From a virus: 47,445 nucleotides of DNA. Position 1 is the stretch's first letter. Each line of letters opens with the position of its first letter. Positions 1-47,445 of the stretch are shown here, piece after piece. The notes beneath the pieces were generated by a model. That model worked only from the letters and a program-made list of their open reading frames with translations, searched no databases and was not told where the DNA came from. The translations under genes were made by a program, and so were the position numbers. Location of the stretch: IMG/VR virus record IMGVR_UViG_3300021964_009065, positions 1-47,445 of that record; one strand, 5' to 3'.

Positions 1-366
1 AAGTGTTGCACCTTCATCGATAAGACTCTTAACAATTTTTCCATAAGGTGTATCCATGATTTTAGCTTTTCCGATAAAGTTATCACCATCTCGTTTAAGC
101 TCTTTAATCATATGCGATACACGATCTAGATTAATTGTTGGAGAATCAGGATGTCCTAACTCACCGAATGCGCGATTTTTACTCACGTATTCTTCATTGT
201 AGCGTTTGATTTCTTTATCCAAAATTTCTGTTGGATAAACACGTCCGTTACGATTCTTTAAATTAGATTGAAGAAAGATTCCTTCAATAAAATATTCTTT
301 ACCTTTACCTAGTTTTTCTTCAACTAAGTAACTAACCTCTTCGGTATGTTCTTTAATTAGTCTCAT
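1..366 (-). CDS. 21: Prohead core protease gp21 (N-terminal part, 3' end outside window)
   Basis: The visible 122 codons are the N-terminal part of the T4-type prohead protease (gp21, peptidase family S80), which matures the capsid by cleaving scaffold and head proteins. I translated this from the reverse strand: it starts MRLIKEHTEEVSYLV and carries the family's signature stretches NRNGRVYP and GELGHPDSPTINLDRVSH, the second containing the conserved His of the GHP motif. The ATG at 364-366 lies 3 nt after the stop of the preceding 140-residue gene. Position after gp20 and the prohead core genes matches T4 order. The frame is still open at base 1, so the catalytic Ser region is not seen here. 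Confidence 0.93.
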   Translation of the reverse strand, partial: MRLIKEHTEEVSYLVEEKLGKGKEYFIEGIFLQSNLKNRNGRVYPTEILDKEIKRYNEEYVSKNRAFGELGHPDSPTINLDRVSHMIKELKRDGDNFIGKAKIMDTPYGKIVKSLIDEGATL

Positions 367-369
367 CTA

Positions 370-792
370 TTATGCTCCCGCTTGAGATTCATCATCATAG
401 ACACCATAGGTGCCTGTTTCGATGTTATTTAAGAATCCAGCTTGTTTACGTAATGTTAACCACACTGTAGCAGTGCCGCCAGATATTGCTAAATTTATAT
501 TTGCAGTATTTTCCTGATTATCTACCCAACCTGATGCAAATTCTTCCCCATCAACACCTTCAGTAGAAAATGTCATGACATTAGTTGAATCTCTTGTAAC
601 GGCTACAACTGAACTTGTTGTTCCTGCATATCTAACACCAGCAATATTAACTGTTGCAGTTCCTGACTGTGTTTGATTTGCATTTGCTAATGTTGATAGA
701 TTAATTGTTCCAGTGTCTCCAGCATTTCCAGTCATTTTTACTACAACTTCGTGGCTTGAATTCTTAATTATAACAGGTGTTATTGTAGCCAT
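370..792 (-). CDS. Beta-rich protein of unknown function between prohead core gene and gp21
   Basis: A 140-residue protein, rich in Thr, Val, Gly and Ala, that looks beta-structured: alternating hydrophobic stretches such as ATVNIAGVRYAG and NINLAISGGTATVWLTL, no membrane segment and no Cys. I do not recognise a named family. It is packed between the 181-residue prohead-region gene (3-nt gap) and gp21 (3-nt gap), so it is probably made with the head proteins and could be a head or scaffold component. T4 has no gene of this type at this place. The head role is inference from context only. Confidence 0.75.
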   Translation of the reverse strand: MATITPVIIKNSSHEVVVKMTGNAGDTGTINLSTLANANQTQSGTATVNIAGVRYAGTTSSVVAVTRDSTNVMTFSTEGVDGEEFASGWVDNQENTANINLAISGGTATVWLTLRKQAGFLNNIETGTYGVYDDESQAGA

Positions 793-795
793 TTA

Positions 796-1341
796 TTATT
801 CTCCGATTTGCTTAATTACTTCTATAAAGTTATCTTTTGTTTGTCTCATATGTTCAACTACATCTGAATGATCTTGGAATAGTTGTTTTAACACATCATT
901 TGTTTTATGAGATATAGCAATTGTACTATTATCTTCAAGTTTATAATCTATTTTACCTTCAACAAGCTGATCTAACTTGTTAAGATTTCTTATATCTTCA
1001 ACAACTGGATCAAGTGTAAAAAGTTTAGAAGAAGCAAGATCTATGTATGATTCTATTAATGTATCAGTAACTTTAACGTCATGGTATTTCTTAATAATAT
1101 CAACTATTTTATTTTCAGATAACTCTTCGTATATTTCAGTTTTAACTTGCTCTTCCAGTTTTACAGTGTCGTATTGTTGCTTAATATAATTTCTTGCTTC
1201 TTCTAATTCAGCAAATTTTGTTTTTACATTTCCAATGAATATATTACCATCTTCATCCTTTTGGATAATATGATCATAGCATCGAAGCTGTTCAGTTATC
1301 TTTTCTCCAGATAACTTTCTGCTAAACTGAGAAAAATACAT
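796..1341 (-). CDS. Prohead core-region protein at the gp68 position
   Basis: A 181-residue, highly charged and predominantly helical protein with many Glu, Lys and Asp residues and no obvious enzyme motif. Its start overlaps the stop of the gp67-like gene by one base, so the two are probably translationally coupled. In T4 the gene after gp67 is gp68, a prohead core protein; the location and charged helical composition fit that role, but I see no diagnostic sequence match and the protein is longer than T4 gp68 (141 residues). The assignment therefore rests on gene order. Confidence 0.6.
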   Translation of the reverse strand: MYFSQFSRKLSGEKITEQLRCYDHIIQKDEDGNIFIGNVKTKFAELEEARNYIKQQYDTVKLEEQVKTEIYEELSENKIVDIIKKYHDVKVTDTLIESYIDLASSKLFTLDPVVEDIRNLNKLDQLVEGKIDYKLEDNSTIAISHKTNDVLKQLFQDHSDVVEHMRQTKDNFIEVIKQIGE

Positions 1342-1673
1342 TAAACTTCCTGTTCTTGAGTTTCTACATCTGGTGCTGGCTCTTCAACCGGCGCATCAGC
1401 GGTATCTTGTACTTCTATGTCTAATTCATCTGTTGCAGCTTCAAGATCAACAACTTCATCTTGTGTAGCATCTTCTGCTGCTGCAATATCTTGTTCATCT
1501 TCTATAGACAAGTCTTCAACTTCTTGAGACTTAAACATGTTTTGCGCAACATCTTGTCTCATTGTTTCTAATTGATCTGAAACTCTTGCTGCCATTTCTT
1601 TATTAAATGCTGTATCAATTGCTACTGAATCTCCAGAATCGATCGCATTAATAATATCTTGTACACCACTCAT
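1341..1673 (-). CDS. 67: Acidic prohead core protein, gp67-like
   Basis: A 110-residue protein with a two-part layout. Residues 1-50 are mixed helix with the stretch AFNKEMAARVSDQL, and residues 52-110 are extremely acidic (many Glu and Asp with Ala, Val and Pro). T4 gp67 is a small, acidic internal scaffold protein encoded directly after the portal gene and degraded by gp21 during head maturation; location, size and acidity agree. The start lies 2 nt after the portal stop. Confidence 0.72.
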   Translation of the reverse strand: MSGVQDIINAIDSGDSVAIDTAFNKEMAARVSDQLETMRQDVAQNMFKSQEVEDLSIEDEQDIAAAEDATQDEVVDLEAATDELDIEVQDTADAPVEEPAPDVETQEQEV

Positions 1674-1675
1674 AA

Positions 1676-3175
1676 TTATTCTCCATTATCTTGAGGTTGT
1701 TCAGGTGCTTCTTGATCCTGTTCAACCGGTTCTTCATCTTGAATCTGAGCATCGATATCTTTAATTTCGTCCTCAGACTGTCTCAATATAAATCTTCTTA
1801 TATATTCTTGTGAATAGTACTTACCAACGTATTGTTCAACATTTTGTAATGTTTGAACTCTATTCATCAAAATTTCAGAATCTCTCATCTCAGCAAAGTG
1901 GTTATCTTCTTGAAAATCAAATCGAATATCTTGAACGATATCATCCCACTCTTCTAATCTTATAATACCTTTAGCAACGAGCTGTATCTTTAATGTTTCT
2001 GAAAATACATGCGAGAATTTTCTTCGTATTCTCTCAATGAATTTATTAAATTTAATTTCATCTCGTGTAATTTCATTTGCTCTACCAAGACTAAATCCTT
2101 GTTGAGGTTGTAATCTTGAAATAGGAACATTTAAAGCTTGGAATAACTTAGTCTGGAAGTATTGAATATCTTCAATTTGTCCAAGACCTTGTCCGCCAGG
2201 CAATGTAGTAATCTCAGTACCTTTACCGCCTTCTCGGCGTGGCATCCAAAAATCTTCCATCATACTCAGGTGTTTACGATCATCTCGTATTTCACCTGTT
2301 GTTGCATCATAAACAACTTTATTTCTAAATTTATTCATGATATCGTTAACGTACTGTTCTGCCTTCATTTTAGGCAGGTTACCAACGTCAACATAGAACA
2401 CTCGTCTTTCTGGTGCCCTTGAAACTCGATAGATGACTAAGGCATCTTCGATCATTTTTAATTGGTTTACTGGTTTAATTGCTTTATGTAAGTGACCTAA
2501 CATCATGCCTGTGTTAGAATCTACTAAACCAGATGGTACAAAGACCACTGAATCTAAACTTAACTTAACGCCTTGAGATGTATTTTCGTTAATGCCTTTG
2601 TCGTTATAAATGTAGTATTCTTCTACAGATTTAACAACTTCTACACCTTTATCATTGCGTTCTTTTTTGACATTTTTGATCTTACGTACTTTTCGTGGAT
2701 CAATTTGTCTCAATTCTACAATACCCTTTTTAATATTAGCAGGGTCTAATAAAATATGATAGTAAAGACGACCATCAATATACCATGACCTAAACATGTC
2801 ATGGCCTTTTTCATTGAATTTATACAGGCGCATAACCTGATTAAATTCTTCTCGTATAGCCTTTTTAATATTATCTGATAAATCTACATCATCTAGTACG
2901 ATATCGACAGGTGCTTCATCATTATTTGCTGTAATAGCTTCATTGACAATATCTTCAATTGCACTATCACAATCAGAATATTGTGAAATTTGTCTATATC
3001 TTCGTATAAGGTCATTCTCATTCTTAATAACACCCTCAATATCAACAGTCAGGCCATAATAGCCTGACGTGCTAGATGTCATTACCGTAGAGCCATCATC
3101 AGCAGCAGGAGCTACAATTGCTCCTTGCTGTGATTTAACCTTTTTACGCTTTATCTCAAATCCGAATATATCCAT
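1676..3175 (-). CDS. 20: Portal vertex protein gp20
   Basis: A 499-residue T4-type portal protein, which forms the dodecameric ring at the head vertex, initiates prohead assembly and is the DNA channel. It starts MDIFGFEIKRKK. It contains the family's conserved regions, including YRQISQYSDCDSAIEDIVNE near residues 60-79, YRVSRAPERRVFYVDVG near 248 and the segment FWMPRREGGKGTEITTLPGG near 308. T4 gp20 is 524 residues, so the length is normal. The C-terminal 30 residues are acidic and Gln-rich. It follows gp19 and precedes the gp67-like gene, as in T4. Confidence 0.96.
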   Translation of the reverse strand: MDIFGFEIKRKKVKSQQGAIVAPAADDGSTVMTSSTSGYYGLTVDIEGVIKNENDLIRRYRQISQYSDCDSAIEDIVNEAITANNDEAPVDIVLDDVDLSDNIKKAIREEFNQVMRLYKFNEKGHDMFRSWYIDGRLYYHILLDPANIKKGIVELRQIDPRKVRKIKNVKKERNDKGVEVVKSVEEYYIYNDKGINENTSQGVKLSLDSVVFVPSGLVDSNTGMMLGHLHKAIKPVNQLKMIEDALVIYRVSRAPERRVFYVDVGNLPKMKAEQYVNDIMNKFRNKVVYDATTGEIRDDRKHLSMMEDFWMPRREGGKGTEITTLPGGQGLGQIEDIQYFQTKLFQALNVPISRLQPQQGFSLGRANEITRDEIKFNKFIERIRRKFSHVFSETLKIQLVAKGIIRLEEWDDIVQDIRFDFQEDNHFAEMRDSEILMNRVQTLQNVEQYVGKYYSQEYIRRFILRQSEDEIKDIDAQIQDEEPVEQDQEAPEQPQDNGE

Positions 3176-3190
3176 AATATACCTTTTATA

Positions 3191-3217
3191 ATAAAAACAC
3201 TACTTAGAAAGGTAGTG
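3191..3217 (-). terminator. Possible weak intrinsic terminator between gp19 and gp20
   Basis: On the minus strand CACTAC (3212-3217 complement) pairs with GTAGTG (3198-3203 complement) around an 8-nt loop, and the stem is followed directly by TTTTTATTAT. The stem overlaps the last codons and stop of gp19. It has only 6 pairs, 3 of them G-C, so it is at best a partial terminator that would reduce the portal transcript relative to tail tube. Confidence 0.4.
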
Positions 3218-3797
3218 GGAATGTACCGATAGGTGTATCCACACTTACATTAACACCGAAGTTAGAACCTTCAGTTGTGTTAGATGTCCAGTAGTTGTAT
3301 GTCCATTCAACATCAAATGTTTCGATTACATTATTTGCATCATAATCCAGTGTAATTGGACCAATTACTGTTGGATATGCATCTCTAAATGTATAAGATT
3401 TAATAGCAGCACCATTTCTATCTAATTGAGTTACTAATAAGTCAACTTGATAATCACCTGGATTAGTACGTCCATCTGTTTGACTGTGATTCATAATACC
3501 ATCTGACCAACGCTCTAGAGCGTTACGTACAGCAAATGTGGTATCATTATACGCAGTAATAGTCCATGGTGCAAATGTTCTTTCTCCAGCAAAGTTAACT
3601 TGACGGCCTCTATAGAAAACCTGAGTATTATCAATTGTAGATTGTGGAAGCTGTGAAGCTTTACACATAAATTGAGCATTCAGACCAACTAAAGTACCGG
3701 CAGTAACAAAGTTAGGAAAAGATAAATCCACACGGAACTGATTAGGACGAGCACCGCCACCAATCATTTGTGCTTTAAAATCGCTTATGTTTGCCAT
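3204..3797 (-). CDS. 19: Tail tube protein gp19
   Basis: A 197-residue T4-type tail tube protein, whose hexamers stack to form the inner tail tube through which DNA passes. Typical stretches are ISDFKAQMIGGGARPNQF at the N-terminus and the VEWTYNYW segment near residue 164. It is somewhat longer than T4 gp19 (163 residues). It lies directly after the sheath gene and before the portal, as in T4. A consensus late promoter box lies 27 nt before its ATG, which gives it its own late transcript. Confidence 0.93.
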   Translation of the reverse strand: MANISDFKAQMIGGGARPNQFRVDLSFPNFVTAGTLVGLNAQFMCKASQLPQSTIDNTQVFYRGRQVNFAGERTFAPWTITAYNDTTFAVRNALERWSDGIMNHSQTDGRTNPGDYQVDLLVTQLDRNGAAIKSYTFRDAYPTVIGPITLDYDANNVIETFDVEWTYNYWTSNTTEGSNFGVNVSVDTPIGTFPLPF

Positions 3798-3823
3798 TTT
3801 ATTTCCTTTTAATTACTCTTTAT

Positions 3824-3831
3824 TATTTATA
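3824..3831 (-). promoter_or_regulatory. T4-type late promoter box before gp19
   Basis: The minus strand reads TATAAATA, the consensus of T4 late promoters recognised by RNA polymerase with gp55. It lies in the gp18-gp19 gap, slightly overlapping the last codons of gp18, 27 nt upstream of the gp19 start. Confidence 0.75.
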
Positions 3832-3833
3832 TA

Positions 3834-5837
3834 CTATGCACCAATTTCTTCAAAACTTACATCGCTTCGTGCAGCAACGAAATTAAGTTGAATGAAGTTA
3901 ATTGAGCGATTTGGTTTAATAAAGATATCGGCAACAAACTCGTTACGATCGATAACTTCACCAGTATTATTAGAATCATCACATTTAACACGATAGTCTA
4001 CAATACCTCTTCGGCCTTGTACATCACGTAAAAATGGTTCTACTAAGTTCTTAAACTGTGCTCTTGTAAATGAATCGTTAAATTCAAATAATTGATATCT
4101 AGCAGCAATAGCAATTGCTTTTTCAAGAACAATGAATAGTCTACGAACATTAATACGATCAAACGCAGATGGTTTAGACAATAGTGTTTTATCACCAAAT
4201 AATACTGTTCCTTCTCCTGGGAATGAAACTACTGGATTAACACCAGATTTATAAAGATTATCTCTTTCAGTTTGTCCAGGATTAACAGCAAGTTTAACTA
4301 CGTTTTTAATTTGACCACGGTTTAAACCGCCTGGTGACCACCAAGCATCGTTAGTATAATCTGTTCTAGCAGCTAGACCGGCAATATCGCCATTTAATGG
4401 TACCCAACGATATGTGTCATTGTAGCGGTCATACTGATATTTGTAACCTGTATCCATAACAGCATATGAAGAAGGATTTAATGTATCTCTATATGCAATT
4501 ATTTTATTTACAGCATCAGAACCAGAACCTTTAATATAACCACCGGATGTAACATCTTCTGGAGATATAAATGCAACGCAATCTTTTCTTGATTCAACAA
4601 CATTATCAATAATATAACCTGCAACGGTTGTTGAAGCTTTACCAGCTAAAACTAATGAAATGTCATATAGATCTGAATTAATAAACTCAGAATATGCTGT
4701 CATTATATTTCCATCAGTAGGAGCTGTATCAACAGTTCCACCGTCGAGTTTAATTGTAATACTATCAGATAAATCTTTATAGCCATAACCAGCAATAGGG
4801 CTAGTACCTGCATCTTGTAATAAACCAGCGTCTGTAATAGTACCTTGGCTAGCAGTAGATGTAATTGCTTGATTAGAAGGATGATCCATCCACCAAACAT
4901 AACGTGATTGTGAATTAATAACATTTTTATAATAGTTATTAGAACCATCTTCAGCTTTTGCATCTAAAGCTTTTGAAACATATGCATATTTTTCTAATAT
5001 AGCATTAGGTGTTCCTGTTATAGCACCATCTTTATCAATAACAATAATATGCATTTCATCAGCCTGTGAGCCTTTACTTAATACATAAGATGATGTTTCA
5101 GGATATCCATCAAATTCATCTTTATATGCCCAATTTGCATATGTAGCACCGTCTGCCATTGAAACTTCAATTGAGTTTCCTAAATCGCCAGGATATTTTG
5201 CTGCCCATTGACCAACAGCACCTAAACCATTTGAATAATTGTCTTGATAATCTTCAAAGTTTTTAATTTTAATACCTTGAGGAGTTAAAGTTAATGATAC
5301 TGTAGCTGGTGTACCTACTGTTCCACCTGTAAGAGTTACAGTAGCAGTAGTTGGGACAAGTGTTGATTCATCATAAGTATATCCACTACCTTGATTAGTA
5401 ACTGTTATAGCAGTTACAACGCCATTATCTACTGTTGCAGTAGCAGTAGCTTGTGTACCACCATCAATATCAGGTGCAGAAATTGTAACAGTTGGAGCTT
5501 CAGTATAAGAATCTCCACCAGAATCAACAGTAATAGCAGTAATTGTTCCAGTTAGGGAAGATACTGCATTAAGTGATGTAGTATCTACACGTGATACTAA
5601 TAAATTGTTTGTATATGAAAGGAAGTTTGCTGCGGTAAAGAATGAAGTGCTTGTACCTAAATTTGGTGCGCCGAATCTTTCTACAAGTACATTCTCAGAT
5701 GTAACTGTAACAGGTTCTTCAACTGGACCCCAAACAAATGTACCAGCAAAAGCACCAGCAGATGTAGAAACAGCAGGAACAATGTTAGTTAAGTCCTGTT
5801 CTGTTACCAATACTCCCGGAGATAATTGAAACGCCAT
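3834..5837 (-). CDS. 18: Tail sheath protein gp18 with inserted beta repeats
   Basis: A 667-residue T4-type tail sheath protein that forms the contractile outer tail. The N-terminus ([19 protein letters not shown]) and the C-terminal half (for example SRSINFIQ-like [11 protein letters not shown] near the end and the [20 protein letters not shown] segment) are typical. Residues about 97-186 are an insertion of two beta repeats containing [18 protein letters not shown] and GSGYTYD, very similar to the repeats in gp14 of this same window. The insertion follows the [10 protein letters not shown] segment and sits where an exposed loop or domain would be tolerated. A good AAGGAG ribosome site precedes the ATG. 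Confidence 0.95.
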
Positions 5838-5884
5838 TATGTTTCTCCTTATTTAATGTAATATTAGAGTTTCCTCTATACCTT

Positions 5885-5892
5885 TATTTATA
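5885..5892 (-). promoter_or_regulatory. T4-type late promoter box before gp18
   Basis: The minus strand reads TATAAATA in the 67-nt gap between the terminase stop and the sheath start, 48 nt upstream of the gp18 ATG. Exact match to the T4 late consensus in the expected orientation. Confidence 0.75.
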
Positions 5893-5904
5893 TTTTATTA
5901 AACT

Positions 5905-7491
5905 TTAAAAGTTCGCCAAAACTTTATCACGTTCGTCTTCTCTGCCATCATCAAAATACCCAAAAGGAGTCATTTCTTCCTCAATCTGTTTAATTTGAGA
6001 ATCATACATCTCTTGTCTCATATTAACATCATTTAGGTCTTTAAAGTACGGATTTGAAGTCAACCAACTAAATAATACTAAAGTCATGACCAAATCATCA
6101 TGGTAACCTTCATCAGCAGCATAACTCCCCCGCTTTTCGATAAAAGTTGATAGTTCAGCAATGGTATCTACATCTTGTATTAGTAGTTTATTCTCTTCAA
6201 CCATTGACTTCAAATTGGTACAACCAATTCGTTTTACTTTTCTGTCAGTTTGCACGCCAAGTTGTGTTTGACCACCGCCGAAACCACCGGAAACAACCTG
6301 GCCATTTGATCCACGATTGACGAAAAGTATATTCTCATACTCAAGCTCACTATAAAGTATAGTAGGAACTTGCTCACTTGAGTTTACTTCAATTAAAACG
6401 TATGCGTTATTATATTCTGTTGCTATTTTATGTATTATATTTGGATAAAGCAACGGACTTATTTTATTGTCTCGATATTTACCTACTTGAACATATGGTA
6501 CTTTTGTAATATCTATAATATTAAACGCAGAATAATCGCCTCCAACACCCTTTGCAGTATCGGCTACGATAACATAATTATGTCCTTTTTCAGGCTTATT
6601 GAATATATCTAAGCCATCTTTAGTATATTTATCTGTTTTAGGTTTTAGCTTGGCAATGACGTCTGCTCTTATTAGAGTCAAACTTGAACCAAGAAATGTG
6701 CATAAAACCTCTTGGTTAAATTTTAATTCGCCAAGCTGTCTTTTTTGTTCTTCTGCCCACTTTTCATCTCGACCAGGAATTTCTGTATATGGTATAAATA
6801 ACGGTATAAAATCATTATTACCTTCTTGAGCATCATTCCAAAACCTCCAGAAATGATTATAACCTAATGGTGTAGAAGATAATAATATCTTTGAAGTTGT
6901 GCCTGCAGAAATTGTTGGATAAACCGAAGTAAAAAAGTCTTCTGCGACATTATTCGGTATAATCGCAGTCTCATCAACATATAACATGTTAACAGATTTG
7001 CCTCGAATACCAGAACTTGATGTAGCGGCCGTAAATACTTTTGAATCGTTTTCTAATTCAATATCACCCTTGTTCCATACAACAACCCCCTGTTGCATCC
7101 ATTTAGGCAGATTTTCATACATTAATTGATATCTGTTAAGTACTTCCCTCGCGGCGGTTGCTTTGTTTGCCAATATGGCGACCGTCTTCGCATTTTGAAA
7201 TATAGTGTACCATAGAATGTACGCAGCAGATGTGGTAGTCTTACCCTGCTGCCGACCTTCCATAAGAATGACTTTACGATTTTCATGTATTACTTTCACC
7301 TTATTACGTTGACAATCATATAGTTTAAATAATTGTAAACCATGATCCAATGTAATTATTTTACAATAATTTTCAATAAAATATATAGGATCCTTGGAGC
7401 ACTTAACATATTCCTTTACATTTTCTTCTGTAAATGGAACTTCTACTCCTGCTGCTTTTAAATTAGGATTGCCTAAATATATTTGAGCCAT
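5905..7491 (-). CDS. 17: Terminase large subunit gp17
   Basis: A 528-residue packaging motor: an ATPase that pumps DNA through the portal plus a nuclease that cuts the concatemer. The Walker A motif GRQQGKTT is at residues 79-86, Walker B YVDET at 171-175 and the coupling motif SSTP at 205-208. The RNase H-like nuclease domain begins around VIVADTAKG with Asp311 and Asp319 and has the late acidic pair HDD near residue 470. T4 gp17 is 610 residues; this shorter form is usual in marine relatives. The start overlaps the gp15 stop in a TAATG junction, so gp15 precedes gp17 directly and no gp16 gene lies between them. Confidence 0.97.
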   Translation of the reverse strand: MAQIYLGNPNLKAAGVEVPFTEENVKEYVKCSKDPIYFIENYCKIITLDHGLQLFKLYDCQRNKVKVIHENRKVILMEGRQQGKTTTSAAYILWYTIFQNAKTVAILANKATAAREVLNRYQLMYENLPKWMQQGVVVWNKGDIELENDSKVFTAATSSSGIRGKSVNMLYVDETAIIPNNVAEDFFTSVYPTISAGTTSKILLSSTPLGYNHFWRFWNDAQEGNNDFIPLFIPYTEIPGRDEKWAEEQKRQLGELKFNQEVLCTFLGSSLTLIRADVIAKLKPKTDKYTKDGLDIFNKPEKGHNYVIVADTAKGVGGDYSAFNIIDITKVPYVQVGKYRDNKISPLLYPNIIHKIATEYNNAYVLIEVNSSEQVPTILYSELEYENILFVNRGSNGQVVSGGFGGGQTQLGVQTDRKVKRIGCTNLKSMVEENKLLIQDVDTIAELSTFIEKRGSYAADEGYHDDLVMTLVLFSWLTSNPYFKDLNDVNMRQEMYDSQIKQIEEEMTPFGYFDDGREDERDKVLANF

Positions 7492-8213
7492 TAAAATTGA
7501 GCTTCCCAGTTCTCTGTCAATGGATCATCAGGAGAAGGCTGAGTTGCTGTGTATTTAGTATTAATAGGATCACTAAGATTAACATTAGTTGTTGTAATAA
7601 TACCTTGTTCATTAACATAACCATATACATTTGTCTTCATTTGGAAGTTTAATGTATGCGTTACAAACCTTCTGGTCTGAAAATCACCATCATATTCATC
7701 ATTGACTTGTACAGATTGTAAGATAACGGGTACATCTTGTACAATATCTAAAGCCGGTAATGCATTAACTGCTAGCGTATAATCAGGAGTAAATATTGGT
7801 AGTATTTGCTCTAAAATTTGTAAACCGTCTTCTTGTGTTTTTGAAATAATATATAAACTAATATCGATATTATATGGAGCTGGGCTAAATACAGATTTCT
7901 TATTTGTACCATTTAAATTCTCACATGTAATCTTATTCAGTTTATTTGTTTTTCTTGTTGAGTCATAAGCATAACTTACAATTTCAAAACTCATTCTTGG
8001 TAGAGAAACATAAGTATGATTATTTAATGATGGATCTCCATCTGTACGCACTAACCACTTTTCTTTAGGCGCATATGCAAGAGGAACCTGAATTGTTTGT
8101 TCTACTTGGCCTTCATTATTTGCCCGTTGTATTCTTATATCAGAGAATAATCGACCAAATGCTATAATAGATTTTCTTATAGCACCATGATAATATGATT
8201 GATTATTTAACAT
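7491..8213 (-). CDS. 15: Tail sheath stabiliser / tail terminator gp15
   Basis: A 240-residue T4 gp15-like protein, which caps the tail after sheath polymerisation and provides the interface to the head neck. Recognisable stretches are YYHGAIRKSIIAFGRLFSDI at the start and APKEKWLVRTDGD near residue 48. T4 gp15 is 272 residues. It overlaps gp14 and gp17 by one base each, indicating tight translational coupling within the neck-terminase operon. Confidence 0.92.
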   Translation of the reverse strand: MLNNQSYYHGAIRKSIIAFGRLFSDIRIQRANNEGQVEQTIQVPLAYAPKEKWLVRTDGDPSLNNHTYVSLPRMSFEIVSYAYDSTRKTNKLNKITCENLNGTNKKSVFSPAPYNIDISLYIISKTQEDGLQILEQILPIFTPDYTLAVNALPALDIVQDVPVILQSVQVNDEYDGDFQTRRFVTHTLNFQMKTNVYGYVNEQGIITTTNVNLSDPINTKYTATQPSPDDPLTENWEAQF

Positions 8214-9370
8214 TAATTAACTTCTCCGAATGGGTTATCTTCTGAGAATAAAATATCATTTGCCTCTTCTTTAAATTTATTATTATCACCAAATGAATCT
8301 TGGTTATCTAAGTTCTCAATAGAAGCTACTGCAGTGGCTCCATTGCCACCGCCACCGCCAGATATAGTCACTCCAGGCGCAGATGTATATCCAGAACCAG
8401 GATTTGTTATTTCAATTCTTACTACATTATCTTCAGTTTGTCCAGAACCGAGATGGGCTATTGCTGTTGCTGTTGTATAACTTGATGGTGCACTGATAGT
8501 TACATTAGGAGCTTCTAAGTATCCAGAGCCTGGCTCAGTAATAACAATGCTTGTTACTTTATTATTATTCACAGTTGCTGTAGCTGTTGCCGGTACCCCA
8601 GATGTAGGAGCATCGATAGTAACTGTAGGTGGATCAGTGTATTCAACTCCTCCATATGTTATATCTATTGCAGAAATTTGTCCATGATAATTAATTGACG
8701 CCGTAGCGGTTGCTGTAGATTTAGTCACGCTTGGCGGATCAATAGTAACAATTGGAACTTCACTATAATTATTTCCTTCATTAGTTATTCTTATTTGTTT
8801 CACAGTACCATTGGCAATTACATCTGTAGAGAAAGATTTGAGAGACTCAAAATCATCAATTGGTTTAACGCCAGTTTGAATTCTTTCAGAAGCATATTGA
8901 AAGAGTTCAACTTCGAGTTTATATACAAAGAGTTTACCAATTTGATAGAATGGATCTTGATGTTGTACAAACTTAATTTCAAATAAACCATCTGTTAATG
9001 GGAAATATAAGAGATCGCCTTCATTTGGTCGTGATGGAATAGTAGTAACACCAAATCTACCAACTAATTGTTCCCATCTTCTTCGTGCTACGGTTAGTGT
9101 AGCAGATTGTTCCATCATCATTCCGCCGAATCTCTGAATGAATGCGCCTTGTCCTTCGAATCCTTCCGCGTTTTCAAGGTACATTTCAATTGCAAAGGCT
9201 TTCTTAAATTTAGAAAGTCTATCTTCGCCTAGGATCTCGTCTTTAGCTACAAGTTCACGTGGAATATAATAGAAATTTTGACCATATATGCCAATTGATT
9301 CTACAATAATATCTTCATGTACTAAATGTTCTGACCTATTGCCGTGACTGAAATATACACTTCTTGGCAT
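8213..9370 (-). CDS. 14: Neck protein gp14 with four inserted beta repeats
   Basis: A 385-residue neck (head completion) protein; with gp13 it seals the filled head and joins it to the tail. Residues 1-180 carry the gp14 family core (for example FSHGNRSEHLVHEDIIVES and YLENAEGFEGQGAFIQRFGG). T4 gp14 is only 256 residues. The excess is an insertion at about 188-352 made of four repeats of roughly 40 residues, each with a Y..(A/V/P)P.VTI core and a following TATA..-type strand, preceded in most copies by a G(S)GY-like turn. The last 30 residues (DNNKFKEEANDILFSEDNPFGE) return to a family-like tail. The insertion is probably an exposed decoration domain on the neck. Confidence 0.9.
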   Translation of the reverse strand: MPRSVYFSHGNRSEHLVHEDIIVESIGIYGQNFYYIPRELVAKDEILGEDRLSKFKKAFAIEMYLENAEGFEGQGAFIQRFGGMMMEQSATLTVARRRWEQLVGRFGVTTIPSRPNEGDLLYFPLTDGLFEIKFVQHQDPFYQIGKLFVYKLEVELFQYASERIQTGVKPIDDFESLKSFSTDVIANGTVKQIRITNEGNNYSEVPIVTIDPPSVTKSTATATASINYHGQISAIDITYGGVEYTDPPTVTIDAPTSGVPATATATVNNNKVTSIVITEPGSGYLEAPNVTISAPSSYTTATAIAHLGSGQTEDNVVRIEITNPGSGYTSAPGVTISGGGGGNGATAVASIENLDNQDSFGDNNKFKEEANDILFSEDNPFGEVN

Positions 9371-9373
9371 TGG

Positions 9374-10360
9374 TTATCCTAAAAAGAATTCTAATGGAGC
9401 TGATTTATTAACAAGTTCTTCTTCTAAAGCACTTATTTCGTTTTGAGCTTCATCATAAAGTTGATTACCATCAAGTGTTACGCCGCCTGGTAGCGAAATA
9501 CCTGAAAATTTCTTAATGTTTGTTGCCCATTGTCTTTTGATTAATGCTGTTGCATAGTGTCTGAGCCATGGTTCATTCCATATTTTAGACCATTCTGTAG
9601 GGTCTAATGCTCTATAACATTCGACAATAAGGTATTCACCAAGGATTAAGTCTGTTTCCCAGTTAATATCTAAGAATAAACGTCCTTGCATGCGGTTGAA
9701 TCGATATAGTGGGTGACCATTGAGTTCTAAATCAAGTAATGCAATATGACTCATAACCTGTTTGTAGTAAATCAATGAAACAGAAGTTAAGTCGTATAAG
9801 TCATTTAATCTTAATTGGTATTGTAAATCAAATAAGTTCTTAGATGATGTAACACCAGAAAAAGGAATAACTCGATTAATACCATATACTAAGTCTGGCA
9901 AATCGATATATTTGTTATCATATGTACCTTTAGTGACAGCATTTAAAGCAGCAAGTGTCGCGGTAATTGTACCATTACTTATAACTTCACCGTCTTGGAA
10001 ATCACCACGAATATTACGTACAACTAATGTATTACTATTTGATTCTACGTATCCTGGATCTTGAGTTGGGTCAGCTTCCCTTACAAGTTCCGCTGTAGCA
10101 CCGGATGTTTGACCTGTTATGATGTCTGAAAGCTTAAAATCACCACCATTATTTGTAGTAATTGTAATACGTGAAGCAGTAATTTGTTGTTTAAGATAAA
10201 CTCTTTCAATACCATCATAATGATATTGTCTCCAATACTCAATCGCTTCATCAATGCGGTCTTCTACTTGAGAATCATCAATGTTAATTTCTATGACAGG
10301 CTCACCTAACTGTCTTAAACAGTATTCTGTAAATTGATCTCTTGTGGTAGGTATTGCCAT
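9374..10360 (-). CDS. 13: Neck protein gp13
   Basis: A 328-residue head completion protein, partner of gp14. The N-terminal helix with EYCLRQLGEPVIEINI and the stretch IDEAIEYWRQYHYDGIER are family hallmarks, as are YGINRVIPFSGV and the C-terminal half with NEPWLRHYATALIKRQW. Residues about 61-145 hold an extra beta segment with GQTSGATAEL and DGEVIS, a motif type seen as insertions in many marine phage structural proteins. T4 gp13 is 309 residues. A late promoter box lies 27 nt upstream; the gene heads the gp13-gp14-gp15-gp17 operon. Confidence 0.94.
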   Translation of the reverse strand: MAIPTTRDQFTEYCLRQLGEPVIEINIDDSQVEDRIDEAIEYWRQYHYDGIERVYLKQQITASRITITTNNGGDFKLSDIITGQTSGATAELVREADPTQDPGYVESNSNTLVVRNIRGDFQDGEVISNGTITATLAALNAVTKGTYDNKYIDLPDLVYGINRVIPFSGVTSSKNLFDLQYQLRLNDLYDLTSVSLIYYKQVMSHIALLDLELNGHPLYRFNRMQGRLFLDINWETDLILGEYLIVECYRALDPTEWSKIWNEPWLRHYATALIKRQWATNIKKFSGISLPGGVTLDGNQLYDEAQNEISALEEELVNKSAPLEFFLG

Positions 10361-10386
10361 TTGATTTTCCTAGTTATTCTTTTTAT

Positions 10387-10394
10387 TATTTATA
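10387..10394 (-). promoter_or_regulatory. T4-type late promoter box before gp13
   Basis: TATAAATA on the minus strand in the gap between the 108-residue gene and gp13, 27 nt from the gp13 ATG. It would drive the neck-terminase operon. Confidence 0.75.
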
Positions 10395-10399
10395 ATACA

Positions 10400-10726
10400 T
10401 TATTGTTGCCATACTAGAGTGCTTCCTAAGTATATTGCAGTAATTGTTTTTTCTGATCCATTTGCATCATAAAACCTTACATCAGTTGGTTGTTGATTGC
10501 CCACATAAAATAAGTTTGTACCAGATGGCGGAGTAGAAGCGCCGAATGATATAGGATAAACTTGTGTAACTGTTGATGTATCATCAGCATAATCGTATAA
10601 TTTATCACCAGTAATTCCAGCAATGCCAGTTAACTGTGTGGAGTAATATATTGATATAGCTGGTTCACTTGACGTAGCACTAATAAAAGCATCATCTATA
10701 CCAAAGTTTTTAATATCTGCTGACAT
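10400..10726 (-). CDS. Small putative virion protein ending in a GSTLVWQQ motif
   Basis: A 108-residue protein without recognisable enzymatic motif. Its C-terminus (ITAIYLGSTLVWQQ) is a short beta motif that recurs at the ends of many phage tail and fibre proteins. The start overlaps the stop of the 665-residue spike-like gene by one base, so the two are likely made together, and it may be an accessory or cap subunit of that spike. The role is inferred from the context and the motif. Confidence 0.7.
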   Translation of the reverse strand: MSADIKNFGIDDAFISATSSEPAISIYYSTQLTGIAGITGDKLYDYADDTSTVTQVYPISFGASTPPSGTNLFYVGNQQPTDVRFYDANGSEKTITAIYLGSTLVWQQ

Positions 10727-12723
10727 TATGTTATACTAAAGGTATTAAATGCAACAGAACAATTTGCAGTTGATGTTTTAGTCATAACAACTTCAGCAAA
10801 TAGTTGTGATACAAGGGCAGCTTTAAGCTCTCCAGGAGAAAATGTATCACTAAATAAAATAGTAGTGCCGCTTACAGTAGGTGTAAGTGTTTTAAATACT
10901 ACTAAACCAGATGACAATCCATATGCATATAAATTAATAGTAATATCAACACCTGGACCAGCAGTCGTGTTAAAAAATGTTTCAAATGTATAATCACTTG
11001 TTGCATTACTAAAATTTGGAAGTTCTAACCTATACATTTGCTTATATGAATAGCCATTTGATGTCCCAAATAATCTCCAACACGTTTTACCTGAAAACGC
11101 AGATGGGCTCTTATATTCAATTGCAACTGGAGCATAACTATTATTGGAAAAATACGCGTGTGGAATAAGGTTAACTGCATTATTACTAGTGCTTTCATAT
11201 GCAACAAAGAATTTATTGCCTGAACTATCCTGATAAGATTGGTTCCCTGCGGCAAGAGAAGAGGCAGGAGAAGATGATACAGTATCAATAGTTTCTCCAG
11301 CATTTTCTATTACTAGTTCATTAAACCAAATACCCTGCACTTCATAACCAAGCGTCGCTGATTTAAGTATACTGTTTGAATTACAATATAATTTATATGC
11401 TGTTGTATCTGTAATACCTCTTCTACTAGGAAGAGATAAGTAATTAAATCCAACATCCCCATCATAGTATGAATAGGTATTACTGTTAAACTGTGGAACA
11501 TCTGTTGAGTCTATTGTTCCAACAGATTCATTTACAACATTAATTTTTCCAGAAAACTCAATATTGCTAGAAGATCTTCTAGTTTCATATTCAAAATCAT
11601 TTTCAATAGTTAAAATAATGTTTGAATTATAATTACCCGCACCTCTAAGTTCTAGACCATATTCTCCAAAAAATTTTTTCAATCTAATATTAAGTATAGC
11701 TGAATCAGATTCTTGAGAACCAATATAATTGAAATCAAAATAAAATCTATAGTATCCATGCATAATAGTATCAATAAACACATCTGGAGAATATGTTGTA
11801 TTTCCAGCAGACCTAAGAGCGTACGATTGATATTCTTGATATGCTCCATGAATTGCTTGACCTATACGCATTCTACCCGGCTTTACTGATGTAGTTGTCC
11901 AATCAGTTAAATTAGATGGATCATCAGCTTGTCCACTAGACACGTATTGATAATAACCAGGAGAATAATTGCAACTAACTAAAGCTTTTACTGCTAGATC
12001 AGCTGCATATATTGCCATATAGCGATTATATCCTGATGCAAAAACAAGAGTATCTTCACAATCTACCCAAAATCTATTATAGTTATAGTCATTATTATTA
12101 TTATTGTATCCAAAATGGAAATTATATGAGGTATCTAATACAATATATGTAATACCGTTTTGTTGTGTTTCACTTGTCCAGCCTGCAGTAACTTTAGCAG
12201 GATTTGAAGAGAAACTACCATAATTAGCAATCCTATAATCAAATGTAGCGTTACCAGTACTTTTACTATTTGGGTTTGTTATTCTATAATTCGTATTAAA
12301 TACATCATATCCTGCATTTGTGTCCAATTTAGGATATGCAGCCCACCAAGTTGATACATCACGAACACCTCTAATATAATTACTAGAATGTGTATAGCAA
12401 TAATATTCAGGGTTGTTGTTATAAAGGCCAGTAACTTTTAAAAATTGATTTGTATCTGATCCAACATACCATCTGTAATCTTCATTGCCATCATTTGATG
12501 TTGATGAATATGCTCTGCCTGTGACATTCCAAAATGAAGAATCAGATAGACCTTTAATTCTTATTTCATCTCCTTCATTTATTGAACTTTGACTTAAAGC
12601 ATTAGACCCATTCATATCCCACCAGCTATATGGGGAAGTGTATGTACCACTGCCAGAACCTGTAGTTCCATGAATACCGCCATTAACAGTATCTAAATAA
12701 GGATCAACCCAAATTATAGCCAT
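10726..12723 (-). CDS. Spike-like or tail-fibre protein, paralogue A
   Basis: A 665-residue Tyr, Ser and Asn-rich protein starting MAIIWVDPYLDTVNGG. The N-terminal pattern of W.DPYL..GGIHGTT followed by G(T/S)Y.SP is typical of phage beta-helix spikes. The middle is probably a solenoid; the last 130 residues form a Thr/Ser-rich beta domain that resembles a carbohydrate-binding or trimerising end. It is paralogous along its length to the 658-residue protein at 12979-14955, sharing AGWTSETQQNGIT near residue 180 and the C-terminal TKTS....VA.N pattern. Likely a host-surface glycan-binding or -cutting spike; no catalytic residues can be named. Confidence 0.75.
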   Translation of the reverse strand: MAIIWVDPYLDTVNGGIHGTTGSGSGTYTSPYSWWDMNGSNALSQSSINEGDEIRIKGLSDSSFWNVTGRAYSSTSNDGNEDYRWYVGSDTNQFLKVTGLYNNNPEYYCYTHSSNYIRGVRDVSTWWAAYPKLDTNAGYDVFNTNYRITNPNSKSTGNATFDYRIANYGSFSSNPAKVTAGWTSETQQNGITYIVLDTSYNFHFGYNNNNNDYNYNRFWVDCEDTLVFASGYNRYMAIYAADLAVKALVSCNYSPGYYQYVSSGQADDPSNLTDWTTTSVKPGRMRIGQAIHGAYQEYQSYALRSAGNTTYSPDVFIDTIMHGYYRFYFDFNYIGSQESDSAILNIRLKKFFGEYGLELRGAGNYNSNIILTIENDFEYETRRSSSNIEFSGKINVVNESVGTIDSTDVPQFNSNTYSYYDGDVGFNYLSLPSRRGITDTTAYKLYCNSNSILKSATLGYEVQGIWFNELVIENAGETIDTVSSSPASSLAAGNQSYQDSSGNKFFVAYESTSNNAVNLIPHAYFSNNSYAPVAIEYKSPSAFSGKTCWRLFGTSNGYSYKQMYRLELPNFSNATSDYTFETFFNTTAGPGVDITINLYAYGLSSGLVVFKTLTPTVSGTTILFSDTFSPGELKAALVSQLFAEVVMTKTSTANCSVAFNTFSIT

Positions 12724-12970
12724 CTTTTATTTCCTGTATTTTATTATTAAATTCTTCATTAATTTTTGCATTTATTTCATCAGTAATATTAATATGTCCA
12801 TCTTCATCCATTTCACCATCTTTTTGTATTGCAAATTGGTGAGTGTCTAAAATGCTCCAATAAATAGAATCCTCGGAACCAAGCACATCAACTTTATATA
12901 ATAATTGATCCGCAAGTTCTATATCTAGATGAAATTTCCAATCATGCTCGTTATTAATTTTAATATCCAT
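12704..12970 (-). CDS. Small acidic protein between the two spike paralogues
   Basis: An 88-residue acidic protein (MDIKINNEHDWKFHLDIE...) with a charged helical C-terminal half. It overlaps the following spike gene by 20 nt and lies 8 nt after the preceding spike gene, so it is part of the same transcript. No family recognised. The position between two spikes suggests a chaperone or connector, as small fibre-associated proteins often are, but the sequence itself does not show this. Confidence 0.65.
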   Translation of the reverse strand: MDIKINNEHDWKFHLDIELADQLLYKVDVLGSEDSIYWSILDTHQFAIQKDGEMDEDGHINITDEINAKINEEFNNKIQEIKDGYNLG

Positions 12971-12978
12971 AATATATC

Positions 12979-14955
12979 CTATGTAACTGTAACACTATTA
13001 TATGCAACTTCTGATGTATCTGCAGAAGTTTTTGTAAATTCGTGTGCAACAATTAACAATCCAGCCTTATTTGTAAGTGTAGATGAGCTGAGTGTAGTAT
13101 TGCACGTAATTGTGGTACCATTGACTGAACCAGAAACATTTGCAACCTGAACAAATCTTTCAGTTGATGTATCATACAAATATAATTTATTATTCAAAGT
13201 CACACCAGGTGTTGAAGTAGTCGTGTATTCAGCATTAAATGTAACATTGCTAGAAAATGTTGGCATATCATAAGCAACAACATCTACATATGTTTTGCCA
13301 TTTGTTTGAGTAAAAAATCTTACTGCTTTTTTGTAATTAAAATTTGGGCTGTTATATAACATTGCTGCATATCCAGTTGAAGTTGGTTGCAACATTGTAA
13401 CTGGTAGCATTTTTCCTGGCTCTTGTCTAACATTTAATCTCAATTGCCATGGATAAACATTACTTAAAGTAAATTCAATAGGAGATATAGTAGTGTCTTC
13501 TAATGCAACACCTTTAGTGTCTAAAGATTCAATAAATCCTGAATTTTGAAATAAACTGGTGTATTGAATTTGTTCAAACAATCCAGTTGAACAGAAAATT
13601 TTATCATTAGTATTAGTGCCTTTTATACCCTCTACCACATTGTATTGAAAAATATAATATAAATACATTGAAGCCTCTTTTGTTAAACTCCAAGTTCCAC
13701 CACTAAGAGTCAAATATGAATCTCCACGGGTTCCTATTAATGCATTGTTAGCAATATTACTTCTCCGCTCAGCACTAAGGCTAGAATTGAAGAGGAATCC
13801 TGCAGGACTATTATCAGCAACTTCAAGATTCCATCCATCCGCAAGTTCAATTATCGGGGCATAGGATAGACCAAATGCAAAACAAGAATATCCATAATAT
13901 TCTTTTAATTTATATTTAATATTATCCATATATGGATATATTCGATCCTGTGATGCGCCATAGTCACACCAAAATGATATATCTAGAGTTGGTTCAGTTA
14001 AATGTGGGGAATTCTGAGCACCGTATAGATTAAACTGACTATTAACAGCAACTAATGAATCTATTGAAATGTCTCCCATATTATACCCCGCAGGCATATT
14101 TGCAGTATTTGCGTTTGCGTTTGCACCACTGTGCATAGTCCATACACTATAATTTTGTCCTGCATCAGCAATTGCTTTAAACTTAACAACAGCACCAAAC
14201 ACATACCAAGTACCGGAAGAACGATATCTAGACATAATTAGTGTGTCTAGACAATCCCATATTGGTGCTGGATATGTTGCGTGGTTTGTTTGTGTTCCCC
14301 AGTAACAGGTTGAGCCAAATACGCTTGTAGAATTAGCATCTAAAACTGTAATACCGTTTTGTTGTGTTTCACTTGTCCATCCTGCAGTAATTATAATTCT
14401 AGCAGTTATATATCGTAAAATTTCACCGGTGGATCCACCATTTATATTAACAGTAATCTGATATCTATCATCAAGGGGAATATACCCATTAGACACATCT
14501 ATTGGGCATAAATTTGGATACCATGTTCCATCATTAACAATCGTTCTAATTCTATCACTTGATGTATTGTGGTGTTTATAATAAAAAGTTTTACCTGTAA
14601 CAGCCCCTCTATCTTGTTGTTTTAATTTTACAAGCTTATGATCATCTCCGCTTGTAAAATAAAGCGATGGTTGATAATATCCATTATAATCTGTGCGAAG
14701 TGAATAATCTGTAGTTTGGTTACTTTGTTTAAATGTTGATGAATTTGCAGGCGGAAAAAAGGCATCTTCAACTAGTCCTTTAAATCTTAATTCATCTCCA
14801 TCTGACCAACCACTATAATTAGTTTGATTATTTAATTCTGTTAACGACCAAGGAGAAGCATATGATCCATCACCACTTGATTGTCCTGATGTTGTGGTAC
14901 CATGTATACCACCGGTTGAAGTATTTAAGTATGGATCACACCAATGAATTGCCAT
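12979..14955 (-). CDS. Spike-like or tail-fibre protein, paralogue B
   Basis: A 658-residue paralogue of the protein at 10726-12723. It begins MAIHWCDPYLNTSTGG and shares the GGIHGTT..G N-terminal motif, the SP(W/Y)S segment, a SDGDELRFKGL stretch (EGDEIRIKGL in the other copy), AGWTSETQQNGIT and the beta-rich C-terminus ending in T..SEVAYNSVTVT. Between these anchors the two have diverged strongly, as expected for receptor-binding proteins after gene duplication. Predicted to be a virion spike recognising a surface polysaccharide; enzymatic activity unknown. Confidence 0.75.
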   Translation of the reverse strand: MAIHWCDPYLNTSTGGIHGTTTSGQSSGDGSYASPWSLTELNNQTNYSGWSDGDELRFKGLVEDAFFPPANSSTFKQSNQTTDYSLRTDYNGYYQPSLYFTSGDDHKLVKLKQQDRGAVTGKTFYYKHHNTSSDRIRTIVNDGTWYPNLCPIDVSNGYIPLDDRYQITVNINGGSTGEILRYITARIIITAGWTSETQQNGITVLDANSTSVFGSTCYWGTQTNHATYPAPIWDCLDTLIMSRYRSSGTWYVFGAVVKFKAIADAGQNYSVWTMHSGANANANTANMPAGYNMGDISIDSLVAVNSQFNLYGAQNSPHLTEPTLDISFWCDYGASQDRIYPYMDNIKYKLKEYYGYSCFAFGLSYAPIIELADGWNLEVADNSPAGFLFNSSLSAERRSNIANNALIGTRGDSYLTLSGGTWSLTKEASMYLYYIFQYNVVEGIKGTNTNDKIFCSTGLFEQIQYTSLFQNSGFIESLDTKGVALEDTTISPIEFTLSNVYPWQLRLNVRQEPGKMLPVTMLQPTSTGYAAMLYNSPNFNYKKAVRFFTQTNGKTYVDVVAYDMPTFSSNVTFNAEYTTTSTPGVTLNNKLYLYDTSTERFVQVANVSGSVNGTTITCNTTLSSSTLTNKAGLLIVAHEFTKTSADTSEVAYNSVTVT

Positions 14956-14965
14956 AATTTATTCC

Positions 14966-15526
14966 TTAACTTGAAGTTACAACGTAAAGTGTATTTGAAT
15001 CAGGTGTACCCGGCAATGATGTAACATTTACAACTGTGATAGTAGGTTTATTAGTAAGATCATCATAATCACCAGTAGTAGCAACTGTGGCTAATGTAGG
15101 TGTGCCTGATAAATCTGAATAGGAACCAGTAGTAGCAACTGTAGCTAATGAAGCAGCTGTTGCATAACTGGATAAATCTGGAGGGGTATATGTAAATGCA
15201 CCTGTAGCAGTATCATATGCTAATGCAGCAGTTCCGACAGAATTTGTAGTAACACTCAGATCAGTAAGAGCAATACCACCTCCACCACCTGATTGCGCTA
15301 CCCATGCATAATCAGTACCATCCCAACTTAAAACATAGCCAGAAGTAGGATTAGATTGGTTTAAGTGCGCGTCAACATCTGAATCTGAATAGCTTGATCC
15401 ACCACCAATATTAGATGTACCTGAAACGGTAAGATTACCTGTAATAGTTACATTACCACCAATACTAGCGTTATCTGTAACTTGCAGGCCGTTTTTGACC
15501 AGAAAGTCTTTATCTGTTGTTGCCAT
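14966..15526 (-). CDS. Short modular tail-fibre protein
   Basis: A 186-residue Gly, Thr and Ser-rich protein starting MATTDKDFLVKNGLQVTDN, followed by GGNVTITGNLTVSGTSNIGG, a typical start of marine T4-like fibre proteins. The middle (about residues 45-130) consists of modules HLNQSNPTSGYVLSWDGTDY and GIALTDLSVTTNS...FTYTPPDLSSY that recur in the large fibres at 28406-35659. It is short enough to be a fibre remnant or a connector. A late promoter box 36 nt upstream gives it its own transcript, separate from the glycan island before it. Confidence 0.75.
   Translation of the reverse strand: MATTDKDFLVKNGLQVTDNASIGGNVTITGNLTVSGTSNIGGGSSYSDSDVDAHLNQSNPTSGYVLSWDGTDYAWVAQSGGGGGIALTDLSVTTNSVGTAALAYDTATGAFTYTPPDLSSYATAASLATVATTGSYSDLSGTPTLATVATTGDYDDLTNKPTITVVNVTSLPGTPDSNTLYVVTSS
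15297..15358 (-). repeat. 62-bp direct repeat, copy left of the glycan island
   Basis: This 62-bp stretch, starting gctacccatgcataatcagt on the plus strand, is identical to 29865-29926, and its first 41 bases are also identical to 34089-34129. It encodes the NPTSGYVLSWDGTDYAWVA module of the fibre proteins. Copies have the same orientation and bracket the glycan island. Confidence 0.9.
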
Positions 15527-15560
15527 TTAGTTTCCCTATCCACTAAATTAATTTATATTA

Positions 15561-16244
15561 TTATTTATACATTTTGTATTCTATATTTTCATCATAATTA
15601 CCATTGATTGATACTGTAAATGTAAAATTATGAGTATTTCCATTTTGTTGGTTTAAACCATATTTTCCTATATTTTCAGACCGAGTAGAAGAAGGATATA
15701 AACACATAATATTATTATTTTTAACATAATCGGTAATATTCATGTCCCAAGTTCTATTCCATTTAATATTTTCTTTAAGATTGTTCCATAATGTCTTACT
15801 AATTGACCAGGCCCATGGAGTAAACCAATTCCATTCAAAAATCTTTTCTTGTACACTCAAATCAAACTTGTGTGAAAATGCACATGTTATTAAATTTAAA
15901 TCGTGCGTTTGATAAAAATATTTTAATGTATCATTTGCTATAAGTATATCTTCTTCTATACATACAACATGATCATAGCCTAAATTGAAAACCCTGTCTA
16001 TCCCATCTCTATGATTTGCGCCGCATCCTAAAGGTATATCATTAATTTTTATTGTGTTAGAAGTTAAAGGATAATTAATGTTTTTTAAAAATTTAGTAGC
16101 AATTTTAATAATATTTTTATTATGAGAATCAAAATTAAAAAATAAATCATATTTTTCTAAATATAAAGTTTTAGAAACAGAATCCAATACTTGTTGAAAA
16201 TATTCAGGTCTATTATATGCTATGAATACGATCGCTGATTTCAT
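15561..16244 (-). CDS. GT-A fold glycosyltransferase (GNT-I / GT13-like)
   Basis: A 227-residue protein. The start MKSAIVFIAYNRPEYFQQVL is the usual opening of a GT-A nucleotide-sugar-binding domain. A candidate metal-binding acidic motif CIEEDILIANDTLKYF lies at residues 95-110, resembling the EED/EDD-L..APDF motif of N-acetylglucosaminyltransferase I-like enzymes, and the WFTPWAWSIS segment near 138 fits an acceptor loop. It is the last island gene in transcription order, overlapping the kinase gene by 32 nt. Probable role: adding a sugar to the glycan built by the island. Donor and acceptor are unknown. Confidence 0.75.
   Translation of the reverse strand: MKSAIVFIAYNRPEYFQQVLDSVSKTLYLEKYDLFFNFDSHNKNIIKIATKFLKNINYPLTSNTIKINDIPLGCGANHRDGIDRVFNLGYDHVVCIEEDILIANDTLKYFYQTHDLNLITCAFSHKFDLSVQEKIFEWNWFTPWAWSISKTLWNNLKENIKWNRTWDMNITDYVKNNNIMCLYPSSTRSENIGKYGLNQQNGNTHNFTFTVSINGNYDENIEYKMYK
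15562..15569 (-). promoter_or_regulatory. T4-type late promoter box before the 186-residue fibre gene
   Basis: TATAAATA on the minus strand, 36 nt upstream of the fibre ATG and overlapping the last codons of the first glycosyltransferase-like gene of the island. It marks where a new late transcript starts after the island. Confidence 0.72.
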
Positions 16245-16626
16245 CTATTTCCTTATCAGTTAAAAATTTATCTATTTGTATATCATATGTTGTTGGTTCT
16301 ACAAATACTTTATTGGTATCTTCAAATCTTCCTTTATCAATAGTATTCATCCATATTGTTTTATCTGGATTAAATATCTTTCTTATTTCTGGAGTAGGAG
16401 CAACAAAATCACATATCACAATCTTACCCTTTCTACAATCACTATTGGCTAATGCTTTCATTCTTCGTGCTTGTCTTAAACGTCCTTCTTCACTAAAATC
16501 CCAATCATCAAATGTTTCACGTATAACATCAGCGTTATACCACATTGATCCTTTAAACCTTTGGTGTAGTCTTTGTGCTAGCCAAGTTTTACCAGAACCG
16601 GGTAAACCACATATAAGTATCTTCAT
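16213..16626 (-). CDS. Adenylylsulfate (APS) kinase-like P-loop kinase
   Basis: A 137-residue P-loop kinase of the CysC type. The Walker A motif GLPGSGKT is at residues 7-14, followed by WYNADVIRETFDDWDFSEEGRLRQARR, which matches the APS kinase pattern of a D.(V/L)R (substrate-binding) and an F....R motif, and ICDFVAPTPEIR near 72, equivalent to the S.(I/V)(A/S)P....R motif. CysC phosphorylates APS to PAPS, the sulfate donor; here two sulfotransferase-like genes lie in the same operon. It is shorter than typical CysC (about 200 residues), so a different small-molecule kinase is possible. Confidence 0.75.
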   Translation of the reverse strand: MKILICGLPGSGKTWLAQRLHQRFKGSMWYNADVIRETFDDWDFSEEGRLRQARRMKALANSDCRKGKIVICDFVAPTPEIRKIFNPDKTIWMNTIDKGRFEDTNKVFVEPTTYDIQIDKFLTDKEIDEISDRIHSI

Positions 16627-16970
16627 TAGAATCCTTTATTACGTTCTACATTAATAGCAATTGCTGTAACATCTACATCTGGCTTCTTATCATTCACTAA
16701 TACTCTTTCACCACGAGGTAGATCAAATATAATATGATTAAATCTTATATTATTATCATTTAAGAATTGCATTGTTTGATCTCTAAATTTTTTAGGTCTT
16801 GCAGTAGTCAATATAATCATATCATCTGAATTAAATGTATTCCATAGATCTTTTACACCAGGCAATAATTCATCTCGATCTTCAGTAAATATGAGATTAT
16901 ATTTTAATATAGTACCATCTAGATCAAAAATATACGTTTTAGGGTGTGGTGATTTAAATTCAATATTCAT
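16626..16970 (-). CDS. Small HAD-family phosphatase
   Basis: A 114-residue HAD hydrolase. Motif I is FDLDGT at residues 15-20 with the nucleophile Asp16 and acid Asp18; motif II is LTTARPK at 54-60; the C-terminal LVNDKKPDVD carries acidic residues of the motif III/IV region. Such minimal cap-less HADs in capsule or LPS clusters usually dephosphorylate sugar phosphates. The ATG of the kinase gene overlaps its stop (TAATG). Substrate unknown; probably a sugar phosphate feeding the glycan pathway. Confidence 0.82.
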   Translation of the reverse strand: MNIEFKSPHPKTYIFDLDGTILKYNLIFTEDRDELLPGVKDLWNTFNSDDMIILTTARPKKFRDQTMQFLNDNNIRFNHIIFDLPRGERVLVNDKKPDVDVTAIAINVERNKGF

Positions 16971-17499
16971 ATTGTTTTATTGGATAACCAATTAAATTAA
17001 AAAATTCTTTTCCTAAAGTATTAGTAATAACATTTTTTGCTTCTTGGGTGACTAATGGTGCGTTATATTTTAAATATGTTTTAGTTCTAGCCGGATCCCA
17101 ATCACTGTTGTATGGAATATTTTTTCTTCTATATTTAATTAATAAATCTTCGTAATGAATTAATTTTGTTTTATCTAAAGTAATCCAAGACATATAAAAA
17201 TCTTGGTAAAGCCTACACAATTCTTTTAAATTAATGTGATGAGGACCAAGATAATCTTTTTCATTGTGCAATTTATAAAATGGAAAATATTTTTTAATGT
17301 CCACCTGATTTCTAAAACATATTGATTCAACCCACGTATATGGATTCTTTATAATACAGAATACTTTATGACAATTAACCGGTATTGTTTCATCTCTAAT
17401 TGAATGCTTATGATAAGGATGCACACAATCAGTTACATTACTAAAAATAGATGTAGCAAAATTTGTACCTGATCTTTGTAATCCGTTTAATAAAATCAT
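16960..17499 (-). CDS. Sulfotransferase-like protein (short)
   Basis: A 179-residue P-loop protein starting MILLNGLQRSGTNFATSIF. GLQRSGTNF at residues 5-13 is the 5'-phosphosulfate-binding loop typical of PAPS-dependent sulfotransferases, and CIIKNPYTWVESI near 49-61 fits the 3'-phosphate-binding strand-helix. It is short for the family (usually 250 or more residues). The start is joined to the 31-residue gene in an ATGA overlap, and the end overlaps the HAD gene by 11 nt. Likely transfers sulfate to a glycan; the PAPS could come from the kinase encoded two genes downstream. Confidence 0.75.
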   Translation of the reverse strand: MILLNGLQRSGTNFATSIFSNVTDCVHPYHKHSIRDETIPVNCHKVFCIIKNPYTWVESICFRNQVDIKKYFPFYKLHNEKDYLGPHHINLKELCRLYQDFYMSWITLDKTKLIHYEDLLIKYRRKNIPYNSDWDPARTKTYLKYNAPLVTQEAKNVITNTLGKEFFNLIGYPIKQYEY

Positions 17500-17591
17500 T
17501 TATATATAAATGGATCTTTTTCTTTAGCTTTTTTCAAAAGTCTTTTTGATTTAAAGTAAAAGATAATTTTATTAATTAATTTGGTAAACAT
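17496..17591 (-). CDS. 31-residue basic protein next to carbamoyltransferase
   Basis: I found this by reading the gap after the carbamoyltransferase. It starts MFTKLINKIIFYFKSK and ends KDPFIYK. Support: a GGAG ribosome site 7 nt before the ATG, a start that overlaps the end of the carbamoyltransferase frame by 16 nt, and a stop in an ATGA overlap with the sulfotransferase start. The product is strongly basic with a short hydrophobic, possibly membrane-surface helix. Small partner proteins (DUF5989-like) are encoded next to carbamoyltransferases in many bacteria; this might be a reduced version, but that is an analogy only. Confidence 0.7.
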   Translation of the reverse strand: MFTKLINKIIFYFKSKRLLKKAKEKDPFIYK

Positions 17592-19060
17592 ATTTCTACT
17601 CCATATTTTTTTGACCACCTTAATGCGTCTTCTTTTGAATTTACAAGTGGTTCACCTTTTATATTTAAACTTGTATTTAATAGCATAGGGCACCCAGTTT
17701 TTTCATACCATATTTGAAGTAATTTATATAAATCTGGATGATCATTTTTATTTACAGTTTGAACCCTACTAGTGTTATCATAATGAACAATTGCTGGAAA
17801 TTTATTTGGTTCTAAACAATCTACAGTATATTGCATGTATGGGCTCTTAAATCCTTTATTCACATTAAAATATTTATGAACATATTCTTCTAATATAACT
17901 GGAGCAAAAGGTCTAAATGGTTCTCTGTGTTTAATTTTATTTACTCTATCTTTTACAGTTTTACCTCTTGGGTCTGCTAAGATACTTCTATTACCTAATG
18001 CTCTTGGGCCAAATTCCGCTTTACCACTAGCAACCGCAGTAATTTTATCTATTAATAATTTATTAATAATAGTATCTATAGGATATTTACCTTTTATATC
18101 ATGCCCCAAATATGCTCCAGGAAAATCAATGTGTTCATTCCAATTTGATAACACACAACCAATAGCACTACCAGCATCTCCAGGGTTTGGCATAATCCAT
18201 ACATCATCATATAATTCAAATGACATAGTATTTGCAACACAATTAAGAGCACACCCTCCCATTATAACCAAATTATTTGAATCAATATTTGATTTCATCC
18301 AGACTAAAATAGTAACAAATATTTCCTCATATATCTTTTGAACTGATGCCGCAATATCATAATAATCTTGTTCACTTGTTAAATCAGGTCTCCATGATAA
18401 ACACCCACGATGTAAGTTATTTTTAAATATAATGCTTGGATCATTTGTATTTGGAAGCTTTTCAAAAAAATCATTTTTAATATCATTATAATATTTTTTA
18501 TAATCTCCTAAGGCTGCCATTCCCATTAAAATATATTCATGCTCTTGTGGCTTTAGATCTAATCTTTGTGTCATAGCAGAATACCAAAGACCTACACTAT
18601 TAGGATATCCTTGTGAATATACCTTATTTAAACTATTATTCTTACCATGCCAAATGGTGAATGTTTCCCATTCACCTATACTATCTAAACATAATATTGC
18701 TGCATCTTTAAATGGACTCGTATAATAACCTGCAGCTGCATGACTTCTATGATGGGAACTAAATTTTAATTTAGTATTAATACCAAACTTTTTAAGGTGT
18801 GATTTAGGAGATTTTGATAAAAGTAAATTATATTGACCGGAATATAATTGTCTTGTCTTTTTTAATAAAGGCTTTTCATAAAAATGAATTTCATCAGGTC
18901 GTCCATATGCTAGAGCTTCTTTGATAATATCATCATTTAAATATTCATCATTTTTAACTCTACTGTATCTTTCGCTATGACTAGCAAATACTAATTTTTT
19001 ATTATCAAATACCGCTAAAGCGGCATCATGGCTCATACCACTCCATCCCCATGTAATCAT
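17576..19060 (-). CDS. Carbamoyltransferase (NodU/CmcH family)
   Basis: A 494-residue O-carbamoyltransferase, which uses carbamoyl phosphate and ATP to carbamoylate a hydroxyl of a sugar or other metabolite. Visible signatures are the ATP/carbamoyl-adenylate His motif HHRSHAAAGYY at 103-113, MGGCALNC at 267-274, GPRALGNRSILADPR at 351-365 (characteristic of the family's second domain), PFRPFAPVILEE at 381-392 and LNTSLNIKGEPLV near the end. Slightly shorter than many family members (about 550-600 residues) but all key blocks are present. It follows the SGNH hydrolase gene by 3 nt. Confidence 0.93.
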   Translation of the reverse strand: MITWGWSGMSHDAALAVFDNKKLVFASHSERYSRVKNDEYLNDDIIKEALAYGRPDEIHFYEKPLLKKTRQLYSGQYNLLLSKSPKSHLKKFGINTKLKFSSHHRSHAAAGYYTSPFKDAAILCLDSIGEWETFTIWHGKNNSLNKVYSQGYPNSVGLWYSAMTQRLDLKPQEHEYILMGMAALGDYKKYYNDIKNDFFEKLPNTNDPSIIFKNNLHRGCLSWRPDLTSEQDYYDIAASVQKIYEEIFVTILVWMKSNIDSNNLVIMGGCALNCVANTMSFELYDDVWIMPNPGDAGSAIGCVLSNWNEHIDFPGAYLGHDIKGKYPIDTIINKLLIDKITAVASGKAEFGPRALGNRSILADPRGKTVKDRVNKIKHREPFRPFAPVILEEYVHKYFNVNKGFKSPYMQYTVDCLEPNKFPAIVHYDNTSRVQTVNKNDHPDLYKLLQIWYEKTGCPMLLNTSLNIKGEPLVNSKEDALRWSKKYGVEICLPN

Positions 19061-19063
19061 ATT

Positions 19064-20035
19064 TTAAAATCCTAAGTTTTGTTTAACTTGTTTCCATCTA
19101 TTATAAACTTTATTATTATATTCATATCCTGGATGACTTCCAGTGCGATGATGACCGTAATCTCTAGCAATATTATAATTAGTTTCATTAATTGTGCTCT
19201 TATTATTATTTGGAATTATTTTTTCAATAGATTTATCAAAATCATATTCTGGCAAAGGAGTAATATGCCACACTGGAACATTAGCATATTTGCATAAAGT
19301 GTCAACTTGTTTTTTTATTTCAACAAATGTTCCTTGCATTTGAAAATCGTTTTGCAAATAATTAATATATGCTTCATCATAATAGTTTTCAATAGGAAGC
19401 AACTTTGTTATACCATGTCGTATTATAGTATCACCATGTAAATATGACCAACGTGTTAAATGTGTCCAATTACAAATAATTAGTTTAGGTGGAGCTTTTT
19501 TTGATAACAATTTATTTAAATTAATTAATATTGTATTATTTGAACCTCCTGGAATAGCAGCATTTACAATGTCTGCATTTAATTCTTCAGATATTTTTGT
19601 AGAAAATAAATCTTCAGCTGGCATGCCAGTGCCGACCGTGTAACTACACCCAAAAACAGCAATATAATTTGACCAATCAATATCCTTAAATTCTTTCATT
19701 CTATATCCAAGAGAATTTATTTTATATGTTATAGGTTTATCATACCATATCCATTCTTTACCTAGATGTTCTCTATTTTTAACAAATAATTCTTGTGTAT
19801 CAGTGTCATAGAAATCTAAAACCTTAGATTTATGATGATAAATTTTACTAACATCTATTAATAATTTTTCGTTAAGTAATAAATGATTTCTTTCATTACT
19901 AGATAACAATTTATTCTCAATTTCATCTAAACTTAAACCTGAGTTAACATAAGCATCTAATCCATTATTATCTGGATATCTTGCTAAAATTTTATGATAC
20001 AGGCTAACAATTTTATCTTTTCTCGTCTTAAACAT
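19064..20035 (-). CDS. SGNH/GDSL-like hydrolase with N-terminal DUF4214-type segment
   Basis: A 323-residue two-part protein. Residues 1-50 (IVSLYHKILARYPDNNGLDAYV...LLSS) look like a DUF4214-type repeat found in surface and glycan proteins. Residues 120-323 have an SGNH hydrolase layout: FGCSYTVGTG at 128-137 with the candidate nucleophile Ser131, PGGSNN at 162-167 as the Gly/Asn blocks, and a late His cluster YGHHRTGSHPG where the catalytic His would lie. Such proteins add or remove acyl groups on polysaccharides. The start codon lies within a 28-bp tandem duplication, so a second ATG in another frame occurs just upstream. Confidence 0.75.
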   Translation of the reverse strand: MFKTRKDKIVSLYHKILARYPDNNGLDAYVNSGLSLDEIENKLLSSNERNHLLLNEKLLIDVSKIYHHKSKVLDFYDTDTQELFVKNREHLGKEWIWYDKPITYKINSLGYRMKEFKDIDWSNYIAVFGCSYTVGTGMPAEDLFSTKISEELNADIVNAAIPGGSNNTILINLNKLLSKKAPPKLIICNWTHLTRWSYLHGDTIIRHGITKLLPIENYYDEAYINYLQNDFQMQGTFVEIKKQVDTLCKYANVPVWHITPLPEYDFDKSIEKIIPNNNKSTINETNYNIARDYGHHRTGSHPGYEYNNKVYNRWKQVKQNLGF

Positions 20036-20075
20036 TTTATCTAATCTTTCTCGTCTTAAACATTTTATCTAATCT
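20019..20075 (-). repeat. 28-bp tandem duplication across a start codon
   Basis: Bases 20019-20047 and 20047-20075 are identical over 29 positions with a period of 28. The unit contains the translation start region of the SGNH hydrolase gene (TAAAATGTTTAAGACGAGA on the minus strand), so the ATG is present twice, out of frame with each other. The outer end reaches the stop codon of the preceding sulfotransferase gene (20069-20071). Confidence 0.95.
20037..20063 (-). other. 8-codon upstream reading frame made by the tandem duplication
   Basis: The duplicated ATG at 20061-20063 opens MFKTRKIR and stops with TAA at 20037-20039, one base before the ATG of the SGNH hydrolase gene (TAAAATG). It could couple or dampen translation of the hydrolase, or be neutral. 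Only the sequence arrangement is observed; no function is shown. Confidence 0.4.
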
Positions 20076-20887
20076 AACATCCATTCGTATTTTGTATTTT
20101 GCAACTCTCTACAAATTTCATCATAATTTGTAATATCATATTCAATGCCTTTTGATATTTTTTTAAGTGGTATAGTGTAATTATCATAGTGAGGAATTTT
20201 TATGTAATTTTCTATCATCTTTATGGCAACAAATGGATCATTTTCAATATGATCTTCATAAATAATATCCAAATAATTTACATTGTATTCTTGTAATTTT
20301 AATAATAATTCTTTTTGATCTTTCTCATATACATCAATATATTCATATATTGAAGATATATTATTTCCTCTAGGTAATATGGGATTATGATAATAATTAA
20401 ATGAATCACCTTCATTTAGTTCACTATTCATAATGCATTCATTAAAAGTAAATTTAAATTTAAATTCTGTAGATTGATTATTGTCCTTGTGCCAAATCTT
20501 ACTATATCGGGCTTTATAGTAACTTATAATCTGTTTAAGAATGTTTTTTCTTCTTATAATAATTAAATTTTTAAAATTATTTTTAATAAAATTTGCATGA
20601 ATATCTATGTCATATATTTCAGAAATATATCCAATATCTAAATCACAATATTGAAAACATACTATTTTTTTATTTTTTGGTAACGCCCTAACAACTGGTT
20701 CCATAAAATCTTTTAATGAAACTTCTTTTGGCTTTTGGGGGTTTAATTTTAATCTTTGATTTGTTAATGACACTCTATCCGGCATATATGGTTCATTAAT
20801 TGCATTTACTAATGGATGTTGTGTTAGAATATGGTCTACTGCAGTAGACCCTGATCTTGGATAAAATATTAATGGAATAATTTTCAT
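20069..20887 (-). CDS. Sulfotransferase-like protein (full length)
   Basis: A 272-residue PAPS-dependent sulfotransferase-like protein. The 5'-phosphosulfate loop FYPRSGSTAVDHIL is at residues 8-21, and NLIIIRRKNILKQIISYYKA near 106-125 matches the 3'-phosphate-binding RR..... S motif of the superfamily. INEPY near 30 is also typical. Predicted to transfer sulfate from PAPS to a glycan hydroxyl. It overlaps the cytidylyltransferase gene by 4 nt (ATGA) and precedes the SGNH hydrolase gene. Together with the APS kinase at 16213-16626 it suggests glycan sulfation. Confidence 0.8.
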   Translation of the reverse strand: MKIIPLIFYPRSGSTAVDHILTQHPLVNAINEPYMPDRVSLTNQRLKLNPQKPKEVSLKDFMEPVVRALPKNKKIVCFQYCDLDIGYISEIYDIDIHANFIKNNFKNLIIIRRKNILKQIISYYKARYSKIWHKDNNQSTEFKFKFTFNECIMNSELNEGDSFNYYHNPILPRGNNISSIYEYIDVYEKDQKELLLKLQEYNVNYLDIIYEDHIENDPFVAIKMIENYIKIPHYDNYTIPLKKISKGIEYDITNYDEICRELQNTKYEWMLD

Positions 20888-21648
20888 TTTCTAATAATGT
20901 CCTCTTCATTGCATTCATCACCATATTGTATCTCAATAACACATAATGGTTCTATACCGCAGTTTTCTAACCTATGCCATGTAGTTCTAATAACATCATT
21001 AGAATTATGTCTATATAGTTTTTTCTCAAGTACTTCTTTGCCTTCATGATCAAGTGAATACACTGTTGCTTCACCAGATTCTACAAACCAATATTCAGAT
21101 CTATGATTATGATATTGCATAGAAATGGATTTTCCTGGTTCTAAAATTAATCTTTTAACCTTAGATTCTGGTGATTCATAATATGTAATATATTCACCCC
21201 ATTTTCTTTTAACTGATGGTTGATTCCATTCTTTAAGTATCCATGATGAACTATTCTTTTTATAATCACCACCAATACCAAATACAAATTCAACTCTTGG
21301 ATTATCTTTAAATTTATCCATCTCCGGAATATTAGTAGATGTTCGATCTCCGCCATTAGCAAAGACAATAGTTTGATTTGGCCACATATCGAGTGCATAC
21401 TGTATTGCATTACACGCTGTATTATCTGAATCATCAAATGATATAACTTCAAGTACATTCTTAAATTGATCTAGTACGGCTTTGCGTTCTTCAAAAGGCA
21501 TAAATGATCGACCCTTTTTACGGGCTAACCATTCATCTGAATTTAATGCAAGAATAACTCTGCCAAGTTTTCTACATTCATCAATGCATTGAATATGACC
21601 ACTATGTATAGGATCAAATCCACCACTAAATACTATTATCTTATCCAT
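20884..21648 (-). CDS. Cytidylyltransferase fused to a mannose-6-phosphate isomerase-type cupin
   Basis: A 254-residue two-domain enzyme. The N-terminal domain has the nucleotidyltransferase motif GGFDPIHSGH at residues 9-18 and a later SSSWI (133-137), in the place of the family's ISST..R motif, as in glycerol-3-phosphate or heptose-1-phosphate type transferases. Residues about 148-254 match the C-terminal cupin of ManC/PMI type II enzymes: KVKRLILEPGKSIS, YHNHRSEYWFVESGEA, WHRLENCGIEPL and IEIQYGDECNEEDIIR. I chose the ATG at 21648 because AGGAA lies 6 nt before it; a start two codons further upstream (21654) is possible. It probably makes an activated sugar or polyol for the island. Confidence 0.85.
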   Translation of the reverse strand: MDKIIVFSGGFDPIHSGHIQCIDECRKLGRVILALNSDEWLARKKGRSFMPFEERKAVLDQFKNVLEVISFDDSDNTACNAIQYALDMWPNQTIVFANGGDRTSTNIPEMDKFKDNPRVEFVFGIGGDYKKNSSSWILKEWNQPSVKRKWGEYITYYESPESKVKRLILEPGKSISMQYHNHRSEYWFVESGEATVYSLDHEGKEVLEKKLYRHNSNDVIRTTWHRLENCGIEPLCVIEIQYGDECNEEDIIRK

Positions 21649-21657
21649 AATCATTTC

Positions 21658-22332
21658 CTAATTTTGCGGTTCTAAATACATGCTCCACATTAGAGATTCA
21701 TCTTTAATATATTTATTATTAATTTTAAAATGGTTTGTTTGTATTTCATGCCATTTTGATTTACTAAATGTATCAATAATACCACCATTTAGTTTAGACT
21801 CAATTTCTTCTAATATTTCAATTGAAGGAATTTTTTCTAATAGAGGAAGAATTCTATTAATATCATCATCTGAATATTTCCACCACTGAATTTGCAAGAA
21901 TTTATCAATAATATCTTTCTCAAAACGATATTTAATAAATTTAGCAGGATTCCCTCCATATATAGAGTATGCCGGAACATTTTTTATTACATTAGAATTT
22001 GCTGCAATTATTGCTCCATCTCCTATTGTTACACCGTGTTTTATATGTACATTTGCACCAATCCATACATCATTACCAATAATAATATTTCCCTTTGATG
22101 GATATTTTCTTATTTTTCTATGAGACACGTCCCAATTAGGCGTATGAAAGGGTGAATTAGTTCCTGTTTCTTTATAATGATCTCCATCACTTAAAAACAT
22201 ATGACAATTGTGGGCTATTGATGTAAAATTTCCAATATGTATTTCACTATTTACATTTTTTTCATAAAAAGTGTGTATTTGTATAGGACAAGTATAATAA
22301 GAATATTTACCTACGCTTTTAATTTGTTTCAT
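21658..22332 (-). CDS. Hexapeptide-repeat acyltransferase (CatB/LbH type)
   Basis: A 224-residue left-handed beta-helix acetyltransferase. The repeat region runs from about residue 28 to 150, including IHIGNFTSIAHNCHMF, the catalytic-type His in FLSDGDHY, and the closing IIIGNDVWIGANVHIKHG, VTIGDGAIIAANSNVI and YSIYGGNPAKFIKYRF, which is the signature of the CatB/Vat-like family. It would transfer acetyl from acetyl-CoA to a sugar amino or hydroxyl group. It follows the glycosyltransferase gene by one base. Confidence 0.9.
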   Translation of the reverse strand: MKQIKSVGKYSYYTCPIQIHTFYEKNVNSEIHIGNFTSIAHNCHMFLSDGDHYKETGTNSPFHTPNWDVSHRKIRKYPSKGNIIIGNDVWIGANVHIKHGVTIGDGAIIAANSNVIKNVPAYSIYGGNPAKFIKYRFEKDIIDKFLQIQWWKYSDDDINRILPLLEKIPSIEILEEIESKLNGGIIDTFSKSKWHEIQTNHFKINNKYIKDESLMWSMYLEPQN

Positions 22333-22333
22333 A

Positions 22334-23041
22334 CTAAAATCTATTAAATTTATGAATATTATCTAATTTTTGGTATTCTTTATAGATATCTAATTTTTCA
22401 AGCATTATAAACATTGCTTCAGCATCAACTCCTAATTGATCATTAGCTGGATACACTTTATGGTTTAATATTTTTCCATTATTTCTAGTTACAGCCCATG
22501 AAATAACTAAATCATCTGCCTTGTAACATAACTCTGGATACATTGCTTCATAGTTGAATATATCATACAATAAATTTATATCTATTATTGCAAAATTTGT
22601 GGCACCATAGCTAAATTCAGTATAATCGTTTGTAAACTGGTTCCAAACATCTTTTGTAATAATTGGTTGGGATTTTAAAAATTGCCGGCCTTGAAAAACT
22701 TTATATGTATTTTTTTCTTTTGTTTCCCATATTTTTTCTATAGAATCATTATTTAATATTATATCATCATCTAACAATATAATATATTGATTATCTGACA
22801 AATGTTCATTTATATAATACCATCTTTCAAAAGTCATTCGAGAATTATCGGCTTCATAAAAGTTTATATTAAAATGCCTTTTATATTTGTCAATCACAGA
22901 TAAAAATAGATTATTATGTTTAGGATTATTTGAAATAACATGTAAATTAAAATCTACAGTTTGATTGATTAATGAGTCTAATACTTGTCTAAAATACTGT
23001 GGTCTATTATAAACCATCATTACAACATTAATATCATTCAT
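22334..23041 (-). CDS. GT-A glycosyltransferase (family 2-like)
   Basis: A 235-residue glycosyltransferase. It opens INVVMMVYNRPQYFRQVLDSL, the classical GT-A nucleotide-binding strand-helix, and has the metal-binding motif ILLDDDIIL with Asp91-93. DDLVISWA near residue 192 is a plausible catalytic or acceptor motif. The start overlaps the FkbM methyltransferase gene by 4 nt. It resembles the GT at 15561-16244 in its opening but differs elsewhere. Donor sugar unknown. Confidence 0.82.
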   Translation of the reverse strand: MNDINVVMMVYNRPQYFRQVLDSLINQTVDFNLHVISNNPKHNNLFLSVIDKYKRHFNINFYEADNSRMTFERWYYINEHLSDNQYIILLDDDIILNNDSIEKIWETKEKNTYKVFQGRQFLKSQPIITKDVWNQFTNDYTEFSYGATNFAIIDINLLYDIFNYEAMYPELCYKADDLVISWAVTRNNGKILNHKVYPANDQLGVDAEAMFIMLEKLDIYKEYQKLDNIHKFNRF

Positions 23042-23685
23042 ATTTTTTCCATTACTATATCTTCATCCCATATATCAGATATTATATCCCATTTAAATCC
23101 AAATTTGACACTAATCTCATTAGCAAATTTAATTAATATTTCATTATTATTAAAGTTAGCCGCGCATTCAAAGATAAGTTTTTTATTTACTTTAAATTTT
23201 TTATTTTCCCAAAGATTAACTAATTGCTTTAGGATAATAGGTTCATATCCTTCAACATCTATTTTTAATTGGTCAACTTCAGAAATATTATATTTTTTTA
23301 ATAGAGTTTCAAGACTCATTAATTTTACTATTCTTGTGTGATATGTGTCTTTGTGATGTATTTTATCAGCGCCAATAAATGATGAAGTTCCTGAATGAAA
23401 AATATTCTTTGATTTCATATATCTATCTAATGCTTTTTTATTCTTATATAATTTATGAGGCACATATTCAATAATATCTCCTTCAAGTATAACAGTTAAT
23501 TCTTTTTCTCCATCATATTCACCTATGCCTACACATTCAACAAGAACTGTATCTGATTGGGGCAATATTGCACAGTATTCTTCAATTGGTTCTACTAATA
23601 AACCTTTTGCCGACGTCCCATAAAAATAGTCATCAGATGAAACTGAACACTGACCACATCCTATATCTATAAAATCATATTTCAT
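23038..23685 (-). CDS. FkbM-family methyltransferase, copy 1
   Basis: A 215-residue SAM-dependent O-methyltransferase of the FkbM type. The N-terminal FIDIGCGQCSVSSD is the SAM-binding Gly loop and LKIDVEGYEPIIL at about 140-152 is the family's characteristic K.D.EG.E motif. I set the start at the ATG at 23685 because it aligns with the start of the neighbouring paralogue; an upstream GTG at 23697 would add four residues. It is paralogous to the next gene (23704-24354). Likely methylates a sugar hydroxyl in the glycan. Confidence 0.85.
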   Translation of the reverse strand: MKYDFIDIGCGQCSVSSDDYFYGTSAKGLLVEPIEEYCAILPQSDTVLVECVGIGEYDGEKELTVILEGDIIEYVPHKLYKNKKALDRYMKSKNIFHSGTSSFIGADKIHHKDTYHTRIVKLMSLETLLKKYNISEVDQLKIDVEGYEPIILKQLVNLWENKKFKVNKKLIFECAANFNNNEILIKFANEISVKFGFKWDIISDIWDEDIVMEKI

Positions 23686-23703
23686 TTTTAATATCACTCA
23701 TGA

Positions 23704-24354
23704 TTATTCCATTTTATCCATAACCATATCTTCATTCCAAGGAAAGGTAAATTCATACCTTGAATTAAATCCATGTTTTAATTTTATTCTTTCCATTAAA
23801 TCATCCAATATAGTTTTATCCTCTGCCTTTTCATTATATTCAAATTTAATTTGCTTATTAATAATTATTTTTTTATCATCTAATAGTTTAAGTAATTGAT
23901 TCAATATTATATGCTCAGCACCCTCAACATCAATTTTTAAATAATCTATTTCTGTTACATTATGTTTTTTAAATAAGGATTCTAATGTTAAAGATCTTAC
24001 ATTAATTTTTTTGGATATATTTTGATTTTTTTCATATTCATATAATGAACTCTGACCAGATGCTGGATATAATTTTCTATACAATTCTAAACTTTTGTCG
24101 TTTTTAACAATTCTTGCCATTTGTGTATTTGTGAAATATTTTATATTAGCTGAATCGGGTATAATAGCATTAAAAGTAATAGTATCTTCAACGTTTGATA
24201 CAACACAACATTCTTTTATAATATTTGGGCCTGAAGGTAACACATCAATAAATTCTTTAATAGGCTCTACATACATGCCTACTACACTGGTTCCAAATAT
24301 ATCTGACGAAACACTTTGGTGTCCACATCCTATGTCTATAAATTTATATTTCAT
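23704..24354 (-). CDS. FkbM-family methyltransferase, copy 2
   Basis: A 216-residue FkbM methyltransferase, paralogue of the gene after it in transcription order. It starts MKYKFIDIGCGHQSVSSD, has VEPIKEF..VLPSGP (VEPIEEYCAILPQSD in copy 1) and the motif LKIDVEGAEHIIL. The two copies differ clearly in the middle, so they probably methylate different positions or sugars. The start overlaps the preceding glycosyltransferase gene by 4 nt. Confidence 0.85.
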   Translation of the reverse strand: MKYKFIDIGCGHQSVSSDIFGTSVVGMYVEPIKEFIDVLPSGPNIIKECCVVSNVEDTITFNAIIPDSANIKYFTNTQMARIVKNDKSLELYRKLYPASGQSSLYEYEKNQNISKKINVRSLTLESLFKKHNVTEIDYLKIDVEGAEHIILNQLLKLLDDKKIIINKQIKFEYNEKAEDKTILDDLMERIKLKHGFNSRYEFTFPWNEDMVMDKME

Positions 24355-25085
24355 CTAAAAATTTTCTTGTTATCACACTGTATTACATTATTTATTCTAT
24401 AATATTTAGGATCATCTAACATTATTTTTCTAAGTTTTTCTGTTCTTAGAAAATAATCTGAATTAGTGATATTATCTATCTCTCTACCATTCTTTTTATC
24501 ATGTGGGTGTGGATTATAAAATTTATAATTATTTAAAATATAATAGGGTAACATTTTATTATTCATCCCAACATTGGCCATGATAAAATCTATACCAGTA
24601 CTCCATTCTAAATCTAATTCAAACCATTTATCTATTGTTAACTTTAATAAGTCTTGCCTAACCATCATAAATAGCATTTCTATGTAATTAGTTTTAGAAT
24701 ATTTTCCAGTATTATTACAATATAATTCATTAAAAAATCCATATGAATTAGAAGTTCTGCTCCATTGACATAGAGGCCAATTATTTGAATGGGCTATTTT
24801 AAAAGTATCTTCCAAATCTTTATAATTCAAATCTAAATCACTATCCACAATTAAAACATATTCATAATCTTTAAATAAATTATATCTATTTGCAAAGTTT
24901 TGCCAAATCATTCCTTTACTTTTATATATGTATTCTGTATCTAGATTTTGAAGTTTTTTATACTTTTCTTTATCATCTCCATAATAAAAAATTGCTCTAT
25001 CATATATATCAGATTTATGTGTACACCATGATAAAAATTCATCTGAAGAATCACCTACTCCACTGAAAATTAAATACTTCTTCAT
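24351..25085 (-). CDS. Putative glycosyltransferase with DSD motif
   Basis: A 244-residue protein that reads as a GT-A-like transferase: MKKYLIFSGVGDSSDEFLSWC at the start, a candidate metal-binding motif LIVDSDLDL at residues 78-86, and WSTGIDFIMAN near 165 as acceptor-side residues. It resembles DUF707-type or similar uncharacterised glycosyltransferases. Overlaps its neighbours by 4 nt and 1 nt. Sugar specificity unknown; the enzyme class is inferred from the motif and surroundings. Confidence 0.65.
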   Translation of the reverse strand: MKKYLIFSGVGDSSDEFLSWCTHKSDIYDRAIFYYGDDKEKYKKLQNLDTEYIYKSKGMIWQNFANRYNLFKDYEYVLIVDSDLDLNYKDLEDTFKIAHSNNWPLCQWSRTSNSYGFFNELYCNNTGKYSKTNYIEMLFMMVRQDLLKLTIDKWFELDLEWSTGIDFIMANVGMNNKMLPYYILNNYKFYNPHPHDKKNGREIDNITNSDYFLRTEKLRKIMLDDPKYYRINNVIQCDNKKIFR

Positions 25086-25879
25086 TATATACCAAAATCA
25101 TTTCTTGACATTCTTTGTACTATATAATCTGAGTGATGTTTTTTTTGACGTTCGGCAACTAGATCGCTGCTAATTGTTGTATTTTGATATACTACAGGTT
25201 TTAGTAAAGCATAATAATTAACTACTAATTTTGGATCAAAACATTTTAAATGATTCCAAATATCATCCGCTGGATAAATTATTTTATGTTGAATTGTGGA
25301 TAAAAGTTTACAAAATTCTATTGATGGAGAATAAGCGTGAGCACCATGGACCATATCTACATTATAAGAGTGTTCATCTATTTTATAGTATTTATAACCA
25401 TTTAATTCTAAAAATTCATTTTTAAAATAACAAATGCTGTTATCACCCTTTTCTGTTTTTATCTGTGACATTATTTCATAAGGATATGATTGTTCTTTAG
25501 AATGTTCATTTCTAGTATTAGAGGTAAAATAACCATATAATAATAAGTCTACTTTATCTGGTATGTCTATATTAATCATTTCAGTAAACTTTTCATCTAT
25601 TATAACATCATCTTCAAATATAATTCCTCTTTCACCAGAATCAATAATTTTTTGATATGCTAATCTGTGTGATGCACCACTTGCAGCTTCATTTTTAGAT
25701 AATTCAAAGCCATGTCTTTTCATTAATTTAACATTGCCAATTTCATTTACATCTTTATAGTCTTGGCCGTCAATTGCTTCAATAAATTCATAATTAGTAA
25801 TTCCAAGATTTTGTAACTGTTCTAAAATCTTTTCTTTTCTATCAGTTCGTCTTTTAAGATTTATAATATAAATTTTCAT
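25085..25879 (-). CDS. Glycosyltransferase family 25 (LPS-type)
   Basis: A 264-residue GT25 enzyme. Hallmarks are the N-terminal MKIYIINLKRRTDRKEKI, EFIEAIDG at 31-38, SHRLAYQKIID at about 70-80 and the acidic motif IIFEDDVII at 86-94, followed by HGAHAYSPS, the usual Y(L/I)(I/V)S-like position. GT25 enzymes add galactose or related sugars to lipooligosaccharides. The start overlaps the radical SAM gene in an ATGA junction. Confidence 0.9.
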   Translation of the reverse strand: MKIYIINLKRRTDRKEKILEQLQNLGITNYEFIEAIDGQDYKDVNEIGNVKLMKRHGFELSKNEAASGASHRLAYQKIIDSGERGIIFEDDVIIDEKFTEMINIDIPDKVDLLLYGYFTSNTRNEHSKEQSYPYEIMSQIKTEKGDNSICYFKNEFLELNGYKYYKIDEHSYNVDMVHGAHAYSPSIEFCKLLSTIQHKIIYPADDIWNHLKCFDPKLVVNYYALLKPVVYQNTTISSDLVAERQKKHHSDYIVQRMSRNDFGI

Positions 25880-26853
25880 TTACTTATTTTGGTTTTTATT
25901 CCATGATTATCAAGATTTTGACCAGTTTTTTTCTGGCATATTTCTATACATCTGAAATTTGGATTTGTTTTAAATGACTTTGGAAGAGTCTTCATTGACC
26001 ATTTATTAATTGCGCAGTTTATTAGTGGAAGATCATTAGAAGGTCTATTTACAATTCTATTTGGTAAATGTTGAGAACTTAGTGATGCCAACCAACAACA
26101 TACATGTACGTTGCTATCAGCTGCAATATATATGCTATTTTTCTTTGCCGAATAGCAATCTATTTCTTTGGTAGGAATATTTGAATTTGTGTATTTAGTA
26201 GTTTTTTCAAGAGAATAATTAGATCCTTTAAACACATAGTTTAATGGAGCTTCTAATCTTGTAGACGGTTCTATTGAAAACCCAGAAAACCCCATATCTT
26301 TAGCAGTTTTTTCACAAATATCAACTTGGTCTTCATTATGCTTGTGAACTACCATTTTCCAAGTAGCACATCCGCCTGCTTCTATAAAAGCTTTTGCGTT
26401 ATTAAATATTTTATTAATAGATGTACCAACCCTATACCTACTGTGTATTTCTTGTGTAACACCTTCAATACCAAACTCTACATAATGATTTTGTTCTTTT
26501 AGTATTCCTGCAAGCGTTTTCCACCATCCAGTCGATCGAACTCCGCCATTTGTATGTACAGTTATTTTATCAGGTTTTATCGCTGTTTTAGTGTATTCAA
26601 TAATATCTAGAAAATCTTTTGCTAAAATAGGATCGCCATAATTACCACAGAAGAACATATCATATATTGGTTTATCCCATGAACTAAACATTTTTTTAAA
26701 TGTATCTATTGTAATTTCATTTCCTTTTACAGATTCAGCTGTAGTTAAACTACCATCATTATTAATCTTTGTTCTTGCACAGGAAGGACATCTAGCATTA
26801 CATTTATCAGTAAGCTCTATATGAAATTGAAACGGCTTTTTAATATCATACAT
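25876..26853 (-). CDS. Radical SAM protein with SPASM-like C-terminus
   Basis: A 325-residue radical SAM enzyme. The iron-sulfur cluster motif is C18-x3-C22-x2-C25 (CNARCPSC) after FHIELTD, and the GNYGDPI and VHTNGG stretches at about 69 and 99 fit SAM-binding strands. The C-terminal part has further Cys (CYSAKK, VHVCCW, CIEICQK) where SPASM auxiliary clusters bind. Substrate unknown. In glycan clusters such enzymes can dehydrate, epimerise or methylate sugars, and SPASM enzymes also modify peptides. Confidence 0.85.
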   Translation of the reverse strand: MYDIKKPFQFHIELTDKCNARCPSCARTKINNDGSLTTAESVKGNEITIDTFKKMFSSWDKPIYDMFFCGNYGDPILAKDFLDIIEYTKTAIKPDKITVHTNGGVRSTGWWKTLAGILKEQNHYVEFGIEGVTQEIHSRYRVGTSINKIFNNAKAFIEAGGCATWKMVVHKHNEDQVDICEKTAKDMGFSGFSIEPSTRLEAPLNYVFKGSNYSLEKTTKYTNSNIPTKEIDCYSAKKNSIYIAADSNVHVCCWLASLSSQHLPNRIVNRPSNDLPLINCAINKWSMKTLPKSFKTNPNFRCIEICQKKTGQNLDNHGIKTKISK

Positions 26854-26865
26854 AATTTAAAACTT

Positions 26866-28386
26866 TTATTTTAATCTTTTTAGTGCTTCTAATTTATTAA
26901 ATATGTCTTGACGTTTCTTTTGTTTATCTACTTGAGATCCAAATAAAACATTCTTCATTTTAGCATAGATTATATCATGTTTACTTATTGTATCCCATTG
27001 ATCATATTGATTTTTACCAGTCCACCCTATATTATGATGGAACCTTTTATTAATTTCAGGGTGTAAAAACGTAAGAGTTGGGTCTGATTGTATTCCGCCT
27101 TTACCATAATTTTCATTTAAATTTACAAAAGGCAATTGTGTCATTTTCAATGTTTTATAAACAATAAATCCATCATATGGTTCACCCATTGGTAATATAT
27201 TTTCTACTTTATAGTTTTCTTTGAATTTTTTATTCCAGATTTTTGTATTCGGATGTTTACTATCAAAAATAAGTATGCCACTTTCAATGTGGTTTAAATC
27301 ATGCGATTCTTCCATTTGACACGCAAGGAATTTATTATCAAGCATGTTTGGAAAGTCAGAATAGTCTTCAGGTTTAAATATACAATCACCGTCTAACCAT
27401 ATTGCATAATCTGATTTAATATTATCAAGTGCGTGTTGTATTACAAATGCTTTATGACTAAATCTAACTGTCATAGTTTTTACATAATCTGAATGAGATG
27501 TTTTGGCATTATATTCATTTTTCCATTTATTATGGTGTGGAATTGCCGTTTTATAATTAACCCATTCTATATTTGGATGTTGTTCTTGTGGACTAAACCC
27601 TTCGTAATATATTTTTGCGTTGAATTTATTGTAATAATTAGCAACTTTTATGAAAGTTTTTATCCATGTTTTACCATATAATTCATACCCATTTCTATTA
27701 AATGTTGTAAAAAATGTAATATTGTTACTTTGTGTTCTTTCCTCATTCATATGTTTTTCCATTATTCTCCACGAATCATAATCATTAGCACCAGTAATAC
27801 TTGCCTGAGAATGGATTAATGTACCACTAGTTCTCATATCTGAATCTAATAAAAATTGTACTTCATCATTTGAAATATAATTTGTTTCAATTATATTATA
27901 ATATTTTCTTATTGCTGTATGTAATGAATGCATTCCCCACGAAATTGCATGCTTATTTGTAATATGTTTTGCCTCAAATAACATATTATCCATTGCTTCT
28001 TTAATAATGGGGTGTTTTGGTTTTGCACCAAAGAAATAATTTGATATATTATTTAATTCACGCATCCAAACAGCATCTACTTTTGGATTAATAAATTCTG
28101 AAATATTTTTATTACATGTAATATCTAAATCAGAATAATATCCACCATGAATATAAACGACAGCAAGACGCCAAAAATCAGCGCGCATAATTGGAAGTGG
28201 AAGTTGATGATATTGATTATGAATGTCTTTGCCAAAATGCTCTAATATAAAATCAGAACATTGGTTATCATCCATAAATTGAAGTTTAAGTTGTGGATTA
28301 GAGATTTTCCAGGAATCAGCTTGTTTTTTAACTGATCCTGGAATATCTTTTGTTTTCCATGTTTGCCATAATATAGAAGGAATCAT
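26866..28386 (-). CDS. Two-domain glycosyltransferase (GT32-like plus second GT-A domain)
   Basis: A 506-residue protein with two transferase domains. Residues 1-220 match the sugar-binding DXD family (GT32, Och1-like): IPSILWQTWKTKDIP, MRADFWRLAVVYIHGG and the metal site YYSDLD with Asp86 and Asp88. From about residue 222 a second unit starts (NNITFFTTFNRNGYELYGKTW) with its own acidic motif WLDGDC at 330-335 and EESHDLNHIESGIL further on. It could add two successive sugars. It is the first gene of the island in transcription order and lies 19 nt after the fibre gene at 28406-30478. Confidence 0.85.
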   Translation of the reverse strand: MIPSILWQTWKTKDIPGSVKKQADSWKISNPQLKLQFMDDNQCSDFILEHFGKDIHNQYHQLPLPIMRADFWRLAVVYIHGGYYSDLDITCNKNISEFINPKVDAVWMRELNNISNYFFGAKPKHPIIKEAMDNMLFEAKHITNKHAISWGMHSLHTAIRKYYNIIETNYISNDEVQFLLDSDMRTSGTLIHSQASITGANDYDSWRIMEKHMNEERTQSNNITFFTTFNRNGYELYGKTWIKTFIKVANYYNKFNAKIYYEGFSPQEQHPNIEWVNYKTAIPHHNKWKNEYNAKTSHSDYVKTMTVRFSHKAFVIQHALDNIKSDYAIWLDGDCIFKPEDYSDFPNMLDNKFLACQMEESHDLNHIESGILIFDSKHPNTKIWNKKFKENYKVENILPMGEPYDGFIVYKTLKMTQLPFVNLNENYGKGGIQSDPTLTFLHPEINKRFHHNIGWTGKNQYDQWDTISKHDIIYAKMKNVLFGSQVDKQKKRQDIFNKLEALKRLK

Positions 28387-28405
28387 AATATAGATTTATT
28401 GAGAT

Positions 28406-30478
28406 TTATTGAGCCGAATCTGCCAGTTTCCATGCTGAGCCAGTCCAGACATAAAAATGTACGTCTTTACCGCCTAAGCTATTTAAATTACCAACTATGT
28501 TCCCATCCAAAGTTGGATAGTTTTGTGATCCTGCAAAAGATAGATATATTGTTATAGATTGTCCTACTGCAGTACCATTTGCAATCGGAATTGTTTTACC
28601 CGTTTGACTAGTTGCAAAAGATAACATATATACTTCACCGGGTGTAAATTGTGTAAGTTGATCAATATTATTATCAGTAATTAAATTAACATTTGGTGAT
28701 GCAGGTACAGATGGAATATCACTAACAAGTGGAACTTTATTCCATGCAGTTGTATATAATTCTAATGCCGTTTCATCCTTATTATAACGAACCATGCCTT
28801 CCTGACCAGTTGTTAATGGAAGTATAGTAGTCGTAGTCGAGGATGTAGTAGCAACCACTAAGCTCAGAGCTTCACTTTCAACAACTGCGATTTGATCATA
28901 TGAGCCCTTTTCTATAAATTTAGGTATAGAAACAGTTTGAATATTAACATCATAACCATAAGAACTCAGAGATACAGTGTATACTGAAGTATCATCAAGA
29001 TTAAAAATAATTGATTCATCGGTAGTCCAAAAAACGGTATCAGAAACATCACTCGCTGAAACATCCCGGATAAAATTAGAAACTGTAAAACTTCCAGAAG
29101 CTTGTAGTTTTTCAACAGCGCTCCGTGCTTTAGCTTCAGTTTTAAAAGCATTTAAGCTAACAGTCCACTTATTATTACCGATTGGAACAGCGTTTACATA
29201 TAAAGAATTTACCCCTAAATTAGGTCTAACGTTACCAGGAAAGATTAGTTCTTCAGCAGTAGCAGTCTCTATTGTTGCTGTTGTAGTTTCAACTACAGCA
29301 GGGAACATCCAATCACCTGTACTTACATCTAAGTTACCATTAATATCTACAACACCCTGATCGCCACCATATTGTAATGCGGTTGATGCATCAGGTGTAA
29401 GAGTATTTGTTGTGTGTAAAATATCACCAATGAGAACAGTATCTGTAACAAGACCGTCAGTACTACCTGTTAATGTTGCACCACCGATGACAACAGAGCT
29501 AGTTGTCATACTAGAATTACCAACAGCCAATGAATTACCAACAGCCAATGAATTACCAACAGCCAATGAATTACTTAAGAATGCATCATACCATTGTTTA
29601 TCAATTGAACCTAAGTCATAAACAGCATCAAATGAAGGTAGAATATCTTCAGCGACAGCTGAGAAATCTGCTGAACCACCAGATGCTGTACTTGCAATAG
29701 TAATAGTGTTTGCATCAGATCTAGTTATTGTAACATTTGATCCTGCTGCCAATTTTACTGAATCAGTGGATGCGTCATTACCCACTAATGTGAGGTTTGC
29801 ACCGCCAGTAGTTGTGTCAGCTTGCATTGTATACTGGGTATTGCCATCAGCACCAGATGCTTGAGCTACCCATGCATAATCAGTACCATCCCAACTTAAA
29901 ACATAGCCAGAAGTAGGATTAGATTGATTTAAATGACTGTCAACATCTGAATTTGTATATCCGGCATTACTTACCCATGCATAATCACTACCACTCCAAC
30001 TTAATACATGGCCAGAAGTAGGATTTTCATTATTTAAATGGGTATCTATTGCTGAATTAAGCCCAGAAGTTGTTTGATAACTGGATAATGAAGCAGTTGT
30101 TGCATAACTGGACAAATCTGGTGGAGTATAAGTAAATGCACCTGTAGCAGTATCATATGATAATGCAGCGCTGCCAGCTGAATTTGTAGTAACACTTAGA
30201 TCAGATAAACCGATGCCTGCATCAGATGAGTTAACCCAAATTGAACCATTGTACTTAAGTACTTGACCATTTGATGGTGTCGTAAGGGTTACATTAGATA
30301 AATCTCCTAAATTTGATACAAGATCCGATTCTAATGCTAATGGGTGACCACCATTGGTTGAGCCATCCATAACAACCAATGTATTTTTGGTTGTATCCAT
30401 GAAAAACTCACCAATAGCTCCAGATACACTTGATAAATTTGTTGTGGTATCTCTTCTATGTTGTAAGACTTTTGCCAT
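28406..30478 (-). CDS. Modular tail-fibre protein with Mtd-like N-terminus
   Basis: A 690-residue fibre protein. The start MAKVLQHRRDTTTNLSSVSG, followed by GEFFMDTTKNTLVVMDGS, is the fold seen at the N-terminus of major tropism determinant (Mtd) and many fibres. Residues 90-220 are repeated modules (LSDLSVTTNS, FTYTPPDLSSY, NPTSG(Y/H)VLSW) shared with the other fibres. A triple NSLAVG repeat lies near residue 305. The C-terminal part (about 470-690) is distinct, with SVYTVSLSSYGYDV and a last domain ending in HFYVWTGSAWKLADSAQ. Two late promoter boxes lie upstream; the glycan island follows on the same strand. Confidence 0.85.
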   Translation of the reverse strand: MAKVLQHRRDTTTNLSSVSGAIGEFFMDTTKNTLVVMDGSTNGGHPLALESDLVSNLGDLSNVTLTTPSNGQVLKYNGSIWVNSSDAGIGLSDLSVTTNSAGSAALSYDTATGAFTYTPPDLSSYATTASLSSYQTTSGLNSAIDTHLNNENPTSGHVLSWSGSDYAWVSNAGYTNSDVDSHLNQSNPTSGYVLSWDGTDYAWVAQASGADGNTQYTMQADTTTGGANLTLVGNDASTDSVKLAAGSNVTITRSDANTITIASTASGGSADFSAVAEDILPSFDAVYDLGSIDKQWYDAFLSNSLAVGNSLAVGNSLAVGNSSMTTSSVVIGGATLTGSTDGLVTDTVLIGDILHTTNTLTPDASTALQYGGDQGVVDINGNLDVSTGDWMFPAVVETTTATIETATAEELIFPGNVRPNLGVNSLYVNAVPIGNNKWTVSLNAFKTEAKARSAVEKLQASGSFTVSNFIRDVSASDVSDTVFWTTDESIIFNLDDTSVYTVSLSSYGYDVNIQTVSIPKFIEKGSYDQIAVVESEALSLVVATTSSTTTTILPLTTGQEGMVRYNKDETALELYTTAWNKVPLVSDIPSVPASPNVNLITDNNIDQLTQFTPGEVYMLSFATSQTGKTIPIANGTAVGQSITIYLSFAGSQNYPTLDGNIVGNLNSLGGKDVHFYVWTGSAWKLADSAQ
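29520..29573 (-). repeat. Three tandem 18-bp repeats in a fibre gene
   Basis: The unit ccaacagccaatgaatta on the plus strand occurs three times in a row without mismatch, encoding three NSLAVG repeats in the 690-residue fibre. Copy-number changes keep the reading frame. Confidence 0.95.
29865..29926 (-). repeat. 62-bp direct repeat, copy right of the glycan island
   Basis: Identical to 15297-15358 over 62 bp and in the same orientation; 41 bp of it also match 34089-34129. A second shorter shared block (28 bp) lies at 30132-30159 and 15192-15219. Confidence 0.9.
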
Positions 30479-30517
30479 TTTTAATAATCCTTGTTAATTA
30501 TCCTTATGGATACATTT

Positions 30518-30533
30518 TATTTATATATTTATA
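30518..30533 (-). promoter_or_regulatory. Two tandem T4-type late promoter boxes before the fibre-island operon
   Basis: Two back-to-back TATAAATA boxes on the minus strand (30518-30525 and 30526-30533), 40 nt upstream of the 690-residue fibre gene. The glycan island follows that fibre gene without another such intergenic box, so this promoter probably drives both. Confidence 0.78.
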
Positions 30534-30537
30534 ATGA

Positions 30538-32565
30538 TTATGAACTCAAATCGGTTTCACCTGAACCACTATTTAAATCTTCTGATCCAGTATCAGATTG
30601 TAAATCACCCTCTAATCCTATATCATTCAAATCTACAGCATCACCTGTTTCTGATTGTAAATCGGTTGCTGAACCACCTAGTGACTGTAAATCACCTTCA
30701 AACTCAAAGCTTTGTACTGTTCTAGCAACAATTAATGTTCGAACAAAATCAAATGTTGTATCTACTGATGTAGGTGTTACAATAACGTTAAGATTTGTTC
30801 CAGATATTTCTGCGCTTACAGTAAATAAGCTTGTATTTGTATATATTGTTGCATATTCAGTAATATAAACATCATTATCATCATGTGTTAAAAATACTTC
30901 TGTTGAATGTACATCTGCACCATTAATTGCTTGAATTAAATACTTGGCTGTTCTATAATCAGCTGTCGCAAAAGAATCAAGCGTTTGGTTTGCAGTTATT
31001 GTGGCTAATTCTACAGCACTGGTATTATCACTAAAATCACCATTATTTAATACTTGAGCAATTGATGAACCTGTCGCTGTAATTGTAAGAGCTTTAGGTG
31101 TAGAACTTGTATTTGTGGTAATTGAAATACCGGTACCAGCAACGAGTTCTAATGTATCTTCACCGACCGCTACTAAATCAGATTGGCCAGAAACTTGTAA
31201 TGTTTTAAACGAACTACCTAAGCTAATTTCAACTTCACCACTACCAAGATCTGTAACATTAAATCCTGTTGTATTATCAAATCTTAATGCAGTGACTGAT
31301 GTTACTTCATTTGATGTTGTTGATCCACTAATTTCACTAACTGTAAGTGAACCACTTCCACCTGATACTGTTGAGAATGAAAGGCCTCCATTACCATCAG
31401 TTGTAAGTACTTGACCATTTGAACCATCTGATGTTGGTAATGTAAATGCTGTTACAAATGATTGTAGATTACTATCATATGCCAATACATTTGAACCAAT
31501 ATCTGTATTATCTAAGTATGCCGGTGTTGTATTAACCCATTGGCTTCCATTATATGATAATAATTGGCCAGAAGATGGAGTTGATAATGTAACATCTGAT
31601 AAACCATTTAATGCCGTTGCTCCACCACTTGATACGGAAGCAAATGAGAAACCACCATTACCATCAGTCTGTAAAACTTGTCCAGCTGATCCATCAGAAA
31701 TACCAAGATCAGTAAGTGCTGTTGGAACATCAGAGGAATTTGCTAATTCAACCCAATTTCCGGCATGTGCAAAATACATTGCTCCATCTGTGTGACTGTG
31801 TGCCATAGCACCATGATAAGTTGTGGCATTTGGAAAATTCGATTGTTGCGCATAATAAAATGGAATAACCGCTGTTTGAGTAGTTGTATTTCCTAATGTA
31901 ATTACATCATCGAGTGTCTGGGTTTCTGTATAACTTGTAAGATATCCTGATAAATCTGGAGGAGTATATGTAAATTCACCTGTTGTATTATCATAAGCAA
32001 TTGCACCATCACCAGAAGCAGTACCTTCTGCTCCTACTGATAAATCTGTTAAAGCAATACCACCACTTCCACCACTTCCAACACCTTTGGTTCCTGTATA
32101 TCTATAAAAACTAATTTTTGGTGGGTTTGATGCATCAACTCCACTAGGTAAAGAACCATAAAAGAGAAGAGTCCCTGAAGCATTATTTACAACCCAATCT
32201 CCAGATCCAAAAGGAATTGTTGAACCTGTTGATGTTTTTAATCCATATAGATAAGAAGTTCCATCACCATAATTAAACGGAATTGCATCAACTAATTCTG
32301 CTAAGTAAAAAGCTTTTGATGCACCTGCCACAGCAGACATACTTTTATCAATATATCTTGTAACTACTCCGCTACTTTGCCCATCTGAAAGAGTTGGCGC
32401 AGCATTTGGGATAGAACTAGCTTGGTTCCAAACCTGACTTGGTAATACAATATCTCTACCAGAATAAGGTTCCTCAAAAAAGTCCCTTGTTGTGCTTGTT
32501 TCAGAAACCTGAGATACAGCTTTCTTAAATACAAAACTCGTTTTCTGTGAATCTGTTAATGCCAT
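30538..32565 (-). CDS. Modular tail-fibre protein with acidic DLQS tail
   Basis: A 675-residue fibre protein. The N-terminal 160 residues (MALTDSQKTSFVFKKAVSQV ... FEEPYSGRDIVLPSQVW) form a separate head domain, followed by repeated fibre modules (LTDLSVGAEGTASGDGAIAY, FTYTPPDLSGY, NGLSDVTLSTPSSGQLLSY, SNGQVLTTDGNGG). A beta domain around 500-620 precedes a C-terminal tail of about 55 residues rich in Asp, Ser and Gly with four DL(Q/N)S repeats. It lies 10 nt after the 1027-residue fibre gene and is probably co-transcribed with it. Likely part of the receptor-binding fibre network. Confidence 0.83.
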   Translation of the reverse strand: MALTDSQKTSFVFKKAVSQVSETSTTRDFFEEPYSGRDIVLPSQVWNQASSIPNAAPTLSDGQSSGVVTRYIDKSMSAVAGASKAFYLAELVDAIPFNYGDGTSYLYGLKTSTGSTIPFGSGDWVVNNASGTLLFYGSLPSGVDASNPPKISFYRYTGTKGVGSGGSGGIALTDLSVGAEGTASGDGAIAYDNTTGEFTYTPPDLSGYLTSYTETQTLDDVITLGNTTTQTAVIPFYYAQQSNFPNATTYHGAMAHSHTDGAMYFAHAGNWVELANSSDVPTALTDLGISDGSAGQVLQTDGNGGFSFASVSSGGATALNGLSDVTLSTPSSGQLLSYNGSQWVNTTPAYLDNTDIGSNVLAYDSNLQSFVTAFTLPTSDGSNGQVLTTDGNGGLSFSTVSGGSGSLTVSEISGSTTSNEVTSVTALRFDNTTGFNVTDLGSGEVEISLGSSFKTLQVSGQSDLVAVGEDTLELVAGTGISITTNTSSTPKALTITATGSSIAQVLNNGDFSDNTSAVELATITANQTLDSFATADYRTAKYLIQAINGADVHSTEVFLTHDDNDVYITEYATIYTNTSLFTVSAEISGTNLNVIVTPTSVDTTFDFVRTLIVARTVQSFEFEGDLQSLGGSATDLQSETGDAVDLNDIGLEGDLQSDTGSEDLNSGSGETDLSS

Positions 32566-32575
32566 GTATGTCCTA

Positions 32576-35500
32576 TCATCCTAAAGAAATTGATACGCTA
32601 GAAAAATATTTAGTAGACCCAGATGGGAACCCTATTCTTATATATAATGTACCTGTCTTAGCCGCAGTTCCAAAGGTAACTCTTTTAGAAGTGGCGGTAC
32701 TACTTCCAAAAACCATAGCAGGATCACCATCATTTGTTGGAGATCCAGATCCTGGATATGATGAATTGCAATCTATCCAACCAGAAGTTCCAGAGGATCC
32801 ATCAACTCTTGCATATATTTCAACACCACTTGTTTCTGTGCCACTAAATCCACTGCTTCCATTGATTGTAAGAGTAAATGCAGAGATAGCAGCAAGTGTT
32901 GTAGAGTGTTCATAACACCACCATCTAGTCCCCGTTCCCATACCAGATGTATAGTTTGGTCCTGCAGTTGGCACAAGAGAGCTATAATTTGTTGAAGATG
33001 GATACTTAAATTGACCGTTTATAAATTGCATCTCATTAACATAAGCACCTGAATTTAATGCCTGTGTACTATCATATGTCCCACCATATCCAGTAGTAGG
33101 ATATTGACCAGAACCAGATAATTTTCTCTTTGTTGATTCATTAGTACTTACCGTATCAACTCTAACATTAGTTAAAGATAAATTTGAACTGGTACCAGCA
33201 GTGCCTTGAGAATTATATCCAGTAAAAGTTACACTAGGAGTTTCATCATACTTATTTGAACCAACAGTTAAGGTCTTTCCAGTTTCACTTACTGCAGAAT
33301 TTGCTGTCTGAATTCCAGTGATTTGATGATTAACAGTGGAAGAAAGAATATTTGATCCAGAAATTGCAGCAATTCTTGTTGTATTATAAAACTGTTTAAT
33401 AGCATCATTTACAGTAAAATCAACCGTAAATGTAGTGCCAGATGACAATGTTGGAACACCACTTACATAGCTGGTGGTTGAATTAGTAACATTAAATGAT
33501 GTACCACTGATGGTTGTGGTAGTTGGGTTATCAACATAGAATGTAAGTAAACTAGTATCCCCAGTAGTACTATGTTTCATTTGCATAGTATGTTCACCAA
33601 GAGATAATGCCGATCCTCTGTTAATATAAGCGGTTAAAGCTTGCCAGAAGTTTGCGCCATTTCCTGATGGAGGATAACCAGAATCTGTATCGATCACTAG
33701 ATCTCCATATGTACCAGCATCATCTCCGGAGGTTAAAGTTCTTGTCCCAGTTACTGAACCATCAACTTCAGATGTGAGAGTTCCAGATTCACCATCCCAG
33801 AAAGTTGTAACATTGCTTGTTCTGGGTGTATTATCACTAGTTACATTACTCCTATTAGTTCCAGTAGAACTTTCTGTAGCACTATAAGAACTTTGAAGAG
33901 ATAATGAAAAAGTACTTAAGTTTGCTGGTTTTGCAGGAGCAAGTTTAGCAAGAACTTCATTTAATTCATCAATAGCATCAGTAACTTTTGTTGTCGTAGT
34001 AAATGTTAATAAACCATCAGTCAGATTCGAATCTGATGGAGTACCAAGATCTATTGAGGCACCATCTGATCCACTACCACCAGATTGTGCTACCCATGCA
34101 TAATCAGTACCATCCCAACTTAAAACATAACCAGATGTAATACTTCCAGTTTGATTTAAATGTGTATCAACACGAGCATCTGTATAATAAAGATTAGTAC
34201 CTTCAGTTAAATCTGTAGTAGATTTACTTGATAGATCTAAATTAGCTCCAGTTTGTAGACTAACACGAGCATCTGCTCTAGCATCTGTATAGTATAGATT
34301 AGTTGATCCTTCATTAACATCATCAGTATCAAGTACAACAATACCAGTATTACCATTAACAGAAGTAACTAAATTAGTATCATCAAGTAATGCAGATAAA
34401 TCTACGGTAAATGTGGTGAGATCATCTCTTGTAAATGTAACAATACCTGTTGTACTATTCAATGTACCTGATGCAATTGCTCTTGCGTCTTCATCAAGAA
34501 GACCAGACAAATCAATAGTATTTGTACTACCAGTTTCATCTGTAAATGAAAGTTCGGATGTAGAAGGATTGTATGTAAGAGATGTTGTTGTTTCTGATGT
34601 TAGATATCCAGCACTTGCATGATCACCCCAACCATAAGCGGTATTCCAATTAGTAATATTAGTCGAAGTAATACCAAAAGCAGGTGATGCTGAAAATATA
34701 GGATCTGTTTCTGTATAACTTGTTAGATAACCGGATAAATCAGGTGGAGTATATGTAAATACGCCAGTTGAATCATTATATGCTAATGAACCACTTCCTG
34801 ATGCTGTACCATCAGCACCTATAGATAAATCTGTAAGAGCAATCCCACCAGAATTTGCAGCATTAACCCAAGCAGTTCCATTATATTGTAATACTTGACC
34901 ATTAGTAGGAGATGTAAGTGTGACATTACTTAAATCTTCTAGATTTTCATTAGTAATATCTGTAAGATAGCTTGTTAAATCAGGTGGAGTATATGTAAAT
35001 ACGCCAGTTGAATCATTATATGCTAATGAACCGCTTCCCGATGCTGTACCATCTGTGCCTATAGATAAATCTGTTAAAGAAATACCACCAGAATTTGCTG
35101 AATTAATCCATTTTGAGGTAGAGGAATCGTATGTAAGAACTTGTCCATCACTTACACTACTAATACTAACATCACCAAGCTGATTAATAGATGCTGATCC
35201 AAGACTTAATGTTGTATCAATATCATTTGCAGGAGTCCAATTTGAACCATCCCATTTAAGAACTTGACCTGATGAAGGAGAGGTAGTTGTTGTATCAACA
35301 TCGGATAAATCATCAATGCTAGAAACAGTGCTAGGAGTAGTAAAAGATAAATTACCACTGCCATCTGTTGTTATTACTTGTCCGTTAGAACCATCGTTTG
35401 AGGGAAGTGAATAGGCGGATCCAATTGATAATCCGCCAACGGTAATAGAATTTGTTGTTGTGGCACCATTGTCAGTTGCAAGATCTAATGTAATTAAATC

Positions 35501-35659
35501 AGAAGTTACAAACTTTTCAATTGCTGGAGTGCTATCTCCATTTTTATAATAGAGATAACCATCTTTATAGTTAATGGCTAATTCGCCATGCTCAAGAACC
35601 GACGTAGCAGGAACTCGACCAGCGACGCCTGATTTCTTTAATAGAATTTTATTTGCCAT
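32576..35659 (-). CDS. Very long modular tail-fibre protein
   Basis: A 1027-residue fibre protein. The N-terminus MANKILLKKSGVAGRVPATS..L.HGELAINYKDGYLYYKNG is a common phage fibre attachment domain. Residues 80-520 are repeated modules, including two nearly identical 80-residue copies (LTDLSIG.DGTASGSGSLAY, FTYTPPDL(T/S)(S/G)YL) and the YYTDARADARV / YYTDARVDTHL pair. The C-terminal 430 residues are unlike the other fibres and end in a beta domain (about 880-1027) that may bind receptors. It has its own late promoter box 74 nt upstream. Confidence 0.85.
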   Translation of the reverse strand: MANKILLKKSGVAGRVPATSVLEHGELAINYKDGYLYYKNGDSTPAIEKFVTSDLITLDLATDNGATTTNSITVGGLSIGSAYSLPSNDGSNGQVITTDGSGNLSFTTPSTVSSIDDLSDVDTTTTSPSSGQVLKWDGSNWTPANDIDTTLSLGSASINQLGDVSISSVSDGQVLTYDSSTSKWINSANSGGISLTDLSIGTDGTASGSGSLAYNDSTGVFTYTPPDLTSYLTDITNENLEDLSNVTLTSPTNGQVLQYNGTAWVNAANSGGIALTDLSIGADGTASGSGSLAYNDSTGVFTYTPPDLSGYLTSYTETDPIFSASPAFGITSTNITNWNTAYGWGDHASAGYLTSETTTSLTYNPSTSELSFTDETGSTNTIDLSGLLDEDARAIASGTLNSTTGIVTFTRDDLTTFTVDLSALLDDTNLVTSVNGNTGIVVLDTDDVNEGSTNLYYTDARADARVSLQTGANLDLSSKSTTDLTEGTNLYYTDARVDTHLNQTGSITSGYVLSWDGTDYAWVAQSGGSGSDGASIDLGTPSDSNLTDGLLTFTTTTKVTDAIDELNEVLAKLAPAKPANLSTFSLSLQSSYSATESSTGTNRSNVTSDNTPRTSNVTTFWDGESGTLTSEVDGSVTGTRTLTSGDDAGTYGDLVIDTDSGYPPSGNGANFWQALTAYINRGSALSLGEHTMQMKHSTTGDTSLLTFYVDNPTTTTISGTSFNVTNSTTSYVSGVPTLSSGTTFTVDFTVNDAIKQFYNTTRIAAISGSNILSSTVNHQITGIQTANSAVSETGKTLTVGSNKYDETPSVTFTGYNSQGTAGTSSNLSLTNVRVDTVSTNESTKRKLSGSGQYPTTGYGGTYDSTQALNSGAYVNEMQFINGQFKYPSSTNYSSLVPTAGPNYTSGMGTGTRWWCYEHSTTLAAISAFTLTINGSSGFSGTETSGVEIYARVDGSSGTSGWIDCNSSYPGSGSPTNDGDPAMVFGSSTATSKRVTFGTAAKTGTLYIRIGFPSGSTKYFSSVSISLG
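34089..34129 (-). repeat. Third copy of the fibre module repeat (41 bp)
   Basis: First 41 bp of the 62-bp repeat (15297-15358, 29865-29926) recur here without mismatch inside the 1027-residue fibre gene, in the same orientation. Confidence 0.9.
34737..35032 (-). repeat. 240-bp-spaced module duplication in the 1027-residue fibre gene
   Basis: 34737-34792 and 34977-35032 are identical over 56 bp. Similar sequence continues between them, so this is a tandem duplication with a period of 240 bp (80 codons). It encodes two copies of the FTYTPPDL module. Confidence 0.9.
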
Positions 35660-35786
35660 TTATATATTACCTAAAGAGGTCACAATAAAAGAGATAGAAA
35701 TCTCAGTATTACCGTATTAAAATTATTTTATATATTTATACACACTTAAGTGTGGTATTTTACTTTATTAAGAGTATGTTCCACCA
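35660..35786 (-). promoter_or_regulatory. 127-nt intergenic region: late promoter, palindrome and leader hairpin
   Basis: No gene is seen here. On the minus strand it contains in order the 14-bp perfect palindrome CACACTTAAGTGTG (35741-35754), a T4-type late box TATAAATA directly after it (35733-35740), and a small leader hairpin GAGAT-TTCT-ATCTC (35691-35704) followed by TTTTATT. The ATG of the 1027-residue fibre is at 35659. The palindrome might be an operator or part of a terminator for the 892-residue fibre; this is not resolved. Confidence 0.65.
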
Positions 35787-38465
35787 TTATGGTGATCCAT
35801 ATGTTCCACCATCAATAACAAAACTATGAATTTCATTAGTTCCATTACCATGTATATCGCCATCAACACCAATACCACCGGCTACCACTAAGGCACCAGT
35901 AACTTCTGATGTAGCATTTGCTGTTGATGTAACACTAACAGTTGTAAATCTACCAGTACTTGCAGTTGTTGCACCAACTGGAGCTCCATCAACTGTACCA
36001 CCATTAATATCTGGGTTAGTAAGAGTTTTGTTTGTAAGAGTTTCAGCACCAGCTAAAGTTGCTAATGTGCCAGTTGTTGGTAATGTAACATTAGTTGTTG
36101 ATGTTGTTGTAAATGTTAAGCTATTTGCGCCGCTTGTAACAAGATTTCCAGCAAGTGTAATTGTTGAAGCACCATTATTAACACCAGTACCACCATATAC
36201 TGGATCAACTACTGTAGCATTCCAAGTACCAGCTGTAATAGTTCCTAAAGTTGTGATAGATGTTTGACCAACATATGTATCTGCAATTTCAAGAGTATCA
36301 TTATTAATAGCAAGTTCATTTGCTTTTACATTAACATCAATAACACCGCCTGCAAAGCTTAAACCATCGCCAGCAATAGAAGAATCAACTTGTAATTCAT
36401 CGGAAGATATTACTAAACCAGAGTTTGTAGCAAGATTAATATCAAATTCTGTACCAGTTAACGTTAAACCTTCACCTGCAGTATATGTACCAGCACCGGA
36501 GAATTGCATGAAGTATACAGGATCAGTACCAACAGTTGAAACAGCTTCTGTCATCACCCAACCGGTATCTGCGTATGTATTACCATGTGTTACAAAGATA
36601 AAGTCACCGCCGGCCATTTCAGTTGGTGTATCAAAGTCATTAGCACGAGTAAGAACTGTTGTAGATGTAACTACATAAACACCGTTATGAGCAGCAGTTG
36701 ATTCGCCAGCAATAATAACTCTATCGCCTGTTGTAATATGTGTATCACCATCTAAATCACCACCTGCAAGATCAAGCGCAGTTCCTAATGTAAGTGTAGC
36801 GCCTACACCACTAGTTCCATTACTATATGTTACTGTGCCGCCAGTAATTGATGCTAAAGTATCTGCAACATAAGCGTGTGCTGGAGCATGTACATGTAAT
36901 CCTTCGGCAACTGCATCAACATATCGTTTGTTTGCTGCATCAGTATCATTAACAGGATCAGCAACATCCTGAATGTTTGCACTGTTAACAGAAACGTGTC
37001 CAGTACCATTTGGATTAATTGAAATAGTACCATTAGCATCCGTAGAACTAATTTCATTACCATTAATTCTAATATTATCAACATCTAATTGCTCTAGACC
37101 AGCTAATGTTAATGTTGTTTCGCCTGGATTAAGTGATGATGTACCAAGAGTGGTTGTTTGTACTTCAACAGCGCCTGTTGTGACAGTAAAGTCTGTAGAG
37201 TCAAAGGAAGCAACACCCTTAGTTGTTGTAGTGGCATCATCTCCAGTGACAGTTATTGTATCACCAGAAACTGAAGTACTAATACCAGTTCCACCAGAAA
37301 CTGTTAACGTATCTCCAAGGTCAATTGCATTTGAACCGCTGTCTGAAGAAACAGTTATTGTTGAATTGACTAATTGTGTATTTGATACACCGCCAGATGC
37401 AATACTTACTGCGCCTGAAGATACAGAGAAATCATTTGAATTAAATGATGCAACACCTTTGGTAGTTGTTGTAGCATCATCACCTGTAACTGTTACAGTA
37501 GTTCCTAGAACAGAAGTACTAATACCTGTTCCGCCGGCAACAGTTAATGTGTCAGCACCTGCTGAATCTCCATTAACATCTACTGAGCTTGTTCCAGAAT
37601 CAGCGTTAAGATTTAATGTTGCAGAAACGTTTGTTTCACTTGCAGCAGTTAATCTACCTTGTTGATCAACTGTAAATCCAACAGTTTTAGTTGCTGAACC
37701 ATATGCATTAGGTGTAACAGCAGTATCATCAAGATCAATTGAAATTGAATTATTACTTACTGTTGTTGTAATTCCTGTATCACCAGAAATAGTAAGTGTT
37801 TCACCACCAGCAACATTATCAGTTGTTCCAACGTCTGCCGCAATATCAAAAGAGGTAAAGATTGTTGCTGTTGTTGCGGCAGTAATTTGACCTTGTGCAT
37901 TAACTGTTAATACTGGAACTTCAGAAGCGCTACCGTATGAGTCAGCAGTAACACCGGTATTTGTAATAGAAACCGTAGAAGTATCACCAGCATCGTCATT
38001 TGTTATTGTAATGCCTGTTCCACCGGTTACTGCGCCACCAACTGTGTCATAAATGTATTCTTCAAGGCTATCTGAACCAATGTATGGATTTGTTAATACA
38101 ACTTTACCAGAACCATTAGGAGTAATATTAATATCACCGCTAGTATCAGTTGAAGATAATGTATTACCGTTTAATGTTAAATTATCAACATTTAATACAT
38201 CAATCTTACTATCTGAATCTACAATAAGAGCACTATCAGGGGTTAGTGTTCCATGCTGATGATCTAATAAGTCTGTAAAATACTTACCACCAATAATATG
38301 GTGAACTGCAGCATCACCGTTAGTTTCGGTTCCTACACCAATATATACTCTATCACCACCATTTGCTTGCGTTCCTGAAAGTGATGAGTACGCTAATTCG
38401 CCTGCACCTAGGACCTGTGGATCCCCAGCGCTGCTACTTCTTTTAATTCTTATAATAGATGCCAT
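35787..38465 (-). CDS. Long tail-fibre protein with KGVASF and KRYVDA motifs
   Basis: An 892-residue fibre protein starting MASIIRIKRSSSAGDPQVLGAGELAYS, the fibre N-terminal type that anchors on the baseplate. Its middle carries repeated beta modules (TGISTSV..T.TVTGDDATTTTKGVASF twice, and ISINPNG / INITPNG). DPVNDTDAANKRYVDAVAEG near residue 510 is a widespread marine T4-like fibre motif, followed by a domain with THITTGDRVIIAGE...NGVYVVTS. The C-terminus ends GALVVAGGIGVDGDIHG...GGTYGSP. Likely a structural shaft. A 13-bp direct repeat (35775-35787 and 35800-35812) flanks its stop codon. Confidence 0.85.
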   Translation of the reverse strand: MASIIRIKRSSSAGDPQVLGAGELAYSSLSGTQANGGDRVYIGVGTETNGDAAVHHIIGGKYFTDLLDHQHGTLTPDSALIVDSDSKIDVLNVDNLTLNGNTLSSTDTSGDINITPNGSGKVVLTNPYIGSDSLEEYIYDTVGGAVTGGTGITITNDDAGDTSTVSITNTGVTADSYGSASEVPVLTVNAQGQITAATTATIFTSFDIAADVGTTDNVAGGETLTISGDTGITTTVSNNSISIDLDDTAVTPNAYGSATKTVGFTVDQQGRLTAASETNVSATLNLNADSGTSSVDVNGDSAGADTLTVAGGTGISTSVLGTTVTVTGDDATTTTKGVASFNSNDFSVSSGAVSIASGGVSNTQLVNSTITVSSDSGSNAIDLGDTLTVSGGTGISTSVSGDTITVTGDDATTTTKGVASFDSTDFTVTTGAVEVQTTTLGTSSLNPGETTLTLAGLEQLDVDNIRINGNEISSTDANGTISINPNGTGHVSVNSANIQDVADPVNDTDAANKRYVDAVAEGLHVHAPAHAYVADTLASITGGTVTYSNGTSGVGATLTLGTALDLAGGDLDGDTHITTGDRVIIAGESTAAHNGVYVVTSTTVLTRANDFDTPTEMAGGDFIFVTHGNTYADTGWVMTEAVSTVGTDPVYFMQFSGAGTYTAGEGLTLTGTEFDINLATNSGLVISSDELQVDSSIAGDGLSFAGGVIDVNVKANELAINNDTLEIADTYVGQTSITTLGTITAGTWNATVVDPVYGGTGVNNGASTITLAGNLVTSGANSLTFTTTSTTNVTLPTTGTLATLAGAETLTNKTLTNPDINGGTVDGAPVGATTASTGRFTTVSVTSTANATSEVTGALVVAGGIGVDGDIHGNGTNEIHSFVIDGGTYGSP

Positions 38466-38690
38466 TTAGTAATGTCCCCCTGTAATTTCCTGTTCTTCCA
38501 AAGTGTTTGTTGCTGTCCATTTTGCAGATACTGCTTTATAAACTAGGACTGAGCCGTTTTTCTTATTTGCTGCGTCTACATCAATAATATTTTCCATAAC
38601 TCCAGCAGATCCAGATAAACCCTGTTCTCCTACCGTAGTTACTGTAGTACTCTGTTCTCCCTCAACCGTAACGTAAATATCGTCTGCCAT
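38466..38690 (-). CDS. Small fibre-associated protein
   Basis: A 74-residue protein starting MADDIYVTVEGEQSTTVTT and ending TLEEQEITGGHY. It has no recognisable family; the NKKNGSVLVYKAVSAKWTAT segment resembles the N.GQVL.Y....W linker seen in the large fibres of this window. It lies directly before the 892-residue fibre gene (no gap) and after the 111-residue gene (2-nt gap), so it is expected to be a fibre accessory or connector. Confidence 0.65.
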   Translation of the reverse strand: MADDIYVTVEGEQSTTVTTVGEQGLSGSAGVMENIIDVDAANKKNGSVLVYKAVSAKWTATNTLEEQEITGGHY

Positions 38691-38692
38691 TT

Positions 38693-39028
38693 TTATGTCT
38701 GCGTAATTTCTGGTGTTATAATTATGATACCTTCTAACACTCTACGTTTTTCGCCTCCTGCTGAAGTAATTTCAACGTCGTAAAGATATCTACCTGGTTT
38801 AATTGCTGCAGTCTGAGCAGCAGTAAGTGATAACCTTATTTTTCCAGCTAACTCTGCATAAACGCTTGCAGTGAAGTCATGTGCTGTTGGTGATGCATAT
38901 GATTTGCGAATCTGCGATCTTACAGTATAGCCAGTAAGGTTTAATGGATCTCCGTTACCTTGATTTGCTGTAACGATGATACTATAATCTGCGCCTGCAT
39001 CTATGTATAAGTTTGTTATCGTTGCCAT
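38693..39028 (-). CDS. Ig-like small virion protein (BppU-type N-domain-like)
   Basis: A 111-residue beta-rich protein with MATITNLYIDAGADYSIIVTA, LNLTGYTVRSQIRKSY and IKPGRYLYDVEITSAGGEKRRVLEG. This pattern of a TGYTVRSQIR strand and an RYLYDVE(I/V)..A.G strand is found in baseplate or fibre adaptor domains of the BppU N-terminal type. Probably an adaptor between baseplate and fibres. A late promoter box lies 18 nt before its start. Confidence 0.72.
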   Translation of the reverse strand: MATITNLYIDAGADYSIIVTANQGNGDPLNLTGYTVRSQIRKSYASPTAHDFTASVYAELAGKIRLSLTAAQTAAIKPGRYLYDVEITSAGGEKRRVLEGIIIITPEITQT

Positions 39029-39045
39029 TTACTTATTCTTTATAT

Positions 39046-39053
39046 TATTTATA
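39046..39053 (-). promoter_or_regulatory. T4-type late promoter box before the 111-residue gene
   Basis: TATAAATA on the minus strand in the 72-nt gap upstream of 38693-39028, 18 nt from the ATG. Probably drives the two small genes and the 892-residue fibre. Confidence 0.7.
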
Positions 39054-39100
39054 AAAATTTATTATCGTAATTAGTACATAATAATTCTAATTGCCATAGT

Positions 39101-39679
39101 TTACCTTATAATCATAAATGAAACTTCATCATAATCTTGAGGAGAACCAAAACCACTTCCTCCATCAGCATATACAGTTTGGAAATTAAATGATGTAGCT
39201 GTTTTTACTGGGCTAACTGAAGGTCCACCAGCTGCAATAAATATGGCATTTAAATAAACGTTTTCTATTGAACTTTCACCACAAGTACCAACAATCGCAT
39301 AATTAGTATCTGGCATCGCAGTAGTAAATGTTACTGTATATACACCTGTTGAATTTTTAACAATGCTTGCAATATTTCCTGATGCTCGAGGAGTGATTGT
39401 TCCTGTTAATGTACCATTAAAGTTAGCCCAAGCTCTTGTCCCATAGTATGGTGCTAAACCTGTTGTTTTTGTAATGTCATTTACGTCGTTCCAAGAAAAA
39501 CTACCATCACCATCAGATGCTAAGAATTGACCTGATGTACCATTACTTGAAACATTTAACTGCTCAGCATTAATTGAGTTTGCTGCAAGCTTGTCATTTG
39601 TAATAGCATCATTTGCAATCTTTGAAGTAGTTATTGCATTATCATTTATTACATCTGTATTTATTTTAGTATTTGCCAT
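39101..39679 (-). CDS. Fibre-like protein with N-terminal helical repeat
   Basis: A 192-residue protein. Residues 1-45 carry repeated short helices (VINDNAITTSKIANDAITNDKLAANSINAEQL), typical of fibre shafts. Then follows a fibre module (SNGTSGQFLASDGDGSFSW) and a C-terminal beta domain starting ARAWANFNGTLTGTITPRASGNIASI and continuing GVYTVTFTTAMPD, a common C-terminal fibre domain. The end (SPQDYDEVSFMIIR) is typical too. It lies 2 nt after the 60-residue gene. Confidence 0.8.
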   Translation of the reverse strand: MANTKINTDVINDNAITTSKIANDAITNDKLAANSINAEQLNVSSNGTSGQFLASDGDGSFSWNDVNDITKTTGLAPYYGTRAWANFNGTLTGTITPRASGNIASIVKNSTGVYTVTFTTAMPDTNYAIVGTCGESSIENVYLNAIFIAAGGPSVSPVKTATSFNFQTVYADGGSGFGSPQDYDEVSFMIIR

Positions 39680-39681
39680 AA

Positions 39682-39864
39682 TTATTTTTTAATTGTATTT
39701 TTAACTTCGTCTATAGCATTTATCCAGGTACCATTTTCTAAATTTCCACTTTTAATATCATGATACAACATATCTAATTGTTCTCTTAGTGGTGGATACA
39801 TATTAGATCTAAGTCTATCAAACTCTGAAATTTCTCCTTGATATTTTTCTGGATTGTATGCCAT
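39682..39864 (-). CDS. Small fibre-region protein (YPPLREQLDMLYHD motif)
   Basis: A 60-residue protein, MAYNPEKYQGEISEFDRLRS followed by YPPLREQLDMLYHDIKSGNL and ending in a Lys-rich tail. The motif YPP..EQLD.LYHDI..G occurs in small proteins or domains encoded in fibre regions of many tailed phages; function not known to me, possibly a fibre chaperone or attachment domain. It lies 9 nt after the collar-domain gene. Confidence 0.75.
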   Translation of the reverse strand: MAYNPEKYQGEISEFDRLRSNMYPPLREQLDMLYHDIKSGNLENGTWINAIDEVKNTIKK

Positions 39865-39873
39865 ATTTATTCC

Positions 39874-40974
39874 TTATGTCTTTATTATAAATGCTATACC
39901 TGTATATGGTGGCAAATTAGCATTTGTTCCACTAGAACCTTCAGTAGAGTTAGTTACTGATATACCTGTTGTAGCGTCCTGTGTTGCAGATGTCCATGAA
40001 CAACAACGAGCTCCTGTTGCAACCATGTATGGACCAGACCAACCACCTACGTCATATCCACCTGATGTTGAATCACTACCAATTACATGATCATGACCTG
40101 GATCAGTAACTGATGCAGTGTGAGTATGTGATACAACAATAGCATCTTTACTACCTCCAGTAGCACCAATATTATAATTATTACCTGCACCAACAGGAAA
40201 TCTGTCCATTAAATTAGGCAAATTAAATGTTGTAGAACCATCACCTGCACCATATGATGTACCTATTACAGAAAATAAATTAGAATAGGTTGTGCGACTT
40301 ACAGCAGCGCCATTACATAATAACCAACCACTAGGTGCTGCAGCAGCAGACCACATCATTAACATTCCTGAACTAAAAGCAGTTGACCATACCGGAACTG
40401 TTCCTGTTCCGCTTGATGTTAATACTTGTCCGGAATCTCCAACATTGCCATTTAAACTAATTTGTCCTGTAATTGATATATTGTTACTATTCTGTGTAGC
40501 AAGTGTGCCAAGACCTAAATTTGATCGTGCTGCCGCAGCACTTGTAGCACCTGTGCCACCATTTGATAATTGTAATACTGATGTAATACTAGATGATGTA
40601 CCGCTAACATTGCCTGTTACATTCCCAGTTAAATTACCTGTTACATTGCCAGTAACGTTACCGGAAACATTGCCTGTTACATTCCCAGTTAAATTACCTG
40701 TTACATTATTTGCTGTTATATTTCCCAATGAATCTCGTATAACAACTGTATTTGCAGTAGCTGAAGTATCAGAACTTAAACCTCTTAATAAATCTGCATC
40801 TAGTCCTGAAGATACGCCATCTACAGATTTTATTTTTAGTAATATATCGGCACCTGTATAATCAGAAGCAGATACCTTACTATCTAAATCATTATTAATA
40901 TTAATAAAATTAGTATCTAACTCTTGAATAGTTAGTGGTGATCCTTTAGTATTTCTTAATGTTAGAGTAGCCAT
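39874..40974 (-). CDS. Tail-collar-domain fibre protein with TGN repeats
   Basis: A 366-residue fibre protein. The start MATLTLRNTKGSPLTIQELDTNF is a marine T4-like fibre N-terminus, shared with the genes at 40978 and 43767. Residues 90-130 are GNVTGNLTGN-type repeats. A phage tail collar domain follows at about 205-275 (LMMWSAAAAPSGWLLCNGAA...TFNLPNLMDRFPVGAG), then GGSKDAIVVSHTHTA with the His motif of receptor-binding tips, and a C-terminus ending NLPPYTGIAFIIKT. It is likely the short tail-fibre or fibre tip. Confidence 0.87.
   Translation of the reverse strand: MATLTLRNTKGSPLTIQELDTNFININNDLDSKVSASDYTGADILLKIKSVDGVSSGLDADLLRGLSSDTSATANTVVIRDSLGNITANNVTGNLTGNVTGNVSGNVTGNVTGNLTGNVTGNVSGTSSSITSVLQLSNGGTGATSAAAARSNLGLGTLATQNSNNISITGQISLNGNVGDSGQVLTSSGTGTVPVWSTAFSSGMLMMWSAAAAPSGWLLCNGAAVSRTTYSNLFSVIGTSYGAGDGSTTFNLPNLMDRFPVGAGNNYNIGATGGSKDAIVVSHTHTASVTDPGHDHVIGSDSTSGGYDVGGWSGPYMVATGARCCSWTSATQDATTGISVTNSTEGSSGTNANLPPYTGIAFIIKT
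40608..40707 (-). repeat. 12-bp type GN(V/L)(T/S) repeat tract
   Basis: Near-exact repeats of the form ttacctgttacattgccagt run across this stretch, encoding GNVTGNLTGNVSG-type units in the collar-domain fibre. A shorter tract of the same type occurs at about 41937-41984 in the neighbouring gene. Confidence 0.85.
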
Positions 40975-40977
40975 TTG

Positions 40978-42258
40978 TTATACTTTCATTATATAACATA
41001 ATGCATAATATGGAGGTAAGTTAGCATTAGTTACACTAGAACCTTCAGTAGAGTTTGTTATTGATAATGAAGTGCTATTATATCCTTTATTTTGAAATCT
41101 TAATGCGCGACTTCCACCGTCATTACGTCCTGATGTAATCCATGGACTAATAGTTCCATCTTCAGCAATATCTGTAGAATTACCATTAGCTCCAGTCGAC
41201 ATTTCAACTCTAGCTAAATAATTATTTCTATAGGATCCTGTTGCTGTGTGAGTATGGCTAGGTACAATAGCATCTTTGCTACCACCAGTAGCACCAACAT
41301 TATAACTTCCTGTAGCACCTACAACAAATCGATTAACTAAGTTTGGAGTTCCATTTGTACCATCACATAACGCCCAGCCGGCTGGAATATTGGATGATGA
41401 TCCAGACCACAAAATAATACCACCGGCAGGAACTACATATGGGCCAACTTCTTCTATTGCGTCTTGAACATTAGTACTTGAAATTATTCCAGATGGAGAA
41501 TATGTAACTTCAGATGCAGCAGTATCATATTCAATATATCCATCTACTTCAGCTAGTACTTCTGTTCCAGCTGTTACACCATTATCTAAAGTAAATGATG
41601 TAGATGATGTTTCTGTGTAGGCAGAATCAAATTGTCTAACACCATTAATATAAACTCGTAATTGATTAGTACCTGCAATATATGATGGAGCAGTAAATAC
41701 AGTTTGATTAGCAGTTGCAATTGTAGTAGTTCTTGTTGAATCAACCCGAGTTCCTGCTGTTGTAACATTCCCTGTTTGCTGTCCCCAAAAATAACTACCT
41801 TCACCATTTGTTTTTAAAATATATCCAGGTTGCTCTCCGGCTGGCAAAAGATTATTTAGTGCTTGTGATGAGCTACTTGACCCAGTACCACCTTTATTAA
41901 TAGATAAAATTCCAGTAATATCTGATGCAGTACCACTAACATTGCCTGTAACATTACCCGTTACATCTCCAGTTAAATTTCCATTAAAAGATATTGCTGA
42001 AATGCTTCCAGTATTATCTCTTAATGCCACCGTATTTACAGATGGAGTTGTTGCTGTATTATACCCGTCAATAGTATCAGCATCTAGACCAGATGTTGAT
42101 CCATCAACAGATTTTATTTGTGCTAGTATATATTGAGCAGTAATATCTGAAACATTTGCTTTTGTATTAATTTCGCTAAGCAAATATTCAAAATTGTGGT
42201 CTAACTCTTCAATAGTAAGAGGAGATCCTTTAGTACTTCTAAGAGTTAAACTAGACAT
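40978..42258 (-). CDS. Tail-collar-domain fibre protein, paralogue
   Basis: A 426-residue protein with start MSSLTLRSTKGSPLTIEELDHNF, short GNLTGDVTGNVTGNVSG repeats near residue 95, an added 110-residue middle domain (about 165-275, with RVYINGVRQFDSAYTE) and a collar domain at 280-315 (GGIILWSGSSSNIPAGWAL, PNLVNRFVVGA). It ends GGSKDAIVPSHTHTA...NSTEGSSVTNANLPPYYALCYIMKV, very similar to the 366-residue gene. The middle domain resembles the T7-fibre-like VYINGVRQ module seen in marine phage fibres. Probably another fibre tip. Confidence 0.87.
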   Translation of the reverse strand: MSSLTLRSTKGSPLTIEELDHNFEYLLSEINTKANVSDITAQYILAQIKSVDGSTSGLDADTIDGYNTATTPSVNTVALRDNTGSISAISFNGNLTGDVTGNVTGNVSGTASDITGILSINKGGTGSSSSSQALNNLLPAGEQPGYILKTNGEGSYFWGQQTGNVTTAGTRVDSTRTTTIATANQTVFTAPSYIAGTNQLRVYINGVRQFDSAYTETSSTSFTLDNGVTAGTEVLAEVDGYIEYDTAASEVTYSPSGIISSTNVQDAIEEVGPYVVPAGGIILWSGSSSNIPAGWALCDGTNGTPNLVNRFVVGATGSYNVGATGGSKDAIVPSHTHTATGSYRNNYLARVEMSTGANGNSTDIAEDGTISPWITSGRNDGGSRALRFQNKGYNSTSLSITNSTEGSSVTNANLPPYYALCYIMKV

Positions 42259-42747
42259 TTAAACATTCCATAAATTATCGAGATGCATTACACATGCCCA
42301 TAATGTGCCACTAGTAGTTTTTGGAATACTATGAACAGTAGTCAATCTAAATGAAATGCCTTGTCCTTCCGGAACAATTACTTCTTCATCTCCAAGTATA
42401 ATATTTCCTGTGCCCTTTAAATTATAACTGGTTACCCATGGAGTATCTGGCTCATTTTCCCACACTGTCATAGTATCCAGATGTCCAGTATTTTCTGGAA
42501 ATTCTAAAAACCATTTTACTACAGCTTTTTCATCTGCTGGATCTGGAAAGTTATCCATAAATATTTTGCGTTGGTGTCTATTCCAATCATTTAAATATTT
42601 ACTAAAGTTATAAACACTTAAATTATTGTTTCCATTTGCGCCCATTCTTCTATTAGAAGAACTTGCTGCATGCATAGGAACTTCATTCTTTAAACTTAAT
42701 AAAGCGTTTTTATTTTCTTCAGTCAAATTATCCAATATTTTGTACAT
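42259..42747 (-). CDS. Protein of unknown function following the oxygenase gene
   Basis: A 162-residue protein from the ATG at 42747. I prefer this ATG because AGAGG lies 5 nt before it and it falls one base after the stop of the preceding gene; an ATG five codons upstream (42762) would overlap. It contains NRHQRKIFMDNFPDPADEKAV and a C-terminal beta part (GTGNIILGDEEVIVPEGQGISFRL, VHSIPKTTSGTLWACVMHL) that could be a small cupin-like or jelly-roll fold. No catalytic motif recognised. It is linked with the 2OG oxygenase gene, so a joint role in modifying a fibre protein is possible. Confidence 0.65.
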   Translation of the reverse strand: MYKILDNLTEENKNALLSLKNEVPMHAASSSNRRMGANGNNNLSVYNFSKYLNDWNRHQRKIFMDNFPDPADEKAVVKWFLEFPENTGHLDTMTVWENEPDTPWVTSYNLKGTGNIILGDEEVIVPEGQGISFRLTTVHSIPKTTSGTLWACVMHLDNLWNV

Positions 42748-42748
42748 G

Positions 42749-43243
42749 TTATCCTCTTTCATATAGGTATATTAATGTATACCTTAAATTTTTAACTGGT
42801 GGTACCGAGTGTGTTAATCCAATGTCTTTAAATATTATAGCTCTACCCTCTTCATCTGGATAATGGGTATCTTCTATTTTTATTCCATCTTCACTATCTT
42901 GAAGATTAATTAATACGTTATAAGTATATGCTGTTTTGTCTTTATGATCTGGAAGATAATCACCAATATCATATTTATTAACAACAACTTCAGCTAATTT
43001 AGAATTTTCAAACTCAGGCGCTATTTCAGTTAATTTCTGTAATGCTTCTTTTCCTAAAGTTTTATTTAAAGCAACACTATAACTACATTCTAAATTTTTT
43101 CCGCTAGCTCTGTAATACTCCATTTTATTTCTTTTAACAAATCTAGCTGGATGCAAATCTTTTATTATTTGCAGAGCATATTTACACTGCTGGGGTGTCC
43201 ATAAGTTTTGGTGTAAGTGTAGGCATGTCGCCAACTGCTTCAT
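42749..43243 (-). CDS. 2-oxoglutarate/Fe(II) oxygenase
   Basis: A 164-residue dioxygenase. Iron ligands are visible as H100-x-D102 (PDHKD) and H145 (GLTHSVPP), and Arg154 (NLRYTLIYLY) fits the 2-oxoglutarate-binding residue; VVVNKYDIGDYLPDH is a typical prolyl 4-hydroxylase-type opening. The start at 43243 is chosen because GGAGGG lies 9 nt upstream; a TTG start at 43270 would overlap the previous gene further. Such enzymes are common in marine T4-like phages and hydroxylate proteins or small molecules. Its place among fibre genes suggests a fibre substrate, which is inference. Confidence 0.85.
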   Translation of the reverse strand: MKQLATCLHLHQNLWTPQQCKYALQIIKDLHPARFVKRNKMEYYRASGKNLECSYSVALNKTLGKEALQKLTEIAPEFENSKLAEVVVNKYDIGDYLPDHKDKTAYTYNVLINLQDSEDGIKIEDTHYPDEEGRAIIFKDIGLTHSVPPVKNLRYTLIYLYERG

Positions 43244-43757
43244 GTAATCCACCCTCCATTTGTTTTTCAAATATTTCTTCTTGCTCTTGTAATGTTACCA
43301 TTACTGTATCTGGACTATTAACTAAATGCTCTTTATAAAGTTTATTATTAGCTTTAACTTCATTAATATAATCTCTCATTTCTAAAAATTGCTCATCTTC
43401 AACATTTAAAGCAGCAGATAGTTTTTCTAAAAGTTGTTCTTGAACTTCTAATCTTTTATAGATTCCATACATATTATCAATTTTTGCTTGAGCTGCATTA
43501 TCAATTGCAGATTCATACATAGTAACCGGTATATTTTGTAAATCTTCTATTTTAAAATTATCATATGTACCTATAAGTCTTTGTGTATCTAAATCAATTT
43601 CTACTTCTGTGTATACATAATAATCATGATTTAATTTGCTCATGTCTTCTTCTGGCTGAGCTAACGCAATAAATTCACCGGTAATTTTATTAAATGATGC
43701 AAGCATTTTTTGCTTTCCGGTAGGAATTGCATCCATAAGTAATTTTGTAAAATTCAT
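43182..43757 (-). CDS. Fibre-region protein with long helices
   Basis: A 191-residue, mostly helical protein (MNFTKLLMDAIPTGKQKMLASF at the start, long Glu/Lys-rich helices from about 80 to 170). The N-terminal 60 residues look beta-structured, the rest coiled. No family recognised; might be a fibre chaperone or attachment protein. Its C-terminal 62 nt overlap the oxygenase gene and encode the latter's ribosome site (MEGG codons). Confidence 0.7.
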   Translation of the reverse strand: MNFTKLLMDAIPTGKQKMLASFNKITGEFIALAQPEEDMSKLNHDYYVYTEVEIDLDTQRLIGTYDNFKIEDLQNIPVTMYESAIDNAAQAKIDNMYGIYKRLEVQEQLLEKLSAALNVEDEQFLEMRDYINEVKANNKLYKEHLVNSPDTVMVTLQEQEEIFEKQMEGGLHEAVGDMPTLTPKLMDTPAV

Positions 43758-43766
43758 ATTATTCCT

Positions 43767-44888
43767 TTATAGTCTAGTTGACGCGATTAATACCCAACTA
43801 CCTGTTGAAGATCTTTTAAGATATAGACGTCTTTCATTAACATTTCTTACAGCACCACCATTACCATAATAGTAACTCTCATTAAAATTATAATTCATAG
43901 CAATAACTGTGCCGGCCGGATATGCAGTACTATTATAATTACCATAAGTAGCTGCTGGATTACTAGTCGTACCTACCCATATAACATCAGGAATTCCTGC
44001 AATTGCAGAGTCAACGTATGATTTAGTTGCTGCATGTAAACTTGATGTTGGGTTTGCATTTAATGTCAAATACCCAGTCATTGTACCACCAGATAGAGGA
44101 ACTTTTTCGTTAACTCTATTCATTGTTGCTATTGTTTGGAAATTTTCGTTTGGAAGTAATAGTGTTACTGTACTACCCGATGCTATTGGTGATGCCTGAA
44201 ATTGAACCTTTTTGGTTGGGTCAGTATTATCTCTAATTGTAAGTAAACTATCAACAAATTCATGGTTACCTGACCAGTAAAAATCTGCAGATGAAATAGA
44301 CACAGAACCACCTAATGAAACAGCCTCGCCATCAATTGTAATAGAACTATTAACAAGTTTATTATTTTCTATAGAACCTGCTAACATTGTATTTGTAACA
44401 GTGCCCGTATCTCCTGTAGTAACAAGTGTACCACTTATATCTGGAACTGTAATTGTTCTATCAGTTGTAGGATCAGTAACAAGCATTGTAACTTCAAAGT
44501 CATTTGCTTGTCCTTCAAAGATAATAGCTTCACCAGTGTCTAAGTAAACGTTACCAGCAATGAGGTTAGCTCTAACAGTATTTGCTGTAAAGTCGCCATT
44601 ACCATCTCGGTAAACTACAGTGTTTGGAGTATTATTGGTATCAGATGCAAGTACAATACTTGGATCACCATTAACACCATCTCCATTTGTAATACTAATA
44701 CCATTTCCAGATACTTGCAAGGTTCTAGCTACAGAAGACTCATCTCCATTTGTACTTACAGCTAAGCCAGATTGTGTAGGAAAATTAAGTTTCTCATGAA
44801 CTTCAGTATCAATATTTAGAAAGTTGTCATCAATCTCTTGGTTTGTAAGAGGAGATCCTTTAACTAGTCTATACGTTATGTTGGCCAT
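43767..44888 (-). CDS. Fibre protein with KGSPLT N-terminus
   Basis: A 373-residue fibre protein starting MANITYRLVKGSPLTNQEIDDNF, the N-terminal type also present at 39874 and 40978. The middle carries fibre modules, for example TDRTITVPDISGTLVTTGDTGTV and KLVNSSITIDGEAVSLGGS, a phage fibre linker. MTGYLTLNANPTSSLHAATKSYVDSAIAGIP near residue 280 is a common fibre motif. The end forms a short beta domain (VIWVGTTSNPAATYG ... RRLYLKRSSTGSWVLIAS). Probably a side or short fibre, encoded after the large structural protein. Confidence 0.83.
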   Translation of the reverse strand: MANITYRLVKGSPLTNQEIDDNFLNIDTEVHEKLNFPTQSGLAVSTNGDESSVARTLQVSGNGISITNGDGVNGDPSIVLASDTNNTPNTVVYRDGNGDFTANTVRANLIAGNVYLDTGEAIIFEGQANDFEVTMLVTDPTTDRTITVPDISGTLVTTGDTGTVTNTMLAGSIENNKLVNSSITIDGEAVSLGGSVSISSADFYWSGNHEFVDSLLTIRDNTDPTKKVQFQASPIASGSTVTLLLPNENFQTIATMNRVNEKVPLSGGTMTGYLTLNANPTSSLHAATKSYVDSAIAGIPDVIWVGTTSNPAATYGNYNSTAYPAGTVIAMNYNFNESYYYGNGGAVRNVNERRLYLKRSSTGSWVLIASTRL

Positions 44889-45075
44889 CTGTTATCCGTT
44901 CCATTTGTTGTTCTAATTTATTTATTTTCTCTATAAGAATATCAATTGACTTTTCTCTTTCTTTTAAAGCTCTTCTAATAGATCTGTGCTGTCTTAGTTT
45001 AGATTTATCTGTTTCTAAAACAGCACCATTATTAGTGTCTTTAACAAGAGTTTCGTTTTCAACTTTAATTTTCAT
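44869..45075 (-). CDS. Small coiled-coil protein
   Basis: A 68-residue protein with a charged helix from about residue 25 to 62 (HRSIRRALKEREKSIDILIEKINKLEQQMERI), a probable coiled coil. It overlaps the preceding structural gene by one base and the fibre gene by 20 nt. Likely an oligomerising connector or chaperone; no family recognised. Confidence 0.7.
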   Translation of the reverse strand: MKIKVENETLVKDTNNGAVLETDKSKLRQHRSIRRALKEREKSIDILIEKINKLEQQMERITDGQHNV

Positions 45076-47445
45076 TAGCTATCCAATGCAATAATTCTTA
45101 AATCGCGTAATTTAGGAGAAAACTGTTTTTGATCCGATAACATTACAATTTTAATTTGGAATGTATTAAATCTTGTTGAAATTGGATTATCATTAGGAAT
45201 TCCAAAATTACCAAAAGCATTAGGAGGGAAGAACCTATGCTCTTTAAAATCAAAATTATTAATTGATGATGGTACTACATTTTCTAATGACATTTCTACC
45301 CAATTTTCATCCGTAATTGGTGTAACTTCTCCTGAAGGCAATGTTCTATAATATACTTTTACATCAGTTGATCCAGGTTTATTAATATCAACAGTTACAT
45401 TAATATTTGAAGCATCAAAACCATCAGCTAGATTAATTGGTTTAGTTATATATTTTGCTAATGCATTTCCACCAGAAGATATTCCTGCCTCAGTTAATAC
45501 GCTAGGATTATTAATTGTATTTTCTGTAACAATAATTGCTAATGATTTAGCATCAATCATTGGTGAAACAATACCACTATTTGATGTTAATCTTGCTCTT
45601 AAGCGAAGTGTTGGTCCACCACCTGCATTTGCAGCAGCGTCTAATTTTAATAATCTTGTATATTCAATATCCTGGTTTATATCAATTAATGCAAATTCAG
45701 GATCATAAGTACCAGAATTAGTATATGCTGCTGCATACCATGTAATATCAGTTCCATCCGGAGTAGCTGCATTTGCATTAGCAAATATTGCATGGTAATC
45801 TTTAACTGTTGCAGGGTCTTGAATTTCAAATTCAGCTGTACCAGTTAATGCAAATGATGCTCTTCTAATTACAAATTTAAGATCTTTATTCTGATCTGCT
45901 TCCCATGTAGAAGCATTTTGTGACTTGAATAATGACCCAGCATATGGCTGTTTATCAACTTTAACTGTTCCATCTAATGATGTTTCTCCCATTTCTGCAA
46001 TAAACACTTCATATTCTTGTGTATTGGCAATTAATGTAATTGCATATTCTCCTGGAGTTAAATGAACTGCAGGGAATTCAAATTTAGTAGGAAGATCTCC
46101 ATCAGGATCTGCAATTACATCTTGTGGTTTCTTAACTGCTACAGCAAATGGTATTGTTGTTGTTTGTGCTTCTGGATATCCATTTACAGTTCTTCTAATT
46201 TCCATTGTGATTGGTACTGTATTTGATTTATTTCTAAAGAATACATCAATAGAAGAAATATGCATACCTTGTGGATAAGCATTGGCGTCAATTAAAAATG
46301 ATTGCGCAACAGGATCAGCCCAGAATCTTCTACCACGTCTTTCAATAACTCGTTGGTTTTGTATAGCGCGGGTTGTTAAAATATTTTCTTGTTTATCTTG
46401 TAATAAACCAACCGCAGTATATTTAGCTTCTCCAATAGAGTCTTGTGCTTCAACATCATTAGTACTACTATTAATTAATCTAAATGTTCTTTCTCCAGTT
46501 CTAAATGTTTCTGCTGGGATATCAAATAATACACCAATATTACCATATTCATCTGGTACAATAGCATCACCAGCATTATAGGTAGTAACAGCAGTAACTT
46601 CAGCTACTCCTCCATTGGCTCCAATAATGAAATCACCTATGGTAATTGATGTAGTTTCATTAAATACGGTTAATAATCGTCTTTGAAGTGATGGTAATTG
46701 GCCAGCAGTTGCTGAGGTAATATCAGAATAGATTGCTGTCTCTGCAGTTCCAATAATTGAACCAGTAACCGATCCAGATCTTATAGTTAATCCTTCATAA
46801 ATTCCTTTAGTGTCATCAAATAAATCTCCACTTTCATGTCTTACTTCAATAACTGTTAGTGGTGTTAAATTTGAATCAATTGAAGTATTTTCCATATAAC
46901 CATATAAACGTGATAATGGTTTAAATGAATTACCAATTGCTAACACTTGATTATTTCTTATAAATGGAATAAATTGAATATCAACTACATTATTACCAAG
47001 ACTAGATGTCTGTGATGATAGCACGTTTTGTTGTACTGATGCAGAAGTACTTGTAACTCTCACAGCATTACCAGATCCAGTAAATCTATTAATAATTAAG
47101 TCAGCAGCATCAGGTAATTGCACATCAACAATTTGATTAACTGCAGGTAGTTGGTTTGTATCAACCCACTGATCAAATGATGGCTCTAAATTAATAAACC
47201 CAGCAAATCGAATAACATTAAATGGGTTAACATTAATAAATGTTGTTGCTAACTTTTGTGTAATAGCATCAGTTTCAGAATATTGTAAAGTTATTGAATC
47301 ACTGCGTTTTTCTGTATTAGTTAATGTTCCTGTATTAAAATAATGAAATTCTGTAGTAAATGGCGCACGTAATTCTTGATTAATAGGATCAATTGCAGCA
47401 TTAAAATCAGCATCAGCAGGCTGGGCAATTGAATTATTATTGTAG
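45075..47445 (-). CDS. Large virion structural protein, 5' end outside window
   Basis: The reading frame is open without a stop from 45075 to the window edge, so at least 790 residues are present and the true start lies upstream. It shows features of marine T4-like structural proteins: RVIERRGRRFWADPVAQSF, DANAYPQGMHISSIDVFFRN, the loop FRTGERTFRLINSSTNDVEA and the late region LDAAANAGGGPTLRLRAR. A GDFIIGANGGVAEV insertion resembles the GATA-type insertion in gp13. Proteins of this type are often labelled DUF4815-containing virion proteins; that domain would lie upstream. Probably a baseplate or fibre-attachment component. Confidence 0.82.
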   Translation of the reverse strand, partial: YNNNSIAQPADADFNAAIDPINQELRAPFTTEFHYFNTGTLTNTEKRSDSITLQYSETDAITQKLATTFINVNPFNVIRFAGFINLEPSFDQWVDTNQLPAVNQIVDVQLPDAADLIINRFTGSGNAVRVTSTSASVQQNVLSSQTSSLGNNVVDIQFIPFIRNNQVLAIGNSFKPLSRLYGYMENTSIDSNLTPLTVIEVRHESGDLFDDTKGIYEGLTIRSGSVTGSIIGTAETAIYSDITSATAGQLPSLQRRLLTVFNETTSITIGDFIIGANGGVAEVTAVTTYNAGDAIVPDEYGNIGVLFDIPAETFRTGERTFRLINSSTNDVEAQDSIGEAKYTAVGLLQDKQENILTTRAIQNQRVIERRGRRFWADPVAQSFLIDANAYPQGMHISSIDVFFRNKSNTVPITMEIRRTVNGYPEAQTTTIPFAVAVKKPQDVIADPDGDLPTKFEFPAVHLTPGEYAITLIANTQEYEVFIAEMGETSLDGTVKVDKQPYAGSLFKSQNASTWEADQNKDLKFVIRRASFALTGTAEFEIQDPATVKDYHAIFANANAATPDGTDITWYAAAYTNSGTYDPEFALIDINQDIEYTRLLKLDAAANAGGGPTLRLRARLTSNSGIVSPMIDAKSLAIIVTENTINNPSVLTEAGISSGGNALAKYITKPINLADGFDASNINVTVDINKPGSTDVKVYYRTLPSGEVTPITDENWVEMSLENVVPSSINNFDFKEHRFFPPNAFGNFGIPNDNPISTRFNTFQIKIVMLSDQKQFSPKLRDLRIIALDS

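Follow-up and report, generated by a model that had tools for sequence, protein, structure and literature searches.

Glycan-building and capping genes form a putative late cassette in the host recognition cluster of a T4-like phage

Location and organization of the island

A run of 16 ORFs (114-506 aa) fills positions 15561-28386 on the minus strand of the window, the whole 47,445-base IMG/VR fragment that was analyzed. All features described below lie on this strand. Directly upstream of the island, 28406-30478 encodes a fibre or receptor-binding protein with an Mtd_N domain (Pfam Mtd_N, 39 bits), and a further fibre gene lies downstream (14966-15526, phrog_9729). In minus-strand order, a baseplate/VrlC-like gene (45075-47123) is followed by fibre and collar genes, the island, the downstream fibre gene, two large orphan proteins and the gp13 neck protein gene (9374-10360, phrog_211). 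The order then continues with gp14 (8213), gp15 (7491), gp17 (5905), gp18, gp19 and gp20. The gene at 45075-47123 (phrog_358/877) matches proteins annotated as VrlC in phages Mosig and HTVC008M. The portal protein shares 57% identity with that of Methylophilales phage Melnitz, 54% with that of Pelagibacter phage Mosig and about 53% with those of cyanophages. Since its portal is closest to these groups, the phage is, on sequence grounds, a Kyanoviridae-like T4-type myophage. Genomes of this type normally measure roughly 140-200 kb and the record covers 47 kb.

The genes of the island are tightly packed: 8 of the 15 junctions overlap and 13 fall within -32 to +12 nt, the remaining two being gaps of 33 and 76 nt. 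A sequence-only reading of this DNA had described sixteen closely spaced genes, encoding glycosyltransferases and enzymes that decorate glycans, among the fibre genes of a T4-like phage, and both the packing and the flanking genes agree with that description. Its additional tiny gene is probably a 40-aa ORF with a GTG start (17496-17618), which may not be a real gene. Nothing similar to the DNA of the island was found among annotated phage records.

We also considered low GC content as a mark of recent foreign origin, the island having 27% GC against 35%, and rejected it. At third codon positions every island gene has 12-17% GC, and most flanking genes are similar, hence the difference in GC largely reflects amino-acid content.

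Enzymes encoded by the island

Nine of the proteins have solid Pfam support. In the direction of transcription, these begin with a two-domain glycosyltransferase joining a GT32-type DXD domain (Gly_transf_sug, 50 bits) to a C-terminal domain (26866-28386), a radical SAM protein (25876-26853; Radical_SAM, 45.7 bits) and a GT25 glycosyltransferase (25085-25879; Glyco_transf_25, 83.7 bits). Two FkbM-type methyltransferases (23704-24354, 51 bits; 23038-23697, 45.8 bits) and a GT2-type glycosyltransferase (22334-23041; Glycos_transf_2, 37.4 bits) come next. They are followed by a left-handed beta-helix O-acetyltransferase of the Vat/CatB-like fold family (21658-22332), which matches Pfam Hexapep and scores 139.7 bits, below the cutoff of 300, in NCBIfam. 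A TagD/HldE-type nucleotidyltransferase fused to a mannose-6-phosphate isomerase-type cupin (20884-21654) and a NodU-type carbamoyltransferase (17576-19060; 184.8 and 144.4 bits, phrog_1601) complete this set.

The enzyme list of the sequence-only reading therefore stands for the most part, with some of its members less secure. Three calls are weaker, their best Pfam matches falling below the cutoffs: a sulfotransferase-like protein (20069-20887; Sulfotransfer_3, E 5.9e-5, 23.9 bits, cutoff 27), a small HAD-type phosphatase (16626-16970) also weakly matched in PHROG, and the last gene of the island, a GNT-I-like GT-A glycosyltransferase (15561-16244; GNT-I, 25.0 bits, cutoff 25.4). A probable GT-A glycosyltransferase (24351-25085) is recognized by its DSD motif and matches no profile, and an SGNH-type hydrolase with a DUF4214-like N-terminus (19064-20035) by its motif together with a weak Pfam match. 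A second, small sulfotransferase-like protein (16960-17499) is likewise called from its motifs, a GLQRSGTN loop and a late YEDLL, and matches no profile. An APS-kinase-like P-loop kinase (16213-16626; APS_kinase, 36.2 bits, cutoff 21.1) is missing from the earlier list.

None of the 16 proteins has a predicted membrane helix, and all of the enzymes look soluble. Pfam searches detected no initiating transferase, Wzx/Wzy or ABC exporter among the proteins of the island, which lies on a 47-kb fragment of a genome.

Sulfation and the APS-kinase-like gene

A search of 50,697 phage records with the larger sulfotransferase-like protein (20069-20887) found no counterpart, and AlphaFold models of both sulfotransferase-like proteins, built without alignments, have a mean pLDDT of about 32. 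Sulfation by one or both of them is nonetheless plausible because the islands of two relatives carry clearer sulfotransferase-like members: contig L009 encodes an above-cutoff Sulfotransfer_2 protein (51.5 bits), and contig L246 has a sulfotransferase-like gene at its gp13 slot. Genomes of OM43 phages and that of one cyanophage are reported to encode sulfotransferases of unknown function (PMC10580990).

Together with these relatives, the presence of an APS-kinase-like gene beside one or two sulfotransferase-like genes raises the possibility of a self-contained module for PAPS supply and sulfation, made up of the kinase, the phosphatase and the sulfotransferase-like genes, a proposal that would suit either a host glycan or a fibre acceptor. 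We consider such a module unlikely, and rejected it as the working interpretation, based on where this kinase occurs elsewhere. Among 80 viral loci encoding it (not dereplicated), a small nucleotidyltransferase gene adjoins in 59 and a NodU gene is near in 20, while a sulfotransferase-like motif appears in only 2. Homologues in Stenotrophomonas phages lie near DNA-metabolism genes. The best solved relative of the protein is 2yvu (E 5e-8). The protein itself covers only part of the APS kinase profile: against NCBIfam apsK residues 3-83 alone align, with 31.8 of 138.7 bits, far under the full-length equivalog cutoff. We thus infer that the kinase more likely serves a nucleotide-activated substrate than PAPS supply.

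Putative late promoters on both sides of the island

A pair of T4-type late promoter boxes (TATAAATA twice, adjacent, 30518-30533, at 30518 and 30526) precedes the Mtd_N fibre gene and likely marks the start of a transcript that reads into the island. The 19-nt gap between this fibre gene and the island contains neither a terminator-like site nor a late box. Another late promoter (15562-15569) shares bases with the stop codon that closes the island, 35 nt before the downstream fibre gene, and one at 10387 lies ahead of gp13. T4 is known to use this motif as its late promoter, and in cyanophages the late promoter has the form NATAAATA (PMC2984593).

The total number of TATAAATA boxes is at chance level, and it is their placement alone that exceeds chance. 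Of the nine on the minus strand, seven sit 17-47 nt upstream of the start of a gene, and for one more this distance is 73 nt. The 60-nt zone upstream of gene starts makes up 5% of positions, which gives a probability of about 4e-8 for finding seven of nine boxes inside it. Neither CTAAATA nor sigma-70 boxes were more frequent than expected by chance. In relatives, NATAAATA is found 16-30 nt before gp13 in most loci.

Late boxes therefore stand on either side of the island, a pair ahead of the upstream fibre gene and a single one at the island end, a layout that supports its predicted expression on a late fibre transcript, as the sequence-only reading had proposed. Internal late starts are also possible, given two weaker AATAAATA boxes ahead of island genes (21710 and 24389) and one exact box within the GT25 gene.

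The island occupies the host recognition cluster

Pelagimyophages and cyanomyophages carry a host recognition cluster (HRC) between VrlC and the neck genes, containing fibres, glycosyltransferases and radical SAM cassettes (Zaragoza-Solas 2020, PMC7029224). The present island lies in the same location, in the structural region between the VrlC-like gene and gp13/gp14, gp13 being the conserved right border of the HRC. It likewise mixes tail fibres with glycosyltransferases, a radical SAM gene and other enzymes, and the region is hypervariable, its content differing in L009, L175, L246, Mosig and Melnitz. The island is thus an elaborate example of an already known class. It differs from the published HRCs by its long 16-gene run rich in capping enzymes, by probable sulfation and by the late-promoter bracketing seen in the present phage.

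This location bears on the purpose of the cassette. The sequence-only reading had argued that the density of decorating enzymes and their position between fibre genes point to a role other than that of LPS-type clusters. The comparisons made here do not support that argument in this form. The position is that of the HRC, where similar clusters have been interpreted as modifying the host O-chain (PMC7029224), and in relatives the slot mostly holds cargo with no tie to fibres: among 82 ORFs just before gp13, bilin reductase (12), heme oxygenase (10) and 2OG-Fe(II) oxygenases are the commonest, and sugar and sulfate genes are rare. Because most relatives carry unrelated late cargo there, proximity to fibre genes is weak evidence for fibre decoration.

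A related cassette is found in the same slot of L009 (IMG/VR contig 3300021961_008646, a fragment), where GT32-type, GNT-I-like, second GT32/GT2-type, sulfotransferase, SGNH, NodU, FkbM and epimerase genes directly precede gp13. The L009 island has an epimerase that ours lacks, and fewer genes, as read from a fragment. Its NodU, SGNH and GT32-type proteins are respectively 84%, 76% and 61% identical to those of the present phage, whereas its gp13 is Mosig-like, with 84% identity to Mosig and only 46% to the present phage. Since the island proteins are so much closer than gp13, the simplest reading of these sequences is that the cassette has been exchanged between phage lineages within one slot. 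Scans of viral contigs with the GT32-type protein and both sulfotransferase-like proteins gave no matches, a result that means little because the GT32-type scan also missed L009. In L246, two epimerase genes flank the sulfotransferase-like gene before gp13.

The cassette is not tied to the Mtd_N fibre. L175, a close relative on the baseplate side, has a fibre gene with this Mtd_N start, but another ORF takes the place of the glycosyltransferase gene behind it. L016, on the other hand, has an Mtd_N-like fibre gene with a GT32-type gene close after it.

The cultured Pelagibacter phage Mosig (EXVC030M, MT647606) carries in the same slot an island with carbamoyltransferase, methyltransferase, acetyltransferase and radical SAM-type genes. 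Late boxes are found there too, divergent ones where the island starts and a single one where it ends, ahead of the following tail gene. Unlike the present island, that of Mosig has no annotated glycosyltransferases, more oxygenases and amino-acid/porphyrin-type enzymes, and a part on the opposite strand. Prochlorococcus phage P-SSM2 also bears LPS-type genes, including a NodU-type carbamoyltransferase (30.6% identity), but its 24 LPS genes form two clusters (PMC2984593); the comparison made here is an overall one.

Which acceptor do the enzymes modify?

We propose that the island is a late, horizontally exchanged cassette for building and capping a glycan, acting most likely on a host envelope glycan, a reading to which we give a probability of roughly 45%. 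Gene content, late-promoter architecture, the slot and lateral exchange are read directly from the locus and its relatives; the order of the pathway, the acceptor and the benefit are our interpretation. Transcription would start at the late promoters ahead of the upstream fibre gene, and the soluble enzymes would act in the infected cell's cytoplasm. An activated sugar or polyol may be produced or modified by the nucleotidyltransferase-cupin, possibly with the kinase and phosphatase. The four to five glycosyltransferases could build a short branch, which would be capped with methyl, acetyl, carbamoyl and probably sulfate groups. The most likely acceptor would be an intermediate of the host envelope glycan (LPS core or O-chain). 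Such a late surface change might keep new virions from sticking to debris or to already infected cells and leave rival phages unable to bind; the authors who described the HRC likewise proposed a change of host O-chain and avoidance of co-infection (PMC7029224).

Between a host glycan and a fibre protein as acceptor, the former is slightly favoured by the predicted enzyme classes, by that published reading of the HRC and by the neighbours of cellular homologues. Proteins of SAR86 resemble the nucleotidyltransferase-cupin over its full length (39-49% identity), and in several of these genomes O-antigen or sugar-nucleotide genes adjoin; in others, L159 and L164 among them, ordinary housekeeping genes lie alongside. 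Late timing suits the blocking of early superinfection poorly, and no lipid-linked initiating transferase or exporter is found among the island genes. The sequence-only reading had taken the lack of Wzx, Wzy and an ABC transporter as favouring modification of phage proteins or of an existing host glycan; this absence carries little weight, given that only 47 kb of the genome are on record and that modifying an existing host glycan needs no exporter.

Alternatively, the acceptor may be the fibre proteins of the phage itself, which would be glycosylated and capped in the cytoplasm ahead of assembly or while it proceeds, altering adsorption or shielding the virion. This is a possible explanation that we hold with reserve. 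The late transcription unit probably shared with a fibre gene suits it equally well, another fibre gene comes right after the island, and the enzymes all look soluble, with no lipid carrier or export step encoded among them. Serine and threonine make up 25-31% of most fibres and 8-15% of the island proteins, but such richness is normal for fibre shafts. The pairing of a fibre gene with a GT32-type gene in L016 is also in favour, and is offset by L175 and by the unrelated cargo of most relatives. A precedent exists in mycobacteriophages, whose capsids and tail tubes are reported to be glycosylated (Freeman 2023, cited by both PMC12619734 and PMC11256854), yet no protein-specific glycosyltransferase family was found among the island genes. 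In its fullest form, in which a sulfated, carbamoylated, methylated and acetylated glycan is built on the tail fibres late in infection by a cassette spreading independently of the fibre genes, we find the proposal quite improbable. If true, receptor-binding specificity or shielding would depend on a transferable enzyme cassette.

A surface glycan may not be the target at all, since phage glycosyltransferases can act on DNA (PMC12619734) and the radical SAM protein, the kinase and the carbamoyltransferase have no assigned substrate. Modification of phage DNA or synthesis of a small molecule seems highly unlikely to us, however. GT25, GT32, FkbM, hexapeptide acetyltransferase and nucleotidyltransferase-cupin proteins are characteristic of surface glycans, no sign of modified nucleotides or of glycosylated DNA is reported for cyanomyoviruses (PMC2984593), and late timing comes after DNA replication.

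The late-promoter bracketing, the comparison of slots and the lateral exchange described here add evidence of timing and mobility on which target the glycan enzymes in the fibre loci of marine T4-like phages act. The late promoters would group these enzymes with virion proteins, and the cassette appears to move between lineages while keeping its slot. As Mosig is cultured and carries a related island, the question of the acceptor is testable.

Gene neighbourhoods and flanking structural genes of the island

A small APS-kinase-like kinase, as encoded in the island at 16213-16626, and a small nucleotidyltransferase (MLGRWQPWHxGH) form a gene pair that recurs in viruses. Neighbourhoods of the kinase were counted in 80 viral loci (L075-L154); the two genes are adjacent in 59 of these, and a NodU carbamoyltransferase gene also lies near the kinase in 20. 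The island's nucleotidyltransferase-cupin fusion has counterparts in SAR86 genomes (loci L157-L166), and several of these counterparts lie at the margin of O-antigen/nonulosonate gene clusters. The single large gap of the island is spanned by a lysine-rich ORF of 40 aa with a GTG start (17496-17618); this ORF could represent either a small gene or a remnant.

Two large proteins, encoded at 10726-12723 and 12979-14955, are probably new fibre-type proteins. Their N-termini are alike (MAIxWxDPYLxTxxGGIHGTT), serine and threonine together make up 21% of their residues, and neither matched a PHROG, nor did the first match a Pfam family.

The neck protein gp13 (9374-10360) carries an insertion that makes it about 60 aa longer than its relatives, and gp14 (8213-9370) has a repeat-rich C-terminal extension similar to segments of other phage structural proteins. 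In relatives of this phage, the slot before gp13 mainly holds bilin reductase, heme oxygenase and 2OG-Fe(II) oxygenase cassettes, as exemplified by loci L193, L194, L209, L228 and L234 and by Pelagibacter phage Mosig (L007).

Follow-up and report, generated by a model that had tools for sequence, protein, structure and literature searches.

A compact APS-kinase-like protein and two sulfotransferase-like proteins encoded in a glycan-modification block of a T4-like marine phage

Layout of the low-GC block

The window analysed here is the whole of a 47,445-nucleotide stretch of viral DNA (IMG/VR record IMGVR_UViG_3300021964_009065). It belongs to a T4-like marine phage and has structural genes on either side of a low-GC block of glycan-modification genes (Table 1). 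A first-pass annotation had placed three genes in this block, encoding an APS kinase and two sulfotransferases (here ST1 and ST2). All three were confirmed as minus-strand open reading frames with signals above chance, and they belong to a gene run with few gaps, in which ST1 and a HAD-family phosphatase overlap by 11 nt, the phosphatase and the kinase by 1 nt, and the kinase and a glycosyltransferase-like gene by 32 nt.

Table 1. Features of the block and the evidence for their assignment.
Feature	Position	Strand	Evidence
Glycosyltransferase-like gene, overlapping the 3' end of the kinase gene	15561..16244	-	GNT-I 9.8e-6, slightly under gathering score
Compact APS-kinase-like P-loop kinase, 137 aa, without C-terminal lid	16213..16626	-	Pfam APS_kinase, AF2, Foldseek
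HAD-family phosphatase, 114 aa, between ST1 and kinase	16626..16970	-	Weak HAD/PNKP-type matches
Sulfotransferase-like protein 1 (ST1), 179 aa	16960..17499	-	5'-PSB loop GLQRSGTN, 3'-PB motif KNPYTWVES
NodU/TobZ-type carbamoyltransferase	17576..19060	-	Pfam Carbam_trans_C 1.2e-54, Carbam_trans_N 7.8e-42
SGNH/GDSL-like protein, 323 aa, possible esterase/acyltransferase	19064..20035	-	GCSYTVG motif by eye
Sulfotransferase-like protein 2 (ST2), 272 aa	20069..20887	-	FYPRSGST loop, RRKNILKQIISYYKA 3'-PB-like motif
Cytidylyltransferase-like domain + cupin fusion	20884..21654	-	CTP_transf_like 5.7e-12, MannoseP_isomer 1.4e-20
Hexapeptide acetyltransferase	21658..22332	-	Hexapep 3.1e-11; Vat/CatB-like profile matches under cut-off
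Family 2 glycosyltransferase	22334..23041	-	Glycos_transf_2 3.3e-9
Remaining low-GC block: two FkbM methyltransferases, one unknown, GT25, radical SAM, DXD glycosyltransferase	23038..28386	-	

Several of the neighbours recur elsewhere. The carbamoyltransferase is common among marine phages, and a 90% identical homolog of the glycosyltransferase-like gene accompanies an ST1 homolog in loci L185-L188. The SGNH/GDSL-like protein gave no significant Pfam match and has weak homologs in kinase loci. The clustering of carbamoyltransferase, sulfotransferase and PAPS-making functions recalls the rhizobial genes for Nod factor decoration (NodU, NodH, NodPQ). However, the cluster described here is phage-borne, NodA, NodB and NodC were not recognised in it, the kinase is not NodQ-like, and the carbamoyltransferase, while containing both Pfam carbamoyltransferase domains, scores 154 bits against the NodU equivalog cut-off of 1000.

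The compact kinase and its relatives

The kinase carries a Walker A motif, GLPGSGKT, at residues 7-14, and the pattern GxxGxGK[ST] is invariant in the 42 rows of the family alignment. Its closest known counterparts by profile and by fold are the APS kinases ApsK/CysC (PF01583, TIGR00455): residues 3-83 match Pfam APS_kinase with 36.2 bits (gathering cut-off 21.1), and the closest PDB sequence match is likewise an APS kinase. An AF2 model (pLDDT 95.6) adopts the APS-kinase fold. APS kinases lead its Foldseek matches (1m7g, E=8e-8, TMq 0.83) and account for the majority of the 50 best PDB matches, several of them APS-bound, with gluconate kinases also listed; the prediction points to no other P-loop family. 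Besides the P-loop, the kinase has in common with ApsK/CysC an Asp and an Arg that are conserved beyond strand 2, and a Phe-x(4)-Arg as in the APS pocket. Of the five pocket residues of APS kinases (Asp, Arg, Phe, Arg and Asn), the first four have invariant counterparts (D33, R36, F44 and R49), whereas Gln52 stands in the place of Asn. The protein also matches PHROG 10255 'kinase' (1.8e-31), and at least 253 relatives were found in viral contigs.

The differences from ApsK/CysC concern the C-terminal part. The APS-kinase profile match ends at about position 90 of 152 (kinase residue 83) and so covers about two thirds of the domain, target residues remain unmatched in the fold alignment, and the lid is missing together with its GLYKKAR-type segment. 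Against the NCBIfam apsK equivalog (TIGR00455), the kinase scores 31.8 bits, far below the cut-off of 138.7. We conclude that the protein is a compact relative of APS kinases and not a canonical APS kinase, given the missing lid and the equivalog score; the original APS kinase assignment is supported by the fold and by the PAPS-related gene context of the family.

This context comes mainly from cellular relatives. Among the closest alphaproteobacterial homologs, the intact copies have cysQ 11-13 nt upstream of the kinase (TIGR01331 at 294.8 and 288.3 bits; cut-off 228.8), and aprA/aprB adjoin the kinase in about seven SAR11-type loci, one of which (L101) is profile-confirmed. In the tree, the window kinase clusters with these aprBA-linked cellular kinases (98/92 support). 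In SAR86, a sulfotransferase, the kinase and an HxGH nucleotidyltransferase of ~130 aa share one operon. Of 81 genomes of the SAR86 order, 40 encode both kinase and sulfotransferase, 2 the kinase only, 4 the sulfotransferase only and 35 neither (p=4.5e-16, a statistic that ignores shared ancestry). No other APS kinase was found in these 81 genomes, ATP sulfurylase is present in only one of them, and PF01507 (CysD/CysH) had no match in the five SAR86 genomes searched. The cysQ, aprBA and sulfotransferase operons support a tie between the kinase family and PAPS metabolism, a neighbourhood logic also seen for ApsK/CysC, and the short-kinase relatives look like the only recognisable PAPS source in some very abundant ocean bacteria. 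Our initial suspicion that the kinase is not an APS kinase, which arose because the partner nucleotidyltransferase is NMNAT-like and sulfotransferases are rare near phage kinases, was overturned by the cysQ, aprBA and SAR86 operon data.

The HxGH nucleotidyltransferase adjoins the kinase in most relatives, and in isolate phages an HxGH domain is fused to the kinase, amid DNA-metabolism genes. Adjacent or fused adenylyl-transfer and 3'-kinase steps are likewise known from PAPS synthetase/Sat-ApsK and CysDN-C. Unlike in those systems, the partner in the kinase relatives is this small HxGH protein, and the 47 kb window contains neither the nucleotidyltransferase nor a fusion. By best profile and PDB similarities, the partner is closer to NMN adenylyltransferases than to ATP sulfurylase, and no ATP-sulfurylase profile matched it.

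Sulfotransferase-like proteins and their pairing with the kinase

ST1 and ST2 share the 5'-PSB loop and the 3'-PB motif with PAPS-dependent sulfotransferases (Sulfotransfer_1, Sulfotransfer_3, Stf0), and both keep the PAPS-loop residues noted in the first-pass annotation. In ST1, the loop lies close to the N-terminus (QRSGTNF) and the two motifs are near-invariant among relatives (GLQR-GT and K-P--W--S), with canonical spacing from K51 to S59: K51, P53, W56 and S59 are retained, and G6, L7, Q8, R9, G11 and T12 almost always so. Both motifs are conserved in homologs with 40-55% identity as well as in distant ones (23-37%). Peptide-pattern and protein searches had missed these relatives, a false negative; they were recovered with a degenerate DNA pattern followed by alignment. 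Unlike the known families, ST1 is just 179 aa long and lies outside Pfam, and the window protein had no match in PHROG or NCBIfam either. One member of its family (L204) reaches the Sulfotransfer_1 cut-off with 32.6 bits and another (L192) matches weakly. Foldseek matches of ST1 are weak (best E=6e-3, TM about 0.3), with sulfotransferases leading and constituting nearly all of the first 20, many of them PAP complexes.

ST2 has a PRSGST loop close to its N-terminus and matches Sulfotransfer_3 (E=5.9e-5; 23.9 bits, cut-off 27) and Stf0 (E=0.0021), both under the gathering score. Pattern and protein searches of isolate phages and viral contigs found no close relatives. The putative assignment of ST2 as a sulfotransferase, drawn from these weak profile matches and the motifs, is the weakest of the three.

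The pairing of ST1 and kinase recurs in a second marine phage contig (L184), where an ST1 homolog (55%) has a 4-nt overlap with the start of the kinase gene and the nucleotidyltransferase comes next, with no HAD gene between ST1 and kinase. A recognisable sulfotransferase is nearby in only a minority of viral kinase loci, and the other ST1-bearing phage records, all of them fragments, show no kinase.

Donor supply and competing readings

We consider it likely that the block serves this T4-like marine phage as a cassette for glycan or surface modification and includes its own sulfate-donor supply. The compact kinase would use ATP to phosphorylate the 3'-OH of adenosine 5'-phosphosulfate (APS), yielding PAPS, from which ST1 and ST2 would transfer sulfate to hydroxyls. 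The acceptors would most likely be sugars made or modified by the glycosyl-, acetyl-, methyl- and carbamoyltransferases encoded alongside, either on the virion or on the host surface. Both the suggested pair of acceptor sites and sulfated virions are conjectural. The idea that the phage is thereby freed from host PAPS levels is not supported by this fragment: APS is still needed, and its source would be the host or a nucleotidyltransferase encoded in another part of the phage genome. If the proposed cassette is right, phages of abundant ocean bacteria supply donor-making as well as sulfate-transferring enzymes for surface modification.

The NMNAT-like partner, the AAA_28 score of the kinase (a profile that covers NadR kinases) and the setting of the kinase-HxGH fusion among DNA-metabolism genes would also fit a pathway to another nucleotide cofactor, for instance a NadR-like conversion of nicotinamide riboside to NAD or the synthesis of a CoA-like product, with the sulfotransferase link being incidental. 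We regard this as unlikely, as the fold search returns APS kinases and not nucleoside kinases first, and PAPS is indicated both by the SAR86 co-occurrence and by the presence of cysQ, aprBA and sulfotransferase genes beside the kinase in different lineages. Somewhat more improbable is the production of an activated sugar or polyol by the kinase, the HAD-family enzyme and the cytidylyltransferase-cupin fusion (GmhB/HldE-like logic), independently of the sulfotransferase-like genes. The HAD gene does lie directly between ST1 and the kinase, one of its matches is a PHROG named phosphoheptose isomerase, and a cytidylyltransferase-cupin gene is often close to the kinase (18-24 viral loci, depending on the method). 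However, the HAD gene was not seen adjoining any related kinase, L184 pairs ST1 and kinase without it, and the kinase has the fold of APS kinases rather than of sugar kinases, although gluconate kinases appear in the list. A polynucleotide-kinase/phosphatase pair was also considered for kinase and HAD, and dropped because the HAD gene does not travel with the kinase and the fold is that of an APS kinase.

It would also be conceivable, if very improbable, that ST1 and ST2 are P-loop proteins with no use for PAPS and that shuffling of the cassette has brought together three unrelated genes. The lack of profile matches for ST1, the sub-threshold matches of ST2 and the mostly separate occurrence of kinase and sulfotransferases in viral contigs would be in line with this; the canonically spaced PAPS motifs of the ST1 relatives, the Sulfotransfer_1 score of L204, the PAP-bound sulfotransferases among the fold matches and the recurrence of the pair in L184 argue against it.

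Beyond the window, the sulfate-donor reading extends to the enzyme pair of the relatives. Searches of the open-access literature found neither the pairing of kinase and nucleotidyltransferase nor a phage that combines an APS kinase with sulfotransferases, and the novelty of both is therefore provisional. We see even chances that the pair constitutes a previously unrecognised compact PAPS synthetase, combining a new type of ATP sulfurylase with a lid-less APS kinase, and feeds sulfotransferases in SAR86, in many bacteria of the SAR11 type and in marine phages, despite their lack of known sulfate activation genes. If true, this would explain the source of PAPS in SAR86, where sulfotransferases were found but hardly any recognisable ATP sulfurylase and no APS kinase besides the compact one.

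A low-GC phage gene block with a compact APS-kinase-like protein

The IMG/VR virus record of 47,445 bases carries T4-like portal, sheath, terminase and head-closure genes, and its nearest portals are those of Methylophilales phage Melnitz (57%) and Pelagibacter phage Mosig (54%). Flanked by tail-fibre genes, a block of ~13 kb has a GC content of 26-29%, compared to 31-39% elsewhere in the window, and encodes glycosyltransferases, FkbM methyltransferases, an acetyltransferase, a carbamoyltransferase and a radical SAM protein. All genes of the block lie on the minus strand, with small overlaps between several of them, and the block also contains the kinase and the sulfotransferase-like proteins ST1 and ST2. 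The first-pass annotation had read these three genes as a phage-encoded sulfation route. Host independence, two acceptors for the sulfate and sulfation of the virion would be further, conjectural features of such a route. It was right to observe a kinase accompanied by two sulfotransferase-like genes, and sulfation is the best supported reading for the kinase and ST1; a sulfation role of ST2 is plausible. The HAD phosphatase gene sandwiched by ST1 and the kinase is found beside no related kinase; PAP and sugar phosphates are possible substrates of its product.

Coordinates of the genes in the window and of arrangements at related loci (L-numbers)
Locus	Positions	Strand	Feature
Window	16213-16626	-	Kinase, 137 aa
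Window	16626-16970	-	HAD phosphatase
Window	16960-17499	-	ST1
Window	20069-20887	-	ST2
L002	4992-5729		Kinase-nucleotidyltransferase fusion
L003	6001-6732		Kinase-nucleotidyltransferase fusion
L061	2022-2825		Kinase-nucleotidyltransferase fusion
L059	8398-8640		DUF2061 membrane protein gene
L026	4297-7455		Kinase and tandem PP-loop genes
L086	7202-8802		cysQ, compact kinase, nucleotidyltransferase
L089	7198-8802		cysQ, compact kinase, nucleotidyltransferase
L101	7986-11520		Compact kinase pair, aprA/aprB, putative aprM
L168	1474-3444		Full-length APS-kinase-like and PEP-mutase-like genes
L199	7980-9343		Tandem ST1-family genes
L205	1215-3154		Example SAR86 operon

The top Pfam family of the window kinase is APS_kinase (36.2 bits), with matched residues restricted to 3-83, and in a profile search the protein scored below the NCBI apsK cut-off. 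Its structure model, built from a 42-row alignment, reached a pLDDT of 95.6 and has APS kinases as top PDB matches, APS-bound forms among them. Within the family of compact kinases, the motifs DWDF, GR-RQ--RM and DTN are invariant or almost so, and the Asp, Arg, Phe and Arg that form the APS pocket in known APS kinase structures are retained, with the Asn replaced by Gln. The family lacks the C-terminal lid. Judged by their sequences, the compact kinases are a distinct family, and under strict membership the window kinase is not a canonical ApsK; we infer that it works like one.

Canonical, full-length APS kinases are also present in 4 of the 33 marine genomes bearing the compact kinase, and at least two of these canonical enzymes adjoin genes identified as sulfotransferase-like by motif reading. 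In a Pelagibacteraceae genome, a full-length APS-kinase-like gene is followed by a PEP-mutase-like gene (L168), a neighbour that suggests a phosphonate-related paralog.

Sulfotransferase-like proteins at viral loci

ST1 had no match in the profile library. Its relatives in T4-like marine phages conserve both PAPS motifs, as GLQR[ST]GT and K[NH]PY[ST]W-ES, with the canonical spacing between them, and the leading fold matches of the ST1 model (pLDDT 82) are sulfotransferases, with weak E-values. On phage contig L184, the end of an ST1 homolog, read without its N-terminal part (unreadable at the contig end), overlaps the kinase by 4 nt, and the nucleotidyltransferase gene comes next. Another viral contig carries a tandem pair of ST1-family genes (L199). 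ST2 gave weak matches to Sulfotransfer_3 and Stf0. Sulfotransferase-like genes lie within 8 kb of the kinase at further viral loci (the L016 group, L025, L052/L054, L005 and L082), which together form a minority of the viral kinase loci; L052 was assigned by motif alone and has no Pfam match.

Genomic neighbourhood of the kinase family

Relatives of the kinase beyond the window provide a lead, drawn entirely from genomic context: abundant marine bacteria, and phages as well, may encode a compact PAPS synthetase. We ascribe a probable PAPS role to the family because of its cysQ and aprBA neighbours and its co-occurrence with sulfotransferases. Sulfotransfer_3 scored above cut-off in 26 of the 33 kinase-bearing cellular genomes, and ATP sulfurylase was found in only 2. 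Among 81 genomes of the SAR86 order, 40 encode both kinase and sulfotransferase, 2 the kinase only, 4 the sulfotransferase only and 35 neither (p=4.5e-16, uncorrected for ancestry); ATP sulfurylase is present in one of the 81, and no other APS kinase was detected in them. The 42 kinase-bearing genomes of this order are also exactly those with the nucleotidyltransferase, which lies directly downstream of the kinase in 40, and a sulfotransferase is located directly upstream of the kinase in 17. The order sulfotransferase-kinase-nucleotidyltransferase was directly visible in five of six SAR86 regions examined (L205-L210); in the sixth, L207, sulfotransferase and kinase are together and the nucleotidyltransferase is on a separate contig. 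The sulfotransferase of the SAR86 operon is ~366 aa long.

The cysQ gene encodes a PAP/PAPS phosphatase. Where the closest alphaproteobacterial kinase homologs are present as intact copies (L086, L088 and L089), cysQ is located 11-13 nt upstream of the kinase on the same strand, with profile scores obtained for L086 and L089, and an apparent cysQ end lies by the kinase in L087. In alphaproteobacterial single-cell genomes, cysQ, compact kinase and nucleotidyltransferase adjoin on one strand. The product of aprBA acts on APS, and aprBA adjoins SAR11-type kinase homologs belonging to the clade of the window kinase itself. In Pelagibacteraceae genomes, a compact kinase pair and aprA/aprB, along with a putative aprM, have convergent orientations (L101). 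On a viral contig, tandem PP-loop (SGGADSA) genes, possibly CysH/CysD-like, flank the kinase (L026).

The nucleotidyltransferase, an HxGH protein of ~130 aa with weak similarity to NMN adenylyltransferases, was not found in the 47,445-base window. Elsewhere, it follows or is fused to the kinase at 70 of 83 virus or phage loci and 60 of 75 cellular loci, counts that include many near-copy loci. Phages of Stenotrophomonas and of Clavibacter carry the fusions, as do related contigs. In marine phages, a DUF2061 membrane protein gene often separates the kinase from the nucleotidyltransferase (~20 viral loci).
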